A stretch of DNA of 64,000 nucleotides from Sulfurospirillum cavolei (lineage in GTDB: Bacteria > Campylobacterota > Campylobacteria > Campylobacterales > Sulfurospirillaceae). A model generated the notes under the pieces. That model had not been told where the DNA came from and made no database searches. It saw only the letters and a program-made list of their open reading frames with translations. The translations under genes were made by a program, and so were the position numbers. Below are positions 1-64,000 of the stretch, piece after piece (positions within the stretch are counted from its first letter, which is position 1; each line of letters begins with the position of its first letter). Location of the stretch: contig NZ_AP014724.1 of NCBI RefSeq assembly GCF_001548055.1, positions 682,001 to 746,000 of the forward strand, given 5' to 3'.

Positions 1-737
1 TCTAAAACGGCATTTTTATAGCTTGAAAAAAGGTAGGTATTTTCAAACGGGACGATGACGACGCGATTTTTCGGCAAATAGTTGTCGACAAAATACTGCA
101 ACGCTTTAAAGCGTAAATCATAGGAGAGAATGTCTTGCTTGTAAGGTTTGAGCAGAAAAATGACAAGCATGTCGCATTTTTCCAACGTGATGCGCATCAC
201 GCGTTCATGTGCTCTGTGAAAAGGTTTTGCGTTAATCATCATTGCCGAGACGCTTTTGGCACCGAGTTGCTCTTTGGCATCGGCAATTTTGGCTTTAACG
301 TTTTTAATATCGTCGAAAACGAGTTCGTACTCTCCGCAAACGGCAACGTCCCCAAGACGTTTTAAAAAGGTTAGCGTTTCGGGGTTAGAAACGTCGTACG
401 TTCCGAAAATTTGTTCGATGCGTCGTTTTTTATCGACTTCAAAGACTTCATCGACGATGATGGTTCCTTTGATTTTTCCGTCGACGATAAAATCAAGCGG
501 TTCGCCTTTGTAGGCGGTGGTGAGAATTTCTCGGTTTTTTTCTCCTGCCGGTGCGATGATAAACGGGAACGGGAAGGGTTTTCCTTTATAATAGCCGCTT
601 TGCGCGACCTCTTCGTATTCGGCTTTGTTCATCAGCTTGTCTACGGGATGCAAGATGCCTTCTTTGGCGAGGGCTAAGGTGGCGATAAACTCTTTGTCTA
701 AGAAGAGTTGCCGATTATTTTTTCTTGTTGATTCCAT
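1..737 (-). CDS. ATP-sulfurylase-like protein (3' end beyond window)
   Basis: Partial gene running off the left edge; about 245 N-terminal residues are visible. Translation from the ATG at 737 resembles the sulfate adenylyltransferase (ATP sulfurylase) family: a PUA-like N-terminal domain, then the nucleotide-binding region with HRAHE at about residue 171, corresponding to the family HxxH motif. The upstream half of the catalytic signature, normally QxRN, reads INAK here, so canonical ATP sulfurylase activity is uncertain. A ribosome site (AAGGAAG) lies just upstream, and the start overlaps the end of the response-regulator gene by 23 bp, implying translational coupling. As I recall, the order regulator, ispDF, mrp, dapD with a sulfate adenylyltransferase-like gene also occurs in Campylobacter jejuni. 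The family is fairly sure, the reaction is not. Confidence 0.68.
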   Translation of the reverse strand, partial: MESTRKNNRQLFLDKEFIATLALAKEGILHPVDKLMNKAEYEEVAQSGYYKGKPFPFPFIIAPAGEKNREILTTAYKGEPLDFIVDGKIKGTIIVDEVFEVDKKRRIEQIFGTYDVSNPETLTFLKRLGDVAVCGEYELVFDDIKNVKAKIADAKEQLGAKSVSAMMINAKPFHRAHERVMRITLEKCDMLVIFLLKPYKQDILSYDLRFKALQYFVDNYLPKNRVVIVPFENTYLFSSYKNAVL

Positions 738-1602
738 ACTTCTTCCTTTTTTCCCATAAACTTTTACGTGATATGCCTAATTTTTTCGAGAGCTCGGTAT
801 CGGGGAATTTATGTTGAAAATTACAAATCACGTATTTCACGTAATCGTCGATACATAAAATATCGCCTTGATCCAAGATTTTACTGTCGCTGGTGATTTC
901 GATCGTATTCAAGTCGCTCTCTTCGTTCGGGTCGGTACTGCATATGATAGCACGTTTGCCTTCGATCATAGCGTAGATTTTGAGTTTTTCGCTCTTTTTG
1001 AGGTTTTGAAGATCGACGATGTAGAGTAACTCCTCACTATCGGCACGGGTAATCTTTTCAAAGGCGTTAGGGTGCATCAACGAAATGAAGCTAAACGTTT
1101 CGTTTTGGGAATTGGCGTAGTTAAAGACAAGGGCGTCGGCATGTTTTTGAAAGTTCGTTTTAATCAAGATCGGAAATTTCGTTTTTTTATCCAAAGGCTC
1201 TAAATGCGCGCTACTAAAGAGGTTCTTAACATACTCCTTGTAGGTCTCGTTCTCTTTTTTGAGGCTTTTAAATTGGTTGAGATGTTGAAGTTTGCGAATC
1301 AACTCTTCGATCATAAAAGGTTTTTGGATATAGTCGCATGCACCGGCTTTGATCGGGTTGGTAACGGTGTCGTTGCTGATATAGGAGATCATTAAAATAA
1401 TAATAGATGCACGGTGCTTTTCGATGACGGGGTAAAAATTTTGTCCCGAAATATTCGTAGAGAGTAAAATTGCGTCGTACTTTTCATCTTTGAGCGCGTC
1501 TTTAATGCTGGTAGCGATTTCACAGATATGCCCGATTTCCATTAACTTAGAGGCGATACTTTGAGCGAGGTAAATCTCATTTTCAACGATTAAAATCTTC
1601 AT
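715..1602 (-). CDS. HP1021-like atypical orphan response regulator
   Basis: 295 residues. The N-terminal receiver-like domain (about 1-120) keeps the KP of the fifth strand (94-95), but the phosphoacceptor aspartate is replaced by Ser48 in the LLSTN stretch. The C-terminal 25 residues form a Fis-type helix-turn-helix. Position next to ispDF and the missing Asp match the HP1021/Cj1608 regulators of Campylobacterota, which are phosphorylation-independent, bind oriC and respond to redox state. Cysteines at 27 and 89, and further ones in the C-terminal half, are candidates for redox sensing (inference). The ATG overlaps the ispDF stop by 4 bp (ATGA), so the two are co-translated. Confidence 0.8.
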   Translation of the reverse strand: MKILIVENEIYLAQSIASKLMEIGHICEIATSIKDALKDEKYDAILLSTNISGQNFYPVIEKHRASIIILMISYISNDTVTNPIKAGACDYIQKPFMIEELIRKLQHLNQFKSLKKENETYKEYVKNLFSSAHLEPLDKKTKFPILIKTNFQKHADALVFNYANSQNETFSFISLMHPNAFEKITRADSEELLYIVDLQNLKKSEKLKIYAMIEGKRAIICSTDPNEESDLNTIEITSDSKILDQGDILCIDDYVKYVICNFQHKFPDTELSKKLGISRKSLWEKRKKYGINKKK

Positions 1603-2723
1603 CTATTCTTCCAATCATAGTATTTTAACGTAGCCGTTGCACTGACCGCAACACCTTCTTTTCTGCCCACGAATCCCAATTTTTCCGTTGTCGTCGCTTT
1701 GACGTTGACGTGAACGGGCGCAATGCCTAAAATATCGGCAAGGCAAAAGCGTATGGGATCTTTAAAACCGCTTAGCCTTGGAAATTCCGCCATGACCGTA
1801 AGATCGCAATGAGTGATCGTAAAACCGACTTTGGCTAAAAAGGAGCATACTTCGCGTAAGAGTATTTTCGAATCGATATTTTTATACCGTAGATCGTTAT
1901 CGGGAAAGAGTTCGCCGATGTCGCCGGCTCCCGCTGCGCCTAAAAGCGCGTCGATTAAAGCGTGAATTGCCACATCGCCGTCGGAATGTGCTTTAAAGCC
2001 GATGTCGGGGTGCACTTCAACGCCGCCGAGCATCATCGCTTTGCCTTCTTCATACGCATGGACGTCGAAGCCGTAACCCGTAAAGTGATCCGAAGAGGGG
2101 GGCATCAAGCACGCTAAAGAGGCTAAATCTTCTTGACATGTCAGCTTTTTGGCATTCGCGTTGCCTAAGACGTAAGCGACGCTTCCGCCGATCGCTTTGA
2201 TTGCACTGCTATCGTCGGTATAGGCAATCGGCGTTTCCAACGCTTTTCGCAAAACCTCCGTTTTTGAGAGTTGCGGCGTTTGGATCAGTTTCACGTCTTC
2301 ACGCTCGATGGTTTGGTGTTCGTATACGACCGTATCGACGACATTAAGGTACGGTACGACGATATCGGCACTCTCTTTGGTATCCAAAAGGCGCATCAAA
2401 AGCGCTTGATCGATGCAGGCTCTCGCGATGTCGCTAACCAAGACGTAGGGCGTATCGACATGTAAGAGTGCGTTTTTCAAAGAGGCTTGCCTTGTCTCTC
2501 CGCCCTCAACGAAACAGATAGCGTCGCTAAATTTTTCGGCATAAAAACGTTCATCGGGGCTTGTCGTGACGATCGTGCGGGCAAAAGGGAGATGTTGTTG
2601 AAGGTTTTGTGTGGCAAAAAGCCATAAAGGCAGGTCGCCTATGCGTAGCCACTGCTTCTTAACACGCCGATTAAAACGTGAGGAACTTCCCGCTCCCAAC
2701 ATTATAAGCGTTAAATCGGGCAA
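1599..2723 (-). CDS. ispDF: IspD/IspF bifunctional MEP pathway enzyme
   Basis: Fusion of 2-C-methyl-D-erythritol 4-phosphate cytidylyltransferase (IspD, N-terminal, with GAGSSSRF near the start) and 2-C-methyl-D-erythritol 2,4-cyclodiphosphate synthase (IspF, C-terminal, starting around the GYGFDVHAYEEG motif, whose Asp and His bind the metal). It performs two steps of isoprenoid precursor synthesis in the cytoplasm. The frame is open to an ATG at 2762, but that would add 13 residues not typical of the family. A TTG at 2723 preceded by AAAGGAC gives a start like that of Campylobacter IspDF and is preferred. It shares a divergent 104-bp upstream region with mrp. Confidence 0.92.
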   Translation of the reverse strand: MPDLTLIMLGAGSSSRFNRRVKKQWLRIGDLPLWLFATQNLQQHLPFARTIVTTSPDERFYAEKFSDAICFVEGGETRQASLKNALLHVDTPYVLVSDIARACIDQALLMRLLDTKESADIVVPYLNVVDTVVYEHQTIEREDVKLIQTPQLSKTEVLRKALETPIAYTDDSSAIKAIGGSVAYVLGNANAKKLTCQEDLASLACLMPPSSDHFTGYGFDVHAYEEGKAMMLGGVEVHPDIGFKAHSDGDVAIHALIDALLGAAGAGDIGELFPDNDLRYKNIDSKILLREVCSFLAKVGFTITHCDLTVMAEFPRLSGFKDPIRFCLADILGIAPVHVNVKATTTEKLGFVGRKEGVAVSATATLKYYDWKNR

Positions 2724-2827
2724 ACTTTGTCCTTTTTTCTGAAGTGTTACGATATTATACATTTTGAAAGCTTTTTTTTATCTTTTTTGTGTTAAATTCC
2801 ATCATCACTTACCTCAAAGGTTGAATA

Positions 2828-3952
2828 ATGTTGAATAAAGATGTGGTACTAAAGGCATTAGGTGGCGTAAAATATCCCGGATTTGAAAAGGATATCGTGA
2901 CATTCGGTTTTGTCAAAAGCGTCGAAGTTTCAGAGAATAATGTTTATGTTGAAGTCGATATCGTCTCCTCTAGCAAAGAGGTCGGTGACGAATTAAAAGC
3001 CAATATTGAAAAAGAAATAGATGCCCTCGGCGCAGCACGTGTCGATGTTGTCGTCAAACAGCCCAAACCTCCGGTTGAAAAAAGCAATTCGCAATCGGGT
3101 AAAAATATGGCTCCGCACATTAAAAATTTCGTGATGGTTAGTTCGGGAAAAGGCGGTGTCGGTAAAACGACGACGACCGTGAACTTGGCGATCGCTATGG
3201 CAAGCCAAGGCAAAAAAGTCGGACTTTTAGATGCCGATATTTACGGTCCGAACGTGCCTCGTATGATGGGCGCAGTCGATCAACATCCCGAAATCGTCGG
3301 TCAAAAAGTCAAACCTATCGTTGCGTACGGCGTAGAGATGATGAGTATGGGCTCTTTAATGGAAAGCGGTCAGTCGTTGATTTGGCGCGGAGCGATGATT
3401 ATGAAAGCGATTGAGCAGCTCTTACGCGATATTTTATGGAGCGATTTGGACGTTTTGTTTATCGATATGCCTCCGGGAACGGGCGATGCGCAACTTACCT
3501 TGGCTCAAAGCGTTCCGGTCACGGCGGGTATTTGCGTTACTACGCCGCAACAAGTCGCACTCGACGATACCGAGAGAAGCCTTGACATGTTCCAAAAATT
3601 GCACATTCCGATTGCAGGTATTATGGAAAATATGAGCGGTTTTATCTGTCCAGAGACGCATAAAGAGTACGATATTTTCGGTAAAGGTACGACCAAGCCG
3701 TTGGCGGAAAAATTTGAGACGATCGTTATCGGGGAGATTCCTATCGAGCCTGCCGTTCGTGAAGGCGGCGATGCCGGAAAACCGGTCACGTTTTTCCATC
3801 CCGAGAGTGAAACGGCGAAACGCTACCAAGCGTCTGCTCGAAAACTATGGGAATGTATCGAGAAAGTCAACGAAGAGGGCGGCGCAAGCAACGAAGCGAT
3901 CCAACCGACGATGGGTATCAACGGAAGCCCGAGCGCTTGTTCTCAACATTAA
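2828..3952 (+). CDS. mrp: Mrp/ApbC-type Fe-S cluster carrier ATPase
   Basis: 374 residues: an N-terminal DUF59/MIP18-like domain (about 1-80), a linker, then a P-loop ATPase with the deviant Walker A GKGGVGKT at 107-114 and the family signature DMPPGTGD. Members bind and transfer Fe-S clusters to apoproteins. The usual CxxC cluster-bridging motif is not complete: the site reads CPET, so only one of the two cysteines is present. A short Cys-containing tail (SACSQH) ends the protein. It is divergent from ispDF and followed 17 bp later by dapD on the same strand. Confidence 0.9.
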   Translation: MLNKDVVLKALGGVKYPGFEKDIVTFGFVKSVEVSENNVYVEVDIVSSSKEVGDELKANIEKEIDALGAARVDVVVKQPKPPVEKSNSQSGKNMAPHIKNFVMVSSGKGGVGKTTTTVNLAIAMASQGKKVGLLDADIYGPNVPRMMGAVDQHPEIVGQKVKPIVAYGVEMMSMGSLMESGQSLIWRGAMIMKAIEQLLRDILWSDLDVLFIDMPPGTGDAQLTLAQSVPVTAGICVTTPQQVALDDTERSLDMFQKLHIPIAGIMENMSGFICPETHKEYDIFGKGTTKPLAEKFETIVIGEIPIEPAVREGGDAGKPVTFFHPESETAKRYQASARKLWECIEKVNEEGGASNEAIQPTMGINGSPSACSQH

Positions 3953-3969
3953 AAAAAGGATAAAGAGAT

Positions 3970-5190
3970 ATGGCATTACGTATGACGGTTGACGAAGCCG
4001 ATTTCAAAGCGTTAGTCGGCGAGATTGAAGCGCAAGAAGGGTATAAAAAACCGATTGCGTTCGGTATCGCTCGAGTGGATCGCGGACAACTCAATCCGCA
4101 TAAAATTTTACAAGCCACGTTTCCCGTCGTAAACTGGAATGAAAATTTCGGTTCGGCGGCTATTTTGATCGCAGCGTTGCAAGAAAGCGGCATTGAGATT
4201 GATTTTAGCGGAAGCGAATACGTTTGCGACGTGAAGAAAAAGTTTGTTAAAAATGCGATGAACGCGTTTACGCCTTATCTAAATAAAGCATTCGGCGATG
4301 CTCATAAAAACGTGCAAGTGATTAAAACGCTCGATTGGATTGCGCAAACCGAAAAATTGAAAAAAGAGTATCGTATCGTGTTTCTTTTTGAAGACGATAA
4401 GCCGCTCAGCCCCGAATCGGTTTACCTCAAACTTTACGCTCTTTCAACGGGTAAAGCCGCTTTACGCTCTTTAAATCTCACCGGAGCGTTCGGCGTGCTT
4501 GAAAACGTCGCATGGTCGTTCGGACAGCCTATCGAGCTTGAATGGCTTCGTATGCATGAAGTCGAAATGAAGCTTTACGGTCATTATCCGATGATCGAGT
4601 CGGTCGATAAATTTCCGCGCTACCTCTCACATGTTATTCCTGCGGACAATACGCGCGTGCTAGACGCAAGTAAAGTTCGTATGGGAGCGCATTTACATCC
4701 GGGAACAACCATTATGCCCGGTGCAAGTTACGTCAATTTCAATGCCGGAACGACGGGTGCGGTGATGGTTGAGGGACGCATCAGCTCTTCGGTTGTCGTC
4801 GGTAAAGGTAGCGACGTGGGCGGCGGTGCGAGCATCTTAGGCGTTCTAAGCGGCACCAACGGCAATCCCGTCAGTATCGGCGAAAACACCTTGCTCGGCG
4901 CAAACTCGGTAACGGGCATTCCTTTGGGAGATGCATGTATCGTCGATGCGGGTATTGCGATTTTAGAGGGGACAAAAGTCGGTGTGAGCGCGAAAGAGCT
5001 CGTTAAAATCATCGAAGCCAACCCCAAAGCGAAACACTTGAAAAAAGCCGACAAAGAGGAGATCGTTTTCTTTAAAGGCTTAGACCTCTCAGGACTTAAC
5101 GGAATTCATTTCCGTCAAAACAGCGTCAACGGAATGATTCAAGCCGCACGTTCCAAACGCGAGATCAAACTCAACAGCGACCTTCACTAA
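3970..5190 (+). CDS. dapD: Tetrahydrodipicolinate N-succinyltransferase
   Basis: 406 residues, the long DapD form seen in Campylobacterota. It converts tetrahydrodipicolinate and succinyl-CoA to N-succinyl-2-amino-6-oxopimelate in lysine and meso-diaminopimelate synthesis. The C-terminal half (about 225-340) shows hexapeptide-repeat character (MGAHLHPGTTIMPGASYVNF followed by further GV/GA repeats), forming the left-handed beta helix. The start follows AAAAGGATAAAGAGAT, a good ribosome site, directly after mrp, so the two probably form one transcript. Confidence 0.9.
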   Translation: MALRMTVDEADFKALVGEIEAQEGYKKPIAFGIARVDRGQLNPHKILQATFPVVNWNENFGSAAILIAALQESGIEIDFSGSEYVCDVKKKFVKNAMNAFTPYLNKAFGDAHKNVQVIKTLDWIAQTEKLKKEYRIVFLFEDDKPLSPESVYLKLYALSTGKAALRSLNLTGAFGVLENVAWSFGQPIELEWLRMHEVEMKLYGHYPMIESVDKFPRYLSHVIPADNTRVLDASKVRMGAHLHPGTTIMPGASYVNFNAGTTGAVMVEGRISSSVVVGKGSDVGGGASILGVLSGTNGNPVSIGENTLLGANSVTGIPLGDACIVDAGIAILEGTKVGVSAKELVKIIEANPKAKHLKKADKEEIVFFKGLDLSGLNGIHFRQNSVNGMIQAARSKREIKLNSDLH

Positions 5191-5196
5191 CGCTTT

Positions 5197-5229
5197 CTAA
5201 AGCGAGCGAAAAATCCCCGCTCGCTTTAG
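5197..5229. terminator. Hairpin between convergent genes
   Basis: A perfect 12-bp inverted repeat (CTAAAGCGAGCG with its complement, 9-nt loop) lies between dapD and the convergent diguanylate cyclase gene and includes the latter's stop codon. No T-run follows on either strand, so it is a probable bidirectional terminator or mRNA end stabiliser rather than a textbook intrinsic terminator. Confidence 0.55.
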
Positions 5230-6443
5230 GCACAAATCAAACAATTTCTTCCGCTCTCTTTTGCCTTATAGAGCGCATCGTCCGCTAGTTTAATAATCTC
5301 GTGAGGCGTTTTACCTTTGAAAGATTGTGCCGCGCCGATGCTCACGGAGAGACGTTCTTTTTTAGGCTTCACGGGAGTCGGCGTTTTTTTAGGTGCTTGT
5401 TCGGGACGGTTTTGATCGCGAATGACAAACCCTCGTCTAAAAATGCGCTCCCGTACCTCTTCGAGTGCCATGATGCAATCTTCTCTCTTTTTACCGCTAA
5501 AAACGATCGTAAACTCTTCTCCGCCGTACCGATACGCCCTACCGCCGTTTTTTACCTGCGAAAGCTCTTTGGCGACCATTTTGAGCACTTCGTCGCCGAT
5601 GTCGTGTCCGAAAGTATCGTTAAATTTTTTGAAAAAGTCGATATCCACCATCGCTAGCAGATAATTCGAACCGATATGCAAAAAACGCTCTTCAAGTGCT
5701 CTACGTGCGGGAATACCGGTGAGGGTATCGATGTACGCCATCGTGTAAGCGTCTCTGACCAGCGCGCTAATGGCAATGAGCGAAGCCAGTAAAGAGTAGA
5801 GGATAAAGCCGTGCGCTTCTTGCCTAAAAAGAAACGATACGCACAATGCGGCAAGCATCCAAAAAGGTGCTTTTTGCGTGTAGGCGTTAAAGAGTAAGGA
5901 GACGAGAAAAATAAAAAGCAGCGCAATGACGACGATAATCACCGTAAAGTCGTTGGTTTGGGTCAGTTGATGCAAAAAAGAGGGTAAAAGCGTCGTGTTG
6001 AGTGCGGTTTGAAGTGCAGGCGAAAAATACACGAGAGCGGCATAGCTTAACCCCAAAATCGCAATCGCAATCGTGGTACGCAACGCACCGAATGCGCTAA
6101 AAAGTCCTCTTTCTTGCAAGGCATACAAGAGCAAATAGCCGATAGCACAACTCAAAGGAACGATGTGCCAAAACGCCGTTCCGCTCAGTTTGGTAAAAAA
6201 CGTATTGGGAAACGCCAAAATCAGGTTGAAAAAAAGAGGGAAGAGGAGTAATGCAAAGAGTTTGCTTTTATTAAAATAGACGCTTAACGCCAATGCCAAT
6301 CCTAAAAAAACAAAGGTGCTTTGCCATAAAAAATAGTACATGTAAGCAGGAATCAGCTCAAAATAAAGCGCGACGAAGCCTAGAAGAATTGCTCCTAAAC
6401 AAAGCGCGTTAAAGGTATAAAGTACCTCTTTCATTCGTTGCAT
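5226..6443 (-). CDS. Membrane-bound diguanylate cyclase (GGDEF)
   Basis: 405 residues. The first 230 or so are a series of hydrophobic segments (about 7-8 transmembrane helices, no known sensor domain). A GGDEF domain follows, with the active signature GGEEF (in YRYGGEEF), the DTLTGIP start motif and the usual SIGAA ending. It should make c-di-GMP from two GTP. A proline/lysine-rich insertion (near QAPKKTPTPVKPKK) interrupts the domain before the SIGAA strand and is unusual. It is separated from the upstream secretion operon by a strong terminator, so it is probably transcribed alone. Confidence 0.88.
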   Translation of the reverse strand: MQRMKEVLYTFNALCLGAILLGFVALYFELIPAYMYYFLWQSTFVFLGLALALSVYFNKSKLFALLLFPLFFNLILAFPNTFFTKLSGTAFWHIVPLSCAIGYLLLYALQERGLFSAFGALRTTIAIAILGLSYAALVYFSPALQTALNTTLLPSFLHQLTQTNDFTVIIVVIALLFIFLVSLLFNAYTQKAPFWMLAALCVSFLFRQEAHGFILYSLLASLIAISALVRDAYTMAYIDTLTGIPARRALEERFLHIGSNYLLAMVDIDFFKKFNDTFGHDIGDEVLKMVAKELSQVKNGGRAYRYGGEEFTIVFSGKKREDCIMALEEVRERIFRRGFVIRDQNRPEQAPKKTPTPVKPKKERLSVSIGAAQSFKGKTPHEIIKLADDALYKAKESGRNCLICA

Positions 6444-6527
6444 TGCATCCCTTCATCTCCTGTCATTCCGTATGATTTTACCATCTTTAGGCTTTGGTTT
6501 GAGACGGTAAAAGGTATCGGAAGCTTT

Positions 6528-6559
6528 AAAAAGCACGGAAGGAAATTCTTTTCCTTCCG
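6528..6559 (-). terminator. Rho-independent terminator of the secretion operon
   Basis: On the minus strand a perfect 10-bp stem (CGGAAGGAAA, loop AGAA, TTTCCTTCCG) is followed by TGC and five T residues. It sits 46 bp downstream of the stop of the VWA protein and closes the Slam-like/cargo operon. Confidence 0.85.
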
Positions 6560-6604
6560 CAATGAATGATTTTTACATGTAAAGAGAAAAGAGGGGAGTT
6601 AACT

Positions 6605-9600
6605 CTATTTTTTCCCGGCAAAAATACCCGCGGCAGATGAACCCGTTTTGGAAAGTGCCCACGTACCGCCGATCTCGTTAGCCGCAGGACCGTAAAAGCT
6701 TCCTTTGATCGATCCGGTATTATCCGTACCGTTCAATCCACCTGCAAAGCCGTTTCCGCTGATAGAGACCGCATTTAAATTGGTCGTCGCATAAGACGCG
6801 CCGCTTGAGGCGTAATTGACGTTCATCGTACCCGTAATCGTACCGCTTGCAAAATTTGCATTCATCGTATGTGTACCGTTCAAGGTTTTCAATGCGCCGC
6901 TTTCATAGCTCATACCTTGTACCATGCCGTTATAGGTTGCCGTTCCGCTTGATGGCATTGAGGTGGTCGGTGTCAATTTTCCCGCAATCCAACGTGACCC
7001 GTCAACGACCGTTTTGTGAGAAGCCGAGAGTTCGGTGCTCCACGTTCCCCATGAAAGATAGTTGTAGCTATCGTTTTCGCTCATGGTCGTTGCCGCATAC
7101 GTTGGAACGCTTCCCGAATCTTTCATCGCAACAAACGCATTTTGGTTGACGTATACGTTTGTATCGGTATAATCCGTCGTAAGCGTTCGATTGGTCGATC
7201 CGTCCGTAACCGTGATGGACGCTTTAACCTCTCCGGTTGAAGGTTTCAACGTCATTTGTACATCATCCGTCGTCGTACTGGTGTCGATCGCGACGGTGCC
7301 GGTTGAACGGTTGGCTACGAAACCTACCGCATGTCCAGACCAGACTTCGCCGTCGCTCGGCGTGTAAGATTTTGCGACGGATTTTGTATTGACATACCCG
7401 CTCATCATCATCGAACTTAAAGACGGTGTACCGCTTTCACTGTAGTACGTCGCCCCGAATGTTCCGCCCATACCGTTAGGATAAGCGTTTCCATAAAGTT
7501 GAAGCGTCGTCGTGTCACGCATAGCATCTTTGATGACTCTGGGTAGATTACTGCTTTCAGATGCGCTCAAACGACGTGTTTTAAACGTATAGTTTCCTGA
7601 AATTTCCAAAGCGGCTCGATCGATATCGCCGACAAAAATCGCCGTTCCTTCGGCACTATCCATCAATGCGTTCGTATCAAAACCATACACTTTACCCGTT
7701 GCCCAATTGACAAATAATTTCATCGTATCGGAAGCATAAGAAGTTTTTGTATAAGGAGAAACGACTCGTTCGCGAATATCGTAGGTAGAAACACCGCTCG
7801 TCGGAAGCTTGGAAGAAGAACTTAAACGCTCACCGTAATAGCCTTCAACCGTACTTGAACCGTTTTGCAAAATATACCTAAAGAAATCTTGATCGCCGTC
7901 GGCATGAAAAACGGAAGCCCCGCTCATATCTTGACCAAATATAGACGTTGCATCGCTAATCGAACCTTGATAATATTCCGTTCCTACGACGTGTGCCGCA
8001 CTTGCCGTATCGATGCTAAAGGTGCTATCGCTTTGGTTGGGATAGGTAAGCGTAAACGTTAGGATTTTACCGCTTGCGTCGCTTGACGCGGTGACGCTAC
8101 TAGGAGTTCGTACGCGCCAAACCGTACTGTCGATTTTGGAGACCATGCCGCCCGTCCATTTATTATCGGCGACCGCATCGTAAATAGCGTTTAAAACGGC
8201 ATCTTGAATATTGGATACGTCGGTTAAGCGCATATAAGACCCGCCCGTAGCATCGGCAATTTCAACGGCGGCATCTTGCATTTGTTGACCCGACGTCGAA
8301 GCATAGACGTTGGATGTTTGTCCCACGTTAATTTCCGAAGTGTCGATGAACACTATTTTCGCTCCGGCGGCAATCGCCAAGGCTTTGAGTTCTTTTTCAT
8401 TGACACTGTTTTGCCACGAAGGTGCATCTCCGAAAACGACGATGACTTTTTGAGCACCGGTTCTCCAATTGGTTACTTGTCCACTGGCAAGCGAAGTATT
8501 GCGCGGGGTTGGGGCACCTGAATCAATGACTTGCTGAATCGCGTAAAAGTTACCTTCTTCCCAATCGCCACCGCCTGACGCATACCATTGATTGATCGCG
8601 GTCGTGACCGCCGTATCGTTATTGGTAATCGGTTGGAGAAGTTGATAGGATGAGGTCGCCGTTTCACCGTATTCGCTCGGATCTCCGAGGTAACGCCCGA
8701 CACCGAACTGCGCGTTGACTTTGGAAAAACGGCTATCGGCGCGTAGGGCGTCTAAGATCGCTTGCGCATTGGTTTGAGCACTACCGACGAGTCCACCCAT
8801 ACTTCCGGTGTTGTCGGCTAAGAGAAAAATATCGACATCATGCTTGGCAAGCAATCGGTCAAGCTCAAGTTTTCGAGTTGTTTCGATGGTTTTTGTGGTA
8901 TCGACAACTTTGGTAGAGAGCGCATCTTTCAAATAGGCATCGGAAGACCATGATTCCATTATAGGCAGAGGCATAGTGTCGCTTTCTTTTGCGGAAGCAA
9001 GCAGTACAACAGGGGTTTCAATTTCGTACATTTCATAAGCAACTTTGTCTTTCTTGGTCGTTTTTTGATTATGTTCAAAATCAACTTTAATTTGATTGAC
9101 TACTTTTCTCAGTTTTTCAACATTATTGTTATAGATTATTTCCATTGCAGTAGATGCATATAATAATGGCTCGTTTGTCATAGGATTTTTAAGATAGTCA
9201 CTAGCGATATGATCATACATATCAAGACTGTTCAAAAATGTTTTTTTCAGCATAACATCTGCTTCTACTTCAATTCCCCAAAGTGTTGTTTTCATGTTTG
9301 CTTGAATGAATTTTTTATCTTGTTCTATACTTTTTCTCAAGTTTTGTATTGCCTGATTATTCTCATTTATTGCTAAACGAATTATGCTTTCAATTTCATC
9401 CGCATTTTTTGCATTTGCTAATTTCGCACTATAAAATGGATTTTTAAGACGGTCGGTAACCCCGTTGAGAATGAGATATTTTGCTAGTTCTCCTTCTGTT
9501 TGAATCATGTTTAAATAATTTTGATTGATTTCTCTTTTCTTGTCTAATGTAGCTTCATAGGTTTGTTCAACATCGTTGAAAGCACTTGCAAATCCAAAAG

Positions 9601-10102
9601 CAGGTCCAATGACAGGGGCTAAAGCTAAATCAGAAAGTGCTGTATTAAAATAATCTCTTACACTAGCTTCCCCCATTTGTATTTTTGCGGCTAACTCTCC
9701 GGTACTTTTTCCAGCATCGTATGCATTAATAGCTCCACCAACAAGCGTTGTTGTCGCTTTTAGGTTTAAGGTTCCTTTTAAATCTTTTGTTAATGTTTGT
9801 ATATTTTTTTCAACAGTTGATGCTCTGCTTTCAAGCTTATGCAATCCTTCTGTAGTGCTTTTAATGTTCTTATTTTCAATTGCTTTTTTGGTCGATGATA
9901 AATTTTTCTCTTTATTTCGTAGTTTAGTTTCCATATCTTTGATTTTTTCGTCAGATGCCTTCCATTCTTCCACTATCGCTGTCATATTTCCAATACCTTG
10001 TTCAATAAACCAAGTTGGATCAATAATATCAGCCGATACTCCTCCGCTCAACACCATGCACGCCGCTGCTGAAATGGCTATTTTTTTCATTGTATTTTTC
10101 AT
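6605..10102 (-). CDS. Large secreted VWA-domain protein with TbpB-like C-terminal barrel
   Basis: 1165 residues with a Sec signal peptide (MKNTMKKIAIS..., likely cut after VSA at about 24); no convincing lipobox. Residues 30-400 are helical and coiled-coil-like. A von Willebrand A domain starts near 425 with the MIDAS-type motif DNTGS at 430-434. A long Ser/Thr/Gly-rich beta region follows, and the last 110 residues resemble the beta-barrel domain of transferrin-binding protein B: GSFYGPAANEIGG near 1135 and a terminal GIFAGKK. That barrel is the address used by cargo of Slam (type XI) outer-membrane translocons, and a Slam-like gene lies 22 bp upstream in the same operon. A secreted or surface adhesin-like role is inferred. 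The 5' third of the gene is clearly more AT-rich than the rest. Confidence 0.75.
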   Translation of the reverse strand: MKNTMKKIAISAAACMVLSGGVSADIIDPTWFIEQGIGNMTAIVEEWKASDEKIKDMETKLRNKEKNLSSTKKAIENKNIKSTTEGLHKLESRASTVEKNIQTLTKDLKGTLNLKATTTLVGGAINAYDAGKSTGELAAKIQMGEASVRDYFNTALSDLALAPVIGPAFGFASAFNDVEQTYEATLDKKREINQNYLNMIQTEGELAKYLILNGVTDRLKNPFYSAKLANAKNADEIESIIRLAINENNQAIQNLRKSIEQDKKFIQANMKTTLWGIEVEADVMLKKTFLNSLDMYDHIASDYLKNPMTNEPLLYASTAMEIIYNNNVEKLRKVVNQIKVDFEHNQKTTKKDKVAYEMYEIETPVVLLASAKESDTMPLPIMESWSSDAYLKDALSTKVVDTTKTIETTRKLELDRLLAKHDVDIFLLADNTGSMGGLVGSAQTNAQAILDALRADSRFSKVNAQFGVGRYLGDPSEYGETATSSYQLLQPITNNDTAVTTAINQWYASGGGDWEEGNFYAIQQVIDSGAPTPRNTSLASGQVTNWRTGAQKVIVVFGDAPSWQNSVNEKELKALAIAAGAKIVFIDTSEINVGQTSNVYASTSGQQMQDAAVEIADATGGSYMRLTDVSNIQDAVLNAIYDAVADNKWTGGMVSKIDSTVWRVRTPSSVTASSDASGKILTFTLTYPNQSDSTFSIDTASAAHVVGTEYYQGSISDATSIFGQDMSGASVFHADGDQDFFRYILQNGSSTVEGYYGERLSSSSKLPTSGVSTYDIRERVVSPYTKTSYASDTMKLFVNWATGKVYGFDTNALMDSAEGTAIFVGDIDRAALEISGNYTFKTRRLSASESSNLPRVIKDAMRDTTTLQLYGNAYPNGMGGTFGATYYSESGTPSLSSMMMSGYVNTKSVAKSYTPSDGEVWSGHAVGFVANRSTGTVAIDTSTTTDDVQMTLKPSTGEVKASITVTDGSTNRTLTTDYTDTNVYVNQNAFVAMKDSGSVPTYAATTMSENDSYNYLSWGTWSTELSASHKTVVDGSRWIAGKLTPTTSMPSSGTATYNGMVQGMSYESGALKTLNGTHTMNANFASGTITGTMNVNYASSGASYATTNLNAVSISGNGFAGGLNGTDNTGSIKGSFYGPAANEIGGTWALSKTGSSAAGIFAGKK

Positions 10103-10124
10103 TGTTTGCCCCTAGTCTTTAATG

Positions 10125-11429
10125 TTAAAAATTTTTGGTCAACGTTAGCATCGTTTGTTGACGGTTATAGTCGTACATGTCGATGGTGGAACTGTTTTTT
10201 GTGTAGGTGTACGAGAGGGTCACGTTTGCCGCCCATTCTTGGATTTGGTAGTTGAGGTTGGCGGTTGCGTCAAAACGTTTATCGACTCTTCCCGTGGCAT
10301 ATGCCGCTTCGATGCCGTCGTAATCGGTTTTGCTATAACTTGGAGAGATATAAATGCTCCACTCGGCATTGATAGCATTAAAATAACCGACGTTGACGCC
10401 TTTAGAGTTGTTTTCAAAAGTTTGGACGCCCGAGTTTTCATGTCCTAAATAGCCACCGAACGTAACGTATGAATGGTTATCTACTAAATAGCGCAAAGAC
10501 GGCGAAAATGTGATGGCGTTACCGTCTCTATCGCTGTTATCGTAGTAGTGTTTCTTTTGAAGCGCAAGGCTGGAGATAAGTAAAAGTTCTTGGGAGAGTG
10601 CATAACTGACTTGCGGTACGATACCGTGGCTAAAAGAGTAATAATCTTTGTCGTGACCGATCTTAATGCGATTGACGACATAAGGCAGAGCAAACGTCCA
10701 ATCGCCTTCTTTATACCCAAACCCCGTCGAAAGGGAGAGATTGGTCGAGTCGTACGTATTGACTTTGCGGTAGTCGATCGTGCTGACGCCGATGCTGTTT
10801 TGCCATGACCATTCATCTGACATGTCATAACTATAATCCGCTCCCGCTTTAAGCGTTAACGCCCAATCTCGCGTATTTTTTGCATTTTGATCGAGGGTAA
10901 ACGGCAAGTCGTACATTAATACGGAGTCGATACTCGGTCCTTGATTGGCGTTGGTATCGTACATGTAGCCTGCGCCGACGTAAGCGTTCCATTTTTTAGG
11001 AGACGAAGCGTCGATAGTCGCTAAGAATCGATCGATATTCTCGCCGACTTTCGCCGGAGGATTTGCCGATTTGACGTCTTGAAGTAGACGTTTTGCTTTT
11101 GCTTGGTCTTTTTCCAAATAATACACTTCGGCTAACTCAAGCTTAACGCGTAGGGCGTTGGGTTCTTTCTCGAGCAATTCGGAAAAATAGGCTTCGCTCT
11201 CTTTTAATTTGCCCGTTTCTTTCGCCGACATCCCCAGTAAAAAAAGTCCTTGATTGGAAAGCGATTTGTCCGCATATGCAGGTGTTAACAACTCGTAAGC
11301 AATTTGCGGTTGATCGTTTTGTAAAGCCTCTTGCGAACGCACCAAAATACTTTTATCTTCTTGTGCAAGAAGATTCAGTGTTACTAAACTCATTAAAACC
11401 ATTATCTTTCGATACGAAACCCTCTTCAT
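10125..11429 (-). CDS. Slam-like (DUF560) outer-membrane translocon of a type XI secretion system
   Basis: 434 residues: a signal peptide, a TPR-like N-terminal domain (about 25-135), then a beta-barrel of alternating aromatic strands beginning at WNAYVGAGYMYDTNAN and ending in an aromatic C-terminal residue (TLTKNF), as in outer-membrane barrels. TPR plus a DUF560 barrel is the architecture of Slam, which moves proteins bearing a TbpB-type barrel across or onto the outer membrane. The next gene encodes exactly such a protein. An ordinary TPR-porin is the alternative. The start at 11429 follows AGAGGGG, and a TACAAT -10-like box lies upstream on the minus strand. Confidence 0.72.
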   Translation of the reverse strand: MKRVSYRKIMVLMSLVTLNLLAQEDKSILVRSQEALQNDQPQIAYELLTPAYADKSLSNQGLFLLGMSAKETGKLKESEAYFSELLEKEPNALRVKLELAEVYYLEKDQAKAKRLLQDVKSANPPAKVGENIDRFLATIDASSPKKWNAYVGAGYMYDTNANQGPSIDSVLMYDLPFTLDQNAKNTRDWALTLKAGADYSYDMSDEWSWQNSIGVSTIDYRKVNTYDSTNLSLSTGFGYKEGDWTFALPYVVNRIKIGHDKDYYSFSHGIVPQVSYALSQELLLISSLALQKKHYYDNSDRDGNAITFSPSLRYLVDNHSYVTFGGYLGHENSGVQTFENNSKGVNVGYFNAINAEWSIYISPSYSKTDYDGIEAAYATGRVDKRFDATANLNYQIQEWAANVTLSYTYTKNSSTIDMYDYNRQQTMLTLTKNF

Positions 11430-11521
11430 AGAACTTGCCCCTCTGTCATAAAATATTCGTCTTATATTGTAGTATCGCTGCGTTACGTGTCCCGTTATAT
11501 TTTTTAATATGTACGATTTTT

Positions 11522-11550
11522 TTGCAAATTTATCGTATGAAAGGTATACT
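11522..11550 (+). promoter_or_regulatory. Sigma-70-type promoter of the sensor kinase
   Basis: TTGCAA (11522-11527) and TATACT (11545-11550) are separated by 17 bp and lie 24 bp upstream of the histidine kinase start. The region is shared with the divergent Slam-like gene. Confidence 0.6.
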
Positions 11551-11574
11551 TTTCGGAAAAAACGTGGATAAGCG

Positions 11575-13338
11575 ATGCAAAAACTTTTTGTGTGGTGTCT
11601 GTGGGTACTTTCTTTATCGGCGGCTTCGATCGATATAGGGCAGAGCGATAACGTCTCGTTACTGGAACACGCCGAAATCTACCTCGAAAAAGGTGCAAAC
11701 TTTGAAGTCTCGGACGTGCCGCCGCAAGAGGTCTTTCAGCCTTACATGTCATCTTTTATCAGCCAAGGGTATTTAGCCGATGAAGCGGTTTGGGTGCGTT
11801 TCAACCTCAAAAACGAAAGCGCCGTAACGGTGAAACGTTTCTTACATGTCAATAACTCGATGCTTGATAGTGTTATTTTATATGATGACCAAGGTCATAT
11901 TTTAAAAAGTGGAGTTTTGTATAGAACGGAGTATAGTGATATATTTGATTATTTTTTCCCAATACAACTCAATTCTTTAGAAGAGCGAACATTTTATCTT
12001 AAGGTACTCACTAACAGTTGTGCGACGTACTTTCACCTTCATGCGGAGAGTGAAGCCGTTTTATGGAAAAAAACGTTAGACAGGCAGTTGATTTTAACGC
12101 TTTTATTTTCCGTTATGGGAACGCTCATTGTTTACAATGCCTTTATTTACTTGTTTACAAAAGAACGCGTTTATCTTACTTATGTGTTTTATTTGAGTGT
12201 GGTGGTTTATAATGATCTCTCTTATACGGGTATGCTTTTCCCGGCTATGAAGCTTTGTGGTATATCCTATGAAGGCATGATCGCATGGTCGTATATTGAT
12301 GCCTACTTAGGACCACTCTATACCATGGGTGTAACCCTTGCAGTATTGTTCTTTGTGCGAGATTTTATGCACCTTGAACGCTACCCAAAAATCCATCGAA
12401 GTTTCAAGTGGTTCTTTCTAGGATGTTTAGGGTTTGCGCTTATTTATCTTTTTGGAAGCGATATCATCTTTGACGTGATTATTTATTATATGTGCTTTAT
12501 CTTACTTTATATCTTAGCCATTGCCGTCTATCTTGTCTATAAAAAAGAGGAAAATAGCCTCTATTTTTTAGTGAGTTGGGGCGTAAATATCCTAGGGACA
12601 TTTATGTTTTTACTTTACAATATAGGTATGTACATTCCTAAGAATGGGGTATACTGTTATTTTTATGAGATGAGTATGGTATTTGAAGGGCTTGTTTTTT
12701 CTATTATCCTCTCTAAACGGCTCAATCGTACCAAAGCATTGGCAAAAGCGTTGGATACCGAACGCATTTTGATACGGGAATTGCATCATCGCGTTAAAAA
12801 CAATCTCCAGTTTATCGTCTCTTTGTATCGACTCAAGTTGCGTCCGAGCTTGGATGCTATCGGGAAGGCAAAGCTCGTCGAAGCAGAGAGTAACGTGCGC
12901 TCTATCGGTAAGATTCATGAGATTTTACATGCGCATCAAAATATCTCGGAACTCGCCGCTTCGGTGTATATCAACGATCTGATTAAAGAGATTAAACGAG
13001 GGTATCCGCAAAGTAACATTACCGTTGTGATCGAAGCGGACGAAGTGGTTCTCTCAATCGATCATGCGATTTATTGCGGTTTGATTATCAACGAGCTGGT
13101 GACCAATGCGCTCAAATACGCTTTTGACGCACATGAAGGGGAAATCATTCTCCACCTTACCTATGCGCAAAAAACGTACTGTTTGGAAATATACGATAAC
13201 GGTAAAGGCTTTGAATGGGATGATGAACGCGATTCGTTCGGGCTCTCTTTAGTCAAACGGCTAATACACGATGAACTTAAAGGAACGTTGCACTACGAGC
13301 AGACACACGGGAGTCATTATACGATTCGATGGCGCTAG
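11575..13338 (+). CDS. 7TMR-DISM histidine kinase (HisKA_2 type)
   Basis: 587 residues: signal peptide, a periplasmic DISM (7TMR-DISMED2-like) domain to about 170, seven predicted membrane helices to about 380, then a cytoplasmic kinase. The dimerisation/phosphorylation box is ELHHRVKNNLQ at 402-412, typical of HisKA_2, followed by an HATPase with N box INELVTNALKYA and G box NGKGFEW. It lies divergent from the Slam-like gene and convergent with a response-regulator gene that overlaps its 3' end by 4 bp; that regulator is the likely partner. The ligand is unknown; DISM domains often sense carbohydrates (family knowledge). Confidence 0.85.
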   Translation: MQKLFVWCLWVLSLSAASIDIGQSDNVSLLEHAEIYLEKGANFEVSDVPPQEVFQPYMSSFISQGYLADEAVWVRFNLKNESAVTVKRFLHVNNSMLDSVILYDDQGHILKSGVLYRTEYSDIFDYFFPIQLNSLEERTFYLKVLTNSCATYFHLHAESEAVLWKKTLDRQLILTLLFSVMGTLIVYNAFIYLFTKERVYLTYVFYLSVVVYNDLSYTGMLFPAMKLCGISYEGMIAWSYIDAYLGPLYTMGVTLAVLFFVRDFMHLERYPKIHRSFKWFFLGCLGFALIYLFGSDIIFDVIIYYMCFILLYILAIAVYLVYKKEENSLYFLVSWGVNILGTFMFLLYNIGMYIPKNGVYCYFYEMSMVFEGLVFSIILSKRLNRTKALAKALDTERILIRELHHRVKNNLQFIVSLYRLKLRPSLDAIGKAKLVEAESNVRSIGKIHEILHAHQNISELAASVYINDLIKEIKRGYPQSNITVVIEADEVVLSIDHAIYCGLIINELVTNALKYAFDAHEGEIILHLTYAQKTYCLEIYDNGKGFEWDDERDSFGLSLVKRLIHDELKGTLHYEQTHGSHYTIRWR

Positions 13339-13994
13339 TCGTTGAGTTTGTATCCGCTGTATTTCACGACTTCAAACGAAAGTTCGGGTAGTTTCGTGCG
13401 TAAACGATGCATCAATTGCCTTCGCGCCGTATCGCTGATAACGCTATTGGACCAGATGACTTCGTCGATGTAGGAGAGCGGAACGATTTTACCGCGATTG
13501 TGAAGTAACAATAAAAAAAGTTGTTGTTCTTTTGCCGCTAAAATGACCGGTACGTCGTTTAAATAGAGCTGTTGATGTTTAATACTGTAAACGTAGCCTT
13601 TTCCGATGTCGATAAAGGCGGAAGTCTCTTGAATCCTAAGGGCACATAAACGTAACGAAGCGATCAGCTCTTCTTCGCGAAACGGTTTTAAAATATAGCC
13701 CGTGATACTGATGGAAGAAGCTCTTTTAAGCGTTTCCTCATCGCTAAAAGAGGTCAGAAAAATCACATGTGAATGGTACAATTGTTGAAGCATTTGTGCC
13801 GTTTCGATACCGTCGATTGAGCCTTTGATCTGAATATCGGCTAAAACGACGTGAAGACGGTATTTATGGGCGATTTTCATAGCACTTGGCGTATCCGAAG
13901 CGATAAATGCGTGAAATCTAGGTAAGGTTTCAACGATGCTTTTAATATCTAAAGCAATAATCGGATCGTCTTCTAAGATAAGGACATTGACCAT
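13335..13994 (-). CDS. Response regulator, receiver plus winged helix
   Basis: 219 residues. The receiver domain (1-120) has the acidic pair Asp9/Asp10, phosphoacceptor Asp53 (LADIQIKG) and the conserved Lys in ILKPF. A winged-helix-type DNA-binding region (about 130-219) ends in VKYSGYKLND, as in OmpR-type regulators. Its 3' end overlaps the histidine kinase gene tail-to-tail by 4 bp, an arrangement in which the partners need separate promoters. Partnership is inferred from adjacency. Confidence 0.85.
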   Translation of the reverse strand: MVNVLILEDDPIIALDIKSIVETLPRFHAFIASDTPSAMKIAHKYRLHVVLADIQIKGSIDGIETAQMLQQLYHSHVIFLTSFSDEETLKRASSISITGYILKPFREEELIASLRLCALRIQETSAFIDIGKGYVYSIKHQQLYLNDVPVILAAKEQQLFLLLLHNRGKIVPLSYIDEVIWSNSVISDTARRQLMHRLRTKLPELSFEVVKYSGYKLND

Positions 13995-14069
13995 AAAACC
14001 TCTTTAGAACGTAAATAGCGGTAGTATAACATGCGTGCGTTACGCATTGCGTTATAAAACCGCAGCGTC

Positions 14070-16616
14070 TTAGGCTGCGGTTTGGGATTTGGGTTTCATC
14101 GATTGAAGTTCAATGATGCGAAGGATAATCGCCGAGTAGTACGGAATACTTTGAATCAAAAGCGTAAACGCAAAAACGTAAATTTCGGTAATGCGCGTAA
14201 AATTGGTAAAGTAAAGCGCAAAAAACGAAATCGTCAGTAAGCTTGCTAAAATCATCTCGTGACGGATCGGATTTTTATTTACTTTTTTCGTATTACCGCC
14301 TTTTTCGGTACGTTTGAAAGGCAGTCCGTCTTTCACGAATCCGTCGTAAACCGCTTTAAAGATGACCAGTTGGAGGCTCATCGATGCAATCGCACTCAGG
14401 ATCGTCTCTTTAATGCCCATTTTGACGCGGGTATGGTACAAAATAAACGCATGCAAGATGTTAACCAAGAAGGCAACGACGATAGGCAAGGTCAGCGGCA
14501 AGGTCGGGATCGTAACGCCGACGAAAATGATAAACGGAACCCAAAAAATATTTAAAAATGCGGTCATCGCGCCGAATGCGTCGGAGAGCCAGAAAAACCA
14601 GCCTGCGACGAAGTGGTATTTTTGGTACGGCGTTAAGGTTTTGGAAGAGGGCATAAAATGACGCCAATGCTTTTTCAAAATCTGAATCGCACCGTACGCC
14701 CATCGATGGCGTTGCGTTCGAAACGCTTCAACGGTATCGGGCAATAGTCCCCAGCCGTAACGACGGTTTGTGTAGTGCGCGCTGTAGCCCGCTTCAAACA
14801 GGCGAAGTCCCAATTCGGAGTCTTCGACGATCGTATACGTCGTCCAATCTCCCACTTCGTGCATCGCCGAGAGGCGCGCCATGAGCATCGTTCCGTGTGC
14901 AACGATGGCGTTTTCTTCATTTCTTTCCACCATTCCGATGTCGAAAAAGCCCGCATACTCGGCATTCATCGCTTGCTTGATCAAGGATTCGTTACCGTCT
15001 CTGTGATCTTGCGGTGCTTGAACGAGCGCGACTTTAGGATCATCGAAAAGCGGTACGAGATCGACGAGCCAATGATCGCTTACGACGTAGTCCGCATCGA
15101 TGACCGCTAAAATCTCGGCTTTTTCGTTCGTGTGTTGGAGGGCAACGTTGAGCGCACCCGCTTTAAATCCGGTACAGGTAATGTTTAAAAAGACGAATTT
15201 GTCGCCGAGTTTTTTGCAATGCTCTTCAATCGGTTTCCAGTAAAACTCTTCGGACGTGTTGTTGATGACGACCAAAACTTCGTAATTGGTGTATTGCATT
15301 CTGGAAAGCGCATCCAGCGTTTCGATGAGAACGTGCGGTTGTTCTTTGTATGCGGGCACGTGAATCGAAACAAACGGAGCGTGTTCTAGTTTCAGGTGAA
15401 GCGGTACGAGACGCTTAGGTGCAATGCCGAGCGTACATTTGAAGAGCTCGTTGATCTTTGCCAGCGTGATGATGACCAAAGGAATCATTAAAATAATACC
15501 CATCACCCACATGACCCACATACCGAAGTTCATATAGTAAACAAACGGATAGGTTGCCGCCATAGCGATACCAAATCCCATCGCCTGAGCCGCGGCGGCA
15601 AAGGTCATGGAATGCGCGAAATTGACGCGCTGGTTGCGCAGACCGAAATAGGTCAGTAAGATGCCTAAAAAGACGGCTCCCGCCATTTGGTAACGCCAAA
15701 GAGGGTTTAAAACGGTTTGTTTAACGAAGTGAAATTTCGGTTGTTTGTTAATATCGAACAGTCCCCAGTAAGGTCCAACGCTTCCCTCGTGAACGCCTTT
15801 CCACGGCTGATCGAATGCTTCGACGATATTATAACTCCATTTGTTCGCTTTTGCCATCTCTAAAAAGCCCGTAATCGCGGCGATTTGATTGCTAAGCGTG
15901 GCTTCGGCTTTTTCATTGTTGTAACCGCTGCTCGGCCAACCGAATTCCCCGATCGTAATCGGTTTTTTAGGATACATTGCGGCAATAGCGTCGTATTTTT
16001 CCTTGGCGAAAGCCAACGTTTTTTCGATAGGAATTTTTTCCCAGTAGGGAAGAATATGCACGTTAATAAAATCGACATGTTTGGCAAGTTCTTTGTTGGT
16101 CAGCCAGACATGTTGCACCTCCGCAGACGTTACCGGAATCCGCGTACGTTTGGAAACACGGTCGATGTACTCGATGAGTTCGTCGGACGTTAAATCGGCA
16201 CGCAGCAAAACCTCGTTTCCGACGATGATGGAAGCGATACGCGGCGCATACAGTTTGGTTAATTCAAACAGGGTTTCGATTTCGCCTTCGTTGGCACCTT
16301 TATCGGTGGAGAGCCAAAGCCCCACGTCGACTTTGAGTTTGGTATCGCCGACGTTTTCCAAAACGCGTTTAGCGTCGCTGATAGCGTAGGTACGAACTTT
16401 ACGCGCGATACTCTCGATAATTTTCATATCGTCGGCGATTTCTTGATTGCTTTTGGGCGCTTTATCGAAACCTTTGTACGGCGTGTACGAGAGGGACTCG
16501 ATTTTATCGCCGATTTGAGGGGACGTAACGATTTTGTCGCCGCCTCGCGTCCAAATGAAAACTTGCACCAACGAGGTGAGGAGAATAGACAACAGAATGT
16601 ATTTGAAATATTTCAA
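14070..16616 (-). CDS. GH17-GT2 fusion, beta-glucan synthase-like (NdvB/NdvC type)
   Basis: 848 residues. An N-terminal membrane anchor precedes a family-17 glycoside hydrolase-like domain (about 40-300) with the expected acid/base Glu135 (VGNEVLLR) and nucleophile Glu224 (IGEFGWPS). Membrane helices follow, then a family-2 glycosyltransferase with DAD 507-509, ED 598-599 and QRHRW 635-639, then further helices. The same combination is known in bacterial beta-1,3/1,6 glucan synthases of the NdvB/NdvC group, so synthesis or rearrangement of a periplasmic or exported beta-glucan is likely. All catalytic motifs look intact. It stands alone, on the same strand as its neighbours. Confidence 0.85.
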   Translation of the reverse strand: MKYFKYILLSILLTSLVQVFIWTRGGDKIVTSPQIGDKIESLSYTPYKGFDKAPKSNQEIADDMKIIESIARKVRTYAISDAKRVLENVGDTKLKVDVGLWLSTDKGANEGEIETLFELTKLYAPRIASIIVGNEVLLRADLTSDELIEYIDRVSKRTRIPVTSAEVQHVWLTNKELAKHVDFINVHILPYWEKIPIEKTLAFAKEKYDAIAAMYPKKPITIGEFGWPSSGYNNEKAEATLSNQIAAITGFLEMAKANKWSYNIVEAFDQPWKGVHEGSVGPYWGLFDINKQPKFHFVKQTVLNPLWRYQMAGAVFLGILLTYFGLRNQRVNFAHSMTFAAAAQAMGFGIAMAATYPFVYYMNFGMWVMWVMGIILMIPLVIITLAKINELFKCTLGIAPKRLVPLHLKLEHAPFVSIHVPAYKEQPHVLIETLDALSRMQYTNYEVLVVINNTSEEFYWKPIEEHCKKLGDKFVFLNITCTGFKAGALNVALQHTNEKAEILAVIDADYVVSDHWLVDLVPLFDDPKVALVQAPQDHRDGNESLIKQAMNAEYAGFFDIGMVERNEENAIVAHGTMLMARLSAMHEVGDWTTYTIVEDSELGLRLFEAGYSAHYTNRRYGWGLLPDTVEAFRTQRHRWAYGAIQILKKHWRHFMPSSKTLTPYQKYHFVAGWFFWLSDAFGAMTAFLNIFWVPFIIFVGVTIPTLPLTLPIVVAFLVNILHAFILYHTRVKMGIKETILSAIASMSLQLVIFKAVYDGFVKDGLPFKRTEKGGNTKKVNKNPIRHEMILASLLTISFFALYFTNFTRITEIYVFAFTLLIQSIPYYSAIILRIIELQSMKPKSQTAA

Positions 16617-16710
16617 TCGAATGCTCCAAAAAGGATAATGTTTTTAAGCCGCACGCGGTGCCGCTAAAAAGTAGAAGATTTTACAACAACTTTGTTTAAA
16701 AAAATGAAGC

Positions 16711-19048
16711 CTATGGCATCGAGATAGGTTTTTTCCCTTGTAGGAAGCGTTCTAACTCCTCTTTTAAAAGCGGTTTTGCGAAATAGTATCCTTGAAAAAG
16801 ATCGCATCCCAAAGTGCTCAAAAGCTCTTTTTGCGCTTGAGATTCAACGCCTTCGGCAACGACGCGCATCCCGAAATTTTTCGCAATCGCTATGATGTTG
16901 CGTACCGTACTTGCCGATACGTCATCCTTTAAAATTTCGTCGATGAAGCTTTTGTCGATTTTGAGCTCATCGATGGGAAGTTTGCGTAGCATGCTCAAAG
17001 AAGAGTACCCCGTCCCGAAATCGTCCATCGAAATTTGAATGCCCATCGTTTTAATCTCTTGTAAAAGCGGCACTAAAAAATGAAGATCTTCGATAAAGAG
17101 ATTTTCCGTGACTTCCAGCGTTAACGAAAGCGACCTAATGTGCGTTTTTTCAATCGTTTCGATTAGATGTCGTAAAAAAGAGGGGTCGGTAAATTGGCGT
17201 ACCGAGATATTGATCGAGACGCAAAAATCGTATCCGAGGCGTTGATGTATGTCGTGCATTTGCGTACAAACGCTTTCAAGAATAAAACGTCCGATGTTCG
17301 GCATTAAACCCGAAGCCTCCGCCAAAGGAATAAACAAATCGGGCGCAACGGAACCTAAGTGTGCGTTGTTCCATCGTACCAAAGCTTCGACCCCGTGAAG
17401 CCTCTCTTGCGCGTCGACTTGGGGTTGGTAGACCATAAAAAGTTCATGATTGTCGAGGGCTTTTCGTAACTCTTGTTCGACGTGAACGTTACGTAAAAAG
17501 CCTTCTTGCATCGTTTCGGCAAAAATATGCGCACTGTTTTTGAGTTTTTTGGAAGCGTAAAGGGCAATATCTGCCGCGCGCATTAACATGTCAAGGTCTT
17601 CCCCGTGTTGAGGGTACAGTGCAATGCCGACGCTAGCACCGACCGTGAAACGTAACGTATCGATCGTATAAGGCTTGGAAAGGGTTTCGATGAGGTGCGT
17701 CGCAAAATCGAGTACCGCTTGCTTTTCAGACAGCTGCGTGAACAGTATAAATTCGTCGCCGCCGTAACGGATAATTTCGGCGTCGGAGGGCAGAAGCGTT
17801 TTTAAACGGTTTGCGATCGCGACCAAGAGCCTATCGCCGTAGTGATGTCCGAAGCTATCGTTGATATTTTTAAAATGGTCCATATCGATATATAAAAGCG
17901 TAAACGGAGGTGCGTCTTTTGCGATTCGGTTTGAACTCACGGTTTGTTGTAAATAGTTGCGGTTGGGTAAGTCGGTGAGTTGATCGTGCGTCGCTTGGTA
18001 CGTTAAATCCGCACGGCGCTTGGATTCTGCTTGCGCAATAAAGAGGAACAGAAGGTAAAAAACCGTACCGAAAAGAAGGAAAACGCCTGCATACAGTCCG
18101 AGCGTTTCCATAAATTCTCCCACAATAACGTCAAAAGAGGTTTGTGCCACGATCCAAAGTTTATACTGGGCATTGTATTTCAACGAAGAGAGGTAGCGAC
18201 GAGAATGTTCGTCTTGATAGCGAAACGACACCAAAAGTTCGTTGTTTTGCAACGTTTGAGGATTGAGCCCGTATGTATCGAAAATCGTGGTCCAAATACG
18301 CTCCATCGTCTCGGGAGGAAAAGGTTTTTGATAGGTTCGGTTGTATTCGTCGTGCTCTTGTGAAAGGTACTGGAGATACAAATCACTCTCTCGAATGATC
18401 GAAACGACGAGATTTTGGCGATAACGCACCGTGCTAATCAGGCGGTCGAACGTGCTGGTGAGTTTCAAAAGCGCGGTCATGACAAACAGAGGTTTTCCCT
18501 CGGTGTCGCGAATCGTTTTACGAATCGGCATCGCCCATTTTTGAAGTTCGGGCGTAAAATTAGGTACGACCGAAAACCATTCCATGGTGTGAAAGTGCGT
18601 CCATAAAAGAGGCATAACTTTCGGGTCTATTTTTGAGATTGGGAATACGCGCGGGATCGCTATCGGAACTACCGTAGAGAAAAACACCCTCGGGCGTCGT
18701 GACGCCGAATGCCAAAACGTCGGGGTTGTCTAAGAGTGCTTTGGCGTATTTGCCGATACCGGAGGGGTGATGTACGTAACGGTCTTCTTCGGCAATAGCC
18801 GCGCCTAAAACGTCCATCAAACGCTCTTGCGTATCAAACAAAGAGTGGGTTGCGTTGGCGATCAGTTCGACGGTGTTTTCTTGCGCAATTTGGTACTTTA
18901 AAGAGATGTTTTGCCATTTAAAATAGCTGAGTAAAAGAAATAAGATAACGGCGGTTAAGGTTAAGCTGTAAAAAATCAACCAAATATTTTTTTTGAAAAG
19001 TGCCACCAAGTGTTCCTTAACACAATCTGCGTGCATTAATTGTAGCAT
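16711..19048 (-). pseudogene. GGDEF-EAL protein split by a one-base frameshift
   Basis: The N-terminal part (19048 to 18560, 162 residues) has a membrane helix and the start of a periplasmic Cache-like sensor and ends at an early TAA. The rest of the sensor, a second helix, a GGDEF domain (intact GGDEF) and an EAL domain (EALVRW, DDFGTGYSSL) continue in another frame to 16711. Removing one T from the TT at 18560-18561 joins the frames smoothly through GRTYFTPELQKWAMPIRKT, so a single inserted base is the only defect. Both enzymatic domains look active in sequence. It may be a recent mutation, a sequencing or assembly error, or a phase-variable site; the run is too short to favour the last. 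Confidence 0.8.
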
Positions 19049-19126
19049 TTTTTAGTCTGATTGGGCGATAAATCAAGATAAAAGAACCTTAATGGTATAA
19101 TCCGCGAAAAACTAAAGCGAGTATGT

Positions 19127-20722
19127 ATGGTCGAAGTCAACAATCTAACGATGCGCTTTTCGCATCAGCTTTTATTTGAAAATATCAATCTGAAATTGGA
19201 CAAAGGAAAACGCTACGGATTGATCGGCGCAAACGGAGCGGGTAAAACAACGTTTTTAAAAATTTTATCGCGCCAAATCGAGCCGACCAGCGGCAATATT
19301 TCAATTGAAAACGGTCTTCGCGTCGGCGTTTTAAACCAAAACCAGTATGCGTTTGAAGAGTACACCCTCAAAGATGCGGTTATGTACGGCAATAAAAGAT
19401 TGTACGATGCAATCAAAGAAAAAGAGCATTTGTACGCAACGGGCGATTTTAACGACGATAAGGTCAACGACCGATTGGCGGAATTGGAGATTGTCTGTGC
19501 CGAAGAAGATCCGACCTATGAAGTGGACGTCAACATCGAAAAGATTTTAGCCTCTTTGGGTTTTACGGTCGATATGCACGACATGTTAATGAGCGAACTT
19601 ACCGGCGGCGATAAATTTAAGATTTTGCTGGCACAAGTGCTCTATCCTAAACCGGACGTTTTGTTTCTTGACGAGCCGACCAACAACTTAGACTTGGAAG
19701 CGATTTCGTGGTTGGAAGAACAGTTGGTTCGCCATGAGGGTACTATGGTCGTTATTTCGCATGATAGACACTTTTTAAATGCGGTCGTGACGCATATTTT
19801 AGACGTCGATTTTAAAAAGATTCGCGAATTTACGGGCAATTACGACGAATGGTACATGGCGGCAAATTTGATCGCCAAACAGCAAGAGATGGAGCGCGAT
19901 AAAAAGCTCAAAGAAAAAGAGGAGCTCGAAGCGTTCGTGCGCCGTTTCTCCGCCAACGCGTCTAAAGCAAAACAAGCGACCTCCCGTCAAAAACGTCTTG
20001 AAAAGCTCGATATTGCCGACATTCAAACCTCTTCGCGAAGGGATCCGAGCATCGTGTTTCGCATGGGGCGCGACATCGGTAACGAAGTCTTGGAAGTCGA
20101 AGGCATTGAAAAAAGTTACGGTGATCAAAAAGTGTTGCATTCGGTTTCGTTTAAAGTCGAAAAAGGCGAAAAAATCGCGTTAATCGGTCATAACGGCGTG
20201 GGAAAAACGACGTTGTGCAGCATCATCATGGAGCAATTGGAGAAAGACGCCGGAACGATTAAATGGGGCGCGACGATTATCCCGAGCTATTTCCCTCAAA
20301 ATACGACCGATATGATTAACGGTGATTTGCAGTTGTTTGAGTGGTTACAACAATTTGACGACAAAAAAGATCTGGACGAGATTCGTAAATGTTTGGGGCG
20401 AATGTTGTTCTCGGGCGAAGAGCAAAAAAAAGGCGTCGGACAACTCAGCGGCGGGGAAAAACACCGTATTGGACTTTCGAAAATGATGTTGGAAAAAGGC
20501 AACTTTTTAGTCTTGGACGAGCCGAACAACCACCTCGATCTTGAGGCGATTATCGCTTTGGGCGAAGGACTTTTCAAATTTCCCGGCAACGTGATTTGCG
20601 TCACGCACGATCGCGAACTGATCGACGCGTTTGCCAACCGAATTATCGAACTTCACGCCGATGGAAGTATCATCGATTTTAAAGGCAATTACGAAGCGTT
20701 TCGAGAGACGTATGGCCGATAA
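19127..20722 (+). CDS. ABC-F family ATPase (YbiT-like)
   Basis: 531 residues with two ABC domains and no membrane segment: Walker A motifs GANGAGKTT (about 37) and GHNGVGKTT (about 356), signatures LTGGDK and LSGGEK, and Walker B/DEPTNNLD and DEPNNHLD. The charged interdomain linker (KEKEELEAFVRRF) is characteristic of ABC-F proteins, which act on the ribosome in translation or antibiotic protection. Length and motifs fit the YbiT subgroup. A consensus -10 TATAAT lies at 19096-19101. The stop overlaps the start of the next gene. Confidence 0.9.
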   Translation: MVEVNNLTMRFSHQLLFENINLKLDKGKRYGLIGANGAGKTTFLKILSRQIEPTSGNISIENGLRVGVLNQNQYAFEEYTLKDAVMYGNKRLYDAIKEKEHLYATGDFNDDKVNDRLAELEIVCAEEDPTYEVDVNIEKILASLGFTVDMHDMLMSELTGGDKFKILLAQVLYPKPDVLFLDEPTNNLDLEAISWLEEQLVRHEGTMVVISHDRHFLNAVVTHILDVDFKKIREFTGNYDEWYMAANLIAKQQEMERDKKLKEKEELEAFVRRFSANASKAKQATSRQKRLEKLDIADIQTSSRRDPSIVFRMGRDIGNEVLEVEGIEKSYGDQKVLHSVSFKVEKGEKIALIGHNGVGKTTLCSIIMEQLEKDAGTIKWGATIIPSYFPQNTTDMINGDLQLFEWLQQFDDKKDLDEIRKCLGRMLFSGEEQKKGVGQLSGGEKHRIGLSKMMLEKGNFLVLDEPNNHLDLEAIIALGEGLFKFPGNVICVTHDRELIDAFANRIIELHADGSIIDFKGNYEAFRETYGR

Positions 20723-21050
20723 AAAAGCCCCTTTTACGATCGGCTCGTCGTTAGATTGTATTCAAGCGTGGGAAATGGAGGAAGAAAAGTCCTCCGTGCT
20801 TACATGTGAGTTTAAAGAGCCTTGCAAGCACCTTTTAGTCATGCATATGGAAAAACGCCAAGGCAAGCCCGTCAGTATCGTGGAGCCTTTTTTTCTAGGC
20901 AAAGAGGCGTTGAGCACTTTGTGTTCGCAGTTGAAAAAAAAGTTGGGAATCGGCGGTACATGTAAAGACGATCGATTGGAATTTCAAGGCGAATGCCGCG
21001 AAAAATTAAAAGTATTACTGCAAGCACAAGGATTTCGTTTTAAAGGATAA
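20712..21050 (+). CDS. SUI1/YciH family translation factor
   Basis: 112 residues. The ATG at 20712 lies inside the end of the ABC-F gene (11-bp overlap), so the two are translationally coupled. The C-terminal GGTCKDDRLEFQGE and LLQAQGF match the bacterial YciH/eIF1-like family, proposed to affect start-codon fidelity. An open frame extends further upstream, but that part lies within the ABC-F gene and is not family-like. Pairing with a ribosome-acting ABC-F protein supports a translation role. Confidence 0.82.
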   Translation: MADKKAPFTIGSSLDCIQAWEMEEEKSSVLTCEFKEPCKHLLVMHMEKRQGKPVSIVEPFFLGKEALSTLCSQLKKKLGIGGTCKDDRLEFQGECREKLKVLLQAQGFRFKG

Positions 21051-21053
21051 ACA

Positions 21054-21968
21054 GTGTCGACTCTTTTAATCAATGCGTTGTTGCCGATTGCTTTGATTAT
21101 CTTTACGGGCTACCTTTTTAAGCATATGAAATTTCCTACGGCGGATTTTTGGCCGAAGATGGATCGCTTTACGTATTACGTTTTGATGCCTTCGTTGTTG
21201 GTTTATGAACTCGCCGTCGCCAAAATCGACGTGAGCCATACGGTCAATTTGGTGGTAATCAGTTTGTCGGGAATTTTTATCGTTTTGGTACTATTGATGT
21301 TGCTTAAGGGCGTTTTTCATTTTGAAAACCGAGCGTTTACCTCGATCGTTCAAGGCGGCATTCGTTTTAATACCTACGTTCTTTTGGCTCTGGTCAATGC
21401 GCTTTACGGCGCACAGGGCTTGGTTTTAAGCGCAATCGTCATCGCATTTGCGATTCCGTTCATCAACGTCTTGTGCATTAGTGTTTTTGCGATTTATACG
21501 CGCGAGGGAACGTTTTCGATGAAACGTTTTTTGACGACGGTCGTGAAAAATCCTCTGATCGTCGCATGTGCGATCGGCGGATTGTTAAACGTGCTTGGAA
21601 ACCCTTTGCCGACTTTTATGCTTAAAAGCATTGCAATTATCAGTCATGCGGCGTTGCCGATGGGGCTTTTATCGGTCGGCGTGGGATTGGAGTTAAAGCA
21701 TCTAAGTCATGCTAAAAAAGCTCTGGTCGTCTCTTCGAGTGCTAAATTGGTCGTTTTCCCGCTGATTGCCTACGCTTTAGGAACATTTACGGGATTAAGC
21801 GGTATGAGTTTGAGCATCGCCGTTATTTTCGCTTCGATGCCTACGGCAACGTCGGCGTATATTTTAGCACGCGAAATGGGTGGAGACGTCAGCTTAATGG
21901 CGTCGATTATTACCGTGCAAACCTTGACATGTATGGGAACGCTTTTTTTGATTCTTCCGTTACTCTAA
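21054..21968 (+). CDS. AEC family transporter (auxin efflux carrier type)
   Basis: 304 residues with about ten hydrophobic helices in two halves and conserved AEC features: FKHMKFPTADFW near the N terminus, NP(L) in VKNPLIVACAIGG, and SMPTATSAYILA. GTG start, 3 bp after the YciH-like stop. Family members move organic acids or amino acids; the substrate cannot be read from sequence. The 3' end overlaps the convergent RCK gene by 9 bp. Confidence 0.83.
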   Translation: MSTLLINALLPIALIIFTGYLFKHMKFPTADFWPKMDRFTYYVLMPSLLVYELAVAKIDVSHTVNLVVISLSGIFIVLVLLMLLKGVFHFENRAFTSIVQGGIRFNTYVLLALVNALYGAQGLVLSAIVIAFAIPFINVLCISVFAIYTREGTFSMKRFLTTVVKNPLIVACAIGGLLNVLGNPLPTFMLKSIAIISHAALPMGLLSVGVGLELKHLSHAKKALVVSSSAKLVVFPLIAYALGTFTGLSGMSLSIAVIFASMPTATSAYILAREMGGDVSLMASIITVQTLTCMGTLFLILPLL

Positions 21969-22658
21969 ACAAAAATCCGTCTTAAAACGACGAATCTCGC
22001 TCCTTGAACCTATAACGACAAGAACGTCTCCGGCATCGAGCTTATGCGTATGGCCTTCGGTAATGAAAATAAATTCCTTGTTGAATTCTTTATCGTGGAG
22101 TCCTAACAGTAACATGTTATACGCTTTCCATGCGGAATATTGACTCAAAAGCGTACCGTTGAGAGGCGACGTCTCGGTCACGGTCAGTTGCGCCATATTG
22201 ACGTCTTCTTCTCCAAAAATCGTCGTTTCGACGATTTGCATGACTTCGGGTTGCGTAATAAGCTTGTAAATTTTTTTACCCGTAATTTGGTAAGGATCGA
22301 GAATGGTCGTCGCTCCGGCAATTTCGAGCTTATGAACGGCATCTTTCGTGTGCGTGGTCGCAATGATAGGAACGTTCGGATCGATAGCGCGCACGGAAAG
22401 GGTTAAAAAGACGTTGTGCACGTCGTCGTCAAAAAGGCAAAAGACGAAACCGACGTTTTGAGCGATACCGAGCGATTCAAGCGCATCGTCGTCGCCGTAG
22501 TCGCAGACGATCAGATCAAATCCCTCTTTTTGCGCTTTGACAAGAGCCGCTGGGTCGTAATCGACCAGCCTGAACGCGTAGCCTTGTTTTTTGAGTTTTG
22601 TCGCAATTTCTAACGCCGTACGGCTAAAACCGAAGAGTAAAATCAAAGCATCGTTCAT
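21960..22658 (-). CDS. TrkA-N/RCK domain K+ regulatory protein
   Basis: 232 residues: an N-terminal Rossmann RCK_N domain (LLFGFSRTALEIATKL) and a C-terminal TrkA_C-type domain (GHTHKLDAGDVLVVIGSRSE). It likely binds nucleotide and gates a K+ channel. Its start overlaps the stop of the channel gene by 4 bp (ATGA), and that channel has its own RCK domain, so this protein probably completes a heteromeric gating ring. Confidence 0.85.
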   Translation of the reverse strand: MNDALILLFGFSRTALEIATKLKKQGYAFRLVDYDPAALVKAQKEGFDLIVCDYGDDDALESLGIAQNVGFVFCLFDDDVHNVFLTLSVRAIDPNVPIIATTHTKDAVHKLEIAGATTILDPYQITGKKIYKLITQPEVMQIVETTIFGEEDVNMAQLTVTETSPLNGTLLSQYSAWKAYNMLLLGLHDKEFNKEFIFITEGHTHKLDAGDVLVVIGSRSEIRRFKTDFCLE

Positions 22659-24217
22659 TCGCGACTCCTCTTCTCGTTTTGTTTGCGAAAAGCGTTAATA
22701 GCGTGTTTACGCCCCATGACGATGAGGCTGTCGTGTGGTTGCAAGACAAAATCGTCCGCAGGGTTGAAGAAGAAGTATTTTTCACATGTACTTTCGTCTT
22801 GACGTACGATACCGAATAAGAGCAAACGCCTAGAGGATAAGCTCAAAGCGGTAACCGTTTGGCGGTTAAAAAAAGAGTATTCATGCACAAAAATACTTTC
22901 AAAAACAATACCCGTATTTTCGCTAAGTATTCCTTCCAACGCGGCATACGAAACCGGTTGGGTTACCAGTTGCGCACCCAGAAGGCCGATCGTTTCATCG
23001 GCACTAAACGCATAATTTGCACCGGCAAGCAAATACTTTTTCTTGTGCGCCGCTTTAATGACGCGCGCGATAATCGTCGCGTGAGGACTTAAGCTTCGAG
23101 CACTCAGCGTGATAAAAATATTCAGTTCGTCGCTGTTGGTCGCACAAATAATATGCGTCGCACGCTTCTCGATACCGAGCGTTCCTAAGAGCTTGCTTTT
23201 GGAAGCGTCGCCTACGATACCGATCAATCCGCGTTCTTGCGCAAGTTTGATTTTCGCGGCGTCCGTATCGATAATCACCAAGGCGTTTCCGTCTTCATGG
23301 AGCATTTTAGCAACGACTTCGCCGACCCTTCCGTAGCCGCAAATCAGAATATAGCGTTCAAGTTTTTCGATGTCGTAGTAAAGACGGTTCTCTTTTAGCT
23401 CGACGAGTTTGTTTTGAAACGACGAGACGATAATGGACGTTAAAAATGCCAATACGCATACGCCGAGAATAATCAACACCATCGAAACCGCCATACCTTC
23501 TTGGGTCAACGGGACGATGTCGCCGTATCCGACGGTTCCCATCGTGACGATCGACCAATAAATGGCATCAAAAAGCGTGTTGATTTTCGGATTTTGGTTG
23601 GTTTCGAAGATATAAATCGCCGAACTGCCCGCAAAGATAACAAAACCCGCAAAAATCGCCAAAGTCAACAACTCAAATTTCTTTTCGTGCAAAATGGCGG
23701 CAAAGGTTTTCATACTTCTGGCATAGCGAAAGAGCTTAAAGATACGGAACAGAAGAAAGATACGCAAAAATCGAAGCGGTCGGTAGCTTGGAAGAATCGC
23801 TAAAAGATCGATAATCGCTAAGGGCGAAAAGACGTAATCCAATTTTTTACGAACGACTTTGACAAGCGCGCGTCCTAATGAAAAAGGAAGGTTGTTTTTT
23901 AGTGCGTATTCGTAGTCTTCGATAACAATCGCATGGCTATCGGAATAGATCCAAAATCGTAGAAGGTACTCTAAAATGAAGATGAAAAGCGATCCTTGAA
24001 TGATCCATTCAAGGATGGATTCATCGGGATGCTTGACTTCGTAAAGCAGGCACAACACGCTTAAAACGACCAAAAAAACCATGAAAATATCAAAATAAAA
24101 TTTGATTTTGGAATGCGGGTACTCTAAAAGCGTGCGTGCGGCTTCTTTCAAACGTCGGTAAGAAACGCTGGTGTCGAGAAAGTAAGCGAAACGAATCACT
24201 AAAGCGGCCAATGACAC
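22655..24217 (-). CDS. Voltage-gated-like K+ channel with RCK domain
   Basis: 520 residues. Six transmembrane segments with an Arg-rich S4-like helix (RPLRFLRIFLLFRIFKLFR), a pore loop with selectivity filter TVGYGD at 228-233, then a cytoplasmic TrkA_N domain (CGYGRVGEVVA) and a TrkA_C-like tail. It should pass K+ and be gated by ligand or nucleotide. Coupled to the RCK gene downstream; 38 bp upstream on the same strand is the SelW-like selenoprotein gene. Confidence 0.88.
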   Translation of the reverse strand: MSLAALVIRFAYFLDTSVSYRRLKEAARTLLEYPHSKIKFYFDIFMVFLVVLSVLCLLYEVKHPDESILEWIIQGSLFIFILEYLLRFWIYSDSHAIVIEDYEYALKNNLPFSLGRALVKVVRKKLDYVFSPLAIIDLLAILPSYRPLRFLRIFLLFRIFKLFRYARSMKTFAAILHEKKFELLTLAIFAGFVIFAGSSAIYIFETNQNPKINTLFDAIYWSIVTMGTVGYGDIVPLTQEGMAVSMVLIILGVCVLAFLTSIIVSSFQNKLVELKENRLYYDIEKLERYILICGYGRVGEVVAKMLHEDGNALVIIDTDAAKIKLAQERGLIGIVGDASKSKLLGTLGIEKRATHIICATNSDELNIFITLSARSLSPHATIIARVIKAAHKKKYLLAGANYAFSADETIGLLGAQLVTQPVSYAALEGILSENTGIVFESIFVHEYSFFNRQTVTALSLSSRRLLLFGIVRQDESTCEKYFFFNPADDFVLQPHDSLIVMGRKHAINAFRKQNEKRSRE

Positions 24218-24255
24218 AAGGCGTTCCTTAAAAATTAACGTGATTACGCAAGACG

Positions 24256-24501
24256 TTAAAAAGACGTTTTGCGTAGGAGCGTCGCGATTTCTCCGATTTC
24301 GGGAAAACGTTCAACTTCGGTTCCGATTTTCTCGGTTTTAGAAAAAATGACGACATTATCGACGACGACATCGAAAAAGCCGCCCGTTTTAGGGCTCAAG
24401 GTAATGGAAGCATTTGGAAATGCTTGTAAAATTTCTTCTTTCACACGGAAAGCTCTTGGCATATATCCTCAACGCGTACAATAATAAATCGTAACGTTCA
24501 T
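24256..24501 (-). CDS. SelW-like Rdx selenoprotein (in-frame TGA = Sec)
   Basis: Reading from the ATG at 24501 gives 81 residues with one in-frame TGA at 24469-24471: MNVTIYYCTRUGYMPRAF. The CxxU motif directly after the first beta strand is the redox site of the SelT/SelW/SelH/Rdx thioredoxin-like family, and the rest (FPNASITLSPKTGGFFDVVV) fits SelW. AAGGAA lies 7 bp upstream of the ATG, 17 bp after the EAL-HDOD stop. Starting instead at the ATG at 24462 would lose the first strand and the redox motif. SelW-like selenoproteins are known in Campylobacterota. Possible role: thiol redox. Confidence 0.85.
24438..24471 (-). promoter_or_regulatory. Candidate bacterial SECIS element
   Basis: Starting 16 nt after the TGA on the minus strand is a hairpin: CTTTC, loop CGTGT, GAAAG. 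Position and a GU-containing apical loop agree with bacterial SECIS elements recognised by SelB. The stem is short (5 bp), so this is a candidate only. Confidence 0.5.
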
Positions 24502-24517
24502 GATCGGTTCCTTATCA

Positions 24518-25747
24518 TTAATGTTCTGTTTCTTCGACAAAGACGAGTGCTTTGGTGCATGCTTCGTAGAGCTGATCGGTCGTAAAGCAACGCGTATCGT
24601 TGATGGTATCGGCAATCTTTTGAGCATCGTTGGCATGGTTCATCTCAATTGCGATTTGCAATAAATTGCCTAAAAACCCCTCTTTGCGCAATAATGCGAT
24701 TTTGATTTCGTCGTCTAGATGAATATGCGCCAAAAATTCTTCCATCGAAACGTTGAGATAGGCGTCGATGAGCGAGAGACTTCCGGTTAAAAACGCTTGG
24801 TTGGCATACTCTTTTTTATTGCAAAGAAGCGTGAGCTCTTCCATGACTTTAGCGCGAAATTTGGCATTGTTAAACAACTCGCCTCCGAAAGGGCGATGGT
24901 TCGGCGTCATATACAAAAAAAGTCCGAGCCACGAAAGCAGCTTTTTAGGACCGAGTAACAATACCATCTGTTTGATCGAGCTAATCTTATTTTTAAAATG
25001 GTAGGCACCAGAGTTGACATGTCGTAACAGATTGTAGACCAAATCCGGACATGTCGCAAAACGACTCGCGATAAAGGTCGCGTCGCTGTCTTCGTGAATG
25101 CAGTTCATCAATTGAATGGCACTGAGCGTGTTAGGCTCGATCTTGCGACCGCTTAGGATAACGGGTTTTTCAAAAAAATAGCCTTGGTAAAACGTAAATC
25201 CGTGGTGAAGACAGGCCTCATGCTCTTCATAAGTTTCGATCTTTTCCGCCAATAAAGGGATATTGTAGTGCGCCAGTTTTGCAACGGCTTGCGGAAGATT
25301 TTCCAATCCGATGGCTTGAATATCGACTTTGATAAAATCGATGTAGGGGAAAAGAGGTTCATAGGCTTTAAACATCGCTTCGCTGCAATCAAAATCGTCT
25401 AGGCTCAGTCGGTACCCCAATGTTCTTAAATGCTTAATGCGCTCGTACAATGCCAAGGAAATTTGCGTATGTTCTAGGATCTCAAACCCGAAATACTCTT
25501 TGGGGAGCAGTAAAATCGCGTCGCTAAAAATCATCGTCTCGTCGACGTTGATAAAACCGAACTTTTGTCCGATAATAGGAGAAAGTCCGATATTATGGAT
25601 AATATTTACAATGACGCGTGCGGTCGCCTTGGCGTTGTCCATAAAGGTCGCAAGGTTTTGCGTATCGCACGAGCGGTACAGCAATTCATAGCCAAAACAA
25701 GCCCCTTCGGTGTTAAAAATGGGCTGCCTACCGACATACGTGCTCAC
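24518..25747 (-). CDS. EAL-HDOD signalling protein (YuxH-like)
   Basis: 409 residues: an N-terminal EAL-type fold starting YVGRQPIFNTEG with the catalytic EAL replaced by ELL, so c-di-GMP hydrolysis is doubtful, followed by an HDOD domain (about 200-390; LLRHVNSGAYHFKNKISSI, VLLLGPKKLLSWL). Such proteins act as c-di-GMP or protein-interaction adaptors. It is the first gene of a minus-strand run with the selenoprotein and K+ channel genes. Confidence 0.85.
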   Translation of the reverse strand: MSTYVGRQPIFNTEGACFGYELLYRSCDTQNLATFMDNAKATARVIVNIIHNIGLSPIIGQKFGFINVDETMIFSDAILLLPKEYFGFEILEHTQISLALYERIKHLRTLGYRLSLDDFDCSEAMFKAYEPLFPYIDFIKVDIQAIGLENLPQAVAKLAHYNIPLLAEKIETYEEHEACLHHGFTFYQGYFFEKPVILSGRKIEPNTLSAIQLMNCIHEDSDATFIASRFATCPDLVYNLLRHVNSGAYHFKNKISSIKQMVLLLGPKKLLSWLGLFLYMTPNHRPFGGELFNNAKFRAKVMEELTLLCNKKEYANQAFLTGSLSLIDAYLNVSMEEFLAHIHLDDEIKIALLRKEGFLGNLLQIAIEMNHANDAQKIADTINDTRCFTTDQLYEACTKALVFVEETEH

Positions 25748-25782
25748 GAATCGTTCCTTTCAAGAGAGATCAAGACCTACGT

Positions 25783-27111
25783 CTATTTTTTGCTTTTGGC
25801 CGCATCTTCAAATTTAACCGTGACGATACCGCAAAACTTTTTATCTTTATAGAATTGTACCATGTAGATGCTTTCTTGTTTATCGATAGCGTAATTACTC
25901 ATAATTTCTTTTTGCATAATCTTAAGACCGCTTTCGTTTTCGACGCCGTGTTTGGAATAACCGATGACGTTAATGCGGTACCCTCTAATCGGTTCGACCG
26001 AAAAGTCGTTTTTAACGGTGACGAGCGAGCCGATTTTCACTTTTTGGACTTTCCCGTCGATGACGATCGAAACGCTATCCAACGAATGATCGAATTCGAT
26101 AAAATCGGGAATCAGCGTCGAGACGACTTGGTTACCGTTCATCACTTTGTAGACGTTTTTTTCTTTAATGACGGCAACGAGCGGGTTATTGCTTTTATAC
26201 TCCAATTTGTTCGGATCCATCGGAAAAAAACGAATGGAAGATTTGAGCGTTGAAAGGTCTAAGAAAATTTTTGTCGGAGGAATTTCAAGCGTGCCGTCGT
26301 CTTCGAGGAGTTTTTTTATCACGGGTTGCGAGAGTTCGAAAGGGCGTGAAAATTTGATACCCATAAGGTCCATAAATTTCTCGATCGTACGCAGTTGGTA
26401 ATAGACTTTTTGGGAAAGATCGGTAATGTTTTTACTGGTTTCGATTGCAAAAGCGGGCTTATTGTTCGTAATCGAAAAATAGGTCAAACTTTGTTGCATT
26501 GCTTTATCTTGCGTCTTGGTATTGGTGTTTTTGACGTTAAATTCATGAACGTCTTCAATCAGCGCAATATTGGTTTCTTGGTTGACTTTTTTTGCGATAT
26601 CGCCTAAATTACCGAATTTGGCACTGGGAATTTGCTGTTGATCGATAATCGTCGCTTGTCCCCATGCTTTGGAATTAAAATCTTTGTTGAGATTGCGCTC
26701 TCGGTAAAATCCGATGCCGTCGTGAAGGTTGAGCGTGAGGTCGACTTTGGGCGTTAAGATCAATTTTTTGATTTCATTGACGATCTCGAGGTCTTTGTCT
26801 TTAGGCTCTATTTTGGCGAATTTTCGGTTCATATCGCCGTAAACGCCGCGCTTATTTTGGACGATACTGTCGAAGTTAAGGTTGGGAACGATCCAAACAT
26901 TGCCGCTTTCGATTTTATAATGTTTGGCTAGAAGCATAGGTGCGAAGTATCCACCCGGTTCGTCTCCGTGAATTCCTCCGATAATCAATAGCGTACTACC
27001 GGCTTGGGAGCTCTCTTTTTTAATCAGCGAATAGTGTAAGTTAGCGGCATCAAGTGTTGCGATGCAAAGAAGGCAAAGAAAGATCAAACGTTGAATCATC
27101 GTCATGGGCAT
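25783..27111 (-). CDS. M99 family metallo-carboxypeptidase (Csd4/Pgp1-like)
   Basis: About 442 residues with a signal peptide (MPMTMIQRLIFLCLLCIATLDA). A zinc carboxypeptidase motif is seen in GGIHGDEPGG (His and Glu ligands) and NLHDG. The family trims peptidoglycan tripeptides to dipeptides in the periplasm and is needed for helical shape in Helicobacter and Campylobacter. The open frame continues to a TTG at 27174 inside the HIT gene, but the ATG at 27111 places the signal peptide at the N terminus and is preferred; ATGs at 27105 and 27099 are alternatives. Confidence 0.85.
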   Translation of the reverse strand: MPMTMIQRLIFLCLLCIATLDAANLHYSLIKKESSQAGSTLLIIGGIHGDEPGGYFAPMLLAKHYKIESGNVWIVPNLNFDSIVQNKRGVYGDMNRKFAKIEPKDKDLEIVNEIKKLILTPKVDLTLNLHDGIGFYRERNLNKDFNSKAWGQATIIDQQQIPSAKFGNLGDIAKKVNQETNIALIEDVHEFNVKNTNTKTQDKAMQQSLTYFSITNNKPAFAIETSKNITDLSQKVYYQLRTIEKFMDLMGIKFSRPFELSQPVIKKLLEDDGTLEIPPTKIFLDLSTLKSSIRFFPMDPNKLEYKSNNPLVAVIKEKNVYKVMNGNQVVSTLIPDFIEFDHSLDSVSIVIDGKVQKVKIGSLVTVKNDFSVEPIRGYRINVIGYSKHGVENESGLKIMQKEIMSNYAIDKQESIYMVQFYKDKKFCGIVTVKFEDAAKSKK

Positions 27112-27167
27112 GGTTATCTTTTTCGTAAAATTTTTTCCAAGAAGCTTAGCAAATAGGAGATTAAATT

Positions 27168-27554
27168 TTACCAAAGCTTCTCTTTAGCCGACAAGTTTTC
27201 GCGTAAAACGGTAACAAACGTTTCAAACGAAGGGAGAGAAAGTTGCGCTTCGCGTTGTTTAACTCCCCACATCGATTCGGGGAAATGCGTATCGTTTTGA
27301 AAGCGTGCCATCACGTGAATGTGCAAATGCGGAACGTAATTGCCGAACATCGCAATGTTGATTTTATCGGGAGCGTAAAAATCGAGCATCGTTTTTTCAA
27401 CGACGAGCATCGCGTCTAAAAGAATGCATCGCGTCTTTTCGTCGCAATCGCTGAGCTCTTTGTACGGGTGTCGGCTAAAAATCTTAACCCACGGGATAGA
27501 AGCGTTTTCTTTTTGAAGGTAAAAAAAGTCGTTTTCGTAAATGTTTTCGTTCAT
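27168..27554 (-). CDS. HIT family nucleotide-binding protein
   Basis: 128 residues with the histidine triad HLHIHVMAR at about 75-83. HIT proteins hydrolyse or transfer nucleoside phosphates. It overlaps the radical SAM gene by 4 bp, so it is translationally coupled; the M99 peptidase gene follows on the same strand. Confidence 0.85.
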   Translation of the reverse strand: MNENIYENDFFYLQKENASIPWVKIFSRHPYKELSDCDEKTRCILLDAMLVVEKTMLDFYAPDKINIAMFGNYVPHLHIHVMARFQNDTHFPESMWGVKQREAQLSLPSFETFVTVLRENLSAKEKLW

Positions 27555-28429
27555 CGTTCATCCTTTTGAAATCGGTGTTTATAGGTGCATTTGCGGCACA
27601 AGGTTTCCACACAGCGACCTTGTCGGAAACCTTGGAGAATCGTTTGGGCTCTTTGAGCATTTAAAATCGTCTCTAAGGAGTCTACATGTAAGTTTCCAAG
27701 CGGCATAACGCCTTCTTTATCCAAGCAACACGGAACGACGATACCGCTTGAGAGAATGCCGAAATGCGATTTTAAACCTAAGCAGCTTCCTTCGCTCTCA
27801 TTCGTTGACGCTAAGGACGGCCATTCGAAATAGCGATCGAAATGCACGAGGACTTTTTCGGCAAGACGAAGCGAACGCGGTCTTTCGCGCTCGATGGTTT
27901 GGGCGTCCAACGTAACGCCGAAGGCTTGCGAGAGGTAAGCAAAAAGCATGGCGTTAAACGCTTTTTCGCTTTGCTTTTCGTCGAAATTCCAGACGCGCAG
28001 ATTGATAAAAAGGTCTTTGCGCGTTTCGTTTTGTGCGCGGCACAGTTCAAGGACGGGTTGCATATAGGCTTCAAACGAGAGCGGCATAGCGTTTTTGTTG
28101 TAGCTATTGAGCGAGATATTCACTTGTTTTAAAGCAGGGTGTAAAAGCGTTTCGTGCGAATGTTTACTCAGATAGTACCCGCTGGTCGTTAACAAGCCTT
28201 GCAGTCCGTATCGCTTCGTTGCGCTGAGGTAAGCTTCAAGGTTGGAAAGGCTCAGCGGATCGCCTCCCATATGGTAAGCGATCTCTTTCGTATAGGCTAA
28301 AAGTTGAGCTAAAAGAGACTCGAAAAAATCGAGCGACATGGATTGAGGTTTCAAGGTGCTTTGCGGACAAAAGCTACACTTCAGCCCGCAGATATTACTC
28401 AGCTCGACGTAAACGCGATGAAACTTCAT
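27551..28429 (-). CDS. Radical SAM protein with SPASM-like C-terminal cysteines
   Basis: 292 residues. CGLKCSFC at about 14-21 is the CxxxCxxC motif binding the radical SAM [4Fe-4S] cluster. A C-terminal set of cysteines (CLGL, VVPCC, CVETLCRKC) resembles SPASM/twitch auxiliary cluster ligands. The substrate is unknown. No precursor peptide gene is visible nearby, so a peptide-modifying role is not supported by context. Confidence 0.83.
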   Translation of the reverse strand: MKFHRVYVELSNICGLKCSFCPQSTLKPQSMSLDFFESLLAQLLAYTKEIAYHMGGDPLSLSNLEAYLSATKRYGLQGLLTTSGYYLSKHSHETLLHPALKQVNISLNSYNKNAMPLSFEAYMQPVLELCRAQNETRKDLFINLRVWNFDEKQSEKAFNAMLFAYLSQAFGVTLDAQTIERERPRSLRLAEKVLVHFDRYFEWPSLASTNESEGSCLGLKSHFGILSSGIVVPCCLDKEGVMPLGNLHVDSLETILNAQRAQTILQGFRQGRCVETLCRKCTYKHRFQKDER

Positions 28430-28439
28430 TGCACTCCCG

Positions 28440-30269
28440 TTAAAACGCGTTTTTGAGCTCTTGCTCGTCTAGCATAGAAGGGTCAAAACGTTTGACGCAA
28501 TTGCGCCCGCTCTCTTTGGCTTTGTAAAGCGCGATATCCGCAAATTTGATGCATTTCCAAAGCGAATCGGAATTTTTCGGGAAGATGGAGGCTCCGACGC
28601 TGAGTGTTTTGTAAAACGCCGTGCCGTTAAGTGCTTGAATCGGCGTCTTTTCAAAAGCGAGGCGAATTTTTTCGGCGATATTTTGCACCATCGCTTCGTC
28701 GCATTCGTAAAGCAAGACTAAGAACTCTTCGCCGCCGAAACGAAACGCCGTATCGGCCTCGCGAATATTCTCTTTGAGGCATTTGGAAAGGGCGCGAATC
28801 GCTTGATCGCCGACGTCGTGACCGTGGGTATCGTTGACCATTTTGAAGAAGTCGATGTCGATCATTAAGATGCCGTAAACAATGTTATTGCGTTTGGCTT
28901 GCGAAAGGGCTTTTTCAATATATTCGTCCAAATATTTGCGATTATACAGTCCGGTCAACGCATCGGTCGTCGAAGAGACTTTTAAAATTTGCGTTAGGTT
29001 CTTACTGACGAGCTCGGGACGTGCGGCATCGATATAATTTTGAATTTTCGGCAATTGCGCCTTAATGTCGTTTAACTCTTCGTCCGAGCGCGCCCAAATA
29101 CTAAGGAGCAATTCCAAATCGTTGGAAATGAGATAAGGAATACATAAAAAATGCTGACATGCGTCGCATGTTTCGCAGATATTGTGAAACTGATCGGAAT
29201 AGACCGACTGTTTCGTACGAAGAGCGCGACACGACATCTCGACGTTACGTTCTTTCGTGGAAGCGTCGAAAACCACTTGCGGACGGAAAAACTCTTTTCC
29301 GGATTCGACCAAGACGAAATCATTAAGTGAAAAGTCGTTTTTTAAAATCATACCGATACGGCGATAGACTTGCTCTTTATCTTCGTCGAATTCAATGGTT
29401 CGTTTAAATTGGTAAATATCGGACAGTTCATGCACGATTGCTTGTGCGTCGAGCAAAAGATCGGGTTGATGATTCGGAGAGAGTGCTAGAAATTTTTTGA
29501 CGGTCACTTCGATGTCGTTGAGGGTGTTCTCCAACTTTTCTAAAAGCGAATTGATCCAGAACATCACGTTATGGCACTCTTTATCGCTGCCGCTAAAACG
29601 GATACGTTTGCTGTAATCCCCCTCCTGAGCCTTGTTCATCACGTAGGTAATGGAATCGAAAAGCTCCATGAGAGGTTTCATCGAGTTGTTGATGACCAAA
29701 AAGACCGCCGTCATAATAACCAAAGAGAGCACGAAAACGCTTAAAGAAGTCAAAATACCGTTCGTGCGAATTTCGGAAATATCAAAAACGATGCTGATCG
29801 CGCCTAAAACTTCGCCTTCTTTAGCGTTGTGGCACTCCATGCAATTTGGGTTACTGCGTTCTTTAGCGATGTAAGGCGTACTGATGCGAAGTTTCGCCGT
29901 ATGCGAACTCTCTTCGCTTTGCTGATGCACTTGACCGGTTTTAAGCGTTTTATCATCGATGTCGTCGCGTACGGTTTCATTGTTGAACCCTTTACCGAAC
30001 TGCTTAATGACCGAATCGCTGCGAACGACCCATAACGCTTCGACGCCTTTGGCTTGGCTGATTTTATTGAGAAAAAACTCGCGTTGATCCATTGTTCCGG
30101 TGAGCATATGCGCCGAAAGACCGTCTTGTACCAATTCGGCAATGATTTGCGCTTTTTCCTCCGCGTTCTTTATCCCTAAATTTCGGATGGAAAGTGCGGA
30201 ATAGAACATGGAAAGCATAAAAGAGGCGAAAATCGTTCCGACAATGACGATCGAGAGTTTTTTCTGCAT
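28440..30269 (-). CDS. Heme-c sensor diguanylate cyclase (DUF3365-GGDEF)
   Basis: 609 residues: an N-terminal membrane helix, a periplasmic DUF3365/Tll0287-like domain with a CxxCH heme-c motif (C143, C146, H147), a second helix near 180, a HAMP-like segment, a cytoplasmic region with a CxxCxxC cluster and one further Cys (CETCDACQHFLC, about 380-391), and a GGDEF domain with GGEEF. It probably converts a redox or gas signal at a periplasmic heme into c-di-GMP. Heme attachment and output are inferred from motifs. Confidence 0.85.
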   Translation of the reverse strand: MQKKLSIVIVGTIFASFMLSMFYSALSIRNLGIKNAEEKAQIIAELVQDGLSAHMLTGTMDQREFFLNKISQAKGVEALWVVRSDSVIKQFGKGFNNETVRDDIDDKTLKTGQVHQQSEESSHTAKLRISTPYIAKERSNPNCMECHNAKEGEVLGAISIVFDISEIRTNGILTSLSVFVLSLVIMTAVFLVINNSMKPLMELFDSITYVMNKAQEGDYSKRIRFSGSDKECHNVMFWINSLLEKLENTLNDIEVTVKKFLALSPNHQPDLLLDAQAIVHELSDIYQFKRTIEFDEDKEQVYRRIGMILKNDFSLNDFVLVESGKEFFRPQVVFDASTKERNVEMSCRALRTKQSVYSDQFHNICETCDACQHFLCIPYLISNDLELLLSIWARSDEELNDIKAQLPKIQNYIDAARPELVSKNLTQILKVSSTTDALTGLYNRKYLDEYIEKALSQAKRNNIVYGILMIDIDFFKMVNDTHGHDVGDQAIRALSKCLKENIREADTAFRFGGEEFLVLLYECDEAMVQNIAEKIRLAFEKTPIQALNGTAFYKTLSVGASIFPKNSDSLWKCIKFADIALYKAKESGRNCVKRFDPSMLDEQELKNAF

Positions 30270-30284
30270 CGCGTATCCTTAAAT

Positions 30285-32096
30285 TTATTCTACCGTAACG
30301 CTTTTGGCTAAATTTCGAGGCATATCCACGTCGTTACCCAAACGCACCGAAATTTCCAAAGCAAGCAATTGCGTAATGACCATCATCTCAAAATATTCGC
30401 TCATAACATGGGTATGCGCTCGCGTTTTAATGACGTCGTCCGCCAAATCAAAAGGTTCAGGACTAATAATTAACATCGTCGAATCACGCGCTCCGAGCTC
30501 TTCGACGTTACTTTTCATCTTATCGTAGAGGAGATTTTTAGGCATTAGAGCGATCGTAAAAAGTTCGCTGTCGGCCAGTGCGATCGGTCCGTGCTTCATC
30601 TCTCCGGCAGGATAACCTTCGGCATGTAGATAGCTGATCTCTTTAAGTTTTAAAGCCCCTTCCAACGCTAGGGGATAAAAAAGATCGCGCCCGATAAAGA
30701 AGAAGCCGTGACCGTGCAAATAGCGTTTGGAGAGGCGTCTGATTTTTTCGTGAACGCTTTCGTTGACTTTTAAGACCAAAGGAATGTGCAACAACGCTTC
30801 GATTTCGGTTTTCATGCGTTCTTTTGTGATTGTCTTTTTCTTTTCGGCAAGGAAGAGGCTTAAAAGCCATAACGTCACGACTTGCGTCGCAAACGCTTTG
30901 GTACTGGCGACCCCTTTTTCGATGCCAGCACGCGTTAAAATGCTCATGTCCGCGGTCCGTACGATAGAAGAATTATCGACGTTACAGATAGCAAGGGTCT
31001 TCATACCGCCTTTTTTGGCCATTTTCAGTGCTTCTAAGGTATCGGCGGTTTCGCCGCTTTGGGAAATCACGATAAAGAGTGTTCGAGGCTCTAGCAAAGG
31101 GTCTTTATACCGAAATTCGCTCGCAATTTCGACGTTGGAGCGGATTTTGGAAAGGCGTTCGAAAAGATAGCTTGCGCTTAGTGCGGCATGGTAACTCGTA
31201 CCGCAGGCACAAATTTTAATCGCATCGATTGCATCGACGTCAAGAGAAGATAGTTCGTCCAAAACGACGCTATCTTCTTTGGTTCTGCCCATCAGCGTTT
31301 CGGTCACGACATGGGATTGTTCGTAGATCTCTTTTTCCATAAAATAGCGAAACCCGTCTTTTTGGGCGGAAAGTTTGTCTTTCGTTAACGCTTTAAATTC
31401 GAGGCGATGTTCGATACCTTCGCTTTTAAGCGTGACGGTTTTGTTTTTTGCCCAGCCGTATTGACCGTCTTCGAGGTAGCATACCTCTTTTGCCAAACCG
31501 ATCAGCGGTGCGTCTGAGGAGCTGAAAAAGACTTCACCGCATTCATTTTTGCCGAGTAAAAGCGGTACGGCGTTTTTAGCGAAGAAAATGACATCGGGTT
31601 CTTTTTGCGTAATCAGTAAAATCGCATACGCGCCGTGAAGCGCTTGGATCGTAGCTTCGAAGGCTTGAAAGCAGTCGTTCAAAAGGCGCACGTTTTTTTC
31701 AAACAGATGTACGGCGACTTCCGTGTCGGTTTGGCTTAAAAAGTTGACGCCGTCTTTGAGCAGTTCGTCTTTAATCTCTTTGTAGTTTTCGATAATGCCG
31801 TTATGAATGATGTACGAAAATTCGCCCCAATGCGGGTGTGCGTTGGCTTCGGTCGGTTTGCCGTGCGTTGCCCACCTCGTGTGACCGATGCCGACGCCGA
31901 ATCCTTCCGAGCTATAGTGTTCGACTTTGCGTGCAAGGTTGGAAAGCTTTCCCGTGGCTTTAAAAGCGTCGATTTCGCCGTCTTTTAAAACCGCGATGCC
32001 CGCCGAGTCGTACCCTCTGTATTCAAGCTCTTTAAGTCCGCCGAGTAAAAAGCTTCTTTTTTCCGCCGTTCCGATGTATCCTACGATTCCACACAT
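30285..32096 (-). CDS. glmS: Glutamine-fructose-6-phosphate aminotransferase
   Basis: 603 residues. The start is set at the ATG at 32096, giving MCGIVGYIG with the catalytic Cys that becomes N-terminal after Met removal; the frame is open 12 codons further upstream. The N-terminal glutaminase domain is followed by two SIS domains (SQSGETADTLEALK) and ends DMPRNLAKSVTVE, the classic GlmS C terminus. It makes glucosamine-6-phosphate for peptidoglycan and LPS. Confidence 0.95.
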   Translation of the reverse strand: MCGIVGYIGTAEKRSFLLGGLKELEYRGYDSAGIAVLKDGEIDAFKATGKLSNLARKVEHYSSEGFGVGIGHTRWATHGKPTEANAHPHWGEFSYIIHNGIIENYKEIKDELLKDGVNFLSQTDTEVAVHLFEKNVRLLNDCFQAFEATIQALHGAYAILLITQKEPDVIFFAKNAVPLLLGKNECGEVFFSSSDAPLIGLAKEVCYLEDGQYGWAKNKTVTLKSEGIEHRLEFKALTKDKLSAQKDGFRYFMEKEIYEQSHVVTETLMGRTKEDSVVLDELSSLDVDAIDAIKICACGTSYHAALSASYLFERLSKIRSNVEIASEFRYKDPLLEPRTLFIVISQSGETADTLEALKMAKKGGMKTLAICNVDNSSIVRTADMSILTRAGIEKGVASTKAFATQVVTLWLLSLFLAEKKKTITKERMKTEIEALLHIPLVLKVNESVHEKIRRLSKRYLHGHGFFFIGRDLFYPLALEGALKLKEISYLHAEGYPAGEMKHGPIALADSELFTIALMPKNLLYDKMKSNVEELGARDSTMLIISPEPFDLADDVIKTRAHTHVMSEYFEMMVITQLLALEISVRLGNDVDMPRNLAKSVTVE

Positions 32097-32209
32097 ACCG
32101 TTTTTACCTTTCTTAATTGAGAGTTCTTGCAAAAGAACTTTTTATACATCTTTGAAGCAAAGCTTGAAAGATTACGTTAACACTGGGTTCTCTTTGACAG
32201 AGTACCCAC

Positions 32210-32256
32210 GCACCCTTGGGTGCTTTTACTGCTTGTAAAACTCTTTTTGCAAGCAG
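32210..32256. other. Two hairpins in the glnD-glmS gap
   Basis: The 165-bp gap contains GCACCCTTGGGTGC (32210-32223), followed on the plus strand by TTTTA, and a 7-bp inverted repeat CTGCTTG/CAAGCAG (32229-32256). They probably end glnD transcription or structure the glmS leader; no catalytic glmS ribozyme features are recognised. Confidence 0.4.
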
Positions 32257-32261
32257 TCTAT

Positions 32262-34787
32262 TCAGAGAAAAATGCCGAGAATTTTCTCTTTATTGTCACA
32301 TAAAGGGACTGTTTTTTCAATTAAGATCAAGTTTCGCGTCTTATTCTTGATCGTTTGTATTTTTGCCATCGCAATGTCGATGCCGTATTCGTCGAACATA
32401 CTCATCATGTACGCCATCAAGCCTCGTTGGTTCTTTGCGTTGACGTGCATGAGCGCGTACGATTTGGAATGTTCGCAGTTGAGGTCGATCTCGCCTTTTA
32501 AAATAGTCGGCTTTTTTAAGACGGCTTTTTTATGCATATCAAACGAATTTTCGATCAATTCTTCTATCAGCGGAATATCGCTTTCGTCGACTTTTTCGTT
32601 AAAGTCGAGTTGAAAATATTTTTTGCCGTCGAAGAGTTTGTAAATATCCATTTGCACCAAATCGAGGTAGGAGAGTTTCCCCAAAAGGTAGCCGATATTA
32701 AAGCTGATACCCCGAATCACGTTGATACTGAGATGATCGTCGTTTTTAATCACGTAACGGTACGAATTAAGCGGCGTATCTTCCGCTTCTTTGACGGTTT
32801 TGACGATGGCTTGGGGTTTGAGTTTCAAAAAGAAAAAGTTTGAAGGCACCGAGAGCGTTTTTTTCTGCAAGGTTTTGGAAAGCTCTAAAAATTCGGGGCT
32901 TTTTTTCAAACTGTTTTCTTTACGAAGGCGTTTGGTCGTTTCGTCGATAAGCTCTTCTTTATCGAACATTTCCATCGACGCATTGTAAAATTCTCGTAAA
33001 AGCTTACCGATAAAACCGGTGTAGATATTGTCGTTAACGGCGTTCATATCGGCATACGTTAGAATGTAGAGCATTTTTAAGACATGTGGGGTTTGGAGTT
33101 TGGAGATAAACGCCAAAACGACTTTTTCACTGTAGATGTCTTCGCGACTGGCGGTATTGCTCATCAACGTATGGTAGCGAATCAGCGTTGCGCCCGTTTC
33201 AATCGCCTCTTCGGAAAAATAGAGTTTGGAGGCGTAAATGCGGAAAATCTTCGCGCCCAGCTCGCTGTGGTCGTTTTTACGTCCTTTGCCGATGTCGTGC
33301 AAAAAGGAGACCAAGCGTATTAAGGCTTTGCCTTCGGGGCATAAATCGTCGAAGAGCGATTGAATGAACGGATCTTTGATATGTTCGAGATGATAAAGCG
33401 TATGCAACGAGTGAATATCCGCCGGAAGTTTGTGGTATCCGTCGAATTGCGCGAGGTTTTGGATCTGTTTCAACGGTTTAATTAATTGTTGAAGCAGCGA
33501 AGCTTCGTAGAGAACGTTAAAAAGCGCATACACATTGGACTGAAATAAAAGCGCGTAAAACTGTTTATAGATTTTTTTAGAGTTATGGGCGGCAAAACGC
33601 GCTTGTCGGATGTAATGAATGTAGCTAATATCAAAGCTCACGTCGCGATCGTCGAATTGTTGCAGTTGTTCCAAAACCGTTCCGAGCGTCGGGATCGGTT
33701 TTTTGAGCGACGCGTATAAGCAATGATCGACAAGGTACAAACCTTGGGCGATACGTCCTTGTTTTAAGACGCTTAAGCGTGAAGGCACGGCAAGAAGCGA
33801 AGCGGTGAGCTTACGCGTGAAGATTTGGAACGTAATGTCGATCGTGTGCATGCAGGCAAACGTTTTGGAGGCAAGTTGCATCTGCGCATTTTTAAGGATT
33901 TTGTTTTCAAATCCCAATTTTGCGGCGACGTCCGGAATATACTCAAGGATCAAGACGTCTTGTTTTTTCTTGGCGCTGAGATGTAACGCGGAGCGTACGC
34001 GGTAGAGAAATTCGAGTGCGCTTCGAAACTCTTTATACTCCTCTTCATCGATAACTTCGGGGACGCGATCTTTGAGGCGAATGCTTCCGAAGAGAATTTT
34101 ACAAATCCACGAAAGCGTATTGGCGTCGCGTAATCCGCCCACACCTTCTTTGATGTTGGGTTCCATGCTCATCGGGTTTTTTTTACGTCGCTCTTCGCAC
34201 GCTTGAATGATGCTTTGAATGACCTCTTTTTTTTGCCAGCGTTGGATTTTAAGCAGTTCGCGTTCGGTTTCCATCCAAAGCAGTTTCGAGCCGCACAAAA
34301 AACGCGATTCGAGCATCGCGGTTTTGATTGTCAAGTCTTGGTTGCTCGCATGGACGATCTCTTCGAGTTTGTGCGTACGATGTCCTAGTTTCATTCCCGC
34401 ATCCCACGCCAAATAGAGCATCGATTGAATAATCGGCTCGATGTTGTAGCCCGGAACTGCTTTGTATACGACCATCAAATCGACGTCCGAATAGACGCAC
34501 AACTCTTCCCTTCCGTAACTGCCCATCGCAACCAGCACGATCGGTACGGCATTGGCAAAAGGCATGTAGTAGCCAAAATATTTGCGAAGCGTGTATTTGT
34601 AAATGATCGTAATGAAATGATCGATGGTTTTGGTATGTTTTACTAAAAAATCTTTACCCTGATTCTCGGTAAAAATTTCGTTTAAAGAGCCTAAATAATG
34701 TTTGATATGCTCTTTGATCAGTTTTGAAATTTCAAAGTCGTCCGCATTTTTTTCGATTAAATCTTCAATAATTTCTTCGATGTCCAT
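32262..34787 (-). CDS. glnD: GlnD, PII uridylyltransferase/uridylyl-removing enzyme
   Basis: 841 residues: a nucleotidyltransferase domain with GSYGREELCVYSDVDLMV (GS and DxD catalytic motif, about 93-110), a central helical region, an HD domain (HDIGKG near 495; uridylyl-removing activity) and a C-terminal ACT region (HVNAKNQRGLMAYM). It senses glutamine and uridylylates PII. GlnD lies just upstream of glmS, a major glutamine user, though separated by hairpins. Confidence 0.92.
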   Translation of the reverse strand: MDIEEIIEDLIEKNADDFEISKLIKEHIKHYLGSLNEIFTENQGKDFLVKHTKTIDHFITIIYKYTLRKYFGYYMPFANAVPIVLVAMGSYGREELCVYSDVDLMVVYKAVPGYNIEPIIQSMLYLAWDAGMKLGHRTHKLEEIVHASNQDLTIKTAMLESRFLCGSKLLWMETERELLKIQRWQKKEVIQSIIQACEERRKKNPMSMEPNIKEGVGGLRDANTLSWICKILFGSIRLKDRVPEVIDEEEYKEFRSALEFLYRVRSALHLSAKKKQDVLILEYIPDVAAKLGFENKILKNAQMQLASKTFACMHTIDITFQIFTRKLTASLLAVPSRLSVLKQGRIAQGLYLVDHCLYASLKKPIPTLGTVLEQLQQFDDRDVSFDISYIHYIRQARFAAHNSKKIYKQFYALLFQSNVYALFNVLYEASLLQQLIKPLKQIQNLAQFDGYHKLPADIHSLHTLYHLEHIKDPFIQSLFDDLCPEGKALIRLVSFLHDIGKGRKNDHSELGAKIFRIYASKLYFSEEAIETGATLIRYHTLMSNTASREDIYSEKVVLAFISKLQTPHVLKMLYILTYADMNAVNDNIYTGFIGKLLREFYNASMEMFDKEELIDETTKRLRKENSLKKSPEFLELSKTLQKKTLSVPSNFFFLKLKPQAIVKTVKEAEDTPLNSYRYVIKNDDHLSINVIRGISFNIGYLLGKLSYLDLVQMDIYKLFDGKKYFQLDFNEKVDESDIPLIEELIENSFDMHKKAVLKKPTILKGEIDLNCEHSKSYALMHVNAKNQRGLMAYMMSMFDEYGIDIAMAKIQTIKNKTRNLILIEKTVPLCDNKEKILGIFL

Positions 34788-34953
34788 CCTACTTCCTGCT
34801 CTCGTTTGAAGTCACATATGATACATTAAAAGAGCTTGTTTGTAACCAAAACGTAATAAAATCGTGACAAAAATTTTCCGAGATACTCAAAATAAGGCGT
34901 TAATATTTATTTTAACAAGAAAGGAGTAGCATTTCAAAACGCAAATCAAGCAC

Positions 34954-35029
34954 GGTCCGTTAGCTCAGTTGGTAGAGCATATCACTCTTAATGATGGGGT
35001 CGTAGGTTCGAAGCCTACACGGACCACCA
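34954..35029 (+). tRNA. tRNA-Lys (CTT anticodon)
   Basis: A 76-nt cloverleaf can be folded by eye: acceptor GGTCCGT/ACGGACC, D arm GCTC/GAGC, anticodon stem TATCA/TGATG with loop CTCTTAA (anticodon CTT), T arm GTAGG TTCGAAG CCTAC and an encoded CCA end. Confidence 0.95.
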
Positions 35030-35066
35030 CCTCTTTTTTTCCTCTTTCGCGCGCTTAAAAGTGCGA

Positions 35067-35072
35067 TATAAT
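35067..35072 (+). promoter_or_regulatory. -10 box of trpB
   Basis: A consensus TATAAT lies 45 bp upstream of the trpB start. No clear -35 is seen, as is common in Campylobacterota. Confidence 0.55.
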
Positions 35073-35117
35073 GCTCTCTAAAAAATTTCATTCACGTTAC
35101 ATGTCAAAGGAAAACGT

Positions 35118-36326
35118 ATGCAAAAGCCTTATATTAACGCCTTTCCGGATGCCGAGGGATATTTTGGAAAATTCGGCGGTGCTTTTTTGCCGCCCGAATT
35201 GGAAACCCAGTTCAAAAAAATAGAACAAGCCTACTTAACCATCGGAAATTCTCACGATTTTATTCGTGAGCTTCGCGATATTCGCAAACACTATCAAGGT
35301 CGTCCGACCCCCGTTTATTATGCCAAGCGTTTAAGCGAGTACGTCGGGGGAGCACGCATTTATTTGAAGCGCGAAGATCTAAATCATACGGGTGCACACA
35401 AGCTCAACCACTGTATGGGCGAGGCCTTGCTCGCAAAATATTTAGGCAAGAAAAAGCTCATCGCCGAAACGGGAGCGGGGCAGCACGGCGTGGCGTTGGC
35501 GACGGCGGCAGCGTATTTTGGGTTGGAGTGTGAAATTCATATGGGTGAAGTGGATATCGCCAAAGAGCACCCTAACGTTGTGCGTATGCGCGTACTCGGC
35601 GCGAAAGTCGTTCCGGTCTCCTTTGGCGCGCGAACGCTCAAAGAAGCGGTCGATTCGGCATTTGTGGCGTACCTTAAAGACCCAGAAAACAGTATCTATT
35701 GTATCGGTTCGGTCGTAGGGCCTCACCCGTTCCCGAAAATGGTCAGAGATTTTCAAAGTATCGTCGGTATCGAAGCAAGAGAGCAATTTTTAGAGATGAC
35801 GGGCAATCTTCCCGATAACCTCGTTGCCTGCGTGGGCGGCGGCAGTAACGCGATGGGACTTTTCTCCGCATTCATCGACGATCCGTGCGAGATGTACGGC
35901 GTTGAACCCGGCGGTCGCGGTACGAAACTGGGCGAGCATGCGGCGAGTTTGACGTACGGAAGCGAGGGTGTATTGCACGGCTTTAACTCCATCATGCTTA
36001 AAAACGACGCCGGAGAGCCTGCCGAAGTTTATTCGATCGCCAGCGGTTTGGACTATCCGTCCGTCGGACCCGAACATGCCTATTTGAAAACCAGCGGACG
36101 CACGAAAGTGGGTATCGCCGATGATGCGGAGACGATTCGGGCGTTTTACGACTTAAGCCATTACGAGGGTATTATTCCGGCTTTAGAGAGTGCCCATGCG
36201 GTCGCGTTTGCAATGAAGCTTGCTAAAGAAAAACCGTATGAGTCCATCTTGGTAAATCTAAGCGGCAGAGGCGATAAAGACATTGATTTTGTGGTGGAAA
36301 ACTATAAGCCCGAAGATTACATGTAA
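35118..36326 (+). CDS. trpB: Tryptophan synthase beta chain
   Basis: 402 residues. PLP lysine in [10 protein letters not shown] (about residue 92), catalytic Glu in AETGAGQHG and phosphate loop GGGSNAMG are all present. It condenses indole and serine to tryptophan. Start preceded by AAAGGA. It stands alone, without trpA beside it, with its own promoter and terminator. Confidence 0.93.
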
Positions 36327-36334
36327 GAAATTGT

Positions 36335-36366
36335 GAGAGGAGTTTAGATTAAACCTTCCTCTCTTT
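36335..36366 (+). terminator. Terminator of trpB
   Basis: GAGAGGA pairs with TCCTCTC, and inner GTTT/AAAC continue the stem around a short loop; TTTCTTT follows. It begins 8 bp after the trpB stop. Confidence 0.75.
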
Positions 36367-36370
36367 CTTT

Positions 36371-36615
36371 ACCCAGCCAAAGAATTTGTAGATTAGGTCA
36401 AAAATTATCTTCATATTCATGAAAATAATTTATTTGAGGCTTTTCTTGTGTTTTATTATTTAATTTATTTGTTCTTTGATAAAGTAGTTCTATTTTTGCA
36501 TCTATATTATTGATGTATTGTTGTACTGAGAAGAATCTTGCTTGGTTAGTATGAAGCTATCCAAATGAGGTAGGCTATCAATGGATAAATTAAAAAAGGC
36601 ATGGTATAGATTAAA
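36371..36615. other. AT-rich tract, possible gene remnant
   Basis: The stretch is visibly more AT-rich than its surroundings. On the minus strand, an open segment without a start (36556 to 36398; includes NQARFFSVQQYINNIDAKIE) follows a TAG, and a different frame just upstream encodes a short hydrophobic segment. This looks like the decayed end of a small gene, but I cannot name it. Confidence 0.25.
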
Positions 36616-36729
36616 TTATAAATAGCGATACCTTTTAATAATTCCTAACCACATTGCTTTATCCATGGCTTTTTCTGTTATTTCTAATGTGGAATGGTCA
36701 TCGGAAAATCCTAAATTATTACGATTCAT
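36616..36729 (-). CDS. Small hypothetical protein (37 aa) after the toxin gene
   Basis: ATG at 36729 preceded by GGCGGAGAAC; the product starts MNRNNLGFSDDHSTLEITEKA and has no recognised family. It starts 14 bp after the toxin gene and may be a third cistron or a fragment. Confidence 0.35.
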   Translation of the reverse strand: MNRNNLGFSDDHSTLEITEKAMDKAMWLGIIKRYRYL

Positions 36730-36743
36730 GTTCTCCGCCCTTT

Positions 36744-37037
36744 TTATATTTTAATCATTTTTTTGTATTTATTAATGCCTAAAATAACAATGCGAGCATT
36801 TGAATTATCGATTTTATAAACAACGATGTAGCCTTTATGGACTAAATCTCTGAAGGTATCATCGTCAAAATAGATAGATTTTCGGTACATGTAAGGTGAT
36901 TCGGGAAGTATTTCTATTTTTTTTCTGAGAGATTGTGCAAATTCATTAGCTCGTTGCTGACTATCAAGTGCGATAAAATCCCAAATAGTGCTTAATGCTT
37001 TCACAAAATTTTCATTGTAGAGAATTTTCAAAAACAA
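36744..37037 (-). CDS. RelE/ParE-type toxin
   Basis: 97 residues with ParE/RelE features: an N-terminal helix pair (LSTIWDFIALDSQQRANEFAQ), MYRKSIYFDDDTFRDLV and the central YIVVYKID strand. It overlaps the upstream antitoxin candidate; the start is TTG (37037 or 37031), tightly coupled to the antitoxin stop. Expected to act on translation or gyrase; which one cannot be told. Confidence 0.75.
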   Translation of the reverse strand: MFLKILYNENFVKALSTIWDFIALDSQQRANEFAQSLRKKIEILPESPYMYRKSIYFDDDTFRDLVHKGYIVVYKIDNSNARIVILGINKYKKMIKI

Positions 37038-37264
37038 GCCTTAGCGTGTTCATCGATTTTTTCCCAGACGGCGTCGTGCGATAAGAGTTGAACCGTGTTG
37101 TTTTCGATCTCTTTAAGTGCGTGTTGAAAATAGGTTTTATTGGTTTCAAACAGCACGTTTTCATCGATTTGAACGTTTTGAATCATGCCTTCTTTAAGGC
37201 TAGAAATAAGGGTTAAAAATGTCTCTAAGTATTGATCTTGGACTTCTATTTGAATGGTTTGCAT
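37028..37264 (-). CDS. Antitoxin of the RelE/ParE-type pair
   Basis: 78 residues (MQTIQIEVQDQYLETFLTLI...), acidic and mostly helical, directly upstream of and overlapping the toxin gene. An N-terminal beta strand followed by helices suits an RHH-like antitoxin, but the family call rests mostly on context. Confidence 0.65.
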   Translation of the reverse strand: MQTIQIEVQDQYLETFLTLISSLKEGMIQNVQIDENVLFETNKTYFQHALKEIENNTVQLLSHDAVWEKIDEHAKACF

Positions 37265-37384
37265 TGCAAATCCTTTGTAACTGATTCTTAAAAAATTATA
37301 GCATTTTTTCGCAGAAAATCATTTAACCTCTCTTTATAAAAAAAGTGGTTAAAATCTCTCTTTATTTCTTTCTGAAAGAATTCC

Positions 37385-38458
37385 ATGACACTGATCGAAA
37401 AATTAGAAAACAATGAACGTCTCAGCCTTGATGAGGGCATCGCGCTGTACGATTTAGACCTGTTTACGCTCGGCAAATACGCCAATCAAAAACGTCGTGC
37501 GCTTCACGGCGATAAAGTCTTTTTTAACGTCAATCGCCACATCAATCCTACGAATATCTGCAAAGACGTCTGTAAATTTTGTGCGTTTAGCGCACACCGC
37601 AAAAATCCAAATCCTTATACGATGAGCCATGAAGAGATTTTACAGGCTGTTGAGCATTCGTTGAAGGAAAAGCATATTACCGAAGTGCATATCGTTTCCG
37701 CCCACAATCCTCATACGGGGCTTGAGTGGTATTTGGAAGTTTTCTCCAAAATCAAAGCAAAATTTCCCTCTTTACATGTCAAAGCGTTGACCGCGGCGGA
37801 GATCAACTTCTTAGCCGACGAGTACGGCTTAAGCTACGATCAGGTGATCGATAAAATGATCGAACACGGCGTGGATTCGATGCCCGGAGGCGGTGCCGAG
37901 ATTTTTGACGAAGGCGTGCGCGAATACATTTGCAAAGGCAAGGTTAGTTCGCAACAGTGGCTCGAAATTCACGAGAAATGGCACCAAAGAGGCAAAGAGT
38001 CCAATGCGACCATGTTGTTCGGGCATGTCGAAAAACGCGAACACCGCATCGATCATATGCTTCGCCTAAGAGAGCTCCAAGACAAAACGCACGGCTTTAA
38101 CGCCTTTATCCCTTTAGTCTATCAACGCGACAACAATTACTTACATGTAGACGATTTTTTAAGCTCCACCGAAATTTTAAAAACCTTTGCGATCAGCCGT
38201 TTGATGCTCGACAATATCGCTCACATCAAAGCGTATTGGGCAACCTCGACGATCAATTTAGCGCTTGTCGCGATGGAATACGGCGCGGACGACTTGGACG
38301 GTACGATCGAAGTCGAGTCGATTCAAAGTGCCGCGGGAGCCAAAAGTGCTCACGGTCTTGGCTTACAAACGATTTTGGAGCTGATTCACACGAGCGGTTT
38401 TCAGGCGATCGAGCGTGACAGTCTGTATCACGAACTTAAACATCACACACTATCTTAA
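37385..38458 (+). CDS. mqnE: Aminofutalosine synthase, radical SAM
   Basis: 357 residues. CKDVCKFC (about 60-67) is the radical SAM CxxxCxxC motif; HNPHTGLEWY and SMPGGGAEIFDEGVR are typical of MqnE, which joins SAM to the chorismate-derived enolpyruvyl substrate in the futalosine route to menaquinone. This pathway is the norm in Campylobacterota. A purine permease gene follows 15 bp later. Confidence 0.9.
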   Translation: MTLIEKLENNERLSLDEGIALYDLDLFTLGKYANQKRRALHGDKVFFNVNRHINPTNICKDVCKFCAFSAHRKNPNPYTMSHEEILQAVEHSLKEKHITEVHIVSAHNPHTGLEWYLEVFSKIKAKFPSLHVKALTAAEINFLADEYGLSYDQVIDKMIEHGVDSMPGGGAEIFDEGVREYICKGKVSSQQWLEIHEKWHQRGKESNATMLFGHVEKREHRIDHMLRLRELQDKTHGFNAFIPLVYQRDNNYLHVDDFLSSTEILKTFAISRLMLDNIAHIKAYWATSTINLALVAMEYGADDLDGTIEVESIQSAAGAKSAHGLGLQTILELIHTSGFQAIERDSLYHELKHHTLS

Positions 38459-38473
38459 TTCAAAGGATTGACT

Positions 38474-39766
38474 TTGAGCGACTTTTTCAAACTTGAAAAA
38501 AACGGTACGACGGTTAAAACCGAAGTAACGGCGGGTTTTACGACCTTTTTAACGATGATGTACATCGTGCCGGTCAACGCGATTATTATGAGCAAAACGG
38601 GTATGCCTATGGACGCTCTGATTACCGCGACGGCATTGATTACGATCTTCTCGAGTATCCTTAACGGACTTTGGGCCAATACGCCGATTGCGATGAGCGT
38701 GGGTATGGGACTTAACGCGTATTTTACGTTCGGTTTGGTTTTAGGAATGAAAGTACCGTGGCAAACGGCATTAGGCGTCGTATTTCTTTCGGGCGTTTTA
38801 TTTCTCGTGCTTTCGTTGACGCCGCTACGCGTTTGGATCATGAAAAGCGTACCGCACGATTTAAGGCGTGCCATTAGTGCCGGTATCGGCTCTTTCATCG
38901 CGTTTATCGGGCTTAAAAGTATGGGCATGGTTGTTGCTAATCCTGCCGTGCTTGTGGGTGTCGGCAATTTTAAAAATCCAAACGTGCTCTTAGGCGTCGT
39001 AGGATTGGTTTTGGTCGTCGCGTTTTATACGTGGAAACTCAAAGGTGCGTTTATTTTGGCGGTCGTCTCGACGGCGATTATCGCGTGGGTGTTAGGCATT
39101 GCCGCGTATCCGAGCGAATTCTTTTCGCTTCCCGCATCGGTCAGTCCGATCGCTTTACAATTGGACGTTAAAAGTGCGTTGACGCTTTCGTTGTTTCCCG
39201 TCATTATTACCTTTTTGATTACCGATTTGTTCGACTCGTTAGGAACGCTTGCGGGGGTCGGCTTTCGTGCGGGTCTGTTTAAAGACGACGGAAAAGAGCT
39301 TCAAAAAACGCTTGAAATCGATGCGCTTGCGAGTACGGCATGTGCGGTGGTAGGCGTTTCGACGACGACGGCGTTTATCGAAAGTGCCGCGGGCGTGGAA
39401 GAGGGCGGTCGCACCGGTTTAACGGCCGTGGTTACGGGACTGTGTTTCATTTTGACGCTTTTCATGATGCCGCTTTTTAAAGCGATTCCCGAAAATGCGA
39501 TTTATCCCGTTTTGGTGATGGTCGGCGTTTTGATGTTCGGTGAATTGTCGCATATCAATTTTAAAGACACGGCGATTGCGGTTTCGACCTTTTTGATCGT
39601 CATTATGATGCCTTTAACGTTTTCGATTACGAACGGATTGGCGTTTGGTTTAATTGCGTATGTTTTTATTAAATTACTCAAAAAAGAGTTTAAAGAGATT
39701 AATTTCGGTATCATCTTTCTAACCTTGGTGAGTTTAACCGTATTTATCGTACAAGAGGGGCATTAA
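38474..39766 (+). CDS. NCS2 family purine permease (AzgA/PbuG-like)
   Basis: About 430 residues with many hydrophobic helices; TAGFTTFLTMMYIVPVN near the N terminus and GLNAYFTF are characteristic of the AzgA-like purine permeases (hypoxanthine, guanine, adenine). The TTG at 38474 is preferred over the TTG at 38468 because AAAGGA lies at a normal distance from it. It shares one base with the phosphoribosyltransferase gene. Confidence 0.88.
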   Translation: MSDFFKLEKNGTTVKTEVTAGFTTFLTMMYIVPVNAIIMSKTGMPMDALITATALITIFSSILNGLWANTPIAMSVGMGLNAYFTFGLVLGMKVPWQTALGVVFLSGVLFLVLSLTPLRVWIMKSVPHDLRRAISAGIGSFIAFIGLKSMGMVVANPAVLVGVGNFKNPNVLLGVVGLVLVVAFYTWKLKGAFILAVVSTAIIAWVLGIAAYPSEFFSLPASVSPIALQLDVKSALTLSLFPVIITFLITDLFDSLGTLAGVGFRAGLFKDDGKELQKTLEIDALASTACAVVGVSTTTAFIESAAGVEEGGRTGLTAVVTGLCFILTLFMMPLFKAIPENAIYPVLVMVGVLMFGELSHINFKDTAIAVSTFLIVIMMPLTFSITNGLAFGLIAYVFIKLLKKEFKEINFGIIFLTLVSLTVFIVQEGH

Positions 39767-40215
39767 TGCGTTATTACAGTTATGAAGAGTTCAAAGTCGA
39801 TGTCAATCATCTCGCCAAAGAGATCAAACCCTACGCGCCCGACGTGATTTTAGCCGTGGCGCGCGGCGGTATGACCTTAGGACATTTTTTATCGGAAGCC
39901 TTGGAAATGCGTTCACTGTATTCGATCAATTCGATTCACTATGAAGAGACGCGCAAGCTTGATACGATTCAAATCTTTAATATTCCCGATCTTTCGCGTG
40001 CCAAGCGGGTCGTTTTAGTGGACGACATTATCGACAGCGGCGAGACGATGATCGAGATTAAGCGCGTGTTGAATGCAAAATATCCGGATGTGGACTTGAA
40101 AGTGGCGGCGGTTTTCTACAAAGAAAAAGCTCTGCTTCGTCCTGATTTTGCCGCCAGAGAAGCGACCGAATGGATCGAGTTTTTCTGGGATTTCCAAATT
40201 GACCAATACAAATAA
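39766..40215 (+). CDS. Purine phosphoribosyltransferase (xanthine-guanine type)
   Basis: 149 residues with the PRPP motif VVLVDDIIDSGETM and AVARGGMTLG. It likely converts a free purine base and PRPP to the nucleotide. The start is fused to the permease stop (TAATG), so uptake and salvage are coupled. Confidence 0.86.
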   Translation: MRYYSYEEFKVDVNHLAKEIKPYAPDVILAVARGGMTLGHFLSEALEMRSLYSINSIHYEETRKLDTIQIFNIPDLSRAKRVVLVDDIIDSGETMIEIKRVLNAKYPDVDLKVAAVFYKEKALLRPDFAAREATEWIEFFWDFQIDQYK

Positions 40216-40216
40216 C

Positions 40217-40240
40217 AAAGGGAGTTTCGGCTCCTTTTTT
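40217..40240 (+). terminator. Terminator abutting the MFS start codon
   Basis: GGAG/CTCC core extended by a GT and AT pairs, 6-nt loop, followed by a T-run ending exactly at the ATG of the MFS gene. It closes the purine operon and may make the citrate operon dependent on read-through. Confidence 0.75.
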
Positions 40241-41386
40241 ATGTTTTTGACGCGTTACCAACTTCTTATTATTTATACATGTACGATTTTAACGCTTTGC
40301 ACCCTTTATGCGGTGCAGCCCATTCAACCCCTTTTTGAAAAAGAGTTTGCCTTAAGCCGTTTTGAGGCGGTTATTTTTACGACCGTCATTATGCTCCCCT
40401 TAGGTTTTGCGCCGATTGTGTACGGGTATGTTTTAGAAACGCTCTCCTCCAAACTTTTTTTGAGAAATGCCGTTTTGATTTTGGGCGTGTTGGAACTTTT
40501 ATTTGCCTACAGCGATACGTACGCGGCGTTACTCGGCATTCGAGCGCTTCAAGGCGTTTTGATTCCCGCCGTTTTAACCTCTTTGATGAGTTATATCAGT
40601 TTTATTACGCCCAAAGAGAGGGTTCAGCAAGCCATCGGTTACTACATCGCGGCGACGATTTTGGGAGGGTTTATCGGGCGATTACTCTCCGGAACGCTGA
40701 GCGATCTTTTCGGGTGGCGACTCTTTTTTATTCTTTTGGGCATTGCATTAATTGCGATGTACGGGTGCTTGCATTATGTCGGCGAAGAGGTGAAGGTTGA
40801 TTTCGTGAAGCCGAAACTCTCTCAAATCGTCGATGTTTTGAAGCAAAAAAGTTTTTTGAATATTTATACGATGATGTTTTTTATCTTTTTCGTCTTTCAA
40901 GCACTGTTGAATTTTATTCCGTTTCAGCTCAAACAACTCAGCTCGGCGATGGGATACGGAAAAGTCGGGATGATGTATGCGGGGTATATCATCGGTTTTA
41001 TCGTGTCGATTCGGATTTTATGGCTGATCAAACGCTTAGGCGGCGAGACGAAAACCATTATGATCGGCATCGTGATCTTCGCTCTCGGGCTTCAAATCTT
41101 TCATATCGGCGATTATACCGTGATGTTTGCGGGGATGTTCGTCTTTTGCGCGGGATTTTTCATTATCCATTCGGTCGCTTCGGGGCTCATCAGCAAATTG
41201 GCGCATGAAAAACGGGCGATTTCCAACGGACTCTATCTCTCTTTTTACTATGCGGGAGGTACGATCGGGACGTTCGCGCCGGGTGTTTTTTACGCGTATT
41301 TAGGATGGCACGCGTTTATCGGCTTGTTGACGTGCATCGCGTTTGCGACGCTTTGGTTTGCCTACGCGCTTCAAAAAGGAGTCTAA
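40241..41386 (+). CDS. MFS transporter, candidate citrate or organic acid carrier
   Basis: 381 residues with about 12 membrane helices. MFS features include LRALQGVLIPAVLTSLMSYIS and GRLLSGTLSDLFGWR, closest in style to the YnfM branch. The start at 40241 is the first Met before helix 1; it follows a terminator hairpin with no free ribosome site. The stop overlaps the citC start (TAATG), tying it to citrate lyase; transport of citrate is inferred from that alone. Confidence 0.78.
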   Translation: MFLTRYQLLIIYTCTILTLCTLYAVQPIQPLFEKEFALSRFEAVIFTTVIMLPLGFAPIVYGYVLETLSSKLFLRNAVLILGVLELLFAYSDTYAALLGIRALQGVLIPAVLTSLMSYISFITPKERVQQAIGYYIAATILGGFIGRLLSGTLSDLFGWRLFFILLGIALIAMYGCLHYVGEEVKVDFVKPKLSQIVDVLKQKSFLNIYTMMFFIFFVFQALLNFIPFQLKQLSSAMGYGKVGMMYAGYIIGFIVSIRILWLIKRLGGETKTIMIGIVIFALGLQIFHIGDYTVMFAGMFVFCAGFFIIHSVASGLISKLAHEKRAISNGLYLSFYYAGGTIGTFAPGVFYAYLGWHAFIGLLTCIAFATLWFAYALQKGV

Positions 41387-42393
41387 TGGTTTTCTCTGAA
41401 GTGCCCCAAACAAGCAAGGTTCGAAGGCAGAAAATCAGAGAATTTTTACAAAGCGTTTCGTTGGAAATGTCCGAAGACGTCGAAACGTTCGTCGTCGCTA
41501 AAGAAGAAGATCGCATCGTCGCATGCGGCGGATTGAGCGGCAAAGTGTTGAAAAATATCGCCATCGACGAAAGCATTCGCGGCGAAGGCGCGGCTTTAAG
41601 CTTGATGAGCGAACTCTTAAAAGTCGCCTACCGTGAAGGGCGTTTTGAGCTCTTTTTATTTACCAAACCCCACTATCAAGAGGTCTTCGAATCGTGCGGA
41701 TTTAAATACATCGAACAAGCGCACGGCGAAGTCATTTTGATGGAAAACAGCTATGCGATCGAAGCGTATAAAAAACGTCTACGAAAACTGCGTCATTCGG
41801 GCGATACGGTCGGATGCATCGTGATGAACGCCAATCCCTTTACGTTGGGGCATCGTTATTTGGTGCAAGAGGCGTGTGCGCGATCGGATTGGGTGCATCT
41901 GTTTGTGGTTAAAGAAGACGCTTCGTTCTTTCGTTTTGCGGATCGCTACCGTATGATTGAAGAAGGCGTGCGCAATTTTTCGAACCTCACGTTGCACGAG
42001 GGTTCGGATTATATGATCTCTAAAGCGACGTTCCCGACGTACTTTATTAAAGACAAGGGGCGAATCGATTCGCTTTATACCGAACTGGATTTGGCGATTT
42101 TTCGGCATCATTTAGCCCCTCCTTTAGGCATTACGCATCGTTTTGTGGGAGAAGAGCCTTTATGTGTCGTCACAAACGAGTATAATACGCAAATGAAACG
42201 ACGGCTTGCCGAAGCGAGCGAGTATCCGCCTATCGAGCTTGTGGAGCTTAAGCGTATCGCCGAGTCGGGTGAGCCGATTTCGGCTTCGAGAGTCCGAGGT
42301 GCGATGAAAGAGAATCGTTGGGACGAGATAGCCCGTCTCGTACCGCAAAGTACCTATCGATTGCTTGCGGCGATGAAAGAGGAAGTAGAATGA
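41386..42393 (+). CDS. citC: [Citrate (pro-3S)-lyase] ligase
   Basis: 335 residues: an N-terminal GNAT-like acetyltransferase domain and a C-terminal nucleotidyltransferase-type domain with NANPFTLGHRYL. It acetylates the prosthetic group of citrate lyase using ATP. The ATG overlaps the MFS stop by one base. Confidence 0.93.
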   Translation: MVFSEVPQTSKVRRQKIREFLQSVSLEMSEDVETFVVAKEEDRIVACGGLSGKVLKNIAIDESIRGEGAALSLMSELLKVAYREGRFELFLFTKPHYQEVFESCGFKYIEQAHGEVILMENSYAIEAYKKRLRKLRHSGDTVGCIVMNANPFTLGHRYLVQEACARSDWVHLFVVKEDASFFRFADRYRMIEEGVRNFSNLTLHEGSDYMISKATFPTYFIKDKGRIDSLYTELDLAIFRHHLAPPLGITHRFVGEEPLCVVTNEYNTQMKRRLAEASEYPPIELVELKRIAESGEPISASRVRGAMKENRWDEIARLVPQSTYRLLAAMKEEVE

Positions 42394-42695
42394 ATACCTT
42401 ACATGTACATTTACAACCCGCACATGCGGGAACGTTAGAATCGAGCGATGCGTTCGTGCGCGTGATGCCGAACGATCAAGCGGGAGTCGAAATCGTTTTG
42501 GAGAGTAGCGTTGCCGAAATCTACGGCGATGCGATCGAGGCTTTAGTGCTTCAGACGGTACTTTCCATGAACGTCGATCGCGTGAAAGTGACGGTTCAGG
42601 ATAAAGGGGCTTTGGATTTTGTGATCAAAGCGCGCGTGCAAACGGCACTTTTGCGTGCATTGGGCGTGAATGAGCCCGATTGGAGTACGTTATGA
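42390..42695 (+). CDS. citD: Citrate lyase acyl carrier protein (gamma)
   Basis: 101 residues; TLESSDAFV places the prosthetic-group serine at S18, as in Klebsiella CitD. ATGA overlaps on both sides couple it to citC and citE. Confidence 0.93.
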   Translation: MNTLHVHLQPAHAGTLESSDAFVRVMPNDQAGVEIVLESSVAEIYGDAIEALVLQTVLSMNVDRVKVTVQDKGALDFVIKARVQTALLRALGVNEPDWSTL

Positions 42696-43579
42696 AACAA
42701 AAACTTCGACGTAGCATGCTTTTTGTACCCGGATCTAACACCGGTATGGTCTGCAACGCGTTTATTTATCAACCCGACACCGTTATGTTCGACTTGGAAG
42801 ACTCGGTGGCACTGAGCGAAAAAGATTCGGCACGCATGATGGTCTTTCACGCTTTACAGCATTTTACCTACCAAAATATCGAAACCGCGGTGAGGGTCAA
42901 TCCGCTGAGTTCACCTTTCGGGTTACAGGATTTAGAAGCGGTGATTCGTGCGGGGGCGGATATTATTCGTCTTCCAAAAACCGATACGATGGACGACGTT
43001 TTGGAGATGGAACAAGAGATCGCGCATATCGAAAACCGCATCGGACGTGAGAAAAAGACGTTGCTTCTTGCGGCGATCGAGAGTGCCTTAGGCGTCGTGA
43101 ATGCCGTCGATATCGCGCGTTGCTCCAAACGGATGATGGGCATTGCCTTGGGCGCGGAAGATTTCGTACGCGACCTTCGCACCCAACGGACCAAGGAAGG
43201 AACCGAACTGAGTGCGGCGCGCAATCAGATTTTACTGGCGGCGCGTGCGGCAAAAATCGGCGCGTTCGACTCGGTCTTTTCGGACGTCAAAGACAAAGAG
43301 GGGTTTGTACACGAAGCGCAGTACGTTAAAGGGCTTGGATTTGACGGAAAATCGCTCATCAATCCCAATCAGATTCCATGGCTTCATAAAGTGTTCGAAC
43401 CTTCCAAAAAAGAGGTCGATTGGGCGATAGAGGTTTGCGAAGCGGCGAAAGACGCCAAAGAAAAAGGGTTCGGCGTCGTCTCCTTGGACGGTAAAATGGT
43501 CGATGCTCCGGTTGTCTTACGCGCGGAATGGATTTTGGATTTGGCGCGTGCGTCGGGCGTGTTAGGAGAAGAACAATGA
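42692..43579 (+). CDS. citE: Citrate lyase beta subunit
   Basis: 295 residues of the HpcH/HpaI aldolase fold: LRRSMLFVPGSN start, MFDLEDSV, and acidic metal-site residues in LGAEDFV. It cleaves citryl-ACP to oxaloacetate and acetyl-ACP. The start is set at 42692, overlapping the citD stop by 4 bp. Confidence 0.94.
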   Translation: MKQKLRRSMLFVPGSNTGMVCNAFIYQPDTVMFDLEDSVALSEKDSARMMVFHALQHFTYQNIETAVRVNPLSSPFGLQDLEAVIRAGADIIRLPKTDTMDDVLEMEQEIAHIENRIGREKKTLLLAAIESALGVVNAVDIARCSKRMMGIALGAEDFVRDLRTQRTKEGTELSAARNQILLAARAAKIGAFDSVFSDVKDKEGFVHEAQYVKGLGFDGKSLINPNQIPWLHKVFEPSKKEVDWAIEVCEAAKDAKEKGFGVVSLDGKMVDAPVVLRAEWILDLARASGVLGEEQ

Positions 43580-45075
43580 AAGATATCGAAAAATACGTTA
43601 ACCCTAAAGCTTTAACGCCGAGCAATGCTCCTTTCTTTCGCTACGAAGAGAAGCGTAAAGGCGAAGAGCGACGTGCGAAGCTGTGTTTGAGTATTGAAGA
43701 GGCGATTTACCGCTCCGGATTGAAAGACGGCATGACGATTTCGTTTCATCATGCGTTTCGGGGCGGCGACTTGCTTTTAAATAACGTGATGAACGTTATC
43801 GCCAAAATGGGATTTAAAAATTTGACCTTGGCGTCGAGCTCTTTGGCTTCCGTTCACGATCCGCTGATCGAGCACATTCAAAACGGCGTCGTAACGCAAA
43901 TTTATACGTCGGGACTTCGTTCAAAGCTGGGTGAAGCGATTTCAAAAGGGTTGATGCAAAAACCGGTACAGATTCACTCGCACGGCGGGCGCGTGCATCT
44001 GCTTCAATCGGGCGAACTTCACATCGACGTTGCCTTTTTAGGCGTTCCAATCAGCGACGAGTTCGGCAATGCCAACGGCTATTCGGGACGTTCCAAATGC
44101 GGCTCTTTGGGATACGCGATGATGGACGCGCACTATGCCGATTACGTCGTCGTCTTGAGTGAATCGCTGGAAGCATACCCGAACGTTCCGGCAAGTTTGC
44201 ATCAAGACCAAGTCGATGCGATCGTCGTGGTCGACGAGGTGGGCGATCCTTCTAAAATCGGCGCGGGAGAGACGCGGATGACGACCAATCCCAAAGAGCT
44301 TTTGCTCGCAAGCCATACGGCAAAAGTAATCGAGCATTCGGGATTGTTTCAAGAGGGATTTAGTATCCAAACCGGAACGGGTGGAGCTTCTTTGGCAACG
44401 ACCGTCTTTTTGAGCGAACGTATGGAAGAAAAGGGCATTAAGGCCAGTTTCGGGCTTGGTGGAATCACGGGAACGATGGTGTATATGCTCAAACGAGGCT
44501 TAATCAAAAACCTATTGGACGTGCAAAGTTTCGACGAATTTGCCGCCAAATCGCTTGGAGAAAATAAAAACCATATCGAAATCAGTGCCAACGAATACGC
44601 CAATCCAAGCTCTAAAGGTGCATCCATTAAACAACTCGACATCGTCGTTTTGAGTGCGCTTGAAGTAGACGTGGCGTTTAACGTCAACGTTATTACCGGT
44701 TCAAAGGGTCTTTTGAGGGGAGCTTCGGGCGGACATAGCGACACGGCGGCGGAAGCAAAGCTCTCCATCATCGTTGCTCCTTTGACGCGCGGGCGCATTC
44801 CGACCGTGACCAAGCGTGTCAATACCGTCGTCACGCCCGGAGAGAGCGTAGACGTGCTCGTCACCGACCAAGGTATCGCGGTCAATCCTAAAAACCGTGA
44901 ATTGAAAGAGCGACTCCAAAAAGCAGGCTTACATGTCGTCGATATTCATACCCTGTATGAGCGCGCGATTGCGCTTTGCGGGGAACCTGCACAGATCGCG
45001 TACACCGACAAAATCGTTGCGGTCATTCGCTACCGCGACGGCTCGATCATCGACGTGGTGCGACAACTTGCCTAA
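43576..45075 (+). CDS. citF: Citrate lyase alpha subunit (acyl-ACP:citrate transferase)
   Basis: 499 residues from the ATG at 43576, overlapping citE by 4 bp. Family features include ISFHHAFRGGD and IQTGTGGASLA. It exchanges citrate for acetate on the acyl carrier protein. Confidence 0.94.
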   Translation: MKDIEKYVNPKALTPSNAPFFRYEEKRKGEERRAKLCLSIEEAIYRSGLKDGMTISFHHAFRGGDLLLNNVMNVIAKMGFKNLTLASSSLASVHDPLIEHIQNGVVTQIYTSGLRSKLGEAISKGLMQKPVQIHSHGGRVHLLQSGELHIDVAFLGVPISDEFGNANGYSGRSKCGSLGYAMMDAHYADYVVVLSESLEAYPNVPASLHQDQVDAIVVVDEVGDPSKIGAGETRMTTNPKELLLASHTAKVIEHSGLFQEGFSIQTGTGGASLATTVFLSERMEEKGIKASFGLGGITGTMVYMLKRGLIKNLLDVQSFDEFAAKSLGENKNHIEISANEYANPSSKGASIKQLDIVVLSALEVDVAFNVNVITGSKGLLRGASGGHSDTAAEAKLSIIVAPLTRGRIPTVTKRVNTVVTPGESVDVLVTDQGIAVNPKNRELKERLQKAGLHVVDIHTLYERAIALCGEPAQIAYTDKIVAVIRYRDGSIIDVVRQLA

Positions 45076-46422
45076 ATGATTGATACGCATGCGACGCTAG
45101 AGAGTATTTTAAACGCCAAAGAGAAGCGCGCGCAAAGGCAACAAGAGCTTTTGGCGCACTTTGGCGAGGTATCGCTCATCTGCTTAAGCCTCACGATTCC
45201 CGGTTCGCTCAAACTTTCCCATTCCTCCGTCGTGATCTTTGACATTGCCCTTCGCGAAATTCGCCTCCTTTTAGAGCGTGAAGCACTGACGCTTTTAGCT
45301 TTTGAATCCACCTTAGCCATCAGCGGTGCGGAAGCTATCTTTACATGTCAGGCTCGTTCTGAAGAATTGAAAAGGCTGACATGTCAGATCGAAGAAGAGC
45401 ATCCGTTGGGGCGTTTTATGGACATCGACGTGCTCGACGCACAAGGAAAAATTCTCTCGCGCGAAGCATTTGGATACCCCAAAAGACGCTGTTTGATATG
45501 CGATAACGAAGCCAAAATCTGTGCAAGAGCGCACGTCCATTCGTACGAAGAACTGCATCGTCATATCGACGCATCGGTGCAAAAGCACGCATGGAAACAG
45601 AGCATAGCCCTGTGGTGCAAACGTGCGATGAAAAGGGAAGTCGAGCTTACCCCAAAACCCGGACTGGTCGATCAAGCAAATTCCGGTGCGCATTGCGATA
45701 TGGATATTTCGACGTTTTACGCAAGCATCGAAGCGATCGTTCCTTGGACGCAACGTTTTCTCGAAGAGGCTTACATGTACGCAAACGAAGAACCTCAAGC
45801 AGCATTTTCGCGTTTGCGACGCATTGGAATTGCGTGCGAAAACGCGATGTTTGAAGCGACCCGAGGCGTCAATACGCACAAAGGCATGATCTTTTGTTTA
45901 GCCCTTTTGTGCGGAGCGATCGGGCGGCTAAAAGCTCGAAACGAAAGTTTGACATGTCAGGCGTTGCAAACGGAGATTCACGTTTTGTGCGCGCATGTCG
46001 TCGAAGAAGATTTGATGCGGCATACACCCAACAGTGCGGGAATGCGTTTTTTCAAAGAGACGGGCAGTTTGGGCATTCGAGGGGTGGCGCAAAGCGGTTT
46101 TGCACTCGTTTTTGAAACGTCGCTCCCGTTTTTTCGCGAATGCTATGATCGTTTCGGCGAAGAGAATGCCCTCAAACAAACGCTTCTTTTGCTGATGGGC
46201 ACGGTCGATGACAGCACACTCTGGTCGCGCGGCGGTTTGGAAGGCTTGGCATTTACGAAAAACGAAGCGCAAAAAATCTTACATGTAGGTCTAAAACACC
46301 AAGATTTGGACGACGCGCTCAAACGTTTCGATCAAACCATGATCGCCAAAAATCTCTCCCCCGGAGGCAGCGCGGATTTGCTGGCGCTTACGTGGCTACT
46401 CTCCCGAATTGTCGAATCTTAA
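45076..46422 (+). CDS. citXG: CitXG fusion: prosthetic-group transferase and synthase
   Basis: 448 residues. The N-terminal ~165 are CitX-like (GRFMDIDVLD, RRCLIC), transferring the phosphoribosyl-dephospho-CoA group to CitD; the rest is CitG-like triphosphoribosyl-dephospho-CoA synthase (ELTPKPGLVDQANSGAH, GVNTHKG, SPGGSADLLA). Such fusions are known. It starts directly after the citF stop and completes the operon. No terminator is seen before the island. Confidence 0.92.
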   Translation: MIDTHATLESILNAKEKRAQRQQELLAHFGEVSLICLSLTIPGSLKLSHSSVVIFDIALREIRLLLEREALTLLAFESTLAISGAEAIFTCQARSEELKRLTCQIEEEHPLGRFMDIDVLDAQGKILSREAFGYPKRRCLICDNEAKICARAHVHSYEELHRHIDASVQKHAWKQSIALWCKRAMKREVELTPKPGLVDQANSGAHCDMDISTFYASIEAIVPWTQRFLEEAYMYANEEPQAAFSRLRRIGIACENAMFEATRGVNTHKGMIFCLALLCGAIGRLKARNESLTCQALQTEIHVLCAHVVEEDLMRHTPNSAGMRFFKETGSLGIRGVAQSGFALVFETSLPFFRECYDRFGEENALKQTLLLLMGTVDDSTLWSRGGLEGLAFTKNEAQKILHVGLKHQDLDDALKRFDQTMIAKNLSPGGSADLLALTWLLSRIVES

Positions 46423-46434
46423 GCAAAAGCGTGT

Positions 46435-46440
46435 TATGAT
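46435..46440 (+). promoter_or_regulatory. Likely original promoter (-10) of pabA/trpG, now cut off
   Basis: TATGAT lies 27 bp upstream of the left ATGGTG copy. Before integration it would have driven the amidotransferase gene; now it reads only a 12-codon peptide (MVLMIDKNSYGL). Confidence 0.5.
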
Positions 46441-46467
46441 AGTTAAAACTTGCTTATGGAACTACTT

Positions 46468-46487
46468 ATGGTGTTAATGATCGATAA
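46468..46487. repeat. attL: left copy of the 20-bp direct repeat
   Basis: ATGGTGTTAATGATCGATAA matches 19 of 20 bases of 61924-61943, with the last 14 identical. It encodes the amidotransferase N terminus MVLMID, after which the reading frame ends in island sequence. Confidence 0.85.
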
Positions 46488-46512
46488 GAATAGTTACGGT
46501 TTGTAGCAGGGC

Positions 46513-46552
46513 TATTCGTCACTATTTTTCACTATTCATCAGTATTCGTCAC
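46513..46552. repeat. Four tandem 10-bp repeats near attL
   Basis: TATTCGTCAC, TATTTTTCAC, TATTCATCAG, TATTCGTCAC lie head to tail with a period near one helical turn, 25 bp inside the left att core. Probable binding sites for integrase arms or an excision factor. Confidence 0.7.
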
Positions 46553-46566
46553 CTCTTCAAAAACCC

Positions 46567-46595
46567 CTTGAAATAACCATTAATCCCCATTATAC
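46567..46595 (+). promoter_or_regulatory. Integrase promoter
   Basis: TTGAAA (46567-46572), a 17-bp spacer and TATACT (46590-46595), 78 bp before the integrase ATG. Confidence 0.65.
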
Positions 46596-46648
46596 TTTTC
46601 TCAGATAGATAACCGGTTTCTATCAACATTTATCATTACTCTTCTTTT

Positions 46649-46672
46649 TAGGGTAGAAATGGGGTAGAAAAT
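46649..46672 (+). repeat. Left copy of the paired GGGTAGAAA motif
   Basis: Two copies of GGGTAGAAA 10 bp apart directly before the integrase start. A near-identical pair occurs at the right end of the island (61831-61853), so in the excised circle they would flank attP on both sides, like arm-type sites. Confidence 0.65.
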
Positions 46673-46673
46673 T

Positions 46674-47789
46674 ATGGCTCGTATTAAATCGAAGTCAAAT
46701 GTAGGCGTATATAAAGAGGTGCTGGTTAGCGGCGATATATCTTACTACTACACGTATAAAGATACTGATGGCAAAAAATGCTGGGTTAAAATAGGTCTTA
46801 AATCAAACGGCTATTCAGAAAGAGATGCCGTTGTGCAGCGACGCAAAACTATGACAGAATTGGAAAATGCACAAGAACCCATTTATGTCAAAAAAAACAA
46901 ACGTCAAAAAGTTGTAACATTAAATCAACTGGCACATTATTATTTTGATGAAAAGAGGGAAATAAAAAATCATCGTGATGCGTATTTAAAATATACAAAT
47001 CAAATTGCTCCTATTCTTGGATTTGACAATATACAGACTCTTAAGTCTGAGAAAATTCAAAAATTCAAACAAATTCTTTTGGAAAGAGGGTATAAACCAG
47101 CATCCGTTAATTATTACTTGGCATTGCTCAAAGCCATCATTAATTATGGAATTTATACGGATCGCATCACTATCATCAATCCATGTTGTAAGGTTAGACT
47201 TCTAGCAATTAACAATCAGCGTAAAAGAATCTTGACCGAAGAAGAAATCGAGTCACTATTAAAGCGATTATCTCATCAGACTAAAGCATATTTATTTGTT
47301 TTAATTGCTATTTTTACAGGGGCAAGACCAAAAGCTATTTTGAATTTGCAATGTAAAAATATTGATTTCTCTTTCAACACAATCACCTTTATTGCAATGA
47401 AAAAAAGACCTCCATATTCTGTAGTTCTTCATCAAAGATTGGCAATTGCCCTACACAAATGGTGCAAAGACTTACGGCCTGAAGAATTTATTTTCTTTCG
47501 AGAAAATCCGTCTTTAAATAAAAGCGTTCATCTGTCATATTTAGGGATAAAAAAGTTTATTCAACCTAGTATGGACATACTCTTTAATAAAGGGCTACCT
47601 GCAAATGATAGGATTAATAAGGTGACGCTGTATACGCTAAGACACTCATTTGGGTCTTTATTGTCCAAGCGTGGAGCAAATGCTTTTGTGATTAAAGAAT
47701 TAATGAATCACTCAAAAATTGACATGACAGATCGCTATGTCAAAGTTTCGAGCCAAGAAACAAAAAAATATATTGACGCAATTTTATAG
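46674..47789 (+). CDS. int: Tyrosine recombinase/integrase
   Basis: 371 residues: an N-terminal arm-binding region, a core-binding domain (about 80-175), then the catalytic domain with Arg218 (TGARPK), Lys243 region, Arg323 (LYTLRHSF, where the usual His of HxxR is Tyr320), His346 (NHSK) and nucleophile Tyr355 (TDRYVKV). It presumably inserts the island into pabA/trpG. Confidence 0.92.
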   Translation: MARIKSKSNVGVYKEVLVSGDISYYYTYKDTDGKKCWVKIGLKSNGYSERDAVVQRRKTMTELENAQEPIYVKKNKRQKVVTLNQLAHYYFDEKREIKNHRDAYLKYTNQIAPILGFDNIQTLKSEKIQKFKQILLERGYKPASVNYYLALLKAIINYGIYTDRITIINPCCKVRLLAINNQRKRILTEEEIESLLKRLSHQTKAYLFVLIAIFTGARPKAILNLQCKNIDFSFNTITFIAMKKRPPYSVVLHQRLAIALHKWCKDLRPEEFIFFRENPSLNKSVHLSYLGIKKFIQPSMDILFNKGLPANDRINKVTLYTLRHSFGSLLSKRGANAFVIKELMNHSKIDMTDRYVKVSSQETKKYIDAIL

Positions 47790-47793
47790 GAGA

Positions 47794-48456
47794 ATGATGA
47801 TGTCAAGAAAAAAAAGTATATTAGATTGTTCACTTTTAGATATGCACAAATACTCAAAAACGGCATTTCAACACTTGTATGACAAATTAACAGATAATAA
47901 ATTTAAACGAGCCTATGTTGATAAAAATCACCCTATAAATGCTGTGACTGGAGTTTTATGGGATATTACACAAGGAAATGAAGAAATAGTCAAAATTATT
48001 TCTGAAATGGATAAAATTGACAATATTCGAGCAGAAAGCAGTATCTCAAAGCTCGAAAAAATAACTGATACTTGGATAAAAAAGGCTTATCGAAAACACT
48101 TTAGTGAAGGAACACAAATTAGCCAAACTATTTATTTGCGTTTCATAAATACAATTATGAACCATAATAATGAAGAAGGTGCTATGAATTTGCGATTTGC
48201 TGCAAAAAATCTTTTTGATAAAATTTATGGAACATACCGAGCAAGGCAGCATTCTATTGGCAAGTCTAACAAATTCAATGAGTTAATAGAACGTTACCCA
48301 AAACTTAATATTGACAAAGCATATCGCTATGCAATTATGACTGGTAAGTTTAATATTAACTCCGATGATATAGAAGAATTTGAATATATCTTAAAATTTG
48401 CTCTTTCGAGCAAAGAGAATTCAAATAAAAGGAAGTATATCATTAAAAAATGTTGA
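47794..48456 (+). CDS. Hypothetical protein next to the integrase
   Basis: 220 residues, lysine-rich and helical, no signal peptide, no recognised domain. ATG triplets at 47794, 47797 and 47800 follow TAGGAGA 4 bp after the integrase stop, so it is probably co-transcribed with int. Possible recombination or mobility accessory by position only. Confidence 0.7.
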   Translation: MMMSRKKSILDCSLLDMHKYSKTAFQHLYDKLTDNKFKRAYVDKNHPINAVTGVLWDITQGNEEIVKIISEMDKIDNIRAESSISKLEKITDTWIKKAYRKHFSEGTQISQTIYLRFINTIMNHNNEEGAMNLRFAAKNLFDKIYGTYRARQHSIGKSNKFNELIERYPKLNIDKAYRYAIMTGKFNINSDDIEEFEYILKFALSSKENSNKRKYIIKKC

Positions 48457-48466
48457 TGAAAGAAGA

Positions 48467-48490
48467 GAGGGGAAATTCATCATTCCCCTC
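48467..48490 (+). terminator. Hairpin after the integrase operon
   Basis: Perfect 8-bp stem GAGGGGAA/TTCCCCTC with an 8-nt loop, 10 bp after the stop; no T-run follows. Confidence 0.45.
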
Positions 48491-48567
48491 CTTGACAGAG
48501 TTACAAAAGATTTGGGTGATCTTTTGATGTGAGATTTTATTTTATAACTTCAATGAAGGATTGTCAA

Positions 48568-48900
48568 ATGAATGTAGGTCTTGAAAATCTTGAACTCCTA
48601 CCTCAGATTTTAGAAAAACTCACCTTGTTGGAAAAAAACTTGGAGAATTTTCATTCAAAACGATGGATGAATGTTAAAGAATTGAGCCATTATCTAGGAT
48701 ATTCGGAAGATCATATTTATAAACTCAAAGAAGATATTTTTTGTGAAGGCATCCATTTTTACAAAAGAGGTAAACTCTTTTTTGATCGAATCGAAATTGA
48801 TAAATGGGTTATTAACGGTAGCAATAATGATCAAAATGCACTTGCTAAAAAGCGGATGAATGAAATTTTGGATTCAGTTATCGGAAAAACAAAGCGATAA
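48568..48900 (+). CDS. Excisionase/AlpA-like HTH DNA-binding protein
   Basis: 110 residues from the ATG at 48568 (AAGGA 7 bp upstream). A coiled N terminus precedes a MerR/excisionase-type helix-turn-helix (WMNVKELSHYLGYSEDHIYKL ... FDRIEIDKWV). It may direct excision or regulate the island. Confidence 0.7.
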   Translation: MNVGLENLELLPQILEKLTLLEKNLENFHSKRWMNVKELSHYLGYSEDHIYKLKEDIFCEGIHFYKRGKLFFDRIEIDKWVINGSNNDQNALAKKRMNEILDSVIGKTKR

Positions 48901-48926
48901 TTTTTATAAGTAGAGAGGAAAAAAGA

Positions 48927-49181
48927 TTATTTCGTAGTTTCTTTAATTTGCGGAATCAAATCCCTCACCTCTAGCCCAAACTCGAAAGCTATTTTGTAGA
49001 GGTGTTCAAGGTTATAACTGACATCGTGTTTGCGAGTTTCAATTTTTGCGACATAGTTTGGTGATTTATGACCAAGAATTTGTGCTAAAGCTAATTGACT
49101 AATCCCACGTTTTATTCTTTCATTTTTGACATTTTCAACAATCTGATCCATAAAACGCTCAATCATTTTTTCCACAATCAA
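48927..49181 (-). CDS. XRE-family repressor
   Basis: 84 residues with a Cro/CI-type HTH (RGISQLALAQILGHKSPNYVAKIE). Transcribed divergently from the small-protein genes, with two palindromic sites in the gap. Likely controls itself and the divergent genes. Confidence 0.8.
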   Translation of the reverse strand: MIVEKMIERFMDQIVENVKNERIKRGISQLALAQILGHKSPNYVAKIETRKHDVSYNLEHLYKIAFEFGLEVRDLIPQIKETTK

Positions 49182-49192
49182 TCACCTTTGTT

Positions 49193-49258
49193 AAACACCT
49201 ATAAGTTGTTGAAATAGTAGTGATTAACGAGGTTTACAACAAACACTTATAAGTGTTT
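49193..49258. promoter_or_regulatory. Paired operators for the XRE repressor
   Basis: A perfect 18-bp palindrome AAACACTTATAAGTGTTT (49241-49258) and a partial copy AAACACCTATAAGTTGTT (49193-49210), centres 48 bp apart, sit between the repressor and the divergent gene. Confidence 0.7.
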
Positions 49259-49307
49259 AATAAGCCTTTTTTCGGTATTCTTTAACTACAAATAGTGACA
49301 AGGGTTG

Positions 49308-49553
49308 ATGATGAAAAAGATGGTTTTAGTGTTGTTAATCTTAGTAGGGTTTTTAGATGCGGCAGAAGTGGCAAAGAGTGTTACAACATGCTCCTTTAGC
49401 CGAAAACAATTAGCAGCTTTTGCGGATATCCCAATGGTGTGTTCAGGAGATTATAAAAACAATGCCTCAACGCAAGAGCTCTATGCTAAAGGTTGGAGAC
49501 TTGTTAATTCTTACACCCATGGTGGCGAAACGTATCTTGTATTTGAAAAATAG
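49308..49553 (+). CDS. Small secreted protein
   Basis: 81 residues with a signal peptide (MMKKMVLVLLILVGFLDA) and two cysteines (TTCSF, MVCSG) in the mature part that could form a disulfide; ends in a beta-rich segment. AAGGG precedes the start. Family unknown. Confidence 0.6.
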   Translation: MMKKMVLVLLILVGFLDAAEVAKSVTTCSFSRKQLAAFADIPMVCSGDYKNNASTQELYAKGWRLVNSYTHGGETYLVFEK

Positions 49554-49571
49554 TAGATTATAAAGGAGTCT

Positions 49572-49886
49572 ATGATGTTGTCGATGATTGTTGATTATCT
49601 TTTTTTACTGATTGCTAAAATCTTAATTGTTGCCTTTTTTATTGGACTTGGAGCATTAGCTGTTTTTCTAGTTTATTGGGGATTTATTGATTATGCGACA
49701 GCTATTAGAAAAATACAATCTATCTTGATGGGTGATGTGATGATGTTTTTTTCTCTTCTTTTACTTGTTGGATGTATGTTTCATACTCCTGATACAAAGA
49801 GTATTTCATCAAGAAAAAAGTTCAATACCAATAAATACCTCGATAGAGTCTTTTTTGAACATGATACAGGCAATAGGATGTTCTAA
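49572..49886 (+). CDS. Small membrane protein
   Basis: 104 residues with two hydrophobic helices (about 8-40 and 53-68) and a basic C-terminal tail. AAAGGAGTC precedes the start. Overlaps the next gene by one base. Family unknown. Confidence 0.6.
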   Translation: MMLSMIVDYLFLLIAKILIVAFFIGLGALAVFLVYWGFIDYATAIRKIQSILMGDVMMFFSLLLLVGCMFHTPDTKSISSRKKFNTNKYLDRVFFEHDTGNRMF

Positions 49887-50812
49887 TGAAACAGACACTT
49901 TTTCTTGTATCAAGCATTCTTGCACTCTCCTTTTTTAACGGTTGTGCCACAACCTCACAGCCAAGTACTGCATTACAACAAGCAACTTCATTAAAAGAGT
50001 ATATTGCTTTTAAACGAGGCTCTGAAACACTTAGTTATGCGGTTGTTGCAGAAAAAGAAAATCAAACCCTTATTGAATACCGCACGTATGATGAAGCAAT
50101 GAATGTTGCAGATGCTAGAGCGATGATGGATGTCCTAGATGATGCCAAAGGGTATTGTGAACTTATTGGTGGTCTTAGTATCTATGGTGATCAAGCTATA
50201 AAAGAAATCAATACTCATCCAACAGCACTTAGTCTTGATTATGTGAACTATAAAAGCACGATGCAAAAACAAGGCTTAGGTAAATTTGAAGGATTTTATC
50301 AATGTCACTCCTCTAAAGACGGCTTTGCAATAACGTTTATGAAAGATCATGTCGAAGTACGTCAAAGTGCTATTTTGGGAAATCAACGTGATTTAAAAGA
50401 GACCTATTCACGCTTTTACATGATTCAACACGATCACTTGCAAAGCCTTGGAGTAAAAACATGGCTAAAAAGCACAAAATACGCCCAATTTTTAACGAAC
50501 TACACTTCGTTCGAGGAAATACTCGGATTGGAGAAAAATAGCTCTATTTTGCCTTGGAGATACGAACGTATCCTTGGAGCCCATAAATATTGCACCTATT
50601 ACGGTGGAAAATTTTATGTTTCCAATGCTTTCACGCAATCTCAACCAATGAGCATAGATGATTATCTCTTCACTCGTATTAATGCAATGAGCTCAACGAC
50701 CATCAATATTTTCATGAATCAAGATACGTTCATTTGTAAAAATAAAGATGCAAAAAAAGCTTTTCGTTTGATACACAGTGATAAACAATTAGAATTTAAA
50801 CAAGGGGAATAA
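49886..50812 (+). CDS. Lipoprotein of unknown function
   Basis: 308 residues with a lipoprotein signal (FFNGC, Cys near 20). The mature part contains conserved-looking Cys (CELIG, FYQCHSS, KYCTYY, FICK) and no recognised family. TAATG-coupled to the membrane protein gene. Together with its neighbours it forms an envelope module under XRE control (inference). Confidence 0.65.
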   Translation: MKQTLFLVSSILALSFFNGCATTSQPSTALQQATSLKEYIAFKRGSETLSYAVVAEKENQTLIEYRTYDEAMNVADARAMMDVLDDAKGYCELIGGLSIYGDQAIKEINTHPTALSLDYVNYKSTMQKQGLGKFEGFYQCHSSKDGFAITFMKDHVEVRQSAILGNQRDLKETYSRFYMIQHDHLQSLGVKTWLKSTKYAQFLTNYTSFEEILGLEKNSSILPWRYERILGAHKYCTYYGGKFYVSNAFTQSQPMSIDDYLFTRINAMSSTTINIFMNQDTFICKNKDAKKAFRLIHSDKQLEFKQGE

Positions 50813-50831
50813 TTTTTCCCTTGTGTGTTTT

Positions 50832-50851
50832 AGAACAATTTGTTCTATAAT
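50832..50851 (+). promoter_or_regulatory. Promoter with overlapping palindrome
   Basis: AGAACAATTTGTTCT (7-bp arms around one base) overlaps a consensus TATAAT (50846-50851) upstream of the 40-residue protein, suggesting repression at the -10 box by an unidentified dimeric regulator. Confidence 0.55.
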
Positions 50852-50891
50852 TTTAAATGCATAAAACAAAAAAAACTATGAAAGGATAACT

Positions 50892-51014
50892 ATGACACTT
50901 TTTAATATCATCATCGGCACATTAGCATTTATCACAGCAGCTTTGGCAATCGCGAAGCTTAGATATGAACTTGGTTATTCAAAATACAGTCCATACTACA
51001 AAGAAAAAGCATAA
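50892..51014 (+). CDS. Single-span small membrane protein (40 aa)
   Basis: MTLFNIIIGTLAFITAALAI is one transmembrane helix, followed by a Tyr/Lys-rich tail. AAAGGA precedes the ATG, and promoter and terminator signals frame it, so it is probably a real gene. Function unknown. Confidence 0.6.
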   Translation: MTLFNIIIGTLAFITAALAIAKLRYELGYSKYSPYYKEKA

Positions 51015-51020
51015 ATCAAA

Positions 51021-51045
51021 AGAGGCATAAAAACCTCTGCTTTTA
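51021..51045 (+). terminator. Short terminator after the 40-aa gene
   Basis: AGAGG/CCTCT with an 8-nt loop, then GCTTTTA. A weak intrinsic terminator. Confidence 0.5.
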
Positions 51046-51071
51046 GATCCTCAAAAAAACATATCCAAAAA

Positions 51072-51400
51072 TTTTATTCGGACACTATTCACTAGTCGTT
51101 CATAATATGGGCATTTTATTCGAAAAAGCATCCTTTTTCAATCTTGCTTCACTATCTCTTTAGAGATATATCACTATTTTATTCGAAAACTAACACCACA
51201 CTATCGGACGTAATATATATGGCTGTTTTATTCGGAAAGAAAATTTTCCTACACTCCTATTCACTATCGTTCATATTATAAGCGTTTTCTTTACATGAAA
51301 TGTAATTTTATCCCTTTACATAACCTCTTTAGAGGTAATAGGGCTTTTCTTTACATATGAATAATTTTGTTATCAATTGTTATATATAAGCATTTTATTA
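51072..51400. repeat. Degenerate array of seven T-box/hairpin units
   Basis: TTTTATTCG starts units at 51072, 51114, 51177 and 51226; variants TTTTCTTTACAT at 51285 and 51345; TTTTATTA at 51393. Spacing is 42-63 bp. Units also share CACTAT (51083, 51150, 51172, 51199, 51262). Two units hold the same TTTA-loop hairpin (51154-51167 and 51323-51336) with one compensatory pair change. No gene is seen in the 450-bp gap between the 40-aa gene and hsdR. Confidence 0.6.
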
Positions 51401-51464
51401 ACAAGTTTATTAAAAAAATCAAACATATTGGTATTCATTTAGCTATAATCAGTATTAATTAACT

Positions 51465-53816
51465 ATGATTGGTAATTGGATACAGATGGGATATTCGGAA
51501 TCAGACACACGCTCAAAAATAATTGACCCTAAAATCAAGCAAAGTGGTTGGCAAGAAAACAGCATCATTCGTGAGTATCACTTCACAGATGGAAGAAAGC
51601 TCATTGGTAATAAACGAGGTAAAAGATACTTTGTTGATTATCTTCTCACTTTTAAAAATACCAACTTAGCCATCATCGAAGCCAAAGCAGAAGATAAAGA
51701 TCCACTGGATGGCTTACAACAATCTATCAATTATGCTGAAAAACTCAAAATTGATTTTGTCTATTCAACCAATGGGCATAAGATTTATGAACACTCTTTG
51801 ATTGAAGGCAAGGGAAGCTTTATTGAAGAGTATCCAACACCAAATGAACTGTTTGAACGAAAATTCGGTGTCATTGATAGCAAAAAAGAGAGCATTATCA
51901 CCTATCCATTTCACATTGAAGGCACTCTGAAACCTCGTTTTTATCAACAAATTGCTGTTCAAAAGACTATTGAAGCCATAGCAAACTATCAAGATAGAAT
52001 TCTTCTTACCTTAGCCACAGGCACAGGAAAAACCTACATTGCTTTTCAAATTGTATATCGCTTATTTCAATCAAAATGGAATAAAGACGGAAATGATAGA
52101 CGCCCTAAAATTCTTTTCTTAGCCGATAGAAATGTTTTAGCTGACCAAGCCTTTAACACCTTTAATCCATTGGAAAAAGACATTATAAGGCTCAATGGTA
52201 AAGAGATAAAAAAACGCAATGGTAAAGTACCGACCAATGCCAATGTATTTTTTGCTATTTATCAGTCCATTGCTGATTGTGTAGATATAAGTGAAGTTTC
52301 AGAAGAAGATAGTGAAGATGATGTGGGTGGTTATTATAGACAATACCCTAAAAACTTTTTTGATTTAGTAATCATTGATGAGTGCCATAGAGGAAGTGCA
52401 AACGATGAAAGCAGTTGGAGACATATATTAGAACATTTCAATAGTGCTGTTCATATAGGTTTAACTGCCACACCTAAAAGAGACGACAATGGCGATACTT
52501 ATAAATATTTTGGAGAGCCTATTTATGAATACTCTTTAAAAGATGGTATCAATGATGGCTTCTTAACCCCTTACAAAGTCAAACGCATTCAAACCAATAT
52601 TGATGAATACAAATTTGACCCCAATGATATTATCACCGGTGAGCTTGAAAAGCAAATTGTCACATTAGATGACTTTGAAAAAAATGTCATCATTCCAAAA
52701 CGAACTGAACTCTTAGCCAAAACGATTTTAGAAAATATCAATCCCTTAGATAAAACCATTGTCTTTTGTGTCAATCAAAAACATGCCATGGATATGAAAG
52801 TAGCCATTGATAGCTACAAAACTATCAAGGACAATCACTACTGTGTCAGGGTAACTTCGGATGAGGGAGAAATAGGACGAGCTTTCTTAGAAGCTTTTCA
52901 AAATAATGATAAAGATATACCAGCCATTCTCACTTCTTCAAAAATGCTCACCACAGGAGTGGATGCTAAAAATGTGAGAAATGTAGTTTTAACCGCACCT
53001 ATTCGCTCCATAACAGAGTTTAAACAGATCATTGGAAGAGGAACAAGGGTATATGAAGGTAAAGACTTTTTTACAATTATAGACTTCGTTGGTGCAACCA
53101 ATCTTTTTTATGATGAGAGATGGGATGGTATTCCTGAAAATCCAATACCTCTAACGCCGCCAAGTGGTGGAAAAGGTGAAGAAGAAACACCACCACCAAG
53201 AGGAGAAAATACTCCACCAGATAAGCCACAACCACTAAAAGATAAAGTAACCATTGATGTTAAAGGCAAAAAACTTAAAGTCATCAATATTGAAACAACC
53301 TATGTAGGAGAGGATGGAAGGCCTCTTAAAACAGATGCCTACTTAGAACTTCTTATCGGTATTTTGGGCAAATTTTATAACAATGAAGAAGAGCTTCGTG
53401 AGATTTGGAGTCATCCTAAAAATAGAAAAGACCTACTTCATAAACTAAGAGAAATGAATATCGATGAAGCGCAATTAGAAGACTTAAAGCAAATCTTTGA
53501 GGCTGAAAATAGTGATATTTACGATGTCTTAGCGCACCTTTCATTTAACCTTGACATTAAAACACGTAATGAACGAGTTTTAGCCGTTGAAAATTCTTCT
53601 TTTGTGGAAAAATACCACACTGAAAAAGCAAAACAATTTATCGAGTTTATCTTGGAACGCTATAAAAAAGATGGCGTTAAAGAGTTGGAAGAAGATAAGC
53701 TCAGTAAATTGATAGAACTGAGTGGCTTTGAGAAAAATGAACTTAAAATGTCTTTTGGAAATTATAATCTTAGAGATGAATATTTTGGGTTACAAAAAGA
53801 AATTTATAAGGATTAA
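51465..53816 (+). CDS. hsdR: Type I restriction enzyme R subunit
   Basis: 783 residues. Nuclease motif Asp58 ... Glu72-x-Lys74 (VDYLL, IEAKAED), Walker A ATGTGKT at 184-190, DECH box, and motif VI IGRGTRVYEG, as in EcoEI-type HsdR. A proline-rich linker (about 565-590) precedes the C-terminal domain. No good ribosome site is seen at 51465; 51486 (MGYSESD) is an alternative start. Confidence 0.92.
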   Translation: MIGNWIQMGYSESDTRSKIIDPKIKQSGWQENSIIREYHFTDGRKLIGNKRGKRYFVDYLLTFKNTNLAIIEAKAEDKDPLDGLQQSINYAEKLKIDFVYSTNGHKIYEHSLIEGKGSFIEEYPTPNELFERKFGVIDSKKESIITYPFHIEGTLKPRFYQQIAVQKTIEAIANYQDRILLTLATGTGKTYIAFQIVYRLFQSKWNKDGNDRRPKILFLADRNVLADQAFNTFNPLEKDIIRLNGKEIKKRNGKVPTNANVFFAIYQSIADCVDISEVSEEDSEDDVGGYYRQYPKNFFDLVIIDECHRGSANDESSWRHILEHFNSAVHIGLTATPKRDDNGDTYKYFGEPIYEYSLKDGINDGFLTPYKVKRIQTNIDEYKFDPNDIITGELEKQIVTLDDFEKNVIIPKRTELLAKTILENINPLDKTIVFCVNQKHAMDMKVAIDSYKTIKDNHYCVRVTSDEGEIGRAFLEAFQNNDKDIPAILTSSKMLTTGVDAKNVRNVVLTAPIRSITEFKQIIGRGTRVYEGKDFFTIIDFVGATNLFYDERWDGIPENPIPLTPPSGGKGEEETPPPRGENTPPDKPQPLKDKVTIDVKGKKLKVINIETTYVGEDGRPLKTDAYLELLIGILGKFYNNEEELREIWSHPKNRKDLLHKLREMNIDEAQLEDLKQIFEAENSDIYDVLAHLSFNLDIKTRNERVLAVENSSFVEKYHTEKAKQFIEFILERYKKDGVKELEEDKLSKLIELSGFEKNELKMSFGNYNLRDEYFGLQKEIYKD

Positions 53817-53818
53817 TT

Positions 53819-55570
53819 TTGAAGATAGAAAAAATAGTTTTAAATAATTTTAAATCATTTGACAAATTAACATTTGATTGTAATCAAAATTTGAATGTGC
53901 TAATAGGTGAAAACAATATTGGTAAAACAACAATATTTGATGCAATATTATTATGGTATTTTGGATATTCATTACTTATAACTGCTGATGGCAATTCATT
54001 TTACAAAAAGAACAACTACAATTCTTTAAATATAAATTTCAATAAACTTTTAATTTTTCGTATAGTTAATACAATCGATCTTTTTTTTGATCATAAACAA
54101 CCTTTATCTATTGCACTCATAGTCAATGATATGGGTACATCATATGAATTAAAAATAGAATTTGAAATGCCTACAATTGAAGATTCTTATATTAGAATTA
54201 GAAATCATCAATCATTAGAAGATTTTTATGCATTTGCTGAAAAATGCAAACAATCTGGATTAAAATTAAGAGATATTGTATCTATATCATTTGCAAAGCC
54301 TGTTTCATTTATTGAACGTGAAGAATTGTTTTTAAATAAAGGACAAATAGCAAGAAAATCTTATTTAGGAAAAAATTACGAAACATTAAGAAATAAGATA
54401 ATTAACACACAGGTTAATAGAAAATTCGACTATTTAGAACAGAAATTACAAAATATCCTTGGAGTGGAATGTAGTATATTTTATAAAAACAACAATAGAG
54501 ATGATGATGAATTTATTAAATTATTCATCAAACTTGGTACTCAAAAAGAAATAGATATTTCTTTAGTGGGCAGTGGAATTCTTCACATTTTTGAGATTTT
54601 TGCATCTTTATATGTAAAAGAAAAAAATGAAAATGGATTAAATATCATTTTAATAGATGAACCTGACTCTCATATTCATGCTGACTTACAAGTGAAAGTA
54701 TTAGAAGAATTACAATCAGAACAAAATAGACAAATTTTTGTCATAACACATAATGATAGGCTTATAGAAAAGACTAGTGATGGTGAATTATTTTATATAA
54801 ATCAGTATATAAAAGATACAAAGATATTAAAAGCATCTTCTATAGATGAATATCATTTAATTAAACAAGGACTTTCAAGTTTATTCCCAATAATAGAAGA
54901 AGATCGTACACCATTAATTATTACCGAAGGAAAAACTGATTGGAAACACATGAAAGCGGCATTAGAATATTTTCACACTATTAATAAATTCTCAATTTTA
55001 AATTTTTCTTTCTTTGAATACGAAAATGACCCACAAATGGGTGATTCTCAGTTACAAACTTTATTAAAAGAGTTAGCTAAAATTCCGAGAGAAAATATTA
55101 TTATTGGTATTTTTGATTGTGATACCGCGATCGGACAAAAATATTTAGATCCGTCGCACCAACAATTATCTGAAAAAGTATTCGCTTTTGCTATCCCTAT
55201 ACCTGATTACAGATCATATCATGACGGAATTAGTGTTGAATTTTTATACCCTGACAGTGATTTGAAAAAGATTGATAGTAATAATCGAAGGATTTATCTT
55301 TCTGATGAATTTTCAGATAAAGGACGCTTAATAGAAGATAAAACTATTAGTATTTTAAATGCAGACAAAATCAAGGCTAAGATTTCAAGAGAAAAAAGCA
55401 TAGTGATAGATAGTAATGTAATTGATTTAGATGAACATAATATTGCACTAACGAAAAATGATTTTGCAGAAAATGTTCTTTATAAAAAGCAAGGATTTGA
55501 AAATATGGATTTTTTAGGATTTGAAGACATTTTTAATAACATTGAAGCTATTATTGAAAGAAGAATATAA
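53819..55570 (+). CDS. OLD-family ATPase with TOPRIM nuclease domain
   Basis: 583 residues, TTG start 2 bp after hsdR. AAA/ABC-type ATPase with Walker A GENNIGKTT (30-38), a Walker B/D-loop region (IDEPDSHIHADL), and a C-terminal TOPRIM (ITEGKTD, then FDCDTA). This is the architecture of OLD and GajA nucleases used in phage defence. More AT-rich than the hsd genes around it, so it may be a later insertion into the operon. Confidence 0.85.
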   Translation: MKIEKIVLNNFKSFDKLTFDCNQNLNVLIGENNIGKTTIFDAILLWYFGYSLLITADGNSFYKKNNYNSLNINFNKLLIFRIVNTIDLFFDHKQPLSIALIVNDMGTSYELKIEFEMPTIEDSYIRIRNHQSLEDFYAFAEKCKQSGLKLRDIVSISFAKPVSFIEREELFLNKGQIARKSYLGKNYETLRNKIINTQVNRKFDYLEQKLQNILGVECSIFYKNNNRDDDEFIKLFIKLGTQKEIDISLVGSGILHIFEIFASLYVKEKNENGLNIILIDEPDSHIHADLQVKVLEELQSEQNRQIFVITHNDRLIEKTSDGELFYINQYIKDTKILKASSIDEYHLIKQGLSSLFPIIEEDRTPLIITEGKTDWKHMKAALEYFHTINKFSILNFSFFEYENDPQMGDSQLQTLLKELAKIPRENIIIGIFDCDTAIGQKYLDPSHQQLSEKVFAFAIPIPDYRSYHDGISVEFLYPDSDLKKIDSNNRRIYLSDEFSDKGRLIEDKTISILNADKIKAKISREKSIVIDSNVIDLDEHNIALTKNDFAENVLYKKQGFENMDFLGFEDIFNNIEAIIERRI

Positions 55571-55574
55571 GTCT

Positions 55575-57062
55575 ATGGAATCAAAAATAAACCGTATTAT
55601 AGATAGACTGTGGAAAGACGATGGCATTAGTGGTGCCATGCAATACACCGAACAAATTTCTTGGATACTCTTTTTAAAATTTTTAAATGACTTAGAAGAA
55701 ACAAAAAATGACGATGCTGAACTTGATGGTAAAACATACACTTACATTTTGGATGAGCCATTTAGGTGGAACACATGGGCGTGTCCTAAAACCAAAGAGA
55801 AAAAGTTAGACGTTATCAACGCTAAAAGTGGTGGTGACTTGCTTGATTTTGTCAATAAAGAGCTTTTCCCTTATCTTAAATCTTTTAAGTCTATCACTGA
55901 AAATCCAAAATCCGTCAAGTATAAAATCGGTGCTATCTTTGAGTATTTGGAAAACAGAATTGCCAATGGTCATACCTTGCGTGAGGTGCTTGATATTATC
56001 GATGAGATGAATTTTCAAACCCATACCGATACCTTTGAAATGTCCCTTATCTATGAAAAACTTCTAAAAGACATGGGAGGAAGCGGCACATCAGGAGAGT
56101 TTTATACGCCAAGAGCTTTGATTAAAACTATTGTCGATGTGGTCAATCCTCAAATTGGCGAAAAAGTCTATGATCCAGCCGTTGGAAGTTGTGGCTTTTT
56201 GATAGAAGCATACAACCATATCCGTTATGAAGATGTAGAACAAAACAAACAAAAAACACTCTCTGTCACGCAATTAGAGTTTTTAAATGAAGAGACGTTT
56301 TATGGAAATGAAAAGACCCCTTTGGCATATATCATGGGTGTTATGAATATGATTTTGCATGGCATCGAATCACCCAATATTGCTAAGTCAAATACACTTA
56401 CAAAAGACATACGAAACATTGAAGAAAAAGACAGATATGAGTGCATCTTAGCCAATCCCCCTTTTGGAGGCAAAGAAAACGAGCAAATCCAACTCAACTT
56501 CCCTGTAAAAACAAATGCCACTGAACTTCTCTTTTTGCAACATATGATGAAGAGTTTAAAATTGGGTGGAAGGTGTGGTGTAGTCATCCCAGAAGGTGTA
56601 TTGTTTCAAACCAATAATGCCTTTCAATCCGTCAAAAAAGAGCTATTAGAGCGTTTCAATGTTCATACTATCCTTTCACTTCCAAGTGGTGTTTTCTTGC
56701 CATACAGTGGTGTTAAAACCAATGTCCTCTTTTTTGATAGAAAAGGAAGCACGAGTGATATCTTTTACTACGAGATCAATCCTCCCTACAAACTTACAAA
56801 AAATAAGCCTATCGCATATGAGCACTTTCAAGAGTTTTTGGAGAGTTGGCAAGAACGAAAAATCACTGAAAATAGTTGGGTAGTCAATGTCACTGACATC
56901 AAAGACTTTGACATTAGTGCTAAAAATCCCAATAAAGCAGAAGCTATCGAGCATAAATCACCGATTGAATTGGTTGAAAATATCAAAGTCAATAATCAAG
57001 AAATAAACGATTTAATGGACGAGATAGAGGTTATTCTTATCGGGAAAGATATCAATGGATGA
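55575..57062 (+). CDS. hsdM: Type I DNA methyltransferase M subunit
   Basis: 495 residues from the ATG at 55575. SAM motif DPAVGSCGF at 200-208 and catalytic NPPF at 294-297 (adenine N6 methylation). GSGTSGEFYTPR precedes it. Starts 4 bp after the OLD gene and overlaps hsdS by 8 bp. Confidence 0.94.
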   Translation: MESKINRIIDRLWKDDGISGAMQYTEQISWILFLKFLNDLEETKNDDAELDGKTYTYILDEPFRWNTWACPKTKEKKLDVINAKSGGDLLDFVNKELFPYLKSFKSITENPKSVKYKIGAIFEYLENRIANGHTLREVLDIIDEMNFQTHTDTFEMSLIYEKLLKDMGGSGTSGEFYTPRALIKTIVDVVNPQIGEKVYDPAVGSCGFLIEAYNHIRYEDVEQNKQKTLSVTQLEFLNEETFYGNEKTPLAYIMGVMNMILHGIESPNIAKSNTLTKDIRNIEEKDRYECILANPPFGGKENEQIQLNFPVKTNATELLFLQHMMKSLKLGGRCGVVIPEGVLFQTNNAFQSVKKELLERFNVHTILSLPSGVFLPYSGVKTNVLFFDRKGSTSDIFYYEINPPYKLTKNKPIAYEHFQEFLESWQERKITENSWVVNVTDIKDFDISAKNPNKAEAIEHKSPIELVENIKVNNQEINDLMDEIEVILIGKDING

Positions 57063-58278
57063 ATTGTATCAATTGCCTGATGGGTGGGAGTGGAAAAGAT
57101 TCGATGATATTGCGTTCATTAAAGGTGGAAAGAGAGTTCCAAAGGGAAAAAAATTAACTGAACAAAAAACAGCCTATCCATACATAAGGGTATCTGATTT
57201 TAGAGATGATGGGACAATTGATACTTCAAAAATCCAATATATAACAGAAGATATTTATCATACAATTAAAAACTATACCATCACATGTAAAGATTTATAT
57301 ATAAGTATTGCTGGAACCATTGGCAAAACAGGTATTGTTCCAAAAGAGCTGAATGGATCCAATCTGACTGAAAATGCAGTTAAATTAGTCTATAAGCTTC
57401 TAGATATTGAGAATACATACGTTTATTTTTTTACCTTATCATCATTTTTTAAAGAACAAGCAGGATTAGCAACAAAAATAGTTGCTATGCCGAAATTAGC
57501 CATAACAAGATTAGCTGAAATAAAAATCCCTCTTCCTCCACAGCAAGAACAACAACGCATTGTGACAAAACTTGATACGCTTTTTGAAAAAATAGACAAA
57601 GCTATTGCTTTACATGTAAAAAATATGGAAGAAGCCGATGGCTTTATGGCAAGTGTTTTAAATGAAGTTTTTAGCGAGTTGGAAGAGAAATATGAAAAAA
57701 TAACATTTGATAAAGTATGCAAGAAGATAACCGATGGTAGTCATAATCCACCACAAGGCATTGAGAATAGTGAATATATTATGCTTAGTTCTAAAAATAT
57801 ATTTAATGGTTTGATTAATTTTGATAATCCTCGTTATCTATCAGAAAAAGATTTTAATATTGAGAATAAAAGAACAGATATAAAAATAGGAGATGTGCTT
57901 TTAACTATTGTTGGCACAATTGGCAGAACAGCTGTTGTTGATTTTAATAAGAAATTTACCTTGCAACGAAGTGTTGCTGTTTTAAAACCAAATCGTGATA
58001 TTTTGAACTCATATTTTTTAATGTATTCCCTACAAAAAAATTTAAATGTATTAGTCAATGGAGCACAAGGTGCAGCTCAAAAAGGTATCTATTTAAATTC
58101 TGTAAAAAAATTAGAAATCGTTAATACTCCTATATCACTTCAACAGAAAATTGTTACCTATTTAGATGACATATCATTTAAAATTGAGCATGTAAAAAAA
58201 GTCCAAAAAGAAAAAATGGAAAGCCTTAAAGCACTCAAAGCCTCGATTTTAGATAGTGCTTTTCGTGGTGAGTTATGA
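57055..58278 (+). CDS. hsdS: Type I specificity S subunit
   Basis: 407 residues with two target-recognition domains (about 1-155 and 215-365), each followed by a helical conserved region (PLPPQQEQQRIVTKLD; SLQQKIVTYLD). It sets the bipartite recognition site, which cannot be predicted here. Confidence 0.92.
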   Translation: MDELYQLPDGWEWKRFDDIAFIKGGKRVPKGKKLTEQKTAYPYIRVSDFRDDGTIDTSKIQYITEDIYHTIKNYTITCKDLYISIAGTIGKTGIVPKELNGSNLTENAVKLVYKLLDIENTYVYFFTLSSFFKEQAGLATKIVAMPKLAITRLAEIKIPLPPQQEQQRIVTKLDTLFEKIDKAIALHVKNMEEADGFMASVLNEVFSELEEKYEKITFDKVCKKITDGSHNPPQGIENSEYIMLSSKNIFNGLINFDNPRYLSEKDFNIENKRTDIKIGDVLLTIVGTIGRTAVVDFNKKFTLQRSVAVLKPNRDILNSYFLMYSLQKNLNVLVNGAQGAAQKGIYLNSVKKLEIVNTPISLQQKIVTYLDDISFKIEHVKKVQKEKMESLKALKASILDSAFRGEL

Positions 58279-58315
58279 TATGCGGATAACTAAAATATTT
58301 TAAAAGGCAGGTATT

Positions 58316-61033
58316 ATGATGAAGATTGATACTGCGATATTAACAACAAGTCAGAACATTTGTAAAAACATTGATAGATTTGATGCTTCTGAAAGAGGGC
58401 TATTGTCTCAAAATATTTTGTCGCAACTTCGAAATTTTGTTGAATATATAGCGATAAAACTCTATGCTAATGGAAATGATATAGACCCAAATACATATCA
58501 AAACAATACCCAAGCTCTTGAATTTATACACACAAGAGGCAACTATCGATTTTTAAGCAAATTTCATGCACTACTTCAAATTTCAGCATCTCACTACACA
58601 CTTGATGAGGGGCAATCCGAAAGGCTTATGTTAAAGTATTATGAGTATTTGTTGAGAATAAAAATTTTTCTTAGTGAAAAGTATGCTCTTGAAGTGCTTG
58701 ATAATATAGAAAAATTCCCGCTCAATAATGATTCTAAGCTTATGGAGTATTATGAAAAAATTGCTGATAGGCTTGATAAAATTCCATTAAAACAAGTTGA
58801 TAGAATAAGTAGTGATCGTTTTTATATACAAAAAATAAAACCATTTTTTATCAATCATAAGATTTATTATGAAGTCACATTTACGATTGCAAGTGATTAT
58901 ACAAGTAAATTTGATAGGATTATTGCATTTACCAAGTTAGATATGTCTCATAATTACGCTGTAAAACTTTCTATTAGACATGATGGAATAAAAATCATGG
59001 GAAAGACAATGCCTATTCGTGTTATTGATGATTGGGAAGTGTCAGTGCGCCCATGTGAGCTTGATAACTATGCAGATTTATTTGGAAGTCATACAAGAAT
59101 CACCGGTAGTGGTGCTGAGTATCGTGAATTAATGTCTTTTCTTACAGAAACAAGAATGAGCTTTGTTGATTTAGTTGTTTCTTCTGATAGTTATTTTGCC
59201 CATATAAAAGAATTAATAACCAAGCATGCAAAAGCATTGCATTTTTTTGAAGTTTTGGAAAAAAGTCGAGAAATTATTAAGACAAATAAGGCTGGAGCAA
59301 ATATCATTAGATATTTGTTATTTAAACTCAACAATAAAGTTATAAGAGCACAATTTACAAATGAAGCATGCGGAAGACTATCATATTTGTTTTTAGAATA
59401 TGGCTGTATCCCTTTTGATCAGATGCCTTTTGCTACATCTCTTATGAACCATAATCCAAAACTTTCAGATTTGTTTGAATGTTTAAACCCTTCTGGGCGT
59501 GAACATGAGCTTTTTGCAAGGCTTATCAAGAACAATACAGAAAACAATGGGATATTGTATACCACTAAAAAAGACATGAGTGGATTTGAGAATGTAGATA
59601 CACTTATAGCTAAATATAATAAAGCTCTATACAAAACACATGGTCACCGTAAAATTGAAGAATACAAAGAGCATTTTTTCATCAAAGGCTATGAAGAAGA
59701 TTGCATTGCTATTATCCAAAAATTACAAGAGTTGTCCACAAGTGGAATTGGTGATTACAGAAACTCTGTTGAATCTTGGTTGCAAGATAGTTCTAATCAT
59801 GAAATTGATTGTGATGAAAAGAAAGCAGCCTTAAAGCAAATGTTCGAGGACTCTTATGTATCTTTGATATATGGTTCTGCAGGAACTGGTAAATCTACCT
59901 TGATTAATCATATATCTAAATTTTTTAATGATGAAGTAAAGATTTATATCGCAAATACCAACCCTGCTGTTGATAATCTAAGGCGTAAAGTTAAAACTAA
60001 CAATAGCTCTTTTAAAACGATAAAAAAATTTTTAGCCAAAAAACATGAAATGAAATGTGATGTCTTGATTATTGATGAGTGTAGTACGGTTAATAATGCT
60101 GATATGAAAAAAATTCTTGAGAATGCAAAATTTAGATTGCTTATTTTAGTAGGAGATACATTTCAAATTGAATCAATTGTCTTTGGTAATTGGTTTAACA
60201 TTGCTCGTTTTTTCTTACCTTCAAAATCAGTTTCTGAGCTTACTAGGCCATATAGGACTACCAATCCAGCACTTCTTACTGTTTGGGATAAAGTAAGAAA
60301 GCTTGACGATGCTATGCTTGAACCTTTGGTTAAAAATGACTATTCTGTCGAATTAGATGAATCAATTTTTGAACGTTCCGATGATGACCAAATTATTCTA
60401 TGTCTTGCTTACGATGGACTTTATGGTATCAATAATATTAATCGGTTTTTACAAGGAAACAATCCAAATAAAGCTATTTCATGGGGTATTAATATCTATA
60501 AAGTTGATGATCCTATCTTGTTTAATGAGTCTAATCGATTCGCCCCTTTGATTTACAATAATTTGAAAGGAAAAATTGTTGGCATTGAACGGTCAGAAAA
60601 TGAAATCCAATTTGATATCGAAATTGATAAAGCAATAAATGAGTTTCAAGCAGAAGAGTATGATTTTGAACTTATCGGTATTTCTGAAAAGCGAAATTCG
60701 ATTATCAGATTTATAGTCCATAAAAATGGAAATGTAGATGAAGATGATGATATGCCCTCTGAAGCTGTTGTGCCTTTTCAAATTGCATATGCTATTTCAA
60801 TTCATAAAGCACAAGGTTTGGAATATAGCTCTGTAAAAGTTATCATTAATGATGGAATTGAGGAACTTGTCACTCATAATATTTTTTATACGGCGATTAC
60901 ACGAGCAAAAGAAAAATTAAAAATATATTGGACTCCTGAAACAGAAAAACGAGTTTTACAAAATTTAAAAATTAGAGATGATAAAAAAGATGCAAGGCTT
61001 TTAGCGCTCAAATATAATTTAACTTTCATATAA
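58316..61033 (+). CDS. SF1 RecD-like helicase with novel N-terminal half
   Basis: 905 residues. The C-terminal ~400 form an SF1 helicase: Walker A GSAGTGKS from 520, IIDECST, GDTFQIES, RPYRT and the RecD-type ending SIHKAQGLEYSSV with FYTAITRAKEKL. The N-terminal ~500 residues match nothing I recognise. It lies 37 bp after hsdS on the same strand and is probably in the operon; a defence or DNA-processing role is inferred. Confidence 0.8.
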   Translation: MMKIDTAILTTSQNICKNIDRFDASERGLLSQNILSQLRNFVEYIAIKLYANGNDIDPNTYQNNTQALEFIHTRGNYRFLSKFHALLQISASHYTLDEGQSERLMLKYYEYLLRIKIFLSEKYALEVLDNIEKFPLNNDSKLMEYYEKIADRLDKIPLKQVDRISSDRFYIQKIKPFFINHKIYYEVTFTIASDYTSKFDRIIAFTKLDMSHNYAVKLSIRHDGIKIMGKTMPIRVIDDWEVSVRPCELDNYADLFGSHTRITGSGAEYRELMSFLTETRMSFVDLVVSSDSYFAHIKELITKHAKALHFFEVLEKSREIIKTNKAGANIIRYLLFKLNNKVIRAQFTNEACGRLSYLFLEYGCIPFDQMPFATSLMNHNPKLSDLFECLNPSGREHELFARLIKNNTENNGILYTTKKDMSGFENVDTLIAKYNKALYKTHGHRKIEEYKEHFFIKGYEEDCIAIIQKLQELSTSGIGDYRNSVESWLQDSSNHEIDCDEKKAALKQMFEDSYVSLIYGSAGTGKSTLINHISKFFNDEVKIYIANTNPAVDNLRRKVKTNNSSFKTIKKFLAKKHEMKCDVLIIDECSTVNNADMKKILENAKFRLLILVGDTFQIESIVFGNWFNIARFFLPSKSVSELTRPYRTTNPALLTVWDKVRKLDDAMLEPLVKNDYSVELDESIFERSDDDQIILCLAYDGLYGINNINRFLQGNNPNKAISWGINIYKVDDPILFNESNRFAPLIYNNLKGKIVGIERSENEIQFDIEIDKAINEFQAEEYDFELIGISEKRNSIIRFIVHKNGNVDEDDDMPSEAVVPFQIAYAISIHKAQGLEYSSVKVIINDGIEELVTHNIFYTAITRAKEKLKIYWTPETEKRVLQNLKIRDDKKDARLLALKYNLTFI

Positions 61034-61490
61034 TTCAAAATTTTTGTGAAAAAATGAAACAGTTTTTAAAGAACTATATTTTTTGTGATATGGTGACAAT
61101 TTAAAGTTTTTTTAATAATTTTGTCAATAACGGTATTGTCATTTTATAAAAAATGTTGTTTTTTAGGCAATTAGTGGACAAAATCCTTAAAATAGCCATG
61201 TCTTTTTTTAAGGATAAATTTATGTTTTACTTGTTTTAATAACTTCATCTGCTAAATTTATTCATAGCAGGTTGCATTATTGTAGACTAAAACATAATGG
61301 AGGATAATATTTGCATAAAAGCCTAATCTAAATTTTTTGATTAGTGTGTAATATGTCTGATTGATTAAAAATACGAAAGTATAGTTTCGTGAATGGAACG
61401 TATAAGGCTTTGTATAAAATAACAAAGCAATAATGGAGGAAAATAATAACTTAGTTAACATAATGCATTCATCAAAAAGGATGCCATTTG
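61034..61490. other. AT-rich gap with inverted repeats
   Basis: No convincing gene. Inverted repeats: ATCCTTAAAA/TTTTAAGGAT (61183-61215), CTAATC/GATTAG (61323-61344), GCTTTGT/ACAAAGC (61407-61428). ATAATGGAGGA occurs twice (near 61296 and 61430). The first may end the helicase transcript; the others may serve recombination. Confidence 0.4.
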
Positions 61491-61715
61491 ATGGATGATC
61501 AATTTTTAATAAACAAATTAATAGAAGAGTATGGATTTACTCTTTCAAAACAAGAGTTGGCTGAAGTGCTTAATATCAGTATAACAACTGTGGATAGGAG
61601 ACGCTTTCAAAATCCAGAGCTTTTGCCTCCCTCTAAAAAACTAGGGGTAGGAGTTCGTGCTCGTGTCGTTTTTCCAGTACATGGAGTAGCAATTTATTTA
61701 AGTCAAACACAGTAA
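61491..61715 (+). CDS. Small HTH protein, excisionase candidate
   Basis: 74 residues with a helix-turn-helix (TLSKQELAEVLNISITTVDRRR) and a wing-like end (RARVVFPVHGVAIYL), typical of AlpA/excisionase-like proteins. Sits about 210 bp from attR; AAAGGA lies upstream. A likely directionality factor. Confidence 0.7.
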   Translation: MDDQFLINKLIEEYGFTLSKQELAEVLNISITTVDRRRFQNPELLPPSKKLGVGVRARVVFPVHGVAIYLSQTQ

Positions 61716-61728
61716 TTGCGTTTAATTG

Positions 61729-61753
61729 AGAGGAGGAAGCTTTTTCCTTCTCT
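61729..61753 (+). terminator. Terminator at the island's right end
   Basis: 10-bp stem AGAGGAGGAA/TTCCTTCTCT (one GU pair), loop GCTTT, then TCTTTGT. It insulates the new pabA/trpG leader from island transcription. Confidence 0.7.
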
Positions 61754-61830
61754 TCTTTGTATATTCTTCAAACATGATATTAATCAAAAAGCAACGCAAA
61801 AATTGATACAATATGACCATATATAGTGTT

Positions 61831-61853
61831 TAGGGTAGAAATAGGGTAGAAAT
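61831..61853 (+). repeat. Right copy of the paired GGGTAGAAA motif
   Basis: TAGGGTAGAAATAGGGTAGA plus AAT, nearly identical to 46649-46672, 93 bp before the amidotransferase start. Confidence 0.65.
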
Positions 61854-61923
61854 CTTAGAACTCTAAAAAGGTATATAGGAGAAAAGGCTCTTTACGAGGG
61901 AGCTTTCAAGGGATGTGTAGAAA

Positions 61924-61943
61924 ATGGTATTAATGATCGATAA
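61924..61943. repeat. attR: right copy of the 20-bp direct repeat
   Basis: ATGGTATTAATGATCGATAA forms the present start of pabA/trpG. One base differs from the left copy at a synonymous third codon position (GTA versus GTG), so the regenerated N terminus is unchanged. Confidence 0.85.
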
Positions 61944-62493
61944 TTACGATAGTTTTACGTACAACATCGTGCAATATTGTTTAGAACTCGGAGCCGATCT
62001 TAAGGTTATTCGAAACGACGAGTTGAGCGTTGAAGAGATCGAAGCGTTGCATCCGGAAAAAATTATCATTTCCCCGGGGCCCGCAACTCCCAACGAAGCG
62101 GGCGTGAGTTTGGACGTTATTCGATATTTCGGCGGTAAAATCCCTATTCTGGGTATTTGTCTAGGACACCAAGCTATCGGACAGGCGTTCGGGGCGAAAG
62201 TCGTTCGCGCCAAACGTATGATGCACGGTAAAACTTCTCAAACCAAACAGCTTCACAACAGTTGTTTATTTGCAGGATTGCCTGAAGAATTTACGACGAC
62301 ACGTTACCATTCGCTCATCGTGGAGCAAGAAGGGCTTCCCGAGTGTGTGATTCCTACGGCGTACAGTACCGACGACCACGAGATTATGGCGTTGCAAATC
62401 AAAGATAAACCCATCTACGGCGTTCAGTTTCACCCCGAGTCTATTTTGAGTGAACACGGTCATGCCATTTTAAATAACTTTTTAAAACTATGA
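61924..62493 (+). CDS. pabA: Class I glutamine amidotransferase PabA/TrpG
   Basis: 189 residues. [11 protein letters not shown], oxyanion loop ISPGPATP, nucleophile in [10 protein letters not shown] and the HPES His-Glu pair identify component II of aminodeoxychorismate/anthranilate synthase. It supplies ammonia for folate and/or tryptophan synthesis; no trpE or pabB neighbour decides which. Its first 20 bases and leader come from the island. A TACAAT (about 61807) could be its current -10. Confidence 0.9.
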
Positions 62494-63680
62494 GAGAGCG
62501 TCTTTTTCTCGGACTCATCTTACTTTTCAGTGCCGCGGCGTTGATGTTTGAGACGCAAACGCTTTCGATTAGCTACGACGAAGCCGAGATTTATTTCAAC
62601 GCCCATACGATCGTGCATTATTTGGCGCATGCTTCGACGAGTCTTTTGGGACAAAATGATTTGGCGTTACGTTTGCCGTCCATCATTTTGCATTTACTTT
62701 CGATCTTTTTGCTTTATAAAATCGGAAAATTATTTTTAAAAAGAACGATCGATCGCATTATCGCCGTGGCGATTTATGCGTTTCTTCCGGGCGTCAATAG
62801 TGCGGCGTTACTGGTCAATCAAGGCAGTCTTGTCATCTTCTTAACGCTTCTTTTTACGTATTGCTATCTCAAAGAGTATAAAGTCGCTTCACATGTCATC
62901 TTGATCGGCTCGCTTTTTGTCGATAATTCGTTTGCGATTTTTTACATTGCTTTGTTCATTTATGCGTTGATGCAGAAAAAAACCGACTTGGCGATTTTGA
63001 CGCTAATCTTGTTTAGTGCGGCGATGTATCTGTACGGTTTTGACACGGGAGGAAAGCCTAAGGGCTACTTCGTCGATACGCTCGGTATTTACGCGGCCGT
63101 ATTTTCCCCGTTGCTGTTTCTCTATTTTGTGTATGCGATGTACCGTATTTTGATTAAAGAAGAGAAAAATCTTCTATGGTACATCTCGTTTATCTCCTTG
63201 ATTGTTTCGTTTATTTTGTCGCTTCGTCAGCGTTTGGCATTGGAAGATTTTGCGCCGTTTGTCGTTTTGTCCGTTCCGTTGATGGTTAAAGTCTTTTTTA
63301 ACAGCTATCGCGTGCGCTTACCGCAATTTCGCAAATGGCATACTTTGGTCTTCGGGTTGATCCTGGCCACGCTTGTGTGCAATACGGTTTTAAGTTATTT
63401 ACACAAACCGCTATACTACTTTTTGGAAAATCCGTCGCGTAATTTTGCTATCAAATACCACATCGCTAAAGAGTTGGCGCAAGCTTTACATGAAAAAGGC
63501 ATCGATAAAATTATTCTCAAGGACGACAAACTCTCCTTGCGTTTGAAATTTTACGGTATTCAAAGCGGCGGTTTCGTCAAACTTAGCCCTCAAAAAGAGG
63601 TAGATGAAGGGTTTGAACAAATCGATATCGTTTATGTCGGAAAAGTCGTCAAAACATTTTACTTATACAGGCTAGGCTAA
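62490..63680 (+). CDS. GT39/ArnT-like membrane glycosyltransferase
   Basis: 396 residues, about 10 membrane helices. [11 protein letters not shown] has the acidic pair in the first periplasmic loop expected of GT-C enzymes of the PMT/ArnT type using polyprenyl-phosphate sugars. The start overlaps pabA by 4 bp. Acceptor unknown. Confidence 0.75.
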
Positions 63681-63691
63681 AAGAGGCTCGC

Positions 63692-64000
63692 ATGAAAAAA
63701 GCATTCACGATGTTGGAATTGGTTTTTGTCATTGTCGTCGTAGGCATTCTCTCCTATATGGTAGCCTCAAGCTTCACGCGCAACCCCCTCCGCGAAGCCG
63801 CCGATCAACTGGTAAGCCACATACGCTATACACAACACTTGGCGATGATGGATGATAAGTTTGATGTGAATGATGCAACTTGGTACCAGGAACGATGGCA
63901 AATAGTGTTTAACTCAGATGCTAATACTTATAATCAGTGGGCTTACACGATTTTTTCCGATGGCAATAAAAATGCAAATCCAAATCTTACGTTAAACGAA
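63692..64000 (+). CDS. Type IV pilin-like (pseudopilin), 3' end beyond window
   Basis: 103 residues visible. MKKAFTMLELVFVIVVVGIL is a type III signal with the cleavage site before the methylated residue (A/FTMLE) and Glu5. The product would belong to a type IV pilus or type II secretion-like system. Starts 11 bp after the GT39-like gene. Confidence 0.88.
   Translation, partial: MKKAFTMLELVFVIVVVGILSYMVASSFTRNPLREAADQLVSHIRYTQHLAMMDDKFDVNDATWYQERWQIVFNSDANTYNQWAYTIFSDGNKNANPNLTLNE

Follow-up and report, generated by a model that had tools for sequence, protein, structure and literature searches.

Two adjacent genes on the minus strand of the window (by which we mean the whole analysed stretch of 64,000 nt from Sulfurospirillum cavolei contig NZ_AP014724.1) encode a predicted outer-membrane exporter and, after a gap of 22 bp (10103-10124), its long presumptive cargo (Table 1). 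The complete PF04575 SlipAM profile (positions 1-288 of 288) was matched by exporter residues 147-434 with a score of 90.1 bits (cut-off 22), and a profile search of the whole 2.7 Mb genome detected exactly one SlipAM protein, the product of this gene. The N-terminal part scores 28 bits with the TPR_Slam domain, less than the cut-off of 35.2, and periplasmic TPR repeats are recognized by TPR_6 and TPR_19, both at or above cut-off. The combination of TPR repeats and a DUF560-like barrel in the original prediction is thus borne out over the full profile, and the protein does not fall into an unrelated TPR-porin family. Comparisons below are mostly with L002, the corresponding locus of the metagenome-assembled genome Sulfurospirillum sp. 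UBA4058 (G398).

Table 1. Features of the exporter-cargo locus, in window coordinates; aa, amino acid residues.
Feature	Position	Strand	Remarks
T11SS/Slam outer-membrane protein (exporter), 434 aa	10125..11429	(-)	PF04575 match, single copy in genome
Exporter parts			Signal peptide; TPR region (~45-125); SlipAM barrel (147-434, C-terminal Phe)
Cargo, 1165 aa, Sec-type signal peptide	6605..10102	(-)	ORF and profile matches
Signal peptide, aa 1-24, likely SPI	10031..10102	(-)	First 19 residues common to L002 (84% identical)
Exchangeable N-terminal module, aa 25-384, predicted all-helical	8951..10030	(-)	No recognized family
VWA region, aa 385-640	8183..8950	(-)	VWA_4 match at 428-627; 52% identical to L002, dS saturated
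Divergent region, aa 641-740	7883..8182	(-)	64% identical to L002, dS saturated
Constant beta-rich region ('pedestal'), aa 741-1048	6959..7882	(-)	90% identical to L002
TbpB-type C-terminal barrel, aa 1049-1165, presumed export signal	6608..6958	(-)	PF01298; 93% identical to L002
Terminator-like hairpin, 12 pairs, T-rich tail	6534..6561	(-)	Retained in L002

The cargo ends in a stretch of 117 residues that matches the entire PF01298 TbpB_B_D profile (1-126 of 126; 53.5 bits, cut-off 26), and this is the single TbpBBD of the genome, adjoining the single SlipAM. Among solved barrels, the closest by sequence is that of meningococcal GNA2132/NHBA (E 1.4e-8, residues 1044-1165), and the cargo scores 73.3 bits with NCBIfam NF041636, 'Slam-dependent surface lipoprotein', just below the cut-off of 80. 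An AlphaFold2 run on the whole cargo with a two-sequence alignment yielded a low pLDDT of 34; the eight-stranded architecture is predicted from sequence. By position and conservation, residues 741-1048 appear to match the 'pedestal' of the 2025 census of T11SS cargo (PMC12282271). As judged by eye, the signal peptide has an SPI-like cleavage site, between GGVSA and D. The sole cysteine of the cargo, Cys15, which is present in L002 too, leaves the mature protein without cysteine; it is located too early for a usual lipobox, and the SPII lipobox characteristic of NF041636 is not seen by eye. Lipidation appears unlikely, with Cys15 leaving some doubt. The stem and the T-run of the hairpin that closes the pair are kept in L002, with substitutions. 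The gene pair and its spacing, the TbpB-like tail of about 110 residues and the terminator were thus all recovered as originally predicted, and at the level of sequence, the two genes are confirmed as a genuine type 11 (Slam-type) pair.

The VWA domain expected in the cargo was found as well, by a VWA_4 match scoring 29.1 bits against a cut-off of 27. It contains the MIDAS-like residues DNTGS (430-434) and GGD (511-513); the third MIDAS acid, in GGD, is present in the window VWA but not conserved in that of L002. The N-terminal module is of foreign composition within the window, with a GC3 of 0.23 compared to 0.48 in the rest of the cargo and 0.44-0.57 in the window genes outside the low-GC island described below. 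AlphaFold2 applied to the module alone produced helices only, with low confidence (pLDDT 49), and a hydrophobic stretch spans residues ~154-176. The coiled-coil nature originally ascribed to the cargo N-terminus remains tentative, composition and this low-confidence helix prediction being what speaks for it. A Foldseek search of the PDB gave no match at E <= 0.001, the best hits, Vipp1 (E 0.07) among them, being coiled coils of a generic kind; family profiles assigned the module to no recognized family, and tblastn found no homologs in plasmids and phages. In the 396 other Campylobacterota genomes, only three weak matches were obtained (E 0.002-0.004), each covering a different short stretch and one containing stops. 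Identification of the module as a pore-forming toxin, considered on the basis of the helical profile, the hydrophobic stretch and an NCBIfam match to MakA, was rejected, the match being at chance level (E 0.5).

The L002 contig, of 160 kb, contains an uninterrupted cargo frame. As in the window, the locus is flanked by histidine kinase and response regulator genes at one end and by GGDEF, dapD-like and Mrp-like genes at the other. The exporters share 96% amino acid identity (dS 0.38, omega 0.06), and the genes flanking the pair have dS values of 0.4-0.95. Within the cargo, the common N-terminal 19 residues are followed by window residues 20-384, which show no significant similarity to L002 residues 20-368, then by the VWA and divergent regions, where synonymous sites are saturated, and finally by residues 741-1165, which are 90-93% identical overall (dS 0.76 for 741-1048 and 0.34 for the barrel). 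Because residues 20-384 are unrelated while the exporter and residues 741-1165 are nearly identical, and the VWA is saturated at synonymous sites, this comparison identifies the N-terminal block as apparently exchangeable, carried by a C-terminal export chassis that stays constant, with two alleles seen in the one pair of loci compared. The low-GC3 stretch of L002 spans both the module and the VWA, to about residue 700. On the simplest reading, recombination took place separately in each lineage, with one junction immediately after the signal peptide and the right-hand one within the VWA or beyond it. We regard this swap of the N-terminal module between relatives as a stronger finding than the novelty of the VWA. 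The jump in composition inside the cargo gene could also be expected of a functionless recombination chimera, in a decayed or chance arrangement, but this is very improbable given the intact frames in both genomes (1165 and 1153 aa), the purifying selection on exporter and barrel (omega 0.06-0.08), and the retained operon layout and terminator.

The module of L002 carries a CHAP domain (PF05257; 37 bits, cut-off 26), in which Cys109 and His169 align with those of a solved CHAP protein. CHAP is the fold of many peptidoglycan amidases and endopeptidases.

The pair is flanked by genes for a GGDEF protein, a histidine kinase and a response regulator. In at least 13 other genomes of the genus, a conserved gene encoding a 261-aa protein precedes the GGDEF gene in place of the pair, and the histidine kinase and response regulator are also found at other sites that lack it; the pair therefore occupies what, from these gene orders, appears to be a variable slot. 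It lies outside the obvious low-GC island of the window (46.7-61 kb). That island (46674-61033; GC3 of 0.15-0.35 compared to about 0.5) holds, as read from sequence, an ORF resembling an integrase and what look like type I restriction-modification genes. In L002, the terminator of the cargo gene is separated from the GGDEF gene by a hipBA-like pair (L002:9661-11318) that the window lacks. Neither a TonB receptor gene nor iron genes adjoin the window pair, and a role in iron acquisition is not supported by its neighbors. The best-known T11SS cargo bind heme or metals (PMC12282271), as would an ordinary nutrient- or metal-binding cargo similar to TbpB or hemophilin that had accreted an N-terminus and a metal-binding VWA. 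Such an identity is improbable here: the neighborhood is one of signaling genes, and the export end stays constant while the CHAP or helical module varies.

Among 397 Campylobacterota genomes, SlipAM was detected in 38 (about 10% of those sampled) and TbpBBD in 31. The two co-occur in 21 genomes, compared to about 3 expected (hypergeometric p 2e-17), and in 17 of these 21, they are encoded within a few kb of each other on one strand. The TbpBBD cargo of the phylum are mostly FecR-TbpBBD proteins beside SlipAM, often accompanied by a CHASE2-like sensor gene, a label read from sequence and not from a domain scan. The VWA-TbpBBD architecture is restricted to two of the 397 genomes, those of the window and L002, and no plasmid match covered both domains. 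The loci combining a SlipAM outer-membrane protein, at least one FecR-TbpBBD protein and a CHASE2-like gene of ~710-740 aa (L066-L105, about 20 genomes, e.g. L076:7708-11169 and L088:3765-11105) look like a surface-sensing T11SS family that is unmentioned in the T11SS literature cited here. They resemble the window pair in that TbpBBD cargo and SlipAM are neighbors in the same genus, but differ in the FecR N-terminus, the usual CHASE2-like neighbor and a mostly weaker SlipAM match (about 22-56 bits). Two further loci depart from the common pattern. A 479-aa OmpA-domain protein (L075:3394-4833) ends in a TbpBBD barrel, an unusual architecture for T11SS-type cargo; and in G363 (L066:5191-6817), two small TbpBBD lipoprotein-like genes adjoin a SlipAM gene whose score, 208 bits, is much higher than elsewhere in the phylum; acquisition from Pseudomonadota is likely.

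The census of T11SS cargo comprises about ten architectures, in none of which a VWA or CHAP domain is joined to the barrel (PMC12282271). The VWA-barrel fusion is absent from it, and the proposal of a new cargo type stands. The companion claim, that no such system had been described in Campylobacterota, holds in part. Slam-related sequences were reported in all proteobacterial clades by Hooda 2017 (PMC5449769), whose searches included the epsilonproteobacteria, and the SlipAM frequency given above also counts against the claim; epsilonproteobacteria were left out of the neighborhood analysis in that work, and no Slam-related sequence was reported in Campylobacter. T11SS-type loci of Campylobacterota have hardly been examined before, and the cargo architecture described here is not in the published census.

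In its general layout, the window pair resembles the Slam1/Slam2-TbpB/HpuA systems of Neisseria, where the gene for a TPR plus SlipAM-type outer-membrane protein likewise neighbors a cargo gene whose product ends in a TbpB-type barrel. The window cargo differs in being probably not lipidated, in its roughly twofold length, in the VWA and exchangeable N-terminal module, and in its host phylum, Campylobacterota. With HrpB-HrpC/hemophilin of T11SS subcluster 1B, it shares one C-terminal TbpBBD, an SPI-type signal and a single outer-membrane protein; in contrast to these, no heme-binding handle was recognized in the window cargo, and the effector block consists of a helical or CHAP module and the VWA. 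In the reconstituted Slam1-TbpB system, the C-terminus is the Slam specificity signal and the cargo moves unfolded with Skp (PMC9090332), and HrpB-HrpC exemplifies T11SS export of soluble cargo (PMC8406197). By homology to these systems, Sec would deliver the window cargo to the periplasm, as its signal peptide suggests, where it would be kept unfolded as in Slam1-TbpB and HrpB-HrpC. The TbpB-type barrel, probably together with residues 741-1048, would then address the cargo to the SlipAM pore, which, being homologous to Slam and HrpB, would pass it outside unfolded; there, it would fold and be either released or displayed. The working part would be the N-terminal block, that is, module 20-384 and the VWA, replaced between relatives by recombination. 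The helical module of the window protein may perhaps bind to, or insert into, the surface of another cell.

Taken as a whole, the locus is probably a two-gene Slam-family secretion system whose modular cargo is exchanged rapidly and most likely serves to contact or attack the envelopes of neighboring bacteria; this role is favored because the module of the relative is an amidase-type CHAP domain. The nearest relatives of the cargo VWA in the phylum are two proteins with type I-like RTX features, L145 and L146. Both have a related VWA_4 domain, but RTX repeats of type I style replace the TbpBBD barrel, and no SlipAM is adjacent. L145 is a 589-aa protein with an RTX-like tail, as recognized by eye, and similarity between its N-terminus and the window module was looked for and not found. 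In L146 (locus 4391-10251), the VWA-RTX ORF overlaps an ORF for a phage-type lysozyme and adjoins genes for an LprI lysozyme inhibitor and an OEP; L146 is likely a type I exported wall hydrolase with its own inhibitor. Judging from these sequences, the layout of a wall hydrolase, a VWA and an export signal appears to occur with two different export signals, which supports, by analogy only, an envelope-directed effector role for the window and L002 cargo.

The VWA can equally indicate adhesion. The cargo could be an exported adhesin, a VWA-tipped surface protein attaching to a surface, mineral or partner cell, in which the N-terminal parts are diversified antigenic or ligand-binding heads and CHAP is an add-on for wall binding or remodeling. 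The MIDAS-like DNTGS and GGD of the window VWA agree with this, as do the presence of VWA domains in surface adhesins such as CglB, the occurrence of adhesins among known T11SS cargo, and the DUF1194/vWA proteins encoded near marine T11SS pores, for which a part as adhesion or sensor partners has been proposed (PMC12282271). We nevertheless consider an adhesin somewhat unlikely, as the CHAP of L002, with the Cys and His present, appears to point to catalysis, and the third MIDAS acid is not conserved in L002.

A more specific version of the effector role would make this T11SS a 'reversed' polymorphic toxin, with a C-terminal export tag, swapped N-terminal warheads (a CHAP amidase or a helical membrane- or receptor-active module) and a VWA for docking. 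As in polymorphic toxin systems (PMC3482391), a constant trafficking part is joined to a recombining effector part, one allele of which is of the peptidoglycan hydrolase type; here, however, the orientation is reversed, with variation at the N-terminus and the constant part at the C-terminus, two alleles are represented, and there is no adjoining immunity gene or cassette array. A candidate toxic-effector domain, CHAP, is present in L002, and none was recognized in the window module. No immunity-like gene was found beside the window cargo, with 22 bp of spacing upstream and 161 bp downstream and no gene separating exporter, cargo and GGDEF genes, and the hipBA pair that occupies the position between cargo and GGDEF genes in L002 is not an evident immunity gene. 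This absence weighs most heavily against a classical toxin, although an outward-acting wall hydrolase that is exported unfolded might need no immunity gene. We hold the reversed-toxin version to be plausible but rather unlikely and retain, as the preferred reading, the broader one of an exchangeable cargo directed at neighboring envelopes.

Most known T11SS/Slam cargo are Pseudomonadota proteins for host interaction and metal capture. In Campylobacterota, a system that keeps the tag and swaps the effector would extend T11SS to a new phylum, and the cargo swap would serve as a natural experiment to locate the address within the cargo. There are hints that the exporter may deliver interchangeable effectors, and such swapped effectors would suggest that T11SS is able to carry enzymes aimed at cell walls.
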